Source of the DNA: Bifidobacterium pluvialisilvae
Lineage (GTDB): Bacteria; Actinomycetota; Actinomycetes; Actinomycetales; Bifidobacteriaceae
Assembly: GCF_019331695.1 (NCBI RefSeq)
Contig: NZ_JAHBBI010000016.1
Coordinates: 1 to 41,345 of the forward strand
Length of the DNA stretch: 41,345 nucleotides
Direction of reading: 5' to 3'
Positions within the stretch are counted from its first letter, which is position 1. Each line of letters begins with the position of its first letter. The position numbers and the translations under genes were made by a program. The notes beneath the pieces are model-generated. The model was not told the origin of the DNA, made no database searches, and saw only the letters and a program-made list of their open reading frames with translations. Of this stretch, positions 1-41,345 are shown in pieces.

Positions 1-472
1 GGGTGGGAGATTGAGAGGCGGGAATGTGACGTGGATTCGGTCGGGCGGGATGTGATGGCGGATTCGGTCGGACGCGGCATGACGAAGGGTGGGATGACTG
101 GTGTGCTGCTGAGTGGGCGTTGTCTCAAGTTCGCATCGCCCCCGCCGGCGGGGAGGGTGATAAGGGTGTTGATGTAGTGACCGGACGCATCCTGATGTGA
201 CCGGGTGCATGTGCACTGGGTCACGTGTGATGCAAAACGTTGGAATTGCAACGATTGTGATAGCGTGTGGCCGGGTGCACCTGTGCCCTGTCACACGGTT
301 GGCGTATCCGGTTACATAGTTGGCGTGCTTGATGATTCGCGATTGCATTGTTTGTGGGTGGTCCGCTGGACTGGTTGTGGGTGTATTCGGGTACTCTGCT
401 CGGTCATCTTGGGTGGGCGAAGCTGTCACCTCTGCTCTGCCATCTCCTGGGCGGGCAACGCTGCCCCCTCTA

Positions 473-534
473 TCATCCTGAGTGGGCCGTGCCGTCACTT
501 CTGTCATCCTGAGTGGGCCGTGCCGTCACTTCTG
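473..534. repeat. 31-bp tandem direct repeat, two full copies
   Basis: Two identical 31-bp units, each beginning TCATCCTGAGTGGGCC, lie head to tail at 473-503 and 504-534. A third partial unit (TCATCCTGAG) starts at 535 and runs into the palindrome that follows. No function is visible. Confidence 0.85.
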
Positions 535-630
535 TCATCCTGAGCGAGCGCAGCGAGCCGAAGGATCTTGAAGGATTTTTTGGGCGGCAGAATCCTTCGA
601 CTCCGGCCTGCGGCCTTCGCTCGGGATGGC
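535..630. repeat. Intergenic palindromic repeat (GAGCGAGCGCAGCGAG type)
   Basis: The left half contains CATCCTGAGCGA and CCGAAGGATC. The right half contains AATCCTTCG and TCGCTCGGGATG, so the segment can fold into a long imperfect stem. Elements with this wording are common in intergenic DNA of many bacteria. Calling it a mobile or REP-like element is inference. Confidence 0.6.
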
Positions 631-800
631 AATAGTACGGTTGACTGGTTCCTTTCAGGATGACAACAGTGCGGTGAAGCGATTCCGCTCGGGATGGTGG
701 CGGAGCGCGTGCTTGACGACTGGATATCTAATCAGTTAACCGTCTGAAAAAGCAACAATATCAGTGTGAAAAATGCGAAACGACTGAAATTTCAATGGAA

Positions 801-830
801 TTGACAGATTACCAGAGTCTGCCCCATGCT
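801..830 (+). promoter_or_regulatory. Possible promoter of the alpha/beta hydrolase gene
   Basis: TTGACA at 801-806 is followed after 18 nt by CATGCT (825-830), a fair -35/-10 pair. The leader would run about 65 nt to the ATG at 903. Based on consensus matching only. Confidence 0.35.
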
Positions 831-902
831 TTAAGTGTTTCGCGGTTAAAACTAGTTACATATCTCCAAACCAAGGAGAGTTCCAAACCAGGGAGGGGTC
901 GG

Positions 903-1787
903 ATGGACAAGTGTTGGATGAAGATAGCGGTGAGCCGGCCGATGTCTTCCATCATCACCACATACGCCGTACTCGTCCACGGATGGGGAGGCTCCCCGAA
1001 GACCTGGGAGCCGGTGCGCTGGCCCGAATCGTGGAAGGTGCTCGCCTACACGCTTCCCGGCCACGCCGAGCGCGCGCAGGAAGGCCCCTGGACCATCCCG
1101 TCCGCGGCCGAGGACCTGGCCGCATACATCCGCGAGAACGTCCCGGCCGGCGCCCGCACCCTGCTCATCGCCCACTCCATGGGCGGCCAGCTGTCCATGC
1201 TGGTCAACGCCGACCACCCCGAGCTCATCGACGGGGAGGTCGTCATCGACCCCGCATACAACGGCGACGACTCGCCGGCCGACGTGACCGACATGCGACG
1301 CACTCTCAACGCGTTCCGCGCCGACCCGCACGGCGCCATGAACACGTTCATCCAAGGCGCGTTCTCCACGTATCTGCCGACCGAAAGCCGCCAGATCATC
1401 ATGAAGGACGCCGACCGCACGAACGGGCGGGCACTCGCCGACTACTTCTCCTCCGAATATCTGGAGGACGGGTCGTTCGGCCTGCGCGGCCACACCCCGG
1501 AAGTGGCGAAACGCCGCACGAAGCCCGTGCTCGGCTTGTACACCAGCCAGGCGCGCGGCGGCTACGAACGGGACTGCAATCCGGACGGTCTGGACGTCGA
1601 GATTTCGCTGTGGGAATCCGATCACGGCCACTTCATGCATATGGAGGATCCGCGGCGGTTCGCCGACGAGACCGTGCGGTGGGCTGCGGACCACGGCCTC
1701 GCCGACGTCGCTGACGTGGCCGAAGCCGACGTCGACGCCGACGATGACGTCGCGTCCGCGCACCGGCCGCTCACGACGGCCATCTGA
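903..1787 (+). CDS. Alpha/beta hydrolase
   Basis: A 294-residue protein of the alpha/beta-hydrolase fold. The oxyanion-hole motif HGWGG lies near residue 24. The nucleophile elbow AHSMGG puts Ser at about residue 92, and the C-terminal DHGHF motif (His 241/243) supplies the catalytic His. Family members hydrolyse esters or small acyl substrates; the substrate cannot be read from the sequence. No signal peptide or membrane segment is seen, so it is probably cytosolic. The ATG at 903 is chosen because GGGAGGGG sits at 891-898; an in-frame ATG at 795 lacks a ribosome binding site. The last 30 residues are an Asp/Val/Ala-rich low-complexity tail. The gene appears monocistronic, with a terminator about 85 nt downstream. 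Confidence 0.88.
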   Translation: MDKCWMKIAVSRPMSSIITTYAVLVHGWGGSPKTWEPVRWPESWKVLAYTLPGHAERAQEGPWTIPSAAEDLAAYIRENVPAGARTLLIAHSMGGQLSMLVNADHPELIDGEVVIDPAYNGDDSPADVTDMRRTLNAFRADPHGAMNTFIQGAFSTYLPTESRQIIMKDADRTNGRALADYFSSEYLEDGSFGLRGHTPEVAKRRTKPVLGLYTSQARGGYERDCNPDGLDVEISLWESDHGHFMHMEDPRRFADETVRWAADHGLADVADVAEADVDADDDVASAHRPLTTAI

Positions 1788-1870
1788 CCGCGGTCAAGTC
1801 ACGATACGACCATGATCCGGCCGACGGCAATGTCACAACAGTCTCGGCAAACCACCATTTTGCTGAATAC

Positions 1871-1905
1871 GGCGGCATCGAATCCTTCCGATGCCGCCGC
1901 TTTTT
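1871..1905 (+). terminator. Rho-independent terminator after the hydrolase gene
   Basis: GGCGGCATCG (1871-1880) pairs perfectly with CGATGCCGCC (1889-1898) and is followed by GCTTTTTG. This is a classic stem-loop plus T-run on the plus strand. Confidence 0.85.
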
Positions 1906-2033
1906 GTAAAGGAAATCAGTTACACTACAACAGCGCGATAATGACGACAACGCGGACGACGATCGACTGTGACGACCGCCGTCGACGATTGCCGTCACGA
2001 CGGCGATTATGACACCAAACGGGAGGGACGACA

Positions 2034-3119
2034 ATGGGTCGCTATGAGCAGTACGACGGCGACGAGGCACGGCATCGAGGCCCCGGTCCCGCCCGAACCG
2101 GCAACGTCAACATCCGCGACATCGCCAAGGCGGCGGGCGTCTCCACCGCCACCGTCTCGCGCGTGATGCGTGGTGGCAACCGGGTGTCGGAGGTCACGCG
2201 GGCCAAGGTGCAGAGGGTCATCGAGGAGCTCGGCTACATCCCCAACGCCCACGCGCTGGCGCTCACCACGCCGCCCAACTCCGTCACCTTCGTCGTGGAC
2301 CACATCTACGGCGGCACCTACGGCGAGATGACCGCCGGCGTGGAGCGCGAGGCGGCCGACCGCAAAATGACGTTCCGCCTGCAATCCACCGGTGGCGACT
2401 GGGACGACCCCAAGCCCATCCTCGACAACCTGCTCTCCCAGCGGTCACGGCTGGTCGTGCTCAACGCCAGCGACGTCATCGGCTCGCCGGTCGACGGCAT
2501 CCTCAACGACTACGTCGACAGGTTCGCCTCGGTCGGCACCGACGTGGTGGTGATCGCCCGTCCCCGCATGGACCTCGACCCGCGTATCGCCGTCGTCGAC
2601 TACGCCAACGAAAGCGGCATGTACGAACTGACGAAATACATGATCTCGCTCGGCCACCGGTCGTTCATGTTCGTCGGCAGGAAACCCGACTCCAGCGTGT
2701 TCACGGCACGGTACCACGGGTTCCTCCGCGCGCTGGGCGAGGCCGGCATCGCCTATGACGACCGCGTCAACGTGCCCATCGACGACGACCGCGACAGCGT
2801 CATCGCCAACGTCATGGCCGCCTATCCCATGGTCCCCGGTTGCACGGCCGTCGTGGCCGTCACCGACGCCATGGCGTTGTACACCATCGCCGCGTTGCGC
2901 AAGCTCGGCAGGAACGTGCCGGCCGACGTCTCGGTCGGAGGCTTCGACGACATGCCCTTCGCCGAGGACCTGGTCGTGCCGATGACCACCGTGCATGCGC
3001 CGTTCGGCAACATGGGCCATATGGCCGTCAAGATCGCCCTCGACGGGCTCGGCCGCGACGTGACCATGCCCACGCAGCTGAAGATTCGCGGTTCCGTCGC
3101 CGTGGCTCCGGCGCGGTGA
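2034..3119 (+). CDS. LacI-family transcriptional regulator
   Basis: A 361-residue LacI/GalR repressor. About 23 poorly conserved residues precede the helix-turn-helix (NIRDIAKAAGVSTATVSRVM, roughly residues 25-44) and hinge helix. A periplasmic-binding-protein-like effector domain follows from about residue 85, ending with the family signature DVSVGGFDDMPFAEDL. The start at 2034 follows GGGAGGG with a 6-nt spacer. The gene converges on the MFS exporter. No sugar gene lies directly beside it, so its regulon and inducer are unknown. It could regulate the catabolic genes from 5.6 kb on, but two nearer LacI genes are better candidates. Confidence 0.93.
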   Translation: MGRYEQYDGDEARHRGPGPARTGNVNIRDIAKAAGVSTATVSRVMRGGNRVSEVTRAKVQRVIEELGYIPNAHALALTTPPNSVTFVVDHIYGGTYGEMTAGVEREAADRKMTFRLQSTGGDWDDPKPILDNLLSQRSRLVVLNASDVIGSPVDGILNDYVDRFASVGTDVVVIARPRMDLDPRIAVVDYANESGMYELTKYMISLGHRSFMFVGRKPDSSVFTARYHGFLRALGEAGIAYDDRVNVPIDDDRDSVIANVMAAYPMVPGCTAVVAVTDAMALYTIAALRKLGRNVPADVSVGGFDDMPFAEDLVVPMTTVHAPFGNMGHMAVKIALDGLGRDVTMPTQLKIRGSVAVAPAR

Positions 3120-3132
3120 ATTGCGCAGTGAA

Positions 3133-3161
3133 TCACACACGATTAATCACGATTGTGTGTC
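3133..3161. terminator. Bidirectional hairpin between convergent genes
   Basis: ACACACGAT pairs with ATTGTGTGT around a short AATCACG loop (one G-U pair). It lies between the end of the LacI gene and the end of the MFS gene, overlapping the last codons of the latter. There is no long T-run on either strand, so terminator activity is inferred. Confidence 0.5.
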
Positions 3162-4133
3162 GGCGTGGCGGAGGGCCCGCGCCAACATCACGCCGATGAT
3201 GGTGACCGTGATGGCCATGATGAGGTAGTCGATTCGCGCTCCGGACTGCGTGGCGAGACGGTATTCGCTGGTGCCGACGGCGCAGACGAGCCCCAGGGCG
3301 GTCAACGCCGCCTGCATGGTCGTCTGCTGCGCGTCGTGCAACGCGTCGATCGTCTCCGCACCCTGGTTGATGAACACGATCAGGCCGGTGAACCCTACGG
3401 CCAGCATGACGAACTGCGCGGTCGCGAACGGTGTCGCGCCCGTCGGATGGGACTGGATGATGGTGGCCAGACCGAGTGCAAGGGCCGCCGCCATGATCGG
3501 CAGCAGAATCACGAAGATCATCCGCCAGGACGTGTGCGCGGCCACGAAGCCGCCGAACGCCGGTCCGAGCGCCGGGGCCGTGCCGACCACCAGCGTGCCG
3601 ATTCCCATCAACATGCCGATCTTGGGTTGCGGGGCCTGTTCGAGGATGATGTTGAACATCAGCGGCAGCGCGAGGCCGGTGCCGATTCCCTGCAGCATGC
3701 GTGCGCACAGCAGGATGGGGAAACCGTTGCCGACAATCATGATCATGCAGCCGGCGACGGAGGCGAGGACGGCCACGACGAAGATGCCGCGATGGGGGAA
3801 CCTGCGGTCGAGGAACGACGACAACGGGACGGTCACCGAGACGACCAGCAGATATCCCGTGGTCAGCCATTGGATGGTCGACGCATTGACCGACAGCATC
3901 GCCATGAGCCTTGGAAACAGCACGTTCATGACCGTCTCCGTAAGAATGCCGATGAATGCCAGCGAGCCCACGGCAACGATGGAGCCGATGAGCTTCGGGG
4001 ACATGGCCTGCGGCGGTTGCGCCGGCGTGGTGGCGGATTGCGTCCGTGCGGTCGGTTGCGGTCGGACGGATTGCGTCTGCGTATGGTTGGTCATGCGGGT
4101 CTTCGAGCCCGTCGATATCGGTGACGTCTTCAT
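3147..4133 (-). CDS. Shortened MFS drug exporter (DHA2/EmrB-QacA type)
   Basis: A 328-residue membrane protein of the major facilitator superfamily. The start at 4133 has AAAGGAG just upstream. After about 40 polar residues come TM helices typical of the DHA2 group. Visible signatures are the TM2-3 loop region SSFLDRRFPHRGIF, TM4 LCARMLQGIGTGLALP, and the TM5 motif GTLVVGTAPALGPAFGGF. I count about nine hydrophobic segments, whereas DHA2 exporters have 14 TM and about 450-500 residues. After TM8 the sequence passes through SEYRLATQSGARID to a single final helix, so most of the second half seems to be missing in frame. It may be non-functional. It is divergent from a LacI regulator and shares twin operators with it. 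Confidence 0.75.
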   Translation of the reverse strand: MKTSPISTGSKTRMTNHTQTQSVRPQPTARTQSATTPAQPPQAMSPKLIGSIVAVGSLAFIGILTETVMNVLFPRLMAMLSVNASTIQWLTTGYLLVVSVTVPLSSFLDRRFPHRGIFVVAVLASVAGCMIMIVGNGFPILLCARMLQGIGTGLALPLMFNIILEQAPQPKIGMLMGIGTLVVGTAPALGPAFGGFVAAHTSWRMIFVILLPIMAAALALGLATIIQSHPTGATPFATAQFVMLAVGFTGLIVFINQGAETIDALHDAQQTTMQAALTALGLVCAVGTSEYRLATQSGARIDYLIMAITVTIIGVMLARALRHADTQS

Positions 4134-4169
4134 GAGACACGCTCCTTTGATTTCCCCAAAAATCAATAC

Positions 4170-4183
4170 GGTAAGCGTTTTCC
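4170..4183. promoter_or_regulatory. LacI-type operator 1 (MFS side)
   Basis: GGTAAGCGTTTTCC, within TACGGTAAGCGTTTTCC, has the CG-centred palindrome typical of LacI-family operators. It lies 37 bp upstream of the MFS start and begins exactly 60 bp before the matching site at 4230. Confidence 0.7.
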
Positions 4184-4229
4184 ATAATAGTCGGGGAAGG
4201 CGCCGGGTGCTAGACTTCACCATTGGTAC

Positions 4230-4243
4230 GGCAATCGTTTTCC
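4230..4243. promoter_or_regulatory. LacI-type operator 2 (regulator side)
   Basis: GGCAATCGTTTTCC, within TACGGCAATCGTTTTCC, matches operator 1 at all but two positions. It lies 55 bp upstream of the LacI start at 4299. Autoregulation and joint control of the exporter are inferred. Confidence 0.7.
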
Positions 4244-4298
4244 GTGACGTTGCCCCGAAGCGGCGGGCGGATTGTGGACATATGGAGGATGGACGGCG

Positions 4299-5387
4299 AT
4301 GACGACGGATCATCAGGGCAGGGCCGCGACGCTTATGGATGTGGCCAGGGAGGCGGGCGTCTCCATCGCCACCGCCTCGCGTGCGCTCAACGGCGGCACG
4401 CGCAAGGTGCGCAAGGACTCGTATGAGAAGGTCGTGGCGGCGGCGCGGCGGCTCGACTACCGCGCGAACGCCTATGCGCAGGCCGTGGCCAAGGGCGTGT
4501 CCCCGAACATCGCGCTGCTCGTCTCCGACATCTCCGACCCGTATTTCGCCGGCGTCTCGCAGGGCGTCCTCAAGGCGGCCTCCGAGCGCGGCGTCGACGT
4601 CGCCATCGGCGTGGCGTCCGACGGCGCCGCGGAATTGGAACGCATCCGAGGGTTCATCGCCTCCCGGCCGCGCGGCATCATCATCTCGGAAAGCGAAAAC
4701 GTCAACGACCGTACGAGACGGGACCTCCAGCAGGAGCTGAAACGCTACACCGACGCCGGCGGGCGCGTCGTGTTCATCCTCGACCGTGATATGCCGTTCC
4801 CCGCCGTCGACGTAGGCAACGAAGCCGGCGGTTACGCCATCGGCAAGCTGCTGATCGATGCCGGGTACCGGCGTCCGCTGATTCTCAAAGGCAACGACGG
4901 CTACCGTTCCTCCGGGCAGCGCTACCGTGGTGTGGTCAGGGCGCTCTCCGAAGGGGGCGTCGACATCGACCCGCGTGCCGTGGCCAGCGGCGGATTCCGT
5001 CGCGAGACCGGTTTCGCCGTCGTGGCGCAGATGCTTCGCGACGGACTGCTGTCGCCGGGGGAGGGGGCGCTCTACGGCGGCAGGGGCGCGGACTGCATCG
5101 TGGCGCTGAATGACGTCATGGCCATTGGCGCCATGACCGCGCTGCGCGCCGGAGGCCTCGAACCCGGCAGACAGATGGGGGTCACCGGTTTCGGCGACAT
5201 TCCCTACGCCGCCGACGTCTACCCGGCGCTGACCACCGTGCACCTGCCGCTGCAGGACATGGGCCGCGCCGCCGTCGACAACATCATGCTCGGCGACGAC
5301 GAATACCGTGGCCTCGGCCATCGGCTGATCTTCCTGCAGAACAGGCCCGACGTCATCCTGAGGGATTCTCTGCCGAAGCGTTCCTGA
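4299..5387 (+). CDS. LacI-family transcriptional regulator, divergent from the MFS gene
   Basis: A 362-residue LacI/GalR repressor. The helix-turn-helix TLMDVAREAGVSIATASRALNGG lies near residues 12-34, with effector domain after residue 70 (NIALLVSDISDPYFAGVSQGV) and the C-terminal signature GVTGFGDIPYAADVYPALTTV. The ATG at 4299 is preceded by GGAGG (4284-4288); an in-frame TTG at 4272 has no ribosome binding site. Two matching operators lie in the divergent spacer, so it probably represses itself and the exporter. The inducer is unknown. Confidence 0.93.
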   Translation: MTTDHQGRAATLMDVAREAGVSIATASRALNGGTRKVRKDSYEKVVAAARRLDYRANAYAQAVAKGVSPNIALLVSDISDPYFAGVSQGVLKAASERGVDVAIGVASDGAAELERIRGFIASRPRGIIISESENVNDRTRRDLQQELKRYTDAGGRVVFILDRDMPFPAVDVGNEAGGYAIGKLLIDAGYRRPLILKGNDGYRSSGQRYRGVVRALSEGGVDIDPRAVASGGFRRETGFAVVAQMLRDGLLSPGEGALYGGRGADCIVALNDVMAIGAMTALRAGGLEPGRQMGVTGFGDIPYAADVYPALTTVHLPLQDMGRAAVDNIMLGDDEYRGLGHRLIFLQNRPDVILRDSLPKRS

Positions 5388-5418
5388 ACTTTCCTCGTGC
5401 CTTCGTGCGTTCTGTGAT

Positions 5419-5439
5419 GTTTACCCGCGCAAATTGTCG
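5419..5439. repeat. Partial copy of the GTTTACTCGCGCAA element
   Basis: The 21 bases starting GTTTACCCGCGCAA closely match the left arm and loop edge of the perfect hairpin at 32856-32916. The right arm is not present here, so this looks like half of a decayed copy. It lies in the 250-bp spacer after the LacI gene. Confidence 0.4.
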
Positions 5440-5515
5440 GGATTGAGGCGGATTCTCGACCATTCGCGTGTGGGAAATGCGGGTTCCGATGATTCGATAA
5501 CGGCGTCGGTCGCGG

Positions 5516-5544
5516 TTACAGTTTTGAAATCGGTTTCATATAAT
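5516..5544 (+). promoter_or_regulatory. Promoter with embedded LacI-type operator
   Basis: A consensus -10 TATAAT (5539-5544) follows a -35-like TTACAG (5516-5521) at 17 nt. The spacer holds TGAAATCGGTTTCA (5525-5538), a near-perfect palindrome, so a bound repressor would sit between the two promoter elements. The same 14-mer recurs at 9404-9417. Confidence 0.75.
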
Positions 5545-5636
5545 ACTGTCTGACAATGAAAGATGGCGTTTTGGAATAAAGAAACCAATTTTAAGCGCGG
5601 TTTTGTGAAGAACGTCCGACACTGCAAAGGAGCGTC

Positions 5637-6647
5637 ATGTCCGAGAAATTCAACGTCGTTATGTCCATCAAGCCCGGCCTGCCGGAGCAGCTGCTCACCG
5701 AGCCGATGTGGAAGCGCCTGCACGAGATCGCCAACATCGAGCGGCACACCGAGATCACCGACTTCTCCGATTCGGCCGCGCGGGAGCGCATGAAGGACGC
5801 CGACTACCTGTGGTACGGCTGGGGGCAGATCACCGCCGACGTGCTCAACGCCATGCCGAAGCTCAAGGGCATCATCGCCGCCCAGGGCAGCGCCTACAAG
5901 GCCCTGACCGACGATGCCCGCAAGATCGCCAAGGACCGCGGCATCTTCGCCACCAACGTGCAGGCCGCCAACTCCATCCCCGTGGCCGAATACTGCCTCG
6001 GCGTCACGCTGCTGGAAAGCAAGGACCACACGCTTTCGCAGCATCAGTACGGCGAGAGGCGCGCCTACATCAACCGCGAGGTCAACTACGCCGACGCCGG
6101 CACCTTCGGCAAGACAGTCGGCATCGTGACCGCCACCGCGCAGATCGCCCGTGACTTCATGGAGATGCTCAAGCCGTTCGACTTTAACGTGCTCGCCTGG
6201 AGCCGCCACCTCACCGATGAGGAGGCCGCGCAGTACGGCGCCAAGAAGGTCGACCTCGACACCGTGTTCCGCGAGTCCGACATCGTGTCCATCCACACGC
6301 CCGGCATCCCGCAGACCGCCGGCATGATCGGCGCCCACGAGCTCGGCCTCATGAAGGACGGCGCCCTGCTGCTCAACTCCGCCCGCGGCATCGTCATCGA
6401 CCACAAGGCGCTCGAGAAGGAGCTCGTCTCCGGCCGCATCCGCGCCGTGCTCGACGTGACCGACCCGGAGGAGCCGCTGCCCGCCGACTCGCCGCTGTGG
6501 GATCTGCCGAACGTGGTACTCACCCCGCACATCGCCGGCTCCATGGGCTGCGACCTCAACCGCATGGGCGCCTCCGTGCTCACCGAGTTCGAGCACATCG
6601 CCGCCGGCGAGCCACCGGTGCGCTTCGAGGCCAACCCGCTGGACTGA
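5637..6647 (+). CDS. D-isomer-specific 2-hydroxyacid dehydrogenase-like protein
   Basis: A 336-residue member of the NAD-dependent D-2-hydroxyacid dehydrogenase family, which interconverts 2-oxo and 2-hydroxy acids. The catalytic set is present: Arg 250 in NSARG, Glu 279 in DPEEPLP and His 298 in TPHIAGS. The cofactor-binding loop is odd: where the family has GxGxxG the protein reads VGIVTATAQIAR (161-172), with no glycine after G162. The usual acidic residue after the second strand is replaced in VLAWSRH. Cofactor use is therefore uncertain. The start follows AAAGGAG. The gene is driven by the operator-promoter at 5516-5544 and is followed after 23 nt by the AGE fragment, so the two were probably one operon. 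Confidence 0.85.
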   Translation: MSEKFNVVMSIKPGLPEQLLTEPMWKRLHEIANIERHTEITDFSDSAARERMKDADYLWYGWGQITADVLNAMPKLKGIIAAQGSAYKALTDDARKIAKDRGIFATNVQAANSIPVAEYCLGVTLLESKDHTLSQHQYGERRAYINREVNYADAGTFGKTVGIVTATAQIARDFMEMLKPFDFNVLAWSRHLTDEEAAQYGAKKVDLDTVFRESDIVSIHTPGIPQTAGMIGAHELGLMKDGALLLNSARGIVIDHKALEKELVSGRIRAVLDVTDPEEPLPADSPLWDLPNVVLTPHIAGSMGCDLNRMGASVLTEFEHIAAGEPPVRFEANPLD

Positions 6648-6670
6648 CATACAAGGCACAGGAGCGTCTT

Positions 6671-7192
6671 ATGGATAAGAAATACGAATACGGCACGGAC
6701 GAGAACCGTGCGCTGCTCAAGCGCGAGACCGAGAACCTGCTCGGCTTCGGGCACAGGTTCCCCGCGCCCGGCGGCGGCTCCGCCTGGCTCGACAACGAAG
6801 GCAGCCCCGACCCCTCGCATGGCATCCAGACGTGGATCACCTGCCGCATGGCGCACGTGTACTCGCTGGGCACGCTGCTCGGCCACCCCGGTTCCGAGGA
6901 GCTGGTCGACGCCGCAGTGGAGGGCCTGCTCGGCCACCTGCACGACGACGCCAACGGCGGCTGGTACCCGGAGATCACGTGGGACGGCAAGCACGGGCCC
7001 GACAAGATCTGCTACGCCCACGCGTTCGTGATCCTCGCCGGAACCTCAGCCACGCTCATCCCGCTGCTCGACCCGGCTCTCCGTGGCCCCGGCGCTCAAG
7101 GCCTCGCTCGCCGGCTGATCGAACGCCCCCCCCGGCGCCCTCGGCTCCCCTTGTCAGGGGAGCTGGCCGGCGTAAGCCGGACTGAGGGGTAG
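6671..7192 (+). pseudogene. 5' fragment of an AGE-family sugar epimerase/isomerase
   Basis: The 173-residue frame begins with AGGAGCG upstream of ATG 6671. The N-terminal ~125 residues look like the N-acylglucosamine 2-epimerase / aldose-ketose isomerase family (HRFPAPGGGSAWLDNEG, WITCRMAHVYSLG, DKICYAHAFVILAGTSATL). Family members are about 380-420 residues with an (alpha/alpha)6 barrel, so more than half is missing. Homology stops near 7045. The remaining residues are Pro/Arg-rich, and the last ones are encoded by the repeat at 7143-7189. In another frame, 7079-7118 could read as a foreign C-terminus (LSVAPALKASLAG), suggesting a deletion junction. Almost certainly non-functional. Confidence 0.8.
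7143..7189 (-). repeat. CTCCCTCAGTCGG-type palindromic repeat, reverse copy
   Basis: Reads GGCTCCCCTTGTCAGGGGAG and then CCGGCGTAAGCCGGACTGAGGGG, two consecutive hairpins. It is the reverse-orientation counterpart of 7226-7268 and 24953-24999. The AGE fragment's reading frame ends inside it. Confidence 0.75.
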
Positions 7193-7225
7193 TCGGAGCG
7201 GACTCGGCATGTACCGTCTTCATCT

Positions 7226-7268
7226 CTCCCTCAGTCGGACTCCGACAGCTCCCTCATCAGAGGGAGCC
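7226..7268 (+). repeat. CTCCCTCAGTCGG-type palindromic repeat, forward copy
   Basis: CTCCCTCAGTCGGACTCCGACAGCTCCCTC followed by ATCAGAGGGAGCC, in shortened wording: stems GTCGGA/TCCGAC and GGCTCCCT/AGGGAGCC. It faces the copy at 7143-7189 across 36 bp. Confidence 0.75.
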
Positions 7269-7364
7269 AAGGGAACCCCGAGCAGGCGGGCAATCGATTA
7301 CAAGCCGCGGCAATGTCATCGAGGCTTGAAATAATAGGCAACATCGTGACCGTCGGCATGAAGT

Positions 7365-7377
7365 CTGAAATACTTTC
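7365..7377. promoter_or_regulatory. LacI-type operator upstream of the 7441 regulator
   Basis: TGAAATACTTTCA keeps both half-sites (TGAAA...TTTCA) of the 14-mer at 5525 and 9404 but with a 3-nt instead of 4-nt centre. It lies 63 bp before the regulator's start, so autoregulation is plausible. A second operator-like sequence, GGCAATCGATTAC, occurs at 7289-7301. Confidence 0.45.
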
Positions 7378-7440
7378 ATACCGACGGTCAATGCAGTACA
7401 ACTGCCATAAGGCGGCACAACCATCCAAGGAGACCAACCA

Positions 7441-8469
7441 ATGGCCAGGAATGCGCAACGCAGCACGCCGGTGATCAAGGACGTCGCCAAACTGGCGGGT
7501 GTCTCGGCGCCCACCGTCTCCCGGTATCTCAACGGCACCGCCAACGTGAACGAGGAGAAGCGCAAGCGCATCGCGCAGGCCATCAAGCTGCTCGGATACA
7601 AGCCGAGTATCGTCGCCCGTGCGCTGGCGAACAAGGAGATGGACTCTGTCATGGTGTTCGCCACCAATTCCGGCACGTTCTCCACCAACATGACCAACAT
7701 CGGCGTGGAACGCGGCGCGCAGTCGAAGAACTACCTGTTCGGCGTCACCACGCTGAGCGAGCACCACATCGACGACGTGCAGCAGATGGTGCAGATGACA
7801 CTGGGGTCGAACCCTGCCGGTGTCATCGTCTACGAATACGACCGCGCCGGCGCCGAGGCCCTGCGATACATCCCCGACGACATGCCGGTCGTCATCGTCG
7901 GCGGCAACGCGGGGGAGGGGCCGTACCAGGTCATCAACTCCGAACGCGAGGGCGGCCGCGACATGACGAAATACCTGCTCGGTCTCGGCCACAGGACCGT
8001 CTACCACGTCGCCCGCGCCGAAGGCCCGAGCGGCAACACGCGGACCAACGGCTGGCGTGACGCGCTGACCGAGGCAGGCGCGCCGATTCCCGAGATCCTG
8101 CGCGTATCGTCCTCCGATTTGGAGGAGGCCGTCGAGGCCGGTCGTGCGCTCGGCCGCCGCGATGACGTCACCGCCGTGTTCGCCGGCAACGACGAGACCG
8201 CCATAGCCGTCATCAACGGCCTGCGCGAGGAGGGCCGCAGCGTGCCCGAGGATGTGAGCGTCGTCGGATTCGACGACCGCCAGTTCGCGCCCCTGTGGAA
8301 GCCGGCGCTCACCAGCTACCGGCAGAACTTCAACGAGATGGGCGAACGCGCCTTCGCCATGCTCTATGAGCAGATCCAGGCTAAGCGTGCCGGCGAGGAG
8401 CCGCCGCAGTCACGCCTGGAGACCGTGCAGGGCCGCATGGTCGTGCGTGATTCCGCACGCTCACGCTAG
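7441..8469 (+). CDS. LacI-family transcriptional regulator of the catabolic locus
   Basis: A 342-residue LacI/GalR repressor with helix-turn-helix VIKDVAKLAGVSAPTVSRYLNG (about residues 11-32). The effector domain runs from about residue 68 to the C-terminus, with the signature DVSVVGFDDRQFAPLW. AAGGAG lies 9 nt before the ATG. It sits between the dehydrogenase/AGE genes and the TIM-barrel gene, both of which have or follow a TGAAATCGGTTTCA operator, and a variant operator precedes its own gene. It is thus the most likely local regulator of those genes. The inducer is unknown, probably a sugar. Confidence 0.93.
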   Translation: MARNAQRSTPVIKDVAKLAGVSAPTVSRYLNGTANVNEEKRKRIAQAIKLLGYKPSIVARALANKEMDSVMVFATNSGTFSTNMTNIGVERGAQSKNYLFGVTTLSEHHIDDVQQMVQMTLGSNPAGVIVYEYDRAGAEALRYIPDDMPVVIVGGNAGEGPYQVINSEREGGRDMTKYLLGLGHRTVYHVARAEGPSGNTRTNGWRDALTEAGAPIPEILRVSSSDLEEAVEAGRALGRRDDVTAVFAGNDETAIAVINGLREEGRSVPEDVSVVGFDDRQFAPLWKPALTSYRQNFNEMGERAFAMLYEQIQAKRAGEEPPQSRLETVQGRMVVRDSARSR

Positions 8470-8485
8470 AGCCGCGTTTACGGGA

Positions 8486-8568
8486 GTTATCCGCAATTCA
8501 CGGTGCCTTTCTGCCGCTTTCCCGCCGAAAAACGACCTTTTCGCACCGCAAATTGCCGATAGCGGGGG
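8486..8568. repeat. Palindromic element, copy A
   Basis: About 83 bp with the order GTTATCCGC, CACGGTGC, a CGAAAAACGACC core, GCACCG and GCCGATAGCGGGG. It shares order and wording with copies B (9233-9318) and C (10876-10960) but its stems are less perfect. It ends about 100 bp before the nitroreductase gene. Confidence 0.75.
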
Positions 8569-8669
8569 GTTCAGCCCATATTCAGCATAGTGTGGCGTGC
8601 GTTCGCTCATAATTCCGCGCCTATAGTGGGCTTCGAAATCGTCGGGTGACGATGGAAGGGGATTTTGCC

Positions 8670-9182
8670 ATGGAGTTCGATGATGCGATCGTCAGGCGGT
8701 ATGCGTGCCGGAAATACGACGCGCGGCAGGTCGCGCAATCCGACTTGGACGCGATTCTCGAGGCCGGACGCTTGGCGCCGACGTCCACCGACCAGCAGGA
8801 ACAGCACGTGTACGTCATCCGTTCGGCGGACGGGCTGGCCAAGGTCGACGAATTGTCGGAATGCCGGTATGGTGCGCCGACCGTATTGATGGTCACGTAT
8901 GACACGACCGACGTGTATGAGTATCCGGGCGGCAGATACGATTCCGGCGTGGAGGACGCGTCCATCGCCACCACGCAGATGATGCTCGCCGCTACGAACC
9001 GCGGCGTCGGCAGCTGCTGGGTCAACGTGTTCGATCCGGACAAGGTGAAGACGGCGTTCGGGCTGGAGGACAAGGAACGGGTCGTCGCGATGCTCGACCT
9101 CGGCTATCCGGCCGCCGACGCCGGGCCGTCGGCGAAGCACTCCCGCCGCAAGCCTGTCGATGAGCTCGTCACGTATCTGTGA
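8670..9182 (+). CDS. Nitroreductase-family protein
   Basis: A 170-residue FMN-dependent nitroreductase-like oxidoreductase. The N-terminal FDDAIVRRYACRKYDARQVAQSDLDAILEAGRLAPTS matches the family's phosphate-binding Arg region; ASIATTQMMLAATNRGVGSCWVNVFDP and AMLDLGYPAADAGPS match the later conserved blocks. Such enzymes use NAD(P)H to reduce nitro compounds, quinones or flavins; the natural substrate is not evident. ATG 8670 is chosen because GGAAGGGG lies 9 nt upstream. It is a single gene between palindromic elements A and B and unrelated to the sugar genes around it. Confidence 0.9.
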   Translation: MEFDDAIVRRYACRKYDARQVAQSDLDAILEAGRLAPTSTDQQEQHVYVIRSADGLAKVDELSECRYGAPTVLMVTYDTTDVYEYPGGRYDSGVEDASIATTQMMLAATNRGVGSCWVNVFDPDKVKTAFGLEDKERVVAMLDLGYPAADAGPSAKHSRRKPVDELVTYL

Positions 9183-9232
9183 CGGCGCGGTCGGCCGAGG
9201 GGATGGGCTGACGGGTGAATACGGGCTATTGA

Positions 9233-9318
9233 CCCCGTTATCCGCGATGTATGGTGCCTTTTAGTCGTTTTCGGGGCGGAAAACGACCTTTTCGCACCGT
9301 GAATTCGCGATAACGGGG
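9233..9318. repeat. Palindromic element, copy B
   Basis: Outer arms CCCCGTTATCCGCGA and TCGCGATAACGGGG pair with one bulge. Inner arms GTCGTTTTC/GAAAACGAC flank a short loop, and GGTGC/GCACC lie between. It begins 50 bp after the nitroreductase stop and is a sequence relative of copies A and C. Confidence 0.85.
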
Positions 9319-9403
9319 TTTTGCGCCCTTGGGTTGACGGTAACGGCTTTTTCGCGAAACCCGCTGTTTCGGCCTGCGGATTGGTGTACACTGAAACTGT
9401 TTT

Positions 9404-9417
9404 TGAAATCGGTTTCA
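9404..9417. promoter_or_regulatory. LacI-type operator before the TIM-barrel gene
   Basis: TGAAATCGGTTTCA, identical to the operator at 5525-5538. A TACACT hexamer at 9387-9392 could be the -10, placing the operator just downstream of the transcription start. CTGAAAC (9391-9397) and GTTTCAG (9412-9418) form a second, wider inverted pair. The leader to the ATG at 9532 is over 110 nt. Confidence 0.7.
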
Positions 9418-9531
9418 GAAACGACGGAGAGTCGTGACGGGCCGATGCGGACGATATAGGGCCGACGGAACCACATGTTCCCGAAAGCCCGATGACACCT
9501 CAGCAACGAGGCTTAGGAAAGGAAAGCGACA

Positions 9532-10422
9532 ATGGCTTGGGAACTGGCTGCAAGCACGCTCGGCGCGCCGTACGACACCATGGACGAACTGGCGAAGACC
9601 TTCACGGAAACCGGTGTTGCGAAGATCGAGGTCGCGGTTGGCGATGAAATGAAATTCACCATGACCTCCACCGACGACGAGCTCAAGGCCATGCGCGACG
9701 AACTCGCCGAGAAGGCGAACGTCTCCATCTTCTCCGTCGACTCGCGCGTGCAGGTGTGCAACCCCGACCGCACCGAGGACGAACTGCTCGAAAGCCTCGA
9801 ACACTGCCTGCACATGGCCGACGTGCTCGGCGCCCAGTACGTGCGCGTGTTCCCGACCGCCCCGCTCGACCCGTGCTGGACCCCCGACCGTCTGCCCGGA
9901 CTCGCCCTGCCCGACGGCCAGAACCTCGCCGGCATCTCCAAGCGCGGCGCCGCCATCATCGTCAAGGCCCTGCCACTGGCCGACAAGCTCGGCGTGCAGC
10001 CGCTCATTGAAACCCACGACTCGCACACCAACGGCGAGCGCAACGCCATGATCCACGCCGAAATCGACCGTCTGGCCCCCGGCAACCGCGTCGGCACCAT
10101 CTGGGACCTCGCCCACCCGTGGCGCGTCGGCGAGGACCCGGTGACCACGTTCGAATACGTCGGCCAGTACATCGCCAACGGTCGCGGCCTCGTGCAGATC
10201 AAGGACTGCGCGTTCCCCGGCGACCAGACCCCGGTGTTGCAGGGCACCGGCCGCGTGCCGCTGGCCAAGTGCTGCCGACTGCTGAAGAACGGCGGCTACA
10301 CCGGTCCGCTGTCGCTGGAATGGGAGCGTCGCTGGTACCCCGAGGTCGCGCCGCTCAAGGACGCGCTCGTGGCCGCGCGGCACGCCATCGACAACCTGCC
10401 GCTCGACGCCCAGCTGGCGTGA
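9532..10422 (+). CDS. Sugar phosphate isomerase/epimerase-like TIM-barrel protein
   Basis: A 296-residue AP-endonuclease-2/xylose-isomerase-like TIM barrel. The metal-site and strand signatures are in order: LGAQYVRVFPTAP, LADKLGVQPLIETHDSH (Glu and His ligands), RVGTIWDLAHPWRVGEDP (Asp and His), GLVQIKDC and GPLSLEWERRWYPEV (final Glu). Such enzymes interconvert keto-sugars, inosose or hydroxypyruvate-type compounds in sugar catabolism. The ATG follows GGAAAGGAAAGC. Expression is probably controlled by the operator at 9404. A chimeric gene remnant follows after 139 bp. Confidence 0.88.
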   Translation: MAWELAASTLGAPYDTMDELAKTFTETGVAKIEVAVGDEMKFTMTSTDDELKAMRDELAEKANVSIFSVDSRVQVCNPDRTEDELLESLEHCLHMADVLGAQYVRVFPTAPLDPCWTPDRLPGLALPDGQNLAGISKRGAAIIVKALPLADKLGVQPLIETHDSHTNGERNAMIHAEIDRLAPGNRVGTIWDLAHPWRVGEDPVTTFEYVGQYIANGRGLVQIKDCAFPGDQTPVLQGTGRVPLAKCCRLLKNGGYTGPLSLEWERRWYPEVAPLKDALVAARHAIDNLPLDAQLA

Positions 10423-10456
10423 GCATGGCCTGTGCGGCTGAGTAGGTGTCCGACCA

Positions 10457-10497
10457 CCCCAGTCAGCTGTCGTCGACAGCCCCCGCCAGCGGGGCGG
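10457..10497. repeat. Degenerate CAGTCAGCTG-type palindromic repeat
   Basis: CCCCAGTC is followed by GCTGTCGTCGACAGC and CCCCGCCAGCGGGG, two consecutive palindromes. The layout resembles the CTCCCTCAGTCGG repeats at 7.1-7.3 and 24.95 kb. Confidence 0.5.
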
Positions 10498-10504
10498 AGA
10501 CCAA

Positions 10505-10536
10505 GGTGCCTGACTTCCCCACAGGAGTCGGGCACC
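10505..10536. terminator. Hairpin after the TIM-barrel gene
   Basis: GGTGCCTGACT (10505-10515) pairs with AGTCGGGCACC (10526-10536), with one T-G pair. No T-run follows, so it may be a weak or Rho-assisted terminator, or only a spacer hairpin. Confidence 0.45.
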
Positions 10537-10561
10537 TCGCACACCACGAAAGGAGCCTGCA

Positions 10562-10855
10562 ATGACGATCGATCCCCGCGAATTCGGCGCCAAGGCCGAT
10601 GGGACGACCAATGACGCCGCGGCCATCCAGCGGGCCATCGACGAATGCGCCGCGAACGGCGGCGGCACGGTCCGGCTGGCCGACGGCGTCATCGACTTCA
10701 AGCCGCTCACCGAGGCCGTGTGGAACACCGGCTGGCGCGGCGACATCGAATGCGAGCTGTTCAACCAGAAGATCTGGGACACCGACCCCGCCGTCGTGGC
10801 GAAGACGGTGTCGGACGCCTTCGACAAGGAGGTCGCCCCCTACTGGCCTCTGTGA
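10562..10855 (+). pseudogene. Chimeric remnant: GH28-like start fused to a TIM-barrel isomerase end
   Basis: A 97-residue frame with a good ribosome binding site (AAAGGAG, 7-nt spacer). Residues 1-40 are the N-terminal signature of polygalacturonase/pectate-lyase-like beta-helix enzymes (REFGAKADGTTNDAAAIQRA, then GGGTVRL). From VIDFKPLTEAVW on, the frame reads like the last ~55 residues of a sugar phosphate isomerase TIM barrel (GDIECELFNQKIWDTDP, AFDKEVAPYW). The two parts belong to unrelated families of several hundred residues each, so an in-frame deletion of intervening DNA is the simplest explanation. It should have neither activity. Confidence 0.75.
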
Positions 10856-10875
10856 TGTTGCGCGTCGGATCCAAA

Positions 10876-10960
10876 CCCCGATATCGCCGATTTACGGTGC
10901 TTTATGGTCGTTTTTCGTTCGGAAAACGACCGAAACGCACCGTAAATCACGGATAGCGGG
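10876..10960. repeat. Palindromic element, copy C
   Basis: Perfect stems ATTTACGGTGC/GCACCGTAAAT and GGTCGTTTT/AAAACGACC lie nested inside the imperfect outer arms CCCCGATATC and GGATAGCGGG. It starts 20 bp after the chimeric remnant and has the same order of blocks as copies A and B. Confidence 0.85.
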
Positions 10961-11046
10961 ATTCTGGGTCCGTATTTTTTGGTCGTTGACGCGCGTATCC
11001 TATATGAGTACGTGCAACGAATGAATTCATGGCAAACGGGGTATGC

Positions 11047-11499
11047 ATGGTCGAACATCTGACGAGACGGACGGTCCAGAAGGAAACGGTCCGCGAGGCG
11101 TTGCGGCGGACGGACGATTTCGTCTCCGCGCAGAACCTGCACCGCCGATTGCAGGACGCCGGCTCCAAAATCGGTCTGGCCACCGTATACCGGCAGCTCA
11201 ACTCCATGGCGGCGGCGGGGGAGGCCGACACCATCCGCATGGGCGGCGAACAGCTGTTCCGCGACTGCGGCGAGGACGCCGCGCGGCATCATCATCATCT
11301 CGTCTGCGAACGCTGCGGCAAGACCGTCGACATCGAACCGCCGAGCGAGGCATGGTTCCGTAAGGTCGCCAAGGACAACGGATTCACCATCAGCCATCAT
11401 ATTCTTGAGATCTTCGGCATCTGCGCCGACTGCGCGGCCGCCGAAGCCGGAGCCGCTGCCGACGGCGATTCCGGCGACAAAGTCAACGGCACCGACTGA
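11047..11499 (+). CDS. Fur-family metalloregulator, Zur-like
   Basis: A 150-residue Fur-family repressor. The winged helix is seen in DDFVSAQNLHRRLQDAGSKIGLATVYRQLNSM. The metal sites include HHHHLVCERCG and FGICADC, the two CxxC pairs of a structural zinc site. The wording is closest to actinobacterial Zur, but a second Zur-like gene lies at 13.5 kb, so the metal cannot be assigned. ATG 11047 is chosen because the N-terminus then matches family length; the in-frame ATG at 11029 is an alternative and neither has a strong ribosome binding site. It is followed after 9 nt by the anchored binding protein, so the two are probably cotranscribed. Confidence 0.85.
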   Translation: MVEHLTRRTVQKETVREALRRTDDFVSAQNLHRRLQDAGSKIGLATVYRQLNSMAAAGEADTIRMGGEQLFRDCGEDAARHHHHLVCERCGKTVDIEPPSEAWFRKVAKDNGFTISHHILEIFGICADCAAAEAGAAADGDSGDKVNGTD

Positions 11500-11508
11500 A
11501 ATGGGAAT

Positions 11509-12600
11509 ATGAACAGGAACAGGATCGTCGGGCTCATCTCCCTGATCGTCGTCGTCGCCGTGATCTGCGGGTTCGCGGTATGGCGGACGACGTCGAAGTC
11601 CGGCCCCGGGTCCGCGACGCCGACGTCGACCGTGTCCGTCACCGGCTATCTCGGCGGCGAGAAGACCGGCCTGTTCGACGACGACGAATTCGCGAAACTG
11701 GCCGCCGAATCCGGTCTGAAAGTGGACTATCGCAAGGCCGGCTCTCTGGACATGATGACGGCCGACCGTTCCGGCATGGACTATCTGTTCCCCTCCTCGC
11801 GCACCGCCGTCGAATACGGGGCGTCGAAGGGCGTGAAGGCAACGAAACAGGACATCGTCTTCAACTCGCCCATCGTCGTCTACACGCACAAGCCCGTGGC
11901 CGAAGGGCTGGCGAAATCCGGCATCATGACGAAATCCGGTAACGTGTGGCGGCTCGACATGGCGAAGGCCGTCGACGCGATGAAGGCCGGGCGCACATGG
12001 TCGCAAGTCGGGTATGCGGGCGGCTACGGCGTGTTCCACATCGAAAGCACCGACCCGGTGAAATCCAACTCCGGCAACGAATACGCGGCCCTGCTGGCGA
12101 ACACGATGAACGGCGGCCAGCCGGCCACACGGGCCTCGGTGAAACGCGACGCCGCCACCATCCGCGGCATCTTCGCGAAATCCGGATGGATGGAGACGAG
12201 CTCCGAGGACAGCTTCAACCAGTTCCTCACGCTCGGCGTCGGCTCCAAGCCGATGATGGTCGGCTACGAGAGCCAGATCCTCGACCTGGCCGTAAACAAT
12301 CCCGACGCGTATGCTCAGGTGAAGGACGACCTGGTCATCGCCTACCCCACACCGACCGTATGGAGCACGCACACGTTCATGGCGTTGGACGCCAAGGGGG
12401 AGAAGCTGCTGACCCTGCTGGAGTCCAAGCCGGTGCAGAAGCTCGCATGGGAGCGGCACGGCTTCCGCAGCGTCACCTTCTCCGGCACCGACTCCATCAC
12501 ACGGTTCAAGGTGCCCGGCACCGTCGACACCGTGCAGAACGTGACCGAACTGCCACCCAACGACGCCATGCAGGACCTCATCGCCGCATTGAAGCAGTAG
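11509..12600 (+). CDS. Membrane-anchored substrate-binding-like protein (paralogue of 20889-21986)
   Basis: A 363-residue protein with one N-terminal membrane helix (IVGLISLIVVVAVICGFAVW) and an extracellular domain resembling type-2 periplasmic binding proteins. Diagnostic blocks, nearly word for word in the paralogue, are SVTGYLGGEK, YRKAGSLDMM, GMDYLFPSS, STDPVKSNSGNEYAALL, SGWMETSSEDSFNQFLTLGV and YPTPTVWSTH. There is no lipobox and no ABC permease or ATPase next to it. The start at 11509 lies 9 nt after the Zur-like gene with a poor ribosome binding site, which suggests translational coupling. The ligand is unknown; regulation by the adjacent metalloregulator is inferred. Confidence 0.8.
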   Translation: MNRNRIVGLISLIVVVAVICGFAVWRTTSKSGPGSATPTSTVSVTGYLGGEKTGLFDDDEFAKLAAESGLKVDYRKAGSLDMMTADRSGMDYLFPSSRTAVEYGASKGVKATKQDIVFNSPIVVYTHKPVAEGLAKSGIMTKSGNVWRLDMAKAVDAMKAGRTWSQVGYAGGYGVFHIESTDPVKSNSGNEYAALLANTMNGGQPATRASVKRDAATIRGIFAKSGWMETSSEDSFNQFLTLGVGSKPMMVGYESQILDLAVNNPDAYAQVKDDLVIAYPTPTVWSTHTFMALDAKGEKLLTLLESKPVQKLAWERHGFRSVTFSGTDSITRFKVPGTVDTVQNVTELPPNDAMQDLIAALKQ

Positions 12601-12700
12601 CGGTGTCCGGACGGTGGTTAAATCCGGCTCGCGGCGGTGTCCGGACGGTGGCGGGTGGCGTCGGTGAGCGCACACATCCGGCCGTCGCAACCGCATATGC

Positions 12701-12806
12701 CGAGTTGTGGGTGTTCGTCTCGGTTGATTCGGCATGGCGGCGTTGGAATTTCAACGATTATTCTCGGCGAAACGCGATTATCGCCAAATCGAACACCCAC
12801 AACTCG
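12701..12806. repeat. Long palindromic element with perfect 17-bp arms
   Basis: CGAGTTGTGGGTGTTCG (12701-12717) is the exact reverse complement of 12790-12806. Between them lie shorter palindromes such as GTTGGAATTTCAAC. Its position at a gene end suggests termination, but no T-run follows. Its architecture resembles the elements at 8.5, 9.2, 10.9, 32.9 and 34.4 kb. Confidence 0.8.
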
Positions 12807-12904
12807 CGTTTTCGGGGGATGGCCGGTGTTTTTCGGCGGGTGAGCGGGTCCCATATGGATGATGGGTGGTCTGGAACCGTCTTTTTGAGAGAGAAAAATA
12901 ATAA

Positions 12905-12940
12905 CTTCGGCGCATGCCCTGTGCCGGACATGCGCCGAAG
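12905..12940 (-). terminator. Terminator hairpin of the cysteine-rich gene (36-bp repeat, copy 1)
   Basis: CTTCGGCGCATG (12905-12916) pairs perfectly with CATGCGCCGAAG (12929-12940). On the minus strand it is followed by TTATTATTTTTCTC, making a good intrinsic terminator for the minus-strand gene ending at 13061. The whole 36 bp recurs exactly at 14062-14097. Confidence 0.8.
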
Positions 12941-13060
12941 TTGATGGGGAGCCGGGGAATCCTTCTATCGACGTGTCGGTATTCCTATGGCGATCCCTTG
13001 GATGAGGCCTCGCTTTCGTTTGAAGCCGTTCGCGGCCCGTGCAGAAAGGCCGGGCGGAGA

Positions 13061-13393
13061 TCAGGCGGCGAGTTCGGCCTTCAGCTCCTTGAGATCGGCG
13101 AGGATCTCCTCGTGGCACTTCTCGTTGGTGTCGAAGGCGAGGTGGCAGAAGGCGCACTCATGGCCTTCGCGGTTCTCGTGGCAGGCGTGAGCGCAGGACT
13201 TGCCTTCGCAGTGCTTGCAGTCGGCGTCGTTGCAGCAGTCGCCGGTGAAGCAGCAGCCGCAGCAGCCGCAGGCGGCCACGCCGTGCTCGTGCTTGGTCAC
13301 GTCGAACTTGGCCAGGTCGTCCTTGCAGACCGCGAAGGTGCCTTCCTCGGTGACGATCTCGTAGGCGTGCTCGTCGTAGTTCTTGATGGTCAT
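13061..13393 (-). CDS. Cysteine-rich small protein, possible metal-binding protein
   Basis: A 110-residue cytosolic-looking protein. The start has AGAGG 8 nt upstream. Residues 1-37 are ordinary; the middle third is packed with about 14 cysteines and several histidines (AACGCCGCCFTGDCC, CKHC, CHENREGHECAFCH). The end is a charged helix. I do not recognise the family. The CC and CxxC clusters suggest zinc or copper binding, metallothionein-like in style but larger. It is downstream of and codirectional with the zur-like gene, and a Zur-box-like site (13521-13535) lies 128 bp upstream, so a role in zinc storage or delivery is inferred. Confidence 0.75.
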   Translation of the reverse strand: MTIKNYDEHAYEIVTEEGTFAVCKDDLAKFDVTKHEHGVAACGCCGCCFTGDCCNDADCKHCEGKSCAHACHENREGHECAFCHLAFDTNEKCHEEILADLKELKAELAA

Positions 13394-13520
13394 GATGAAC
13401 CTCTTTCCGTATGATTTCCGTATGATGCCGCATCCGCCGCCGATATCGTCGGCCCGTCGTCGCGGCGTTTCCTTGTGACGTACGTCAATATAGGCGCGAA
13501 GCCATGTGGGCGAAAATTAG

Positions 13521-13535
13521 TGAAAGCGATTATCA
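13521..13535. promoter_or_regulatory. Zur-box-like site upstream of the cysteine-rich gene
   Basis: TGAAAGCGATTATCA shares the TGAnAnnnnTTATCA pattern with sites at 14000, 17008 and 18540. It overlaps the last codon and stop of the zur-like gene and lies 128 bp upstream of the cysteine-rich gene. Confidence 0.65.
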
Positions 13536-13970
13536 GTCAGTTATTTCATTGCCGTGCGAATGCGTTTTTGCGCAGTGCTCGCATAGGCCGAATATCTCAA
13601 GGTCGTGGCTGATTTCGGTGAAGTGCACCTTGCGGGCAGCCTGTTTGATCCACTGCTCCAGTCCGGGGATTTCGATTTCGATGGTGCGTCCGCATTCCCG
13701 GCAGACGATGTGATGGTGATGGCCGTGGTCGGAGCATTCCCGGTAGAGCGTCTCGCCGTTGAGGTGCAGGGTGTCGAGTTCTCCCGCCGAGGCCATGAGC
13801 TGGAGGTTGCGGTATACGGTGGCTGTGCCGATGCCGGTGCCCTGTTCGCGCAGTATGCCGGCGATCTCCTGGGCGGTGGCGAATCTGGCGAGGCCGGCCA
13901 GGGTGCGGGAGAGCAGTATTCGTGGTCGTGTCACGCGTTTTGCCGGCGTCTTGCGTGGTTCGTCGTTCAT
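13533..13970 (-). CDS. Fur-family zinc regulator, Zur-like
   Basis: A 145-residue Fur-family repressor. The DNA-binding part includes FATAQEIAGILREQGTGIGTATVYRNLQLM. Metal-site residues are in HGHHHHIVCRECG, EISHDLEIFGLCEHC and a His-containing tail. The ATG at 13970 has GAGG 7 nt upstream. A Zur-box-like sequence lies 30 bp before it (14000-14014), indicating autoregulation. Four similar boxes nearby precede zinc-saving and zinc-uptake genes, so this is the better Zur candidate of the two Fur-family genes in the window. Confidence 0.88.
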   Translation of the reverse strand: MNDEPRKTPAKRVTRPRILLSRTLAGLARFATAQEIAGILREQGTGIGTATVYRNLQLMASAGELDTLHLNGETLYRECSDHGHHHHIVCRECGRTIEIEIPGLEQWIKQAARKVHFTEISHDLEIFGLCEHCAKTHSHGNEITD

Positions 13971-13999
13971 AGGGGCCTCGGTCAACTTCGTATGTTAAA

Positions 14000-14014
14000 T
14001 GAAAACCGTTATCA
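14000..14014. promoter_or_regulatory. Zur-box-like site before the zur-like gene
   Basis: TGAAAACCGTTATCA, a 15-bp imperfect palindrome, lies 30 bp upstream of the start at 13970. It differs from the box at 18540 at only two positions. Confidence 0.75.
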
Positions 14015-14061
14015 TAATCATATGTCCGATGGACAATACGGCTGCCGCCGGAACGATATGG

Positions 14062-14097
14062 CTTCGGCGCATGCCCTGTGCCGGACATGCGCCGAAG
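14062..14097 (-). terminator. 36-bp hairpin repeat, copy 2, after the ZnuA-ZinT gene
   Basis: Identical over 36 bp to 12905-12940, with the same 12-bp perfect stem. It lies just beyond the end of the minus-strand gene at 14124. No T-run follows on the minus strand, so it may be a weaker terminator than copy 1. Confidence 0.65.
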
Positions 14098-14123
14098 ATG
14101 ATGAAGGTCGGAATCCAGCGGCC

Positions 14124-15728
14124 TCAGTGGGCCAGCATTTCCGTGGCGACCTCCTTCGCGCTCATCGAAGCCGGGTAGTAGGTCGGCCAGTTGTCCATCT
14201 CCTTGAGCGTCTGCTCCTGGGATTCGTCGCCCGTGAAGATGTGGAAGTGCGCGGCCTTTCCGGGCGCGATGCCGTGATCGGAGAACTGCACGACCTTCGG
14301 CGCTCCCTGCGGCACGTTGCCGGTGGCGGTGAACAGGTAGCGGACGCCGCGGTTGCCCTTGGCATAGTCGAGGATCCTGAACCCGTCGTACCGATAGGTG
14401 GCGGTGGCTGACCTGCCGTTGCTGGTGAAGGTCATCCGATTCCCCTTGATGACGATTTTCTCCACATCGGTCTTGTATCCGGTGTCGTAGTATTTCTTGT
14501 ATTCGTCAACGGTCATATCGCCCTTCTTGGCCTTGGCCTTGGCCTCCATCACCGAATCCAATGTGCCGTCCTTGAGATACGGGTATACGGACTGCCATTC
14601 GCCGGCGTAGTCGGCGATCGTGCGGTCCTTGACGTCCTGGGTGAGGAAGTAGCCGTTCGTGGTGTCGATGGCCAGGGCCTGATTGGTGATCGAGGTCAGC
14701 CACTCCAGCAGGGTCTTCTTGTTTTCGGGCAGCTGTTCGGTCACCGAGATGATCGTCTTGTTGTGTTTTCTGGCCGCGGCATCCAGCTTCTTGGCGAATT
14801 CGCCCATCTCCTGCGGGTTGACGACGAGAATGTCCACGTCGTTGCCGGAGACGACGTTGATGGCGCTTTTCAGGTCGGACGCCGACGGCTCGGATTCGCT
14901 GTTCATCGCATTGGTGTATGTGGCGGGTGTCTTGTCGACGGCGCCGATGTAGTCGAGCAGATAGTTCGCCACGGATTCGGTGGCGGCGAACCGTCGTTCG
15001 ACGTTCTTCGCACGACCCTTGTTCACCAAGGCGACGAAATCGGCGTAGTCGCCGTTCCATGCATTGGAGTGCCGCTGCACCGTGGCCTCGGTGGAGCCTC
15101 CGTCCGGTGCGGCGTCGGTGTATGCCGCGGTGATGGCCTGCGAGGCCTTGAGCACCGCTTCGGGGCTGAACCAGAGGTGGGGGTTGGTCGAGCCGTGGTG
15201 ATGGTGGTGCCCGTCGCCTTCGTCGTGCTCGTGGCTGTGCTCCTCGGTGGCGGTGATGCCCATGAGGTCGCCCACGTTCACGATCTTTTGCCTGGAGGAA
15301 TCGAGATTCGCCTTTTCCGCCCATCCGTCGTAGCCGGCGCCGTTGATGACGACGACCTGCGCCTTCGACAGCTTGGCGAGGTCCTTTGGCGTGGCCTCGT
15401 AGTCGTGCGGATCGGCGGATGTGGAATTGATCAGTGATGTCACGTTCACGCAGTTGCCGCCGAGCTCCTTGGCGAGTGATCCCCACTGGTTCACGGATGC
15501 GACCACGTCGAGCGTGACGTCGCAGGAATCGGCCACGGTGTCCGCGGCGGTGGTGGCCGTGGAGTCGGTGCCGGCCTGCATGTGGCTTCCGCGATAGGCG
15601 CTTCCGGCCGCGAACGAGCCGATGATCAGGGCGGCGGCAAGGACACCGCCTCCGATGGCGTACAGCGGGCCCCGTCGTTTACGGGATGCCGTTTCGGTGG
15701 CGGCGTTGGTTGTTGCTTCGTTGGTCAT
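14124..15728 (-). CDS. Zinc-binding protein: ZnuA-like domain fused to ZinT domain
   Basis: A 534-residue surface protein. An N-terminal membrane segment (LYAIGGGVLAAALIIGSFAAG) has no lipobox Cys. A ZnuA-type cluster-9 binding domain follows, then a ZinT domain from about residue 365 to the end (AGEWQSVYPYLKDGTLD). In the ZnuA part, DPHDYEATP and NPHLWFSP give two His ligands around a His-rich loop (HSHEHDEGDGHHHHHG). The third His is replaced by Glu in FAATESVANYL. The ZinT triad is intact (His 485, 494, 496: SDHG, HFHIF). AdcA of streptococci is a known fusion of the same kind. The ATG at 15728 is preferred over one at 15755, which has no ribosome binding site. It is the last gene of the Zur-controlled ribosomal-protein operon. 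No permease or ATPase gene is nearby. Confidence 0.9.
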   Translation of the reverse strand: MTNEATTNAATETASRKRRGPLYAIGGGVLAAALIIGSFAAGSAYRGSHMQAGTDSTATTAADTVADSCDVTLDVVASVNQWGSLAKELGGNCVNVTSLINSTSADPHDYEATPKDLAKLSKAQVVVINGAGYDGWAEKANLDSSRQKIVNVGDLMGITATEEHSHEHDEGDGHHHHHGSTNPHLWFSPEAVLKASQAITAAYTDAAPDGGSTEATVQRHSNAWNGDYADFVALVNKGRAKNVERRFAATESVANYLLDYIGAVDKTPATYTNAMNSESEPSASDLKSAINVVSGNDVDILVVNPQEMGEFAKKLDAAARKHNKTIISVTEQLPENKKTLLEWLTSITNQALAIDTTNGYFLTQDVKDRTIADYAGEWQSVYPYLKDGTLDSVMEAKAKAKKGDMTVDEYKKYYDTGYKTDVEKIVIKGNRMTFTSNGRSATATYRYDGFRILDYAKGNRGVRYLFTATGNVPQGAPKVVQFSDHGIAPGKAAHFHIFTGDESQEQTLKEMDNWPTYYPASMSAKEVATEMLAH

Positions 15729-15800
15729 GGTTGTCTTTCTACCGTTGATAATCATGAGGTTTGGGAGCGGTTTGATATATGTGGGGGAGGGGAGACGATT

Positions 15801-15968
15801 TCAGGTCTCGATATACCCCTTGCGGACGGCGCTCGCCAGATGCTGCGGCACCTGGACGGTGCGACCGTCCGGCGTGGTCACTGTGGCGAGGCTCACCGGC
15901 TTCGCCTTCCAGTTGGCGCGGCGCGAACGCGTGTTCGCGCGTGACGTCCGGTATTTCGGATGGGCCAT
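15801..15968 (-). CDS. rpmF: 50S ribosomal protein L32, zinc-independent form
   Basis: A 55-residue L32 ([21 protein letters not shown] at the start, then VTTPDGRTVQVPQHLASAV). It has no cysteine, so it cannot form the zinc knuckle of the usual L32. Its ATG shares the A of the L36 stop codon (TGATG), so translation is coupled. Such C-minus paralogues replace the zinc form during zinc starvation and free zinc. Confidence 0.93.
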   Translation of the reverse strand: MAHPKYRTSRANTRSRRANWKAKPVSLATVTTPDGRTVQVPQHLASAVRKGYIET

Positions 15969-16090
15969 CAGCCCTGCCTCGCTTTCCATCGGGGGTTCTT
16001 CTTGTTGATCACATAGGTGTGGCCGCGCCGGCGTACGACCACCGATCCCGGCTTTCTGGCCATGGACCGGATGGATGCCTTGACCTTCAT
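15968..16090 (-). CDS. rpmJ: 50S ribosomal protein L36, zinc-independent form
   Basis: A 40-residue L36: [20 protein letters not shown], then [20 protein letters not shown]. The Cys/His zinc ligands of standard L36 are absent. GGAAAGGAAG precedes the start. It overlaps L32 by one base and lies 37 nt after S14 in the Zur-controlled operon. The gene is short and easily missed. Confidence 0.93.
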
Positions 16091-16127
16091 GGGAGTCTTC
16101 CTTTCCGTATGGTGATTCTCCTGCCGT

Positions 16128-16433
16128 TCACCAGCTCGATTTGGTGACGCCGGGCAGGTTGCCGGCGTGGGCGAGGTCGCGCATGCGCACTCGCGAAACG
16201 GCGAACTTGCGCAGATAGCCGCGCGGACGCCCGTCGATGGAATCGCGGTTGCGCAGTCTGGTGGGGCTGGCGTCTCGCGGCAGGGCGTGCAGTGCCTTCA
16301 TCGCGGCTTCGCGCTCCGCCTCGCTGATATGGGGGTTGACGCCGGCCTTCTTGAGTTCGGCGCGTCGTTCGGCGTATTTTGCCACGATACGTTCGCGTTG
16401 GCGTTGCCGGGCGATCTTACTGGTCTTGGCCAT
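16128..16433 (-). CDS. rpsN: 30S ribosomal protein S14, zinc-independent long form
   Basis: A 101-residue S14 ([49 protein letters not shown]). It is the long, cysteine-free version, unlike the short 61-residue zinc form. The ATG at 16433 has AAGGAG at a 10-nt spacing; an ATG three codons upstream is only 1 nt from it. Third gene of the alternative ribosomal-protein operon. Confidence 0.95.
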
Positions 16434-16455
16434 GATTTTCATACTCCTTGTGGTC

Positions 16456-16626
16456 TCATCGCGTTTCGCGGAAGATGACGCGTTTTTTGACGATCGGATC
16501 GTATTTCATGAGTTCCAGTCGTTCGGGTGTGTTCCGTCGGTTCTTCCGGGTGGTGTAGGTGAATCCGGTGCCTTCCGTCGACCGCATCGTGATGACCGGG
16601 CGGATGTCGGATGATTTGCTTGCCAT
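16456..16626 (-). CDS. rpmG: 50S ribosomal protein L33, zinc-independent form
   Basis: A 56-residue L33 ([39 protein letters not shown]). No cysteines, so zinc is not needed. GAAGGAACC precedes the start at 16626. Second gene of the operon, between L28 and S14. Confidence 0.95.
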
Positions 16627-16749
16627 GATGGTTCCTTCGATGAAGATGCCGGCCGCGGAAGATGGAGAAACGCGACCGGCAAGACTGTGATGCCGCAAGC
16701 CGGTCTGGATGCCGGGCCGGCTTGCGGCGTGTTGTGCCGTCGATGGGCG

Positions 16750-16989
16750 TCAGGCCGTGATCTCGTTGCGGCGGATCAATTCGGCGACCACGACGTCGAT
16801 GCCCCGACGGTCGATGGTCCTGATGCCGCGGGCGGAGACGGTCAGGGTGATTCGGCGCCCCAGTGAGGGGACCCAATAGGTCTTGTGCTGGAGGTTCACG
16901 CCAAAGCGTCGGCGGGTCTTGCGGTGCGAATGGGAGACGCGGTTGCCGACTCCGGCCCGCCTCCCGGTGACTTGACAATGTTTGGTCAT
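16750..16989 (-). CDS. rpmB: 50S ribosomal protein L28, zinc-independent form
   Basis: A 79-residue L28 of the mycobacterial RpmB2 type ([40 protein letters not shown]). It has one cysteine, not the CxxC pairs of the zinc form. First gene of the operon, 18 bp downstream of the Zur box at 17008-17022. An S18 paralogue, part of the mycobacterial operon, is absent here. Confidence 0.95.
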
Positions 16990-17007
16990 GGATGTCATCA
17001 TAGCTAA

Positions 17008-17022
17008 TGAGAATCATTATCA
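17008..17022. promoter_or_regulatory. Zur-box-like site between L28 and the CobW-like gene
   Basis: TGAGAATCATTATCA lies in the divergent spacer, 18 bp before L28 and about 140 bp before the CobW-like gene. It could control both directions. Confidence 0.8.
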
Positions 17023-17158
17023 CAAATTGGTGATGCATGAGATCGCGTCATGCGTGGAAACGCAACGGTTGTCCGGGATGGCTCCCGGCGCGTCGCCGGG
17101 ATATCCCGGCTGCGGAATCCGTCGGGCCGGTTCATGCGCTACCAGTGGAAAAGGAATC

Positions 17159-18454
17159 ATGGATATCAACGAACCGATGCATATGGCCAAGGCCGATATG
17201 TCGGAGCCCCTTCGTCCTGACCGTGTCGTGCTGCTGACCAGCATGGATGGTGTTACCCGAGACCTCGCCGCATTCTGCGCGGGTGACGGTCCGGATGTCT
17301 GTGTCATCCGATATCGCGTGGAACGGCGATTCATGGGAATGGAGCAGTCGGACGATGACTCGCACTCGATAATGCATGAGGGCTGTCTGTCCGACGTGGC
17401 CATTGTGCGAACGGTGCAGGGCTGCTCCCTGGTGACGCACGGCGAGGAACGCTTTGCGATGCCTGGCTGTTGCGTGACGTGCGCCATCAAATCCGATGTG
17501 GAGCGCATGATTGTGGGGTTGGGCAATGCCATACGCCGCTGTGGCGTGTGCACGGGCGTCACCTTCGTCGTCGTGCTGCCCGTGGGACTGCAGGCGTTCC
17601 CCATCGCCCAGTATCTTGACGACTGCTTTTCGTTCGCCGACGATCTCGGCGACAACGGTACGGTGACGCCCGTGCCGCGTGTCGCCGCCGTGGCGACGGT
17701 CGTGAACGAGGTGGGGTTGCGTGACCGGTTGTTCGACGACGCCCCGTTCGAGTCCGACGACGGCGACGTGGTCATTGTGGACGAACGGTCGGTCGGCGAG
17801 GTCGAGGCGCTGCTGTTGCGGGAGGCGAGTCATGTGCTCACCATATCCGCGTGGACCGGGGAGATCGACGAACCGGATTGCGGTTCGATGTGGATGGGCG
17901 AGCTGATCGGTCAGATCCGTTCGTCCGACGACGCGAAGATCGAATGCGCCTGCGATGTCGACTGGCGGGCCCTGGCCTCGGGCTCGTATTCGCTTGATGG
18001 GGCGCAGCGTCGGCTTGACGCCCTGTCGCTGCGGCGGTCCTGCGACAGTCCCGTCCAGACGCATATGCCGGTTCGGCTGGAATGCTCCAGGGACGGGTTC
18101 GAGGCCACCGTGGTGCATTCGCCGAGACCGGTGCATCCGGGGCGGCTGTCGACGCTGCTCAACGAAATCGAAACGCCGGTGCATATCCGAGGCCATTTCA
18201 CCGTGCCGACCAAGCCGTTTTCGGTGTTCGTGTGGGAGGGCGGCCCCGGCGGGGTCTCCATCGAGGAGCTTGACAACATCGAGGGCGATCTGCCGGCGGA
18301 GACGATACTGCAGATCGTCTCCGCCGTGCATACGGATATCCCGTTGCGGTTGGAATGGCTGCTGCTCACCGATGACGAGTTGAGGATGCCGACGACGTCA
18401 TGGTTCGACCAGGCCGACGAGTTCACTGCATGGAGCAACGCCGCGCATCGCTGA
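17159..18454 (+). CDS. CobW-like protein without a P-loop
   Basis: A 431-residue protein related to the COG0523/CobW metallochaperones. The N-terminal strand RVVLLTSMDGVTRDLAAF stands where G3E GTPases have the Walker A motif GxxGxGKT, which is missing. The metal motif appears as PGCCVTCAIKSDVERMI, matching the family's GCxxC region. The CobW C-terminal domain is recognisable near residues 340-400 (LLNEIETPVHIRGHFTVPTKP, FVWEGGPGG). Zur-controlled relatives are thought to hand zinc to client enzymes with GTP hydrolysis; without a P-loop this one probably does not hydrolyse GTP. The ATG at 17159 has AAAAGGA upstream. It is divergent from the zinc-free ribosomal proteins across one Zur box. Confidence 0.78.
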   Translation: MDINEPMHMAKADMSEPLRPDRVVLLTSMDGVTRDLAAFCAGDGPDVCVIRYRVERRFMGMEQSDDDSHSIMHEGCLSDVAIVRTVQGCSLVTHGEERFAMPGCCVTCAIKSDVERMIVGLGNAIRRCGVCTGVTFVVVLPVGLQAFPIAQYLDDCFSFADDLGDNGTVTPVPRVAAVATVVNEVGLRDRLFDDAPFESDDGDVVIVDERSVGEVEALLLREASHVLTISAWTGEIDEPDCGSMWMGELIGQIRSSDDAKIECACDVDWRALASGSYSLDGAQRRLDALSLRRSCDSPVQTHMPVRLECSRDGFEATVVHSPRPVHPGRLSTLLNEIETPVHIRGHFTVPTKPFSVFVWEGGPGGVSIEELDNIEGDLPAETILQIVSAVHTDIPLRLEWLLLTDDELRMPTTSWFDQADEFTAWSNAAHR

Positions 18455-18539
18455 TCGCCCATAGGATTTCCCGCATCGTGCGTGTCGGCTTGGGAAACGC
18501 CGTGATGGGCGATGATTGACGGGTGATTTTCATCAATAA

Positions 18540-18554
18540 TGAAAACGATTATCA
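18540..18554. promoter_or_regulatory. Zur-box-like site before the ZnuA lipoprotein
   Basis: TGAAAACGATTATCA lies 67 bp upstream of the start at 18622. An AT-rich TTTATGTGTATACT follows, with TATACT (18563-18568) as a possible -10, so the box would cover or abut the promoter. Confidence 0.8.
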
Positions 18555-18621
18555 ATTTATGTGTATACTGGGGCGTGGAATTCCTCAGAGAGGGGAATGC
18601 AACGGTAGAAAGCTGGAAGAA

Positions 18622-19557
18622 ATGACGATTTGGACGAAGAAACTGCAGCGCAAGGTGACCGTGCTGGCCGCGGCGACGGCGGCGGTGGTCATGACCGCAG
18701 GGCTTGCGGCATGCGGGAACAGTGCATCCGGCGGCGCATCGCAGTCCGCCGACAACGGGGGAAGCTCCAAGATCGAAGTTGTGGCGAGCATCAACCAGTG
18801 GGGTTCCGTCGCCGAGGCCCTCGGCGGCGACAAGGTCGACGTGCAGTCGATCATGAAGAGCACGAACGTGGAGGCCCACGATTACGAGCCGTCCACCTCC
18901 GACGTCGCCGCGTTCACCAAGGCGCAGGTCGCCGTGGTGAACGGCGCCGACTACGATCCATGGGCGTCGAAGGCCGCGGCCTCCACCAAGGCCGACGTGG
19001 TGAACGCCGCTGAGACCGACGGCATCAAGGAAGGCGACAACCCGCATGTCTGGTTCTCCAAGGACGTGCGCGAGAAGACCGCCGACGCCATCACCGCCGC
19101 CTATGAGAAGGCCATGCCCGACCAGAAGGACTACTTCGAGCAGCAGCACAAGAACTGGGAGGTCCAGGAGCAGAAGGTCGAGGACAAGATCAAAGCCGCA
19201 TCGGCCAAGACCAAGGGCGTGCCGTACGGTGCCAGTGAATCCGTCGCATGGTATCTCGCCGACGACCTCGGCATGACCGACACCACGACGAGCGGCTACA
19301 AGAACGCCAGCGCCAACGAAAGCGAGCCCTCGCCCGCCGACGTCAAGCAGTTCGCCGACGCCCTGAAGGCCGGCAAGATGAAGGTGTTCGTGCTCAACAC
19401 GCAGGAGGCCAACGACACCACCAAGCAGCTGGAGTCCGCCGCCGCCGAAGGCAACGTGCCCGTGGTGAAGCTCACCGAGCAGATGCCGCAGGAGTACACC
19501 AGCCTCACCGACTGGATGAGCGCCCTGGTCGACGACTTCGACAGCGCGGTGAAGTGA
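18622..19557 (+). CDS. Zinc ABC transporter substrate-binding lipoprotein, ZnuA-like
   Basis: A 311-residue lipoprotein with signal peptide and lipobox LAAC at Cys 31. Cluster-9 metal-binding motifs are VEAHDYEPST and NPHVWFSKD (two His ligands). As in the neighbouring fusion protein, the expected third His is a Glu (GASESVAWYL). NESEPSPADVKQF and VFVLNTQEAND follow. There is no His-rich loop. GGAAGAA precedes ATG 18622. No znuB or znuC lies in the window; the partner transporter must be elsewhere. It has its own Zur-box-like site and a good terminator. Confidence 0.9.
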   Translation: MTIWTKKLQRKVTVLAAATAAVVMTAGLAACGNSASGGASQSADNGGSSKIEVVASINQWGSVAEALGGDKVDVQSIMKSTNVEAHDYEPSTSDVAAFTKAQVAVVNGADYDPWASKAAASTKADVVNAAETDGIKEGDNPHVWFSKDVREKTADAITAAYEKAMPDQKDYFEQQHKNWEVQEQKVEDKIKAASAKTKGVPYGASESVAWYLADDLGMTDTTTSGYKNASANESEPSPADVKQFADALKAGKMKVFVLNTQEANDTTKQLESAAAEGNVPVVKLTEQMPQEYTSLTDWMSALVDDFDSAVK

Positions 19558-19572
19558 CCGAAATGGCCTGAT

Positions 19573-19620
19573 GCCGGTTCACTCTTTATGGGGATACACA
19601 AAGAGTGAACCGGCTTTCTC
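19573..19620 (+). terminator. Terminator hairpin of the ZnuA gene
   Basis: GCCGGTTCACTCTTT (19573-19587) pairs perfectly with 19600-19614 (15 bp) around a 12-nt loop, followed by TTTCTC. It is the first of three consecutive perfect hairpins. Confidence 0.85.
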
Positions 19621-19627
19621 GTATATC

Positions 19628-19676
19628 GGACGTGCCGTCCACTGAAAACCGCATGGTTCCAGTGGACGGCACGTCC
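19628..19676. repeat. Perfect 17-bp hairpin between two related hairpins
   Basis: GGACGTGCCGTCCACTG (19628-19644) pairs exactly with 19660-19676. Inside the loop AACC/GGTT can extend pairing. The hairpin is bracketed by a direct repeat CTCGTATAT on each side. Confidence 0.85.
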
Positions 19677-19691
19677 TCGTATATGTTTTGC

Positions 19692-19728
19692 GGTTCACTC
19701 TTTACGCCCCCTGTGCAAAGAGTGAACC
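19692..19728. terminator. Third hairpin, at the end of the telA operon
   Basis: GGTTCACTCTTT (19692-19703) pairs perfectly with AAAGAGTGAACC (19717-19728). The arms are the same as the core of the hairpin at 19573-19614, with a different loop. It lies 8 bp beyond the telA stop on the minus strand. Confidence 0.75.
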
Positions 19729-19736
19729 ACGCTCGG

Positions 19737-20885
19737 CTACCGACCGAGCTGCTGGGCGTTCTCGATGAGCGCGTTCTTCAGGTCGCCTTCGAGTTGGCGC
19801 ATCTTCACCTCGGCGGCCTGGCGGCTGGCCTTGCCCTCCTTCTGGATTTGCACGGTCTCGCGCAGTGTGGAGATCAGCTCCGAGTTCACCTTCTCCAGCG
19901 TCTCGATGTCGACCACGGAACGCTGGTTGGCCTTCTCGGCATCAACGGCGCCCTGGTGCAGCGCACGGGCGTTGGCCTGGATGAGCCGGTTGGTCACGTC
20001 GTCGGTCTTCTTCTGCAGCTCCAGCGCCTGACGCTGGTTCTCCAGACCCAGCGCGATGACCATCTGGCTCTTCCACACCGGAATCGTGGTGGAGATGGTG
20101 GTGTCGATCTTGTCGCACACCATCTGGTCGGCGTTCTGGATGATTTTGATCTGCGGCGCGGTCTGCAGGCAGATCACGCTCACACGGTCGAGATCGTCGA
20201 GACGCTTGGCGAAGCGCTCCAGCTTGGCCTTGAAGTCGGAGAGGATTTGCGCCTGCATGGGGTCCTGTGCGGCGGCGGCCTCCTGCTCGAGCTTCGGCAG
20301 CTGGTTCGCGTTGAAGTCCGCCAGCGCCTTCTTGCCGGCGAGCACGGTGATCTTCAGGTCGCGGTACTGCTCGGCGTTGCGTTCGTACATGGTGTTGAAC
20401 ATCGAGATGTCGGAGATGAGCTGGCTCTGCGAGCTTTCCAGCTTGGAGACGATGTCGTCGATCTGCGTGGAGACCTTCTCGTAGCGGCGGCGCAGCTTGT
20501 TGATGTTCACGGCGATCGTGCCGAGGATCGGCACCTTCTTGATGCCGCTGAGCTCGGCCTCGTCCACGGTGACGAGCAGTCCCTGCAGCAGTTCGCCCGC
20601 CTGCCCGGCGTCCTTGGAGCGGGTCTTGGAGAGGATGTCGTCGGCGAACGTCGACGTGGCACGCTGCACGTCCTTGCCGTAGGCCGATTCGATGCCCGAC
20701 TTGGTCAGGTCGAGGGAGCCGGCGAGCTGCTGCACCTTCGCCTGGTCGGCGGGGCTGAGCTTGGCGATCTGCTGGTCGGGCGTGGCGTCGGCCGCCAGCG
20801 CCTGCTGGTCGGGCGTGGTGGCGAGGTCCACGGCCTGGGAGGTCTGCGCGCCTCCGGCGAGGTCGCTGAGAGAGATTTCCTTCAT
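19737..20885 (-). CDS. telA: TelA-family toxic anion resistance protein
   Basis: A 382-residue, largely helical cytosolic protein of the TelA/KlaA family. Recognisable blocks: LLVTVDEAELSGIKKVPILGTI, LDRVSVICLQTAPQIKIIQ and TTISTTIPVWKSQMVIALGL. The rest is coiled coil rich in Gln, Lys and Glu. Family members are linked to tellurite, colicin or antimicrobial tolerance, but the biochemical role is not known. It is the last gene of the four-gene operon, 3 nt after the anchored binding protein. Confidence 0.93.
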   Translation of the reverse strand: MKEISLSDLAGGAQTSQAVDLATTPDQQALAADATPDQQIAKLSPADQAKVQQLAGSLDLTKSGIESAYGKDVQRATSTFADDILSKTRSKDAGQAGELLQGLLVTVDEAELSGIKKVPILGTIAVNINKLRRRYEKVSTQIDDIVSKLESSQSQLISDISMFNTMYERNAEQYRDLKITVLAGKKALADFNANQLPKLEQEAAAAQDPMQAQILSDFKAKLERFAKRLDDLDRVSVICLQTAPQIKIIQNADQMVCDKIDTTISTTIPVWKSQMVIALGLENQRQALELQKKTDDVTNRLIQANARALHQGAVDAEKANQRSVVDIETLEKVNSELISTLRETVQIQKEGKASRQAAEVKMRQLEGDLKNALIENAQQLGR

Positions 20886-20888
20886 GGT

Positions 20889-21986
20889 TTATTGTCCTTT
20901 CGAGAGCGTGGTGATGATCGCCTGCATGGCGTCGTTGTTGGGCAGTTCGGAGACGGCGGTGATCTGGTCGACGGTGCCGGGCACCTTGAACCGTTTGATG
21001 CCGTCGGTGCCGGTGAAGTTGGCCGAACGGAAGCCGTGCCGTTGCCAGGCGAGCTTCTGCATATCGTCGCTCTTGAGCAGCGTCAGCAGTTTGCGTCCCT
21101 TGTCGTCGAGCGGTATGAGCATGTGCGTGGACCATACGGTCGGCGTCGGGTAGACGATGACGATGTCGTCCTTCACCTGGTTCCATGCGTCGGGCTGGTT
21201 CGCGGCCACGTCGAGCACCTGGCTCTCATAGCCGATCATCATGGGCTTGGATCCGACGCCCAGCGTGAGGAACTGGTTGAAGCTGTCCTCCGAGCTGGTC
21301 TCCATCCATCCGGATTTCGAGAAGATGGTCTGCAAGGTGGCCTTGTCGCGCTGCACGGACTGCACGGTCGCCGGCTGCCCGCCGTTGAGCACCGTGGCCA
21401 CCAAAGCCGCGTATTCGTTTCCGGAGTTGGATTTCACCGGGTCGGTCGAGTCGATGCGGAACTGTCCGTAGCCGCCCGACCATCCGACCTGCGCCCACGT
21501 CTTGTTGCTCTTCAATGCGTCGACGGCCTTGGTCATGTCCATGCGGTAGACGCCGTCGGTCTTGCTCATCAGGCCGGTTTTCACCAGTCCGTCGGCCACC
21601 TGCTTGTGCGTGTAGATGACGATGGGGGAGTTGAAGACGATATCGGCGCCCGACGTGTCGATTTTCTTCGACTTGCCGTATTCGACGGCGACCTTCGATG
21701 ACGGGAAGAGATAATCCATGCCGTTGTTGTCGGCGTCCATCATGGCCAACGACCCGGCCTTGCGGTAGTCGATCTTCAGGCCGTTCTTCGCGGCGAGATT
21801 CTTGAACTCCTGGTCCTCGAACAGGGTGATCTTCTCGCCGCCCAGATAGCCGGTCACGCTTTGGGTCTGCACCGGCTTTGGCGCGGTGCTGGTCTTCCAG
21901 TTGCGGAACACGGTGACGCCGCCGATCACCAGCACCACGACCAGCAGCGCGGCGAGGCCGATGACCTTCGATTTCGAGAGTTTCAC
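20889..21986 (-). CDS. Membrane-anchored substrate-binding-like protein (paralogue of 11509-12600)
   Basis: A 365-residue protein with one N-terminal membrane helix (VIGLAALLVVVLVIGGVTVF) and an extracellular type-2 binding-protein-like domain. It shares block after block with the protein at 11509: SVTGYLGGEK, YRKAGSLAMM, GMDYLFPSS, STDPVKSNSGNEYAALV, SGWMETSSEDSFNQFLTLGV and YPTPTVWSTH. The start overlaps the end of the XpaC-like gene by ATGA. There are no transporter genes, so a sensing or chaperone role seems likelier than uptake (inference). Confidence 0.83.
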   Translation of the reverse strand: MKLSKSKVIGLAALLVVVLVIGGVTVFRNWKTSTAPKPVQTQSVTGYLGGEKITLFEDQEFKNLAAKNGLKIDYRKAGSLAMMDADNNGMDYLFPSSKVAVEYGKSKKIDTSGADIVFNSPIVIYTHKQVADGLVKTGLMSKTDGVYRMDMTKAVDALKSNKTWAQVGWSGGYGQFRIDSTDPVKSNSGNEYAALVATVLNGGQPATVQSVQRDKATLQTIFSKSGWMETSSEDSFNQFLTLGVGSKPMMIGYESQVLDVAANQPDAWNQVKDDIVIVYPTPTVWSTHMLIPLDDKGRKLLTLLKSDDMQKLAWQRHGFRSANFTGTDGIKRFKVPGTVDQITAVSELPNNDAMQAIITTLSKGQ

Positions 21987-22870
21987 GACTTGACTCCTTT
22001 CTGAGCCGTTGCGTCGTATGGGGGAACGTGTGCGGGGGATGCCGGGCCTGCGGGGGCGGCGGACGTCGGCGCCGCATATCCCGCCTGTATCGTCTGCTTC
22101 GGTGGCATCGGTGACGCCTGTGATGTTTGCGGAGTCGGTGACGTCTGTGGGAAGTTCGCCGGCGTCTCGTAAGGTATCGGCGACACGTAGGCCGACCGCT
22201 GGCGCTTGTCGCCGCCCGGCCGCGTCGTACCGTCGGCCGAGGGCAGGGTGTCGTGTGTCGTCTCCACGCTGTAGCCGTCCATGCTGGCGAGCCGGGCGAT
22301 GGCCTCCGAGTCGGCGGACAGGGCCAGCGTCTTCGCCTCGACGGCGTGGGAGAGCTCGCCGGCGGCGGTCTGTTCGAGCACCTGCATGGCGTTGATGGTG
22401 TCGATGCGCGCCTTGGCCAGCTGGTCGCGGGCGCCGGAGCGTTCGACCTCCACATAGCCTTGGAGCAGGTTCTGCGTCTGGTCGCCGTACACGTTGATGA
22501 AGTGGCGCAGCGTCTCGTAGGCGCGGGGGTTGTCCTCGACGAACGAGGTGAGCGCCTTCGTGGCCACGACGATGTCGTTGACCTCCTTGCGCACCGCCGG
22601 GTCGCGCACCTGCGACATGAGTCCCTTGATGGCGTTCATTCGTGCATTGGCCATGTCGATGGCCTCGATGGCCTTCTGCCCGTTGGGCACGGCCGAGGCG
22701 AGCACCTTGCCGAGCTTGCGTTCGGGCTGGGTGAGGTACGAGACGCCGATGTATCCGCCGGCGGCCACGATCACGGCGCCGACGAGCCCGATGACGCCGC
22801 CGCCCGCCACCCAGAACGTGAGGGCGGCGAGCCCGAGACCGGCGACGAAGCTGATGATGGTGCTGATCAT
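21983..22870 (-). CDS. XpaC-like (5-bromo-4-chloroindolyl phosphate hydrolysis family) protein
   Basis: A 295-residue protein with two N-terminal membrane helices (MISTIISFVAGLGLAALTFW; GVIGLVGAVIVAAGGYIGVS). A helical cytoplasmic domain of the XpaC type follows (VRDPAVRKEVNDIVVATKAL, YGDQTQNLLQGYVEVERSGA). Residues after about 215 are Pro/Ser/Thr-rich and probably disordered. XpaC and TelA are neighbours in many Gram-positive genomes. It overlaps the VWA gene upstream and the binding protein downstream by 4 nt each. Confidence 0.83.
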   Translation of the reverse strand: MISTIISFVAGLGLAALTFWVAGGGVIGLVGAVIVAAGGYIGVSYLTQPERKLGKVLASAVPNGQKAIEAIDMANARMNAIKGLMSQVRDPAVRKEVNDIVVATKALTSFVEDNPRAYETLRHFINVYGDQTQNLLQGYVEVERSGARDQLAKARIDTINAMQVLEQTAAGELSHAVEAKTLALSADSEAIARLASMDGYSVETTHDTLPSADGTTRPGGDKRQRSAYVSPIPYETPANFPQTSPTPQTSQASPMPPKQTIQAGYAAPTSAAPAGPASPAHVPPYDATAQKGVKS

Positions 22871-24624
22871 CCGTTGAATCCCTTCACCTCGCGGAAGATG
22901 GTGGCGAGGTCCTCGGAGCGGCCGTCGAACACCTTCGCGTTGGAGAGTTTCGCGAGTTCGTTGAGCTGGGATGGGTCGGCCTCGCCGAACATGATGGAGA
23001 ACACGGGCACGTCATGGCCGGAGGACTTGTACTGCTTGGTGAACGCGTCCTTGTTGCCGGTCTGTGAGACGCCGTCGGTCATCAATACGATGGCGGTGGT
23101 GTAGTCGGTGGTGTTCGTCGGCATGTTCTGCAGGGCCTTTTCGAGGCCGGCGTAGATGTCGGTGCCGCCGATCGTGTCGGTTTCCTGGCCGCGTTGGAGG
23201 ATGGCCGTCGTGTCGGTGCCGGTGGATTTGGTCGGGTCCTGGGCGTTGCCGGAGAACGGGATGAGGATGTTCACGTCGTTCTTGCCGGCTTCGAGATGCG
23301 ACTGTTTGGCCTGGCTTTGGTTGAGGGCCGCGTTGAGGCCGCGTACGACGCCGTCCTTGCCATCGCCCTGCATGGAGCCGGAATAGTCGACCACCCATAC
23401 CGTCCAGCTGGGCTTGCGCAGGCTGGACTGGTAGACGTTCAGCGATTCGTCGATGACGTCGGCGGCGGGCAGGGGGATGGTCTTCAATGCGTCGGCGCCG
23501 GTGTTGATGCCCCATTCGCTGCGGAACGCGTCCTTGACCTTGGCGTCGTTCTTGTAGGTGAGCACGCCGGCGAGACCGGTGCGTCGGCCCGCGCGTTCAA
23601 ACAGCAGTTTGGCGTCCTTGGACTGCAATGCCTTGGAGAAGGAGCCGAAGGCGTCATCGAGGTTCTGTCCGCGGTCGACGTAGCCGAGCGGGGAGTCGGA
23701 GACGGCGATGCCATCGGAGGGATATACGGCGAGCAACGGGTCCTTGCCTTTGGAGGTCAGGGTCTTGTCGGCCTGGATGACGAGGCTTTCGTAGTTGACC
23801 ATGGCGTTGAAACGGTCGGGGTTGGCGACGACCATGTCCTTGAGCCAGTCGCTGGATCCGGAGGAGCGGTCGACGCCGGAGAGCAGCGTGTGGACGCTGG
23901 CCTGCACGCTCGCGTTGTTGAGGTCGGTCTTGGTGAGCGCCTGGTTCTTGCCGGCGATGGCGGTGAGGAACGCGAGGTAGGCGCTGGCGCCGGAGTTCGA
24001 TTGGGTGGCGCTGGTCATGGAGAACGTGAGTTTCTTCGCCTTCACCGCGTCGATGACGTCCTGCGTCTTCACGGCCTTGGTGGTGCCGTCCGCATTGGCC
24101 CATCCGAGCTGCTGCGCTTTGGATTTGGCGATGCCGAACACGATGGGCGTGGTGGAGGTGCTGGTGGCGTTCTTGACGATGTGCTTGGTGTCGCCCATCG
24201 TGATCCACATCGACGACGCCGGCCAGACGGCGTCATAGGATTTGCCGCCGTTCTTCAGCACGTTCATGATGTCGAGCGAGCCCATGTAGTCGATGGTCAC
24301 GCCGATCTTGGAGTCGTCGACCGCGCGTTGGATGGCCGCGGAAACCTCCTTGTTCTCCGATCCGGAGGCGATCTTCAGCGTGGCCGTGGCGTTGCCGTCG
24401 GCGGGTTTGTAGGTTTCCGTCTTGCCGTTGTTCGATGTGACCGGCTTCGCCGACGATGTGGGGTCCGTCTGCGAGGTGTCGGTCGATGCCGAAGCGCCCC
24501 CGTTGCCGTTGTTCTGCGAATCCGTGTTGCCGGAGCATCCGGCGAGTAGCATCACCATCGCGAGTACCGCGGCGATGGCCGCGACCGTCCAGGTTTTCAT
24601 CGACGAACGTACTGCCCTGAACAT
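22867..24624 (-). CDS. Lipoprotein with binding-protein-like and VWA domains
   Basis: A 585-residue secreted lipoprotein. The signal peptide ends in LLAGC. An N-terminal type-2 binding-protein-like domain (about 80-390; LKIASGSENKEVSAAIQRAV, YMGSLDIMNVL, YDAVWPASSMW) is followed by a von Willebrand A domain (about 405-580). The metal-ion-dependent adhesion site is complete: DYSGS (Asp 413, Ser 415, Ser 417), Thr 488 and Asp 517 in MTDG. The domain should therefore bind a divalent cation and a protein partner outside the membrane. The ATG at 24624 is chosen for AGGAG 5 nt upstream. First gene of the operon; it overlaps the XpaC-like gene by ATGA. Confidence 0.87.
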   Translation of the reverse strand: MFRAVRSSMKTWTVAAIAAVLAMVMLLAGCSGNTDSQNNGNGGASASTDTSQTDPTSSAKPVTSNNGKTETYKPADGNATATLKIASGSENKEVSAAIQRAVDDSKIGVTIDYMGSLDIMNVLKNGGKSYDAVWPASSMWITMGDTKHIVKNATSTSTTPIVFGIAKSKAQQLGWANADGTTKAVKTQDVIDAVKAKKLTFSMTSATQSNSGASAYLAFLTAIAGKNQALTKTDLNNASVQASVHTLLSGVDRSSGSSDWLKDMVVANPDRFNAMVNYESLVIQADKTLTSKGKDPLLAVYPSDGIAVSDSPLGYVDRGQNLDDAFGSFSKALQSKDAKLLFERAGRRTGLAGVLTYKNDAKVKDAFRSEWGINTGADALKTIPLPAADVIDESLNVYQSSLRKPSWTVWVVDYSGSMQGDGKDGVVRGLNAALNQSQAKQSHLEAGKNDVNILIPFSGNAQDPTKSTGTDTTAILQRGQETDTIGGTDIYAGLEKALQNMPTNTTDYTTAIVLMTDGVSQTGNKDAFTKQYKSSGHDVPVFSIMFGEADPSQLNELAKLSNAKVFDGRSEDLATIFREVKGFNG

Positions 24625-25104
24625 CTCATCTCCTGTTATCCCGAGTCTTTCCGCGTCGCATGATTCGCTTTGGGAATATCGCCGAAAAGACACTGTTCCG
24701 TATACCCATTGTCGTCCGGCGACGTTGCCGAAGGCGGATTTGCGAATGAATGGAGGATGAACAGAAGGTTACGTTTTGGTGTGTATTGTCGGGGGTGCCG
24801 AAAATATGTCTTTTGAAAGGCGTTGTTTTACAAGGAAACGACAACGTCAATCATTATACGGGGGTATGACGATGTTGTTTGAGATTAATGGGGGAGCGTG
24901 GGGTGAAACGTGACGGGACGTGTGATGGTCGGCGGCTGTTTTTGGTGACGGACTCCCCTCAGTCGGCTTCGCCGACAGCTCCCCTCAACGAGGGGAGCCA
25001 GAAAAACGACTGAAGTGAAATAACGTGTGTGGCCGCAAGGCGTGGGGAACGAAGGCGTACTGCGTACGTCGAGTTCCCCACAACGCAGCGGACACTCCGT
25101 TATT
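24625..25104. other. Gene-free divergent region between the VWA operon and purD
   Basis: No gene is supported. On the minus strand TATAAT (24853-24858) is a possible -10 for the VWA operon, giving a long leader of over 200 nt; no clear -35 is seen. A CTCCCCTCAGTCGG repeat (24953-24999) and a nested hairpin (25010-25113) occupy the rest. Confidence 0.5.
24953..24999 (+). repeat. CTCCCTCAGTCGG-type palindromic repeat
   Basis: CTCCCCTCAGTCGGCTTCGC followed by CGACAGCTCCCCTCAACGAG and GGGAGCC. Stems GTCGGC/GCCGAC and GGCTCCCCT-type arms match the copies at 7143-7189 and 7226-7268. Confidence 0.8.
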
Positions 25105-25113
25105 TCACTTCAG
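25010..25113. terminator. Long nested hairpin overlapping the purD stop
   Basis: The outer arms CTGAAGTGAAATAACG (25010-25025) and 25098-25113 are perfect over 16 bp. Inside, GTGGGGAAC/GTTCCCCAC (25042-25050/25073-25081) and CGTAC/GTACG (25056-25060/25064-25068) are nested. The right arm includes the last codons and stop of purD. It probably terminates the pur operon, though no T-run is seen. Confidence 0.7.
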
Positions 25114-26379
25114 GGCTTTGGCGCCGATGTCGTGGCGATAGAACAACCCCTCCGTGTCGAGCGAGTCGATGATCGCGTAGACCTTGTCCTGTGCGGCCTG
25201 GAGGGTGTCGGCGGTGGTTTCGACGAGGAGGACGCGGCCGGAGTTGGCGATGAGCTGGTCGCCGTTGGCGCCGGTGGTGGTGACGCCGGCGTAGTAGACG
25301 TGGGAGTCGTCGTCGACGGCGATGTCGGGAACCTTGGCGCCTTTGATGACGTTGGTGGGGTAGCCGTTGGAGGCGAGGACGACGCCGAGGGTGGCGCGCT
25401 GGTCGTCCCAGGTGAAGGTGGGGGTTTCGCCGTTGAGGATGGCCCAGATGCCGGCGCCGAGGTCGGAGGTGAGCTTGGGGAGGACGACTTCGGTTTCGGG
25501 GTCGCCGAAGCGGGCGTTGAATTCGATGACCTTGGGGCCGTCGGCGGTGGCGATGAGGCCGGCGTAGAGGATGCCGGTGAAGGGGGTGCCTTCGTCGACC
25601 ATGGCCTTGGTGACGGGCCTGACGATGGTGTCGATGGCCTGGTCGACGACGGACTGGGCGATCTGGGGGACGGGGCTGTAGGCGCCCATGCCGCCGGTGT
25701 TGGGGCCTTCGTCGTTGTCGTGGGCGCGCTTGTGGTCCTGGGAGATGGGCATGGTCCAGAATTCGTCGCCGCGGACGAAGCTCATGAGGGAGAATTCCTG
25801 GCCTTCGAGGAATTCCTCGATGACGACGGAGGCTCCGGCGGCGCCGAAGCGGTGGTCGATGAAGATTTCGTCGAGGGCTTCGATGGCTTCGTCTTCGGTC
25901 ATGGCGACGGTGACGCCCTTGCCGGCGGCGAGTCCGTCGGCCTTGATGACGATGGGGGCGCCGTGCTCCTTGACGTATTTGACGGCGGGGTCGAGGCTTT
26001 CGAAGGTGGCGTAGGCGGCGGTGGGCACGTCGTGACGCTGCATGAGTTCCTTGGCGAAGGTCTTGGAGCCTTCGATCTGGGCGGCCTTCTTGTTGGGGCC
26101 GAACGCCTTGACGCCGGCGGCTTCGTAATCGTCGACGAGTCCTTCGATGAGGGGGACTTCGGGGCCGATGAACACCCAGTCGATGTCGTTCTGTACGGCG
26201 AAGTCGATGAGGGCGGCGTGGTTCTCCTCGTTGAGCTGGACGATGCGGATGCCGTCGGCGATCATGCCGGGGTTGCCGGGGGCGACGTACACCTCGTCGA
26301 CGCTGTCGCCTTTGAGGAGGGTGTGCGCGATGGTGTGTTCGCGGGCGCCGGAGCCGATGACCAGTACTTTCTGACCCAT
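25105..26379 (-). CDS. purD: Phosphoribosylamine-glycine ligase (GARS)
   Basis: A 424-residue ATP-grasp enzyme that joins phosphoribosylamine and glycine in the second step of purine synthesis. It begins MGQKVLVIGSGAREHTIAHT and contains GPEVPLIEGLVDDYEAAG, PIVIKADGLAAGKGVTVAMT, SVVIEEFLEGQEFSLMSFV, NTGGMGAYSPVPQ and VIEFNARFGDPETEVVLP. Complete length. The ATG at 26379 has AAAGGA 10 nt upstream. Third gene of purF-purM-purD, 55 nt after purM. Confidence 0.97.
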   Translation of the reverse strand: MGQKVLVIGSGAREHTIAHTLLKGDSVDEVYVAPGNPGMIADGIRIVQLNEENHAALIDFAVQNDIDWVFIGPEVPLIEGLVDDYEAAGVKAFGPNKKAAQIEGSKTFAKELMQRHDVPTAAYATFESLDPAVKYVKEHGAPIVIKADGLAAGKGVTVAMTEDEAIEALDEIFIDHRFGAAGASVVIEEFLEGQEFSLMSFVRGDEFWTMPISQDHKRAHDNDEGPNTGGMGAYSPVPQIAQSVVDQAIDTIVRPVTKAMVDEGTPFTGILYAGLIATADGPKVIEFNARFGDPETEVVLPKLTSDLGAGIWAILNGETPTFTWDDQRATLGVVLASNGYPTNVIKGAKVPDIAVDDDSHVYYAGVTTTGANGDQLIANSGRVLLVETTADTLQAAQDKVYAIIDSLDTEGLFYRHDIGAKALK

Positions 26380-26434
26380 GTTGTCAGGTCCTTTCAATCA
26401 GTTCGTGAGTGCGTATTGCCGTATTGTGCGTGGA

Positions 26435-27475
26435 TCAGTCGTGGAGCGTGATCTGGCCGCCGTCGGTGGATTCGACGATGGAGCCGAGCACGTAGGCGGG
26501 CTCGTCGTGCTCCTTGAGGATGGCGAGCGCTTCGTCGGCGCGGTCCTTGGCGACGGCGAGCACCATGCCGATGCCCATGTTGAAGATGTTGTACATCTCC
26601 TTATGGTCGATGTCGCCGGCCTTTTCGAGCACGTCGAAGATGGGCAGGACGGGCCAGGTGCCGAGCTTGATGTCGGCGGCGAGGCCGTCGGGGATCATGC
26701 GCGGGATGTTTTCGATGAAGCCGCCGCCGGTGATGTGGGCGACGCCTTTGACGACGCTGGCCGCGAACAGGGGCTTGAGGGTCTTGACGTAGATCTTGGT
26801 GGGGGTGAGGAGCACGTCGCCGAGCTTGGCGCCGCCGAGTTCGGGCAGTTCGGTGTCGACGGTGTAGCCGGCCTGGTCGAACAGGGCGCGGCGTACGAGG
26901 GAGAAGCCGTTGGAGTGCACGCCGGAGCTGGGCAGACCGATGAGCACGTCGCCGGCGGTGATGGTGGAGCCGTCGACGACGGCGGACTTTTCGGCTACGC
27001 CGACGGTGAAGCCGGCGAGATCGTATTCGTCTTCGTCGTACATGCCGGGCATTTCGGCGGTTTCGCCGCCGATGAGGCCGGCTTCGGCCTGGACGCAGCC
27101 GTCGGCCACGCCGGCGACGACCTGTTCGAGGAGGGCGGGGTCGTTCTTGCCGCAGGCGATGTAGTCGAGGAAGAAGAGCGGTTGACCGCCTTGGGCGGCG
27201 ATGTCGTTGACGCACATGGCCACGCAGTCGATGCCGATGGTGTCGTGCTTGTTCGCCATCTTGGCGACGACGAGCTTGGTGCCGACGCCGTCGGTGCCGG
27301 AGATCAGCACCGGCTCCTTGTAGCCGAGCGAGGCGAGGTCGAACAGGCCTCCGAAGCCGCCGATGCCGCCGACGACGCCGGGACGGTTGGTGCGGGCGAC
27401 GTGGGACTTGATGCGCTTGACGACCTCGTATCCGGCCTCGACGCTGACTCCTGCCTTCTCATACGCTTCGGGCAT
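26435..27475 (-). CDS. purM: Phosphoribosylformylglycinamidine cyclo-ligase (AIRS)
   Basis: A 346-residue AIR synthetase, the fifth step of purine synthesis. Signatures: [91 protein letters not shown] and [21 protein letters not shown] is 6 nt before the ATG. Between purF (93 nt upstream) and purD in one operon. Confidence 0.97.
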
Positions 27476-27568
27476 GATGATCCTTTCCTGATGTCTTACG
27501 GGTGGTTGTGTCCGTGTTCGTTCGTGTGGTTGCCGGGGAAGCCGCCGTGGGGCGGCGCGCCCGGATGC

Positions 27569-29071
27569 CTACGCTTTCACGCTGGCGTATTCGTTGCCCT
27601 GGTATTGGCTGCCGTGCGCCGCGAATTCGGGGAGGCGCTTGCGGTCCTCGGGGGTGAGGGACTTGAGGAAGTCCTGCTCGTAGTCGTCCAGCGTGGTCGG
27701 GTAGTCGCCGTTGAAGTAGGCGACGCACAGGCCGCCGTACGGGGCGTCCTCGTGCAAGCCGATGCATTCGACGAGGCCGTCGAGCGAGAGGAAGGCGAGG
27801 GAGTCGGCGCCGATGTATTCGCGGATCTCCTCCACACTTTTCTTGCCGGCGATGAGCTCCTTGGTGGTGGAGATGTCGATGCCGTAGAAGCACGGGTATT
27901 TGAGCGGCGGGGAGCTGATGCGCATGTGCACTTCGGCGGCGCCGGCCTCCTTGAGCAGCTGCACGATGCGCTTGGAGGTGGTGCCGCGCACGATGGAGTC
28001 GTCGATGACGACGACGCGCTTGCCCTTGACGACGCCGCGCACGGCGGAGAGCTTCATGCGCACGCCCTGCTCGCGCAGCTCCTGCGTGGGCTGGATGAAG
28101 GTTCGCGCCACGTACTGGTTCTTGATGAGGCCCATCTCGTTGGGCAGGCCGGCCTCCTCGGCGTAGCCGGAGGCGGCGGAGAGGGAGGAGTTCGGCACGC
28201 CGATGACCATGTCGGCGTCCACCGGGGACTCCTGGGCGAGCCGTGCGCCCATGCGCTTGCGGGCGGAGTGCACGTTGACGCCGTAGATGTTGGAGTCGGG
28301 GCGGGCGAAGTAGATGAACTCCATGGAGCAGATGGACAGCTGCGTGTGGTCGGTGTACGTGTCGATGGTGTAGCCGTCGTCGTTGACGACGACGATCTCA
28401 CCGGGACGGATGTCGCACACGAGGTCGGCGCCGACGATGTCGAGCGCGCAGGTCTCGGAGGCGAGCACGTAGGCGCCGTTCTTCATGCGGCCGAGGGAGA
28501 GCGGACGGAAGCCGTTCGGGTCGAGCGCGCCGATCATGGCGTCCTCGGTCATGAGCAGGTAGGCGAAGCCGCCGTGCACCTTGCGCAGCGACTCCTTGAG
28601 CTTGTCCATGAAGGTGGGCTGGTCGGAGCGGCGGATGAGGTGCATGAGCACTTCGGTGTCGGAGTTGGAGTGGAAGATCGCTCCCTCGTCCTCGAGGTTG
28701 CGGCGCAGCGTGCGGCAGTTGGTGAGGTTGCCGTTGTGGCACAGGGCCATGTCGCCGTCGTGGAAGCGGAAGATGAACGGCTGGATGTTGTCGGTGGAGC
28801 CGGAGCCGGCCGTGGCGTAGCGTACGTGGCCGATGGCCTTGTCGCCGGCGAGCCGGGTGATCTCGCGTTCGTCGCCGAACACTTGCGTGAGTAGGCCCAG
28901 GCCGCGGTGGCCGATGAGATGGCCGTCATCGTTCGAGACGATGCCGGCGCCCTCCTGACCGCGGTGCTGCAGGGCGTGAAGACCGAAATAGGTGAGACGT
29001 GCCGCATCCGGATGACCCCAGACGCCGAAGACGCCACATTCCTCGTGAATTTCTTCCAGTTCGGCGGACAA
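27569..29071 (-). CDS. purF: Amidophosphoribosyltransferase
   Basis: A 500-residue enzyme that makes 5-phosphoribosylamine from PRPP and glutamine, the first committed purine step. The propeptide [11 protein letters not shown] precedes the catalytic Cys 12 ([13 protein letters not shown]). The glutaminase and PRTase parts carry [36 protein letters not shown] and the PRPP loop [24 protein letters not shown] start at 29071 is chosen because AAGGAG lies 8 nt upstream and the Cys then sits at the expected place; a GTG two codons upstream is too near the ribosome binding site. First gene of the operon. Confidence 0.95.
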
Positions 29072-29244
29072 GCCACTCGCTCCTTCATATAGAGTTAACG
29101 CAGGATTCAATCGTTCCCACGTTACCAACCGCGCACTACAACCGATGCCGCGCCGTGGCGGGCCGACGGGCGGGGAATCCGATGCGGTGGCGCATCCGGT
29201 TTCGGGTCGTCGAAGGGGTCGTCGGAATTTGCTCGGGCGTGATA

Positions 29245-29260
29245 TAGAACATTTGTTCTA
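29245..29260. promoter_or_regulatory. LexA (SOS) box 1
   Basis: TAGAACATTTGTTCTA is a perfect palindrome apart from the central four bases and matches the actinobacterial/Gram-positive SOS box GAAC-N4-GTTC. It lies about 115 bp before the polymerase start. TATGAT (29264-29269) right after it may be the -10. Confidence 0.8.
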
Positions 29261-29279
29261 TGGTATGATGGTGGTTATT

Positions 29280-29293
29280 CGAACATTTGTTTC
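29280..29293. promoter_or_regulatory. LexA (SOS) box 2
   Basis: CGAACATTTGTTTC repeats the core GAACATTTGTT of box 1, 34 bp downstream. The two boxes flank the likely -10 element. Confidence 0.7.
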
Positions 29294-29375
29294 ATGCGAT
29301 GTCTTGTTTCGCAGGATGTCGGTGTGAATCGCGGTTCTGGTGAAGGTCGCGGCTTCGGTGAAGGAGGTGAGTGCG

Positions 29376-30998
29376 GTGTCGTGGAACGGTGTCGGTGTCA
29401 GTGGAGGCGTTGATGGCGGCGTTGAGATCGGCGCTGGTGGTTCGCGCCGGCGCACTTATATCGCCATCGATCTGAAGTCGTTCTATGCGTCGGCGGAGTG
29501 TGCGGAACGCGGGCTCGACCCTTTGGATACGCATCTGGTGGTGGCGGACACCAGCCGGACGGAGAAGACCATCTGTCTCGCGGTGTCGCCGTCGCTCAAG
29601 GCGTATGGCATCCCCGGGCGGGCGCGGCTGTTCGAGGTCGTGCGCAAGGTGCGGCAGATCAATGCCGAACGCCGGCTGCGCGCGCCGGGGCGACGGCTGA
29701 CGGGGGAGTCGTGTCTGGCGTCCGAGCTGGCGGCCGACCCGCGTCTCGCGTTGACCTATATCGCGGCGAAGCCTCGCATGGCCCTGTACCTCGAACGCAG
29801 CGCGCAGATATACGGCATCTATCTCAAATACGCCGCCGCCGAGGACATCCACGTCTACTCCGTCGACGAGGTGTTCATGGACGTCACGCGGTATCTGCGG
29901 GCCGGCGGCATGACGGCGCACCGGCTGGCCATGACCATCGTCCGGGACATCCTCGCGAACACGGGCATCACCGCCACGGCCGGCATCGGCACGAACATGT
30001 ATCTCGCCAAGGTGGCCATGGACATCGTCGCCAAGCACATGCCGGCCGACCGTGACGGCGTGCGCGTCGCCGAACTCGACGAGATGTCGTACCGCAGGCT
30101 GCTGTGGGGGCACCGTCCGCTCACCGACTTCTGGCGGGTCGGGCGGGGCTATGCGAGAAGACTCGAGGCCCACGGGCTGAACACCATGGGCGACATCGCA
30201 CGATGCTCACTCGGCGGGCCGGCCGATTTCCACAACGAGGACCTGCTGTACCGCCTGTTCGGCGTGAACGCGGAACCGCTCATCGACCACGCATGGGGCT
30301 GGGAGCCATGCACCATCGCCGACATCAAGGCATACCGGCCGTCATCCAACAGCATGAGCTCCGGGCAGGTGTTGCACGAGCCGTACGACTTCGCGCACGC
30401 GCGCGTCATCGTCAAGGAGATGGCCGACCAGCTGGCGTTGGACATGGTCGACAGGAACGTACGGACCGACTGCGTGTCGCTCATGGTCGGCTACGACATC
30501 GAGAACCTCGGCGACCGGAAGGGCGACTGCGGCATGGGGAACGCCCCCCGGACCGACGCCGCGCACTATACGGGCGCCGTCGCCACCGACCATTACGGAC
30601 GGAAGATCCCGAAAGCCGCGCATGGCACGGAGACCCTGGCATCGTACACGTCATCAGCCCGACGCATCGTCAACGCGGCCACGAGGATATACGACCGCGT
30701 CGTCGACCCCGCCCTGACCATACGGCGCATCACCATCGTCGCCGCACGATTGAAGACCGTGGGGGAGGCGGCGTCCCACGACCATTACGAACAGCCGGAC
30801 CTGTTCACCGACGTGGAGGCGGCGGAACGACGACGCCGTGAGACGGCGACGGGGGAGCGACGCGAACACGACGTGCAGCAGACCCTGCTGGACATCAAGC
30901 ACCGGTTCGGCAGGAACGCCGTCATCAAAGGCATGAACCTCGAGGAAGGAGCCACAGGCATCGAACGCAACAACCAGATCGGAGGCCACGCCGCATGA
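29376..30998 (+). CDS. Y-family DNA polymerase, UvrX/UmuC-like
   Basis: A 540-residue translesion DNA polymerase. Catalytic blocks: YIAIDLKSFYASAECAERGL, VYSVDEVFMDV (Asp-Glu) and ATAGIGTNMYLAKVAMDIVA. These are followed by thumb and little-finger parts (DFWRVGRGYARRLEAHGLNT, MSSGQVLHEPYDF). It bypasses damaged template bases at the cost of fidelity. The GTG at 29376 is chosen because AAGGAGG lies 8 nt upstream; a GTG at 29340 has none. Two LexA boxes upstream mark it as SOS-induced. Its stop overlaps the YolD-like start (ATGA), the same pairing seen with uvrX in Firmicutes. Confidence 0.93.
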   Translation: MSWNGVGVSGGVDGGVEIGAGGSRRRTYIAIDLKSFYASAECAERGLDPLDTHLVVADTSRTEKTICLAVSPSLKAYGIPGRARLFEVVRKVRQINAERRLRAPGRRLTGESCLASELAADPRLALTYIAAKPRMALYLERSAQIYGIYLKYAAAEDIHVYSVDEVFMDVTRYLRAGGMTAHRLAMTIVRDILANTGITATAGIGTNMYLAKVAMDIVAKHMPADRDGVRVAELDEMSYRRLLWGHRPLTDFWRVGRGYARRLEAHGLNTMGDIARCSLGGPADFHNEDLLYRLFGVNAEPLIDHAWGWEPCTIADIKAYRPSSNSMSSGQVLHEPYDFAHARVIVKEMADQLALDMVDRNVRTDCVSLMVGYDIENLGDRKGDCGMGNAPRTDAAHYTGAVATDHYGRKIPKAAHGTETLASYTSSARRIVNAATRIYDRVVDPALTIRRITIVAARLKTVGEAASHDHYEQPDLFTDVEAAERRRRETATGERREHDVQQTLLDIKHRFGRNAVIKGMNLEEGATGIERNNQIGGHAA

Positions 30999-31543
30999 CA
31001 CTTACCCCGACCCACCGCTACGACGACATCATCGAACTGCCGCATCACGTGTCCTACACCCGGCCACGCATGTCCGCACACAACCGCGCCGCCCAGTTCA
31101 TGCCGTTCGCCGCACTCAACGGTTACGACGCCATCATCATGGAAACCGCGCGACAGACCCAACGACGCGTGGAACTCGACGTCGACGCCCGGCAATCACT
31201 GGACGAACGGCTCCGACGCATCGCCGGTCATGAGCAGGACCATCCACGCATTGCCGTCACGTTCTTCATGCCCGACCCACGCAAGGACGGCGGCGTCTAC
31301 GTCACCGTCACCGACGAACTCCGACGCATCGACCAAGCCCATCGCCTCCTCAGACTCGGCAACGGCCAGACCGTCCCCCTGGGCGACATCATCGACATCC
31401 GGGAAACCGCAGACGCGGACGGAGCCGATGGCAATGCCGCCGGCGACGACACAGCCGGTGGCGACGTGGCCGGTGGCGACGTGGCGGACGGCATGATGCA
31501 CGATGCGCGGCCGATGATAACGCGCGATAGGCAACGGCTATGA
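30995..31543 (+). CDS. YolD-like protein
   Basis: A 182-residue protein. Residues 9-75 match the YolD-like family (YDDIIELPHHVSYTRPRMSA, HNRAAQFMPFAALNGYDAII). Members sit beside UvrX-type polymerases and are thought to stand in for UmuD as partners. The tail after about residue 140 is Asp/Gly/Ala-rich low complexity. The start overlaps the polymerase stop by ATGA, so the two are translated together under LexA control. Confidence 0.87.
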   Translation: MTLTPTHRYDDIIELPHHVSYTRPRMSAHNRAAQFMPFAALNGYDAIIMETARQTQRRVELDVDARQSLDERLRRIAGHEQDHPRIAVTFFMPDPRKDGGVYVTVTDELRRIDQAHRLLRLGNGQTVPLGDIIDIRETADADGADGNAAGDDTAGGDVAGGDVADGMMHDARPMITRDRQRL

Positions 31544-31626
31544 CCACGATGCGCGCGACGGCGACGGCCCGTGACGGAAGAACGGTATATTCGGCCATGA
31601 TCGCACCGTCAGGAGAAACCATCACC

Positions 31627-32847
31627 ATGCCCGCCACTGATTCCGCAGTACAACGCCATTCATGCCCGGTGCCGTTCGCACCCATCGCCGAATCCATACC
31701 GCCCAACGTGTTCGCCGTCATGGACCAAAAAGTCGCACGGGCCGTCGCCGGGGGAGCGGACGTCATCGACCTCGCCAAAGGCAACCCCGACGCCTACCCG
31801 GCCGCGTTCATCCGCGACGCCGCCAAACAGGCCGTCGACGACCCCGCCAACGCGCGATACACCCCATTCGACGGCAAGCCGGCATACCTCGAAGCCGCCG
31901 CCGACTGGTACCGGAATGTGCACGACGTCACGCTCGACTGGCCCACACAACTGTTCGCCGTCGAAGGCGCGGTCGACGGTCTCGCCGGACTCTACGCCAT
32001 CCTCGCCGACCGTGGCGACGCCGTCGCATTCGTGGACCCCTACTATCCCTCCTACCATTGCATGGCCGTCATGCATGGCGCCGAGGAGATACTGCTGCCA
32101 GCGCTCGCCGACCGCGGCTTCCTGCCCGACCTCGACGCCGTGCCGGCGGAGACATGGGACCGTATGACGATGCTCGTGCTCAACTATCCCAACAACCCCA
32201 CCGGCGCACAGGCTTCGCCGGAATTCCTGAAGCGCGCCGTCGAACTGGCGCACGAGCACCGGTTCGTCATCGTGCACGACTACGCCTACACGGGCCTCGG
32301 CGTCGGCGGGCCGGACGCGCAGCAGCACAGCATCCTCGAAATCCCCGGCGCGTTCGACGTGGCCGTGGAGGTGTGCTCGCTGTCGAAGATGTACGCCATG
32401 GCCGGCTGGCGCGCAGGATTCGTCGCGGGGAACGAGACCGTGGTCTCACGGCTCAAGCTCTACCACTATCAGATGGGTTCCATGATTACCGGCAGCATCC
32501 AGGACGCCGGCATCGTGGCACTGCGGTCTGACCAGTCATGCGTTACGGAACTCGCCGAACGCTACGCCGCACGCCGCCGCATCGTGGCGGAAGGCCTACG
32601 CGAGGCCGGATTCGACGTGTTCGACTCCGCCGGCGGCATCTACGTATGGGCGCGCGTACCGCAATCGGCCGGCTGGACGGGGGAGAGCCTCGCCGATCAT
32701 CTGCTCGACCACGCCTCCGTGGCCGTGCTCCCCGGCACCTGCTTCGGCCGCGTCGGCCGCGACTACGTGCGGCTGAGCCTGCTCAAATCCGAGTCCGAAC
32801 TCGCCGAAGCCGTCCGCCGCATTCAAAACGCACTGCGTGAGATGTGA
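31627..32847 (+). CDS. Pyridoxal-phosphate-dependent aminotransferase (class I/II)
   Basis: A 406-residue fold-type-I aminotransferase. Blocks: VIDLAKGNPDAYPAAFIRDA, AVEGAVDGLAGLYAIL, FVDPYYPSYH, LVLNYPNNPTGAQAS, VIVHDYAYTGLG, and the PLP lysine in SLSKMYAMAGWRAGFVAG (Lys 254). The pattern resembles alanine or LL-diaminopimelate-type aminotransferases; the substrate is not certain. The start is ambiguous: ATG 31627 follows AGGAG by 11 nt, while in-frame ATGs at 31540 (overlapping the YolD stop) and 31597 are possible. A TATATT hexamer at 31586-31591 may be its own -10. Confidence 0.87.
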   Translation: MPATDSAVQRHSCPVPFAPIAESIPPNVFAVMDQKVARAVAGGADVIDLAKGNPDAYPAAFIRDAAKQAVDDPANARYTPFDGKPAYLEAAADWYRNVHDVTLDWPTQLFAVEGAVDGLAGLYAILADRGDAVAFVDPYYPSYHCMAVMHGAEEILLPALADRGFLPDLDAVPAETWDRMTMLVLNYPNNPTGAQASPEFLKRAVELAHEHRFVIVHDYAYTGLGVGGPDAQQHSILEIPGAFDVAVEVCSLSKMYAMAGWRAGFVAGNETVVSRLKLYHYQMGSMITGSIQDAGIVALRSDQSCVTELAERYAARRRIVAEGLREAGFDVFDSAGGIYVWARVPQSAGWTGESLADHLLDHASVAVLPGTCFGRVGRDYVRLSLLKSESELAEAVRRIQNALREM

Positions 32848-32855
32848 AATCCGCG

Positions 32856-32916
32856 GGTTTACTCGCGCAATTTGTCGTAAAACGTGCCTGAATTCGACGC
32901 TTTGCGCGAGTAAACC
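32856..32916. terminator. Bidirectional terminator-like hairpin
   Basis: GGTTTACTCGCGCAA (32856-32870) pairs perfectly with 32902-32916 (15 bp). GTCG/CGAC can pair inside the 31-nt loop. It lies between two convergent genes. A half copy occurs at 5419-5439. Confidence 0.75.
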
Positions 32917-32924
32917 GCGAACTT

Positions 32925-33200
32925 CTACCGTTTTTTGAACAGTCCGCTGAGCTTGGTGAGCACACGTTCGGCGGTGTCGTCGGCCTGCTCGCGGGCCGAC
33001 CTGCGGGTCCGTTCCATGGACGCGCTCATGGAACGGAACGTCTTGTCGAGCTCCGCGGCGCCGTCACCGATGCTCTCATCGAACTCGTTCAGGGCCCTCC
33101 GCCCTTCGTCCTGCACATCACGCATGCCTTGCACACCGGCGTTCAGCATGCGCAGCCGCGCATCGTCACCGTCTTCGGCATGCCGACGTCCATCGTCCAT
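32925..33200 (-). CDS. Small hypothetical helical protein
   Basis: A 91-residue, charged, cysteine-free protein, probably a coiled coil (VQGMRDVQDEGRRALNEFDE, MERTRRSAREQADDTAERV). I do not recognise a family. GGGGAGG 6 nt before ATG 33200 supports expression. It converges on the aminotransferase gene. No membrane segment or signal peptide. Confidence 0.65.
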   Translation of the reverse strand: MDDGRRHAEDGDDARLRMLNAGVQGMRDVQDEGRRALNEFDESIGDGAAELDKTFRSMSASMERTRRSAREQADDTAERVLTKLSGLFKKR

Positions 33201-33392
33201 GATTGCCTCCCCGATCCATCTGATTCCGATGGTATTGCCACGTCGCAACAATCGACACTCGTGGTCATATCGTCCGGCATGCTATCGTCAAAAAAGCCAA
33301 ACACGTCGTCGTCATTGGTCATCAAAGATGACGGAGCAATGGGATTGACCGCATGTAATGTATTTGGCGAAACGTACAATAAATGGGTGTCT

Positions 33393-33420
33393 GGATGCTG
33401 GTCGATTGTCGACAGCATCC
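33393..33420 (+). promoter_or_regulatory. Hairpin directly upstream of the EcsC gene's ribosome binding site
   Basis: GGATGCTGGTCGA pairs with TCGACAGCATCC (12 bp with one bulged G) around a TTG loop. The ribosome binding site GGGAG follows about 10 nt later. It might affect translation or mark an upstream terminator; inference only. Confidence 0.4.
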
Positions 33421-33441
33421 GGGGGAACAGGGAGATCGTCC

Positions 33442-34254
33442 ATGAATATATTCGATAGTGTCGGTTCCGCGGCCAAAGGTGCGATCGATGGTGTATGGAA
33501 GACGGTGAAAAACACCGCCGATGAAGTCGGCAAGGCGGCCGACCAGGTCGGGAAACAGGCAGCGAAGGTCAGGGATGATGCCACGGATGCGGTGAAGAGC
33601 ATTTCCTCGCAGGTCGAAATGCCATCCTTGACGGAAGAACAGATGTCCGACGTGCTGGACAAATGCTACGACGCTGCATTGCACGGAATCCCGAAGGTCA
33701 GCAAAAGCAGTGACGCCTTGGCTCAGGAATATCTGGACCGATATGGTTCTCCTGAGAAAGCGGCCAAGGCGTTCATCGCCAATCAGATAGCCAAATGTTC
33801 CGTCTCCGGCTTTGTCACCGGGTTTGGTGGATTCCTTACGATGCCCGTCACCATACCGGCCAATATCAGTAGCGTCATCTATGTACAGATGCGCATGATC
33901 GCGGCACTTGCCTACATGGGTGGTTACGATACCCGCGAGGATGAGGTGCAGACGCTGGCATATTTGTGCCTGGTGGGCACGTCTATCACGGACATTGTCA
34001 AGAAAACCGGTGTGGAAGTGGCGAATAAAGTCACCATGGCGATGTTGAAGAAGCTTCCTGGGGCGGTTCTGATCGCCATCAACAAAAAAGTCGGCTTCAG
34101 GCTGCTGACCAAGTTCGGCTCCAAAGGGGCGGTCAATCTGGTGAAGGTCGTACCGGTGGCCGGGGCATTGGTGGGGGCCGGCATGGACTTCGCCGGCACG
34201 AAGGTGATTGCGGACAAGGCGTATAACGCTTTTCTGCTGAACAACATCGACTGA
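33442..34254 (+). CDS. EcsC-family protein
   Basis: A 270-residue protein of the EcsC family. The N-terminal ~70 residues are amphipathic and helical (GVWKTVKNTADEVGKAADQV). The family core is SGFVTGFGGFLTMPVTIPAN, ISSVIYVQMRMIAALAYMGGYDTREDEVQTL in shortened form, and a hydrophobic C-terminal part (VVPVAGALVGAGMDFAGTKV). In Bacillus EcsC is encoded with the EcsAB transporter, but its function is unknown; here it stands alone. AGGGAG lies 7 nt before the ATG. Base composition is less GC-rich than most neighbours, possibly a sign of transfer. Confidence 0.85.
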   Translation: MNIFDSVGSAAKGAIDGVWKTVKNTADEVGKAADQVGKQAAKVRDDATDAVKSISSQVEMPSLTEEQMSDVLDKCYDAALHGIPKVSKSSDALAQEYLDRYGSPEKAAKAFIANQIAKCSVSGFVTGFGGFLTMPVTIPANISSVIYVQMRMIAALAYMGGYDTREDEVQTLAYLCLVGTSITDIVKKTGVEVANKVTMAMLKKLPGAVLIAINKKVGFRLLTKFGSKGAVNLVKVVPVAGALVGAGMDFAGTKVIADKAYNAFLLNNID

Positions 34255-34355
34255 CCGCCTAACCGACGTTTGATATTTGTGATGGCGGCCCATTTATCGG
34301 TCGCCTCTGGACGCGCGCTTGCGGTCTACATGATTAAATATGCGTTCACAACGGG

Positions 34356-34455
34356 GTTTGTGGGTCTATGACATACATGAGGACCGTAACAAGGGCTTCC
34401 TTGTGTATGCCATAGACCCACTTATCATTTTTCGCGATTGGATAGACCCACAAAC
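34356..34455. repeat. Inverted-repeat element with two alternative pairings
   Basis: The arm GTTTGTGGGTCTAT (34356-34369) is the exact reverse complement of 34442-34455. An overlapping arm, GTGGGTCTATGACATACA (34360-34377), pairs at 17 of 18 positions with 34404-34421. Only one pairing can form at a time. Confidence 0.8.
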
Positions 34456-34519
34456 TCATGATGCAGGAGTGCAGGGGCATCGCGTAACGGATGCGTCGGC
34501 GAGGCAACCATTGCAATGA

Positions 34520-34565
34520 CAAGGCGGGGTGCATGGCCGTATAAGCCGGCATGCACCCCGCCTTG
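34520..34565. terminator. Hairpin downstream of purL
   Basis: CAAGGCGGGGTGCATG (34520-34535) pairs perfectly with 34550-34565 (16 bp). It lies about 100 bp beyond the purL stop. No T-run follows on the minus strand. Confidence 0.65.
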
Positions 34566-34666
34566 TTCTGGACATATTCGTCGGAACCGGGCAGGTTCGC
34601 TGAAATCGAGAGATTCGTCAGGACCAGCGGGTTTGCCGGCCCTGACAAAAGGAATCGGAATCGGCG

Positions 34667-37600
34667 TCAGGCGGTGAAGTACTCGACGCCGGCCTCGAAG
34701 ATCGGCTGGTACTTGTCGCCGGGCACGTTCACGTAGAGGCCCTTGCCGCTACGCTCCGAATGGCCCATCTTGCCGAACACGCGGCCGTCGGGGCTGGTGA
34801 TGCCCTCGATGGCGAGCAGCGAGCCGTTCGGGTTGACGTTGAGGTCCATGCTCGGCACGCCGTCCTCGCCCACGTACTGCGTGGCGATCTGGCCGTTGGC
34901 CTTGAGCTGCTCCAGCACCTCGTCGGAAGCCACGAAACGGCCCTCGCCGTGGGAGATGGCGACCGTGTGCACGTCGCCGACGTTGGTCTTCGCCAGCCAC
35001 GGGGAGAGGTTCGAGGCCACGCGGGTGCGGATCAGGCGGCTCTGGTGGCGGCCGATGGTGTTGAACGTCAGCGTCGGGCATTCGTCGGTCATCGGCACGA
35101 TGTCGCCGAACGGCACCAGACCCAGCTTGATGAGCGCCTGGAAGCCGTTGCAGATGCCGAGCATCAGGCCGTCGCGGTTCTTGAGCAGGTCGCGTACCGC
35201 CTCGGTGACGGCCGGGGCGCGGAAGAACGCGGTGATGAACTTGGCGGAGCCGTCCGGCTCGTCGCCGCCGGAGAAGCCGCCGGGGATCATCACGATCTGG
35301 CTGCGATGGATCTCGTCGACCAGCGCCTGCGTGGACTCGGCCACGGCCTCGGGCGTGAGGTTGTTGACGATCAGCGTGGTGGCGTCGGCGCCGGCGCGCT
35401 CGAACGCGGCGGCCGTGTCGTACTCGCAGTTGTTGCCGGGGAACACGGGGATGACCACATGCGGCTTGGCAACGGGGGAACCCGTGTACACGGTCTTCTT
35501 CGGCGCAGTGAAGCTCACGGTCTCGACCGCTTCGCCCTTGCCGCGGTAGGGGAACACATCCTCGATGCCGTGCTCCCAGGCCTCCTGCACGTCGGCCAGG
35601 TCGAGCGTCTCGCCGCAGGCCGCGAACTCGTAGGCCTCGGTGGTCTCGCCGATCTTGCCCATGCACACCAGGTTGGAGACGGCGGGCAGCTTGCCCTGGT
35701 CGGCCAGCTCCACGATGAAGCTGCCGTACGCGGGGACGAACAGGTCGTCGAGGGCGATGGCGTCGTCGAGCTTCACGCCGATGCGGTTGCCCAGTGTGTC
35801 CTTGAACAGGGTCTCGGCCGTGCAGCCGTAGCCCGGCGTGGAGACGGCGGCCACCTGACCGTCGTCGACGAGGTTCTCGATGACCGACAGCACCTCGATG
35901 AGGCTCTCCGGCTCCGGGGTGAGGCCATCGGCCTTGTAGCGCGGCGCGATGCGGACCACGTCGTGGCCGGCCTTCTTGAACTCAGGGGAGGTGGCGCGGT
36001 CCATCGGGCCCACAGCCACGGCGAAGCTCACCAGCGTGGGTGGCACGTCGAGGTCCTCGAAGCTGCCGGACATGGAGTCCTTGCCGCCGATGGCGCCGAC
36101 ACCGAGGTCGACCTGCGCCATGAGCGCGCCGAGCACGGCCGCAAGCGGCTTGCCCCAGCGCTTCGGATCGTCACGCAGCTTCTCGAAGTACTCCTGGAAC
36201 GTCAGGTAGGCGTCCTCGCGGCGGAAGCCGGCGGCCACCAGCTTGGAGATGGATTCGACCACCGACAGATAGGCGCCGGTGAACTGGTTCTTCTCCATGA
36301 TGTACGGGTTGAAGCCCCAGGCCATCGCGGAGGCGGTGGTGGTCTCGCCGAACACCGGGAACTTCGCGACCATGGCCTCGGACGGGGTCAGCTGCTCCTT
36401 GCCGCCGAACGGCATGAGCACGGTGGCCGCGCCTATGGTGGAGTCGAAGCGTTCGGACAGGCCCTTGTTGGAGGCCACGTTGATGTCGGTGACGAGGTCG
36501 TGCATGCGCTCGGCCAGCGTGGCGCCCTTCCACGGGGTCTCGTACGTGCCGCCCTGCTCCACGTGCGCGTCCATGAACTTCGGTGCGCCGTTGGAGTTGA
36601 GGAAGGCGCGGCTCAGGCTCACGATGGTGTCGCCATTCCACGTCATGACCATGCGCGGGTCCTCGGTGACGGTCGCGATGACCGTGGCCTCGAGGTTCTC
36701 CTCGCGGGCGTAGCCGAGGAACTCCTCGACGTCGTCGGCGGCCACGTCCACGGCCATGCGCTCCTGCGATTCGGAAATGGCCAGTTCGGTGCCGTCAAGG
36801 CCCTCGTACTTCTTGGTGACCTTGTCGAGATCGATGGTCAGGCCGTCGGCGATCTCGCCGGTGGCCACGGAGACGCCGCCCGCGCCGAAGTCGTTGCAGC
36901 GCTTGATGAGACGGCAGGCGTCGCCGCGGCGGAACAGGCGCTGCAGCTTGCGTTCGATCGGGGCGTTGCCCTTCTGCACCTCGGCGCCGCACTCCTCAAG
37001 GGAGTCGACCTCGAGCTGCTTGGAGGAGCCGGTGGCGCCGCCGATGCCGTCACGGCCGGTGCGGCCGCCCAGCAGGATGATCTTGTCGCCGGGGGCCGGG
37101 GTCTCGCGGCGCACATGGTCGGCCGGGGTGGCGCCCACCACGGCGCCGATCTCCATGCGCTTGGCCACGTAGCCCGGATGGTACAGCTCGTCGACCTGGC
37201 CGGTGGCTAGACCGATCTGGTTGCCGTAGGAGCTGTAGCCGGCGGCCGCGGTGGTCACGAGCTTGCGCTGCGGCAGCTTGCCCTCAAGCGTCTCGGAGAC
37301 CGGCGCGGTCGGATCGGCGGCGCCGGTGACGCGCATGGCCTGATACACGTAGGAACGGCCCGACAGGGGGTCGCGGATGCAGCCGCCGATGCAGGTGGCC
37401 GCGCCACCGAACGGCTCGATCTCGGTGGGGTGGTTGTGCGTCTCGTTCTTGAACAGGAACAGCCAGTCCTCGTCCTCGCCGTTCACGTCCACCTTCACCT
37501 TCACGGTGCAGGCGTTGATCTCCTCGGACTCGTCAAGGTTCCTCAGCACGCCGTGCGCCTTGAGGTACTTGGCGCCGATCGTGCCCATGTCCATGAGGCA

Positions 37601-38389
37601 CAGCGGCTTCTCGTCGCGGCCGAGCTCATGGCGGATGGCGAGGTACTTGTCGAACGCGGCCCTGACCACGTCGTCGTCGATCGTCACGTTGGTCAGCTGC
37701 GTGCCGAACGTGGTGTGGCGGCAGTGGTCCGACCAGTACGTGTCGATGACCTTGATTTCGGTGATCGTCGGGTTGCGCTTCTCGCCGGCGAAGTATTCCT
37801 GGCACACCTTGATGTCGGCGAGGTCCATGGCCAGTCCACGGTCCTCGATGAACTTGGCGAGGCCGGCGTCGTCGAGGTCGAGGAAGCCGTCGATGACCTC
37901 CACCTTGCCCGGCGTGGCGACCTCCATCTTCAGGGTGTCGCGGGTGGCGAGCGAGGCCTCGCGGGCCTCCACCGGGTTGATGACGTAATGCTTGATGGCG
38001 GCGATGTCGTCATCGGAGAGCGCGCCCTCGAGCACGTACACCTTGGCGCTGCGCACGTCCGGACGCTCGCCCTGGCTGATCAGCTGGATGCATTCGCTCG
38101 CCGAGTCGGCGCGCTGGTCGAACTGGCCGGGCAGGAACTCCACGGCGAACACGGCGGCGTCGCCGGTCTCGGGAAGCTCGTCGGTGGCCACGTCGGTCTG
38201 CGGCTCACTGAACACGGTGGGCACACACTGGCGGAACAGGTCCTCGCCGATGCCCTCCACGTCGTAGCGGTTGATGATGCGCAGGCCCTTCAGCGCCTCG
38301 ACGCCGAGGATGGTGCGCAGCTCGTTCTCCAGCTGCCGCGCCTCCACGTCGAAGCCGGGCTTCTTCTCAACATAGATGCGAAAAACCAC
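34667..38389 (-). CDS. purL: Phosphoribosylformylglycinamidine synthase, single-chain
   Basis: A 1240-residue fused FGAM synthase, the fourth step of purine synthesis, turning FGAR and glutamine into FGAM. The N-terminal PurS-like part is followed by the synthetase (DTYWSDHCRHTTFGTQL, FKNETHNHPTEIEPFGGAAT, GGAVTG-type loop GGRTGRDGIGGATGSSKQLE, GGKDSMSGSFEDL). A C-terminal class-I glutaminase follows (PVFPGNNCEYDTAAAF, GGFSGGDEPDG, LGICNGFQAL with the catalytic Cys, ISHGEGRF with the His). The start is GTG at 38389, preceded by AGGAAAGGAAAA. It follows purC by 71 nt. Confidence 0.97.
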   Translation of the reverse strand: MVFRIYVEKKPGFDVEARQLENELRTILGVEALKGLRIINRYDVEGIGEDLFRQCVPTVFSEPQTDVATDELPETGDAAVFAVEFLPGQFDQRADSASECIQLISQGERPDVRSAKVYVLEGALSDDDIAAIKHYVINPVEAREASLATRDTLKMEVATPGKVEVIDGFLDLDDAGLAKFIEDRGLAMDLADIKVCQEYFAGEKRNPTITEIKVIDTYWSDHCRHTTFGTQLTNVTIDDDVVRAAFDKYLAIRHELGRDEKPLCLMDMGTIGAKYLKAHGVLRNLDESEEINACTVKVKVDVNGEDEDWLFLFKNETHNHPTEIEPFGGAATCIGGCIRDPLSGRSYVYQAMRVTGAADPTAPVSETLEGKLPQRKLVTTAAAGYSSYGNQIGLATGQVDELYHPGYVAKRMEIGAVVGATPADHVRRETPAPGDKIILLGGRTGRDGIGGATGSSKQLEVDSLEECGAEVQKGNAPIERKLQRLFRRGDACRLIKRCNDFGAGGVSVATGEIADGLTIDLDKVTKKYEGLDGTELAISESQERMAVDVAADDVEEFLGYAREENLEATVIATVTEDPRMVMTWNGDTIVSLSRAFLNSNGAPKFMDAHVEQGGTYETPWKGATLAERMHDLVTDINVASNKGLSERFDSTIGAATVLMPFGGKEQLTPSEAMVAKFPVFGETTTASAMAWGFNPYIMEKNQFTGAYLSVVESISKLVAAGFRREDAYLTFQEYFEKLRDDPKRWGKPLAAVLGALMAQVDLGVGAIGGKDSMSGSFEDLDVPPTLVSFAVAVGPMDRATSPEFKKAGHDVVRIAPRYKADGLTPEPESLIEVLSVIENLVDDGQVAAVSTPGYGCTAETLFKDTLGNRIGVKLDDAIALDDLFVPAYGSFIVELADQGKLPAVSNLVCMGKIGETTEAYEFAACGETLDLADVQEAWEHGIEDVFPYRGKGEAVETVSFTAPKKTVYTGSPVAKPHVVIPVFPGNNCEYDTAAAFERAGADATTLIVNNLTPEAVAESTQALVDEIHRSQIVMIPGGFSGGDEPDGSAKFITAFFRAPAVTEAVRDLLKNRDGLMLGICNGFQALIKLGLVPFGDIVPMTDECPTLTFNTIGRHQSRLIRTRVASNLSPWLAKTNVGDVHTVAISHGEGRFVASDEVLEQLKANGQIATQYVGEDGVPSMDLNVNPNGSLLAIEGITSPDGRVFGKMGHSERSGKGLYVNVPGDKYQPIFEAGVEYFTA

Positions 38390-38413
38390 TGCGGTTTTCC
38401 TTTCCTGAATTCG

Positions 38414-38450
38414 TATGGCTCCCCTTCAGACCTTGAGAAGGGGAGCCATA
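38414..38450 (-). promoter_or_regulatory. Strong hairpin in the purC-purL spacer
   Basis: TATGGCTCCCCTTC (38414-38427) pairs perfectly with GAAGGGGAGCCATA (38437-38450). No T-run follows towards purL, so it is not a typical terminator; it could set RNA processing or partial read-through. The GGCTCCCC arm resembles the end of the CTCCCTCAGTCGG repeats. Confidence 0.6.
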
Positions 38451-38460
38451 TCACTGACGG

Positions 38461-39210
38461 CTACTTGACTTCGATGCCTTCGGACTTGGCCAGCTCGGCC
38501 AGGCGGGACTCGATCTCCTCGTAGGCGGGGATGATCGAACCGAGGTTGCGGCGGAACAGATCCTTGTCGAGGTGCTCGACCTTGCCGGAATGGTCCTTCT
38601 GGTCCCACAGACGGCAGGAGTCCGGGGTGATCTCGTCGGCCAGCAGCAGCTTGCCGTCGTCGGTGCGGCCCATCTCGATCTTGAAGTCCACGAGCTTGAC
38701 GTCGATCTTCGCGAAGATCTCGATGAGGGCCTCGTTAATGCGGCGGGCCAGCGGCGCGATCTCGGCGAGGTCCTCGCGGGTGCACACGCCGAGGGCCACC
38801 AGGTCGTCGTCGTTGACGAACGGATCGTGCAGATCGTCGTTCTTGAGGAAGTACTCGAGCACCGGCTCCTTGAGCGGCAGTCCCTCCTCGACGCCGAGAC
38901 GCGAGCAGAAGTGGCCGGCGGCCGTGTTGCGCAGCACGATCTCCAGCGGGAACATGTTCACCTTGCGCACCAGCTGGGCGGTGTCGTTCACGCGTTCGAT
39001 GAGATGGCTGTCGATGCCACGCTTCTTGAGCAGGTCGAAGATGATGGTGGTGATGAGGTTGTTCAGACGCCCCTTGCCGGTGAAGTCCTCCTTCTTCTCG
39101 CCGTCGCCGGCCGTTGCCGTGTTCTTGTACTCGACCCAGAAGACCTCCGGATCATCGGTTGCGTACAGCTGCTTGGCCTTGCCCTCGTAGAGCTTTTCCA
39201 GTTTCTCCAT
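38461..39210 (-). CDS. purC: SAICAR synthetase
   Basis: A 249-residue phosphoribosylaminoimidazole-succinocarboxamide synthase, which couples aspartate to CAIR. Signatures: [62 protein letters not shown] and [18 protein letters not shown] 39210 is chosen over the ATG directly before it because the AAAGG is then at a better distance. It begins the purC-purL operon. Confidence 0.97.
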
Positions 39211-39308
39211 CATTACCTTTCTCACAACGTGATTTCACAGCGTTATCGGAGTGGAAATTCGGGGTGAATAATCGAGCTTAGGATATCAAGCGCCAACTAC
39301 AAACACAA

Positions 39309-39340
39309 CGCGCCCGGACGCATGGAAACGTCCGGGCGCG
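39309..39340 (-). terminator. Terminator of purT
   Basis: CGCGCCCGGACG (39309-39320) pairs perfectly with CGTCCGGGCGCG (39329-39340). On the minus strand it is followed by TTGTGTTTGT. It ends the purT transcript before the purC promoter region. Confidence 0.8.
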
Positions 39341-39409
39341 GCGTCACACCGACGATGGATCCGACCATGGGATATCCATGCCGGACATCGCGGCGGAGGT
39401 CGTCTTCCG

Positions 39410-40729
39410 TCAGTCGTGTTCCGTCACCGTGACCGCAAGGCGTTCGGCGACGTCGGCCGCCTTGCGACGGGCCTCGTCCCCGGTGGCGGCGGACGCCAGG
39501 GCGACGGCCATGCGGCGATGGCCGTCCACGCCCGGCTTGCCGAAAATGCGCACGTCCGTGTCGGGCTCGGCAAGCGCCTCGGCGAGATGGCTGAACGACA
39601 CCGCGCCCTTGCCGGAGACGACGATCGCATGGCTGGCGGAGACCATGGACGCGTCCCGCAATGCGACCGACCGCTCGGATACCGGGACGCCGAGCACGGC
39701 GCGCGCATGCAGCGCGAATTCGCTGAGATGCTGCGAGATCATCGTGACCATGCCCGTGTCGTGCGGGCGGGGGGAGACCTCGTTGAACAGCACGCGGCCG
39801 TCCTTGAGCACGAACAGCTCCACGCCATACACGCCCCAGCCGGTCTCGCCGTTGGCGTGGGCGAGGTCCACCAGGCCGGAGACCATGGTCGTGGCGATCT
39901 TGGAGGCCTGACAACGCACGTCGTCCGTGATGTCCGCGCACTGCCACGACTCGCGGTAGTCGCCGTCCTCCTGACGCTGGCCGATCGGCTCGCAGGTGAC
40001 GATGCCGGACGACGAGCTCACCGTCAGCACCGTCAGCTCGTAGTCCATCGGCACGAACGCCTCGATGACCACGCGGCTGACCGTATGCTCCTTGGCCGTG
40101 CGCCCCTCGTTCTGCGCGATATCCCAAGCGTGCGCCACATCATCGGCGCCACGCATCACCGACTGGCCGTGGCCGGAGGAGCTCATCACCGGCTTGACCA
40201 CGCACGGGAACCCCACGGCGGCCGCGCCCTCGGCCAGCTCCGCCTCGGATTCGGCGAAGCGGTACGGCGACGTAGGCAGGCCAAGGGTTTCGGCCGCCAG
40301 ACGGCGCAGGCGCTCGCGGTCCATGCAGATCTGCGCGATCTGGCAGCTCGGCACCACCTGCACGCCGGCCTCGGAGGCCTTCGACAGCTCGGCGGTGGCG
40401 ATGGCCTCCACCTCGGGGATGATGATGTCGGGGCGGACGTCGGCGATCAGCGCGTTGAGCTCGTCGGCTTTGGCCATGTCGAGCACGCGGGATTCGTTCG
40501 CCACATACTGGGCCGGGGCGCCCTCATAGGAGTCCGCGGCGCAGACCCACACGCCCAGACGCATGAGCTCGATGGCGATCTCCTTGCCCAGTTCGCCGGA
40601 GCCGAGCAGCAGCGCGCAGGTGCGCGACGGGCCCCGGAGGTCACCGAGCGGGCGGTCCGGGACGGCGGGGGAGTCGGAAGGGGCAGGGGAGTCGGGATGA
40701 ATGACTGCGGGATTCTCAGACTTGCTCAT
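39410..40729 (-). CDS. purT: Formate-dependent GAR transformylase
   Basis: A 439-residue ATP-grasp enzyme that formylates glycinamide ribonucleotide with formate and ATP, the third purine step without folate. Blocks: CALLLGSGELGKEIAIELMR, DIIIPEVEAIATAELSKA, FPCVVKPVMSSSGHGQSVM, YGVELFVLKDGRVLFNEVSPRPHDTGMVT and VRIFGKPGVDGHRRMAVALA. It is about 45 residues longer at the N-terminus than the usual ~392, because of a Pro/Ser-rich leader. ATG 40729 has AAGGG only 1 nt away, so the start is uncertain. A separate transcript from purC-purL, as a terminator lies between. Confidence 0.95.
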   Translation of the reverse strand: MSKSENPAVIHPDSPAPSDSPAVPDRPLGDLRGPSRTCALLLGSGELGKEIAIELMRLGVWVCAADSYEGAPAQYVANESRVLDMAKADELNALIADVRPDIIIPEVEAIATAELSKASEAGVQVVPSCQIAQICMDRERLRRLAAETLGLPTSPYRFAESEAELAEGAAAVGFPCVVKPVMSSSGHGQSVMRGADDVAHAWDIAQNEGRTAKEHTVSRVVIEAFVPMDYELTVLTVSSSSGIVTCEPIGQRQEDGDYRESWQCADITDDVRCQASKIATTMVSGLVDLAHANGETGWGVYGVELFVLKDGRVLFNEVSPRPHDTGMVTMISQHLSEFALHARAVLGVPVSERSVALRDASMVSASHAIVVSGKGAVSFSHLAEALAEPDTDVRIFGKPGVDGHRRMAVALASAATGDEARRKAADVAERLAVTVTEHD

Positions 40730-40866
40730 GCCCTTCATTGTGGCATCAACGCTACCCGTCATGATTGGGCCCGTGGCGTCCGTGGTGCCTGTGGTGGCGA
40801 GAACGCCTGTGTGGTCTGGCGTCCGGCGTCGCCGTCGGTGCATGATGACGGTTGCGACACGCCGAA

Positions 40867-40894
40867 GTGACAAGCGTGGAAAATCGTGTATAGT
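40867..40894 (+). promoter_or_regulatory. Promoter of tRNA-His
   Basis: GTGACA (40867-40872) and TATAGT (40889-40894) are 16 nt apart, a good -35/-10 pair about 45 nt before the tRNA. Confidence 0.7.
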
Positions 40895-40938
40895 ATTCAC
40901 CTGTTGCGCTCATTCAGTTCGCTGAGTGAAGACGACAT

Positions 40939-41012
40939 GGTGGCTATAGCTCAGTTGGTAGAGCATCTGATTGTGGTTCAGAAGGTCGCGTGTTCGAGCC
41001 ACGTTAGCCACC
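40939..41012 (+). tRNA. tRNA-His (anticodon GTG)
   Basis: The cloverleaf is complete: acceptor GTGGCTA/TAGCCAC, D-arm GCTC/GAGC with loop AGTTGGTA, anticodon stem TCTGA/TCAGA with loop TTGTGGT (anticodon GTG), and T-arm GCGTG/CACGT with loop TTCGAGC. A G lies at -1 opposite a C discriminator, the identity mark of tRNA-His. CCA is not fully encoded. Confidence 0.97.
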
Positions 41013-41020
41013 CCGAAGTC

Positions 41021-41051
41021 AAGGGCTTCTCCACGCGGAGAAGCCCTTTTT
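41021..41051 (+). terminator. Terminator after tRNA-His
   Basis: AAGGGCTTCTCC pairs perfectly with GGAGAAGCCCTT around an ACGC loop and is followed by TTT, an intrinsic terminator. Confidence 0.93.
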
Positions 41052-41275
41052 CGTTATGTTTGACCTGGCCGATCCAAGGCCGGCGTGTGCCAATGTCGGC
41101 GTCCGCCAATCCGGCACCGGAGGCCGGCGTGTGCCGTCCGGTATCCAAAGGTCGGGTCTGCTGGACCAGTGCCCGAGGCCGGGTTATAGGTTTATAGGCC
41201 CAAATGTGTGTCTATTTTGGGGCTAAGGGTCAAAACGTGGGTCTTATTCGCGCGTGTTGTTGGCGTGTTGGTAGG
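41052..41275. other. Gene-free region after tRNA-His
   Basis: I see no gene. GGCCGGCGTGTGCC occurs twice (about 41079 and 41122). The AT-richer part near 41190-41260 has no clear hairpin. Confidence 0.5.
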
Positions 41276-41345
41276 TTAGTGTGAGCGTCCGGCCCAGCCG
41301 GTTCTGATGCCGAACCCGCTTTCGTAGGCGTCGACGCCGGTGGCG
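41276..41345 (-). CDS. Possible C-terminal end of a gene cut by the window edge
   Basis: On the minus strand a frame enters from the edge and reads ATGVDAYESGFGIRTGWAGR, then SH and a TAA stop at 41276-41278. The composition looks protein-like, but with only 22 residues no family can be named and it may be chance. Confidence 0.35.
   Translation of the reverse strand, partial: ATGVDAYESGFGIRTGWAGRSH

Follow-up and report, generated by a model that had tools for sequence, protein, structure and literature searches.

What does a TelA protein do when it is encoded together with two binding proteins that have no consistently linked transporter? This question is raised by an operon of Bifidobacterium pluvialisilvae, which we analyzed in a window of 41,345 nucleotides comprising one contig of the 2.66-Mb host genome. 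The list of open reading frames (ORFs) and their translations delimit four minus-strand genes (24624-22867, 22870-21983, 21986-20889 and 20885-19737) that specify, in operon order, a lipoprotein in which a solute-binding protein (SBP) domain is fused to a VWA domain (SBP-VWA), XpaC, a membrane-anchored SBP, and TelA. The features of the locus are these:

19601..19736, minus strand: inverted repeats read from the sequence, 3' of the TelA stop; possible terminator
19737..20885, minus strand: TelA (PF05816); no hydrophobic stretch, presumably cytoplasmic
20889..21986, minus strand: membrane-anchored SBP, 365 aa; GTG start; helix at residues 5-33, then a predicted binding-protein fold
21983..22870, minus strand: XpaC (PF10112), membrane protein; residues 1-47 hydrophobic, followed by a helical part
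22867..24624, minus strand: SBP-VWA lipoprotein gene, 585 aa; lipobox LLAGC, Cys30
22870..23403, minus strand: VWA domain of SBP-VWA, residues 408-585; metal site D413, S415, S417, T488, D517
23407..24396, minus strand: SBP domain of SBP-VWA, residues 77-406; predicted type II binding-protein fold
24625..25104, minus strand: intergenic gap, 480 nt; presumed promoter region, with AGGAG just 5' of the start
25105-26397: next upstream gene, PurD by reading; its end faces the 480-nt gap before the operon

A sequence-only reading of this DNA had described four genes that overlap or abut, and the ORF coordinates bear this out. The SBP-VWA and XpaC genes overlap by 4 nt (ATGA) and the anchored SBP and TelA genes are separated by a 3-nt gap, both as had been described; the overlap between the XpaC and anchored SBP genes, which had likewise been given as ATGA, is instead a 4-nt GTGA because the SBP gene starts with GTG. 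An AGGAG stretch precedes the operon start at 24624, and the open frame of the first gene extends back to 24693. A scan of the 480-nt upstream gap found no minus-strand sigma70-like match, and at the other end of the operon the inverted repeats sit between TelA and a convergent ZnuA gene. In 37 Bifidobacterium upstream regions, with start sites assigned by a crude rule, no 8-mer was common to more than 16 of the 37, and we found four HAIR-like sites and no LexA-like site. The window also holds an SBP paralogue, 9 nt after one Fur-family gene.

Three of the encoded proteins contain domains that were recognized directly by Pfam. In particular, TelA matched PF05816 over model positions 1-331 of 332 (304.9 bits against a cut-off of 30), XpaC matched PF10112 (43.6 bits against 29.8), and the SBP-VWA protein matched the VWA model PF00092 (36.1 bits against 23.8). 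The metal site of the VWA domain is intact, as the sequence-only reading had held: D413, S415 and S417 are invariant in 26 sequences, and T488 and D517 are conserved in at least 90% of them. Hydropathy analysis identified N-terminal hydrophobic stretches at residues 8-34 of SBP-VWA and residues 1-31 of the anchored SBP and none in TelA, so that contact between TelA and the outer parts would need XpaC or the membrane anchor of the SBP. Neither of the two SBP proteins in the window matched PF13531 in the Pfam search. Homologues of SBP-VWA do match this model (2.5e-17 to 3e-13), five of the 12 anchored SBPs match it with E values no better than 4.6e-5, and a type II solute-binding protein fold is predicted for both proteins. 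Together with a profile comparison of the two domains, these homologue matches and predicted folds support the assignment of both as SBPs, and thereby the earlier claim that two proteins carry binding-protein-like domains. Searches of PDB sequences with SBP-VWA, the anchored SBP and TelA gave no useful match, and a profile of SBP-VWA matched known VWA domains through its VWA part.

The genes had also been proposed to act as a unit. With the anchored SBP as query, named genomes yielded 466 relatives, the best 80 of which represent 78 distinct loci; the closest named relatives are in Bifidobacterium, a genus that is over-represented among the 78 since only the best 80 of 466 were kept. Profiles identified the order SBP-VWA, XpaC, SBP, TelA (the first order) at 52 of the 78 loci, namely 37 from Bifidobacterium, 10 from Coriobacteriia (one with a second XpaC-like match) and 5 from Clostridia (one cut by a contig end). 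A second order, SBP, TelA, SBP-VWA, was found at 13 loci, all Actinomycete; the SBP stood alone at 10, and 3 Desulfobacterota loci, one cut by a contig end, lacked TelA. One Desulfobacterota genome (L137) also carries the full first order. The second order was seen in a pair of Nonomuraea genomes (L127 and L128), on plasmids of Sphaerotilus and Variovorax and, without TelA, on a Deinococcus plasmid, whose SBP has Ser at N187, a residue that is invariant elsewhere. TelA is non-adjacent in three Desulfobacterota loci (L106, L107 and L136), and for L108 it was found neither at the locus nor by a search of the genome. The proposed unit is supported, and the recurrence of the cassette in distant phyla argues for more than chance.

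Counts in evenly drawn samples indicate that the distribution of the cassette is sparse but broad. Among 197 Actinomycetota genomes, TelA exceeded the cut-off in 11 and the SBP was found in 8; both were present in 7, within 3 kb of each other in all 7, and in the eighth SBP genome (G109) the SBP stands alone and seems to be extended at its N terminus. This co-occurrence gives a Fisher p of 1.3e-9, or 2.0e-8 without the window's own genome, relatedness being ignored in both. Two of 249 Bacillota genomes have the SBP, in both cases beside TelA, and TelA exceeded the cut-off in 28; without the centre genome the SBP lies beside TelA in 1 of 1, which is not significant (p 0.11, relatedness ignored). 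The SBP was found in 3 of 148 Desulfobacterota genomes, centre included, and in 8 of 61 genomes of the Bifidobacterium family sample, own genome included.

From 32 Bacillota TelA places over the cut-off we examined 20, each from a different genome without a standalone SBP, and XpaC adjoins TelA at 15 of these, SBP-VWA adjoins it at 1, and neither does at 4. Two related Desulfobacteraceae genomes have TelA with XpaC and, nearby, a VWA lipoprotein without a recognized SBP domain. From these cassette-free loci, the shared core is XpaC-TelA, to which the SBP and VWA parts outside seem to have been added as a module. In trees of TelA (47 chosen rows) and of the SBP (34 chosen rows) the two gene orders split on deep branches with full support (100/100), as expected if the cassette genes travel together. 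Cassette-free TelAs are mixed in on both sides of the TelA tree and first-order TelAs are not monophyletic, so that TelA may have acquired the outer module on more than one occasion, or repeated losses may have occurred. Both trees place Bifidobacterium with Coriobacteriia, apart from the other Actinomycetes, which suggests that the cassette has moved between gut lineages; several branches are long, and finer placement is unsure.

The second gene order may include an XpaC as well. At 13 of 13 Actinomycete trio loci an extra ORF of 188 to 223 aa overlaps the SBP-VWA stop. A profile of this fourth gene, run against 5398 ORFs, recovered its own family and, apart from that, nothing but four XpaC ORFs (two of these are duplicate retrievals of one gene, and a third is almost identical); on four more loci it again matched XpaCs only (one of these loci, L129, had already been counted). 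The reverse search was weak: of 19 fourth-gene proteins the XpaC profile matched four, with E values of 0.03-0.2; three fourth-gene proteins gave no match to PF10112, and hhalign scored the comparison with XpaC at 51%. Given the weak reverse search and this score, we assign the fourth gene as a divergent XpaC with moderate confidence only.

SBPs usually serve importers, and a simple account of the locus would be ordinary uptake, in which orphan SBPs feed an ABC permease whose gene lies elsewhere, and TelA and XpaC adjoin them for historical reasons. Indeed, one Clostridium locus (L102) has an ABC pair, missed by our motif filter, directly upstream of the cassette. Across the 78 loci, however, we found no consistent permease and ATPase partner for the SBPs: ORFs with an ABC-ATPase motif occur at 11 loci at varying distance, a large mixed similarity cluster of flanking ORFs, some with the motif, reaches 19 of 78, and ABC_tran was found in 7 of 101 flanking genes that we had picked by hand from 164 candidate ORFs at 32 loci. 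Across phyla the cassette recurs whereas the permease does not, and one SBP of the pair is fused to VWA. Ordinary uptake is therefore improbable in our judgment, in keeping with the earlier view that these binding domains are unlikely to serve it; neither outcome named as counting against the sequence-only reading, a lack of co-occurrence or a consistent ABC pairing, was seen.

Three further accounts draw on the surroundings of the operon. The window region 11029-19557 encodes ZnuA, ZinT-ZnuA, two Fur-family proteins and an S14 paralogue, and the SBP paralogue closely follows a Fur-family gene, all of which could place the operon in a neighbouring zinc-starvation (Zur) regulon. A scan upstream of the operon nevertheless found no Zur-like box, and zinc-uptake neighbours occur at seven Bifidobacterium loci of the 78 (L047-L050, L052, L086 and L098, with L049 and L050 from one genome), whereas the Clostridial, Coriobacterial, Actinomycete and Desulfobacterota loci gave no match to the zinc genes of the window. 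We rejected zinc regulon membership as a general explanation and consider it very improbable for this operon. A different role, by analogy with TerC in Bacillus, would be as a metal- or cofactor-loading or folding aid in which the VWA domain holds exported clients and the SBPs carry the cofactor. One report ties tellurite-resistance genes to the metalation of exported enzymes in Bacillus (PMC10550928), the VWA metal site is conserved, and zinc genes do adjoin the cassette in part of Bifidobacterium; against this stand the same restriction to seven loci, the missing Zur-like box, and the location of the genome's single TerC gene over the cut-off on a different contig from the operon. We regard such an aid as unlikely. 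Exclusion or anti-phage activity at the envelope would fit a Wadjet operon located ~2.4 kb downstream of the cassette on the Variovorax plasmid (L141), and according to a proposal in one review, structures made by TelA beneath the membrane keep phage or xenobiotics out (PMC7824862). None of 8 cassette proteins matched PADLOC 2.0 at E 0.01, however, and the 101 chosen flanking genes, a set that leaves out the Variovorax locus, gave few matches (mad3 7, AriA 4, mad8 3, mad2 1). With nothing consistent in either set we rejected a defence island as a general context, and we give an anti-phage role a low probability.

Our preferred reading, which we hold tentatively and at somewhat under an even chance, is that the operon encodes one envelope device in which the outer SBP pair senses an anionic ligand, XpaC relays and TelA acts inside. 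Outside the cell there would be two related, transporter-free binding proteins, one a VWA lipoprotein and the other held by a membrane helix; XpaC would cross the membrane, with TelA inside. The ligand of both SBPs is most likely a small anion, either an oxyanion or a compound that bears phosphate or sulfate and is tied to wall stress. (Note that profiles gave a weak match to single sequences of E. coli ModA or Sbp, at a probability of 0.3-3%, so that a forced multiple alignment and the fold are the basis of the pocket mapping, and that SBP families for thiamine, hexose phosphate, iron and polyamines score within a few Z units in fold comparison.) Also counting against the device are the loci where TelA is non-adjacent or was not found, the limited reach of the XpaC profile among fourth-gene proteins, and a co-occurrence test that ignores relatedness and is not significant for the Bacillota sample by itself. 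The VWA metal site probably docks the two SBPs together or onto a partner at the surface, and a binding signal would pass via XpaC to TelA, whose action beneath the membrane would raise tolerance to anionic toxicants and wall-active agents. Published work on Listeria and Bacillus (PMC12791056) connects both TelA and XpaC with stress from toxic anions and at the envelope, and reports that disruption of TelA in Listeria increases sensitivity to nisin and tellurite by an unknown mechanism. The sequence-only reading had suggested that the binding-protein and VWA part may be an extracellular sensor or chaperone that recruits TelA; such recruitment is conjectural, and the analysis yielded no support for a chaperone. 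A bolder version of the device, which we regard as rather doubtful, is a transmembrane sensor of an undescribed kind, in which paired transporter-free SBPs, one with a metal-dependent VWA clasp, allow an extracellular anion or wall-stress metabolite to switch an XpaC-TelA machine beneath the membrane; TelA would then be the output of a receptor and not a stand-alone resistance protein. By joining TelA and XpaC to a pair of ligand-binding proteins, the cassette offers a direct route to the mechanism of TelA, namely to find the ligand and trace the signal, and it suggests that several phyla have co-opted binding proteins for work unrelated to uptake.

TelA, XpaC and the SBP-VWA architecture have each been named separately. 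Our literature search found no paper on the four-gene cassette among the matches listed, and an earlier mention is possible. A vWA protein also features in a paper on Bifidobacterium and starch. The architecture of SBP-VWA equals that of the NCBI 'substrate-binding and VWA domain-containing protein', a name that is borne by relatives and whose records carry no function. Like the cassette, Ter systems (TerC, TerD, TelA and the TerF vWA protein) bring TelA together with a VWA protein, but in the cassette the VWA domain lies in a lipoprotein and is fused to an SBP, and in the genome studied here TerD is absent and TerC is unlinked. The sulfate and molybdate binders Sbp, CysP and ModA have the predicted fold and several ligand-site positions in common with the cassette SBPs, whereas the latter have no consistently linked ABC transporter and are tethered and paired, one being fused to VWA. 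The closest parallels in gene neighbourhood are xpaC-yaaN of Bacillus and lmo1966-lmo1967 of Listeria, the latter with a reported envelope and tellurite link (PMC12791056), in which the TelA and XpaC families are neighbours as they are here. SBP and SBP-VWA are absent beside TelA at 19 of the 20 cassette-free Bacillota loci, and the twentieth has SBP-VWA only; to the pair of neighbours seen in Bacillus and Listeria, the cassette adds both the SBP and SBP-VWA, in conserved orders.

Relatives of the membrane-anchored SBP also occur outside the four-gene cassette (SBP-VWA lipoprotein, XpaC, anchored SBP and TelA), and one such lone paralogue, 67% identical to the anchored SBP, is present in the window itself, where it begins 9 nt after the end of a Fur-family gene. 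The relevant features of the window are as follows.

11029–11499, Fur-family gene
11509–12600 (+), lone SBP paralogue
13061–13393 (−), cysteine-rich protein of 110 aa, near a Fur-family gene
13061–19557, zinc-starvation neighbourhood (ZinT-ZnuA fusion, ZnuA, S14 paralogue, Fur-family gene and Zur-like boxes)
17008 and 18540, Zur-like boxes
19601–19736, successive inverted repeats between the stops of TelA and ZnuA

Scanning the window for Zur-like sites with at most two mismatches returned 6 matches, as against 0.3 expected. Within the zinc-starvation neighbourhood the CobW-like match was weak, and a Pfam search at an E value of 0.001 returned no match for the cysteine-rich protein. The inverted repeats contain GGTTCACTCTTT more than once.

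Among the 78 loci drawn from the best 80 of 466 relatives of the anchored SBP, those of Bifidobacterium include seven lone SBP copies, at least some of which (L025–L027) have neighbours unlike those of the window copy. In Bifidobacterium saimiriisciurei the cassette region itself occurs twice on one contig (loci L049 and L050), in opposite orientation and ~38 kb apart, reflecting either a duplication or an assembly artefact. Loci from other genomes are listed below.

L033 (genome G245), 6964–8112, TelA without the other three cassette genes
L165 (Bacillota genome of 6.8 Mb), 2398–5256, SBP-VWA protein directly upstream of TelA
L111, 6584–7990; L121, 6515–7990; L138, 5980–7536, lone SBPs, from Nonomuraea and from one further actinomycete
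L141 (Variovorax plasmid), 5100–17464, second-order cassette and surroundings

The L033 TelA, which the TelA tree placed inside the Coriobacteriia/Bifidobacterium cassette group, is perhaps the remnant of a lost cassette. Neither XpaC nor a second SBP was found in the L165 stretch. In the three actinomycete lone SBPs an N-terminal extension appears to replace the usual short anchor; a Pfam search with that of L121 returned no match. On the Variovorax plasmid, the second-order cassette (SBP, TelA and SBP-VWA, then a putative divergent XpaC) has a flotillin gene upstream; after the cassette come an ASCH-domain gene and then a Wadjet operon.
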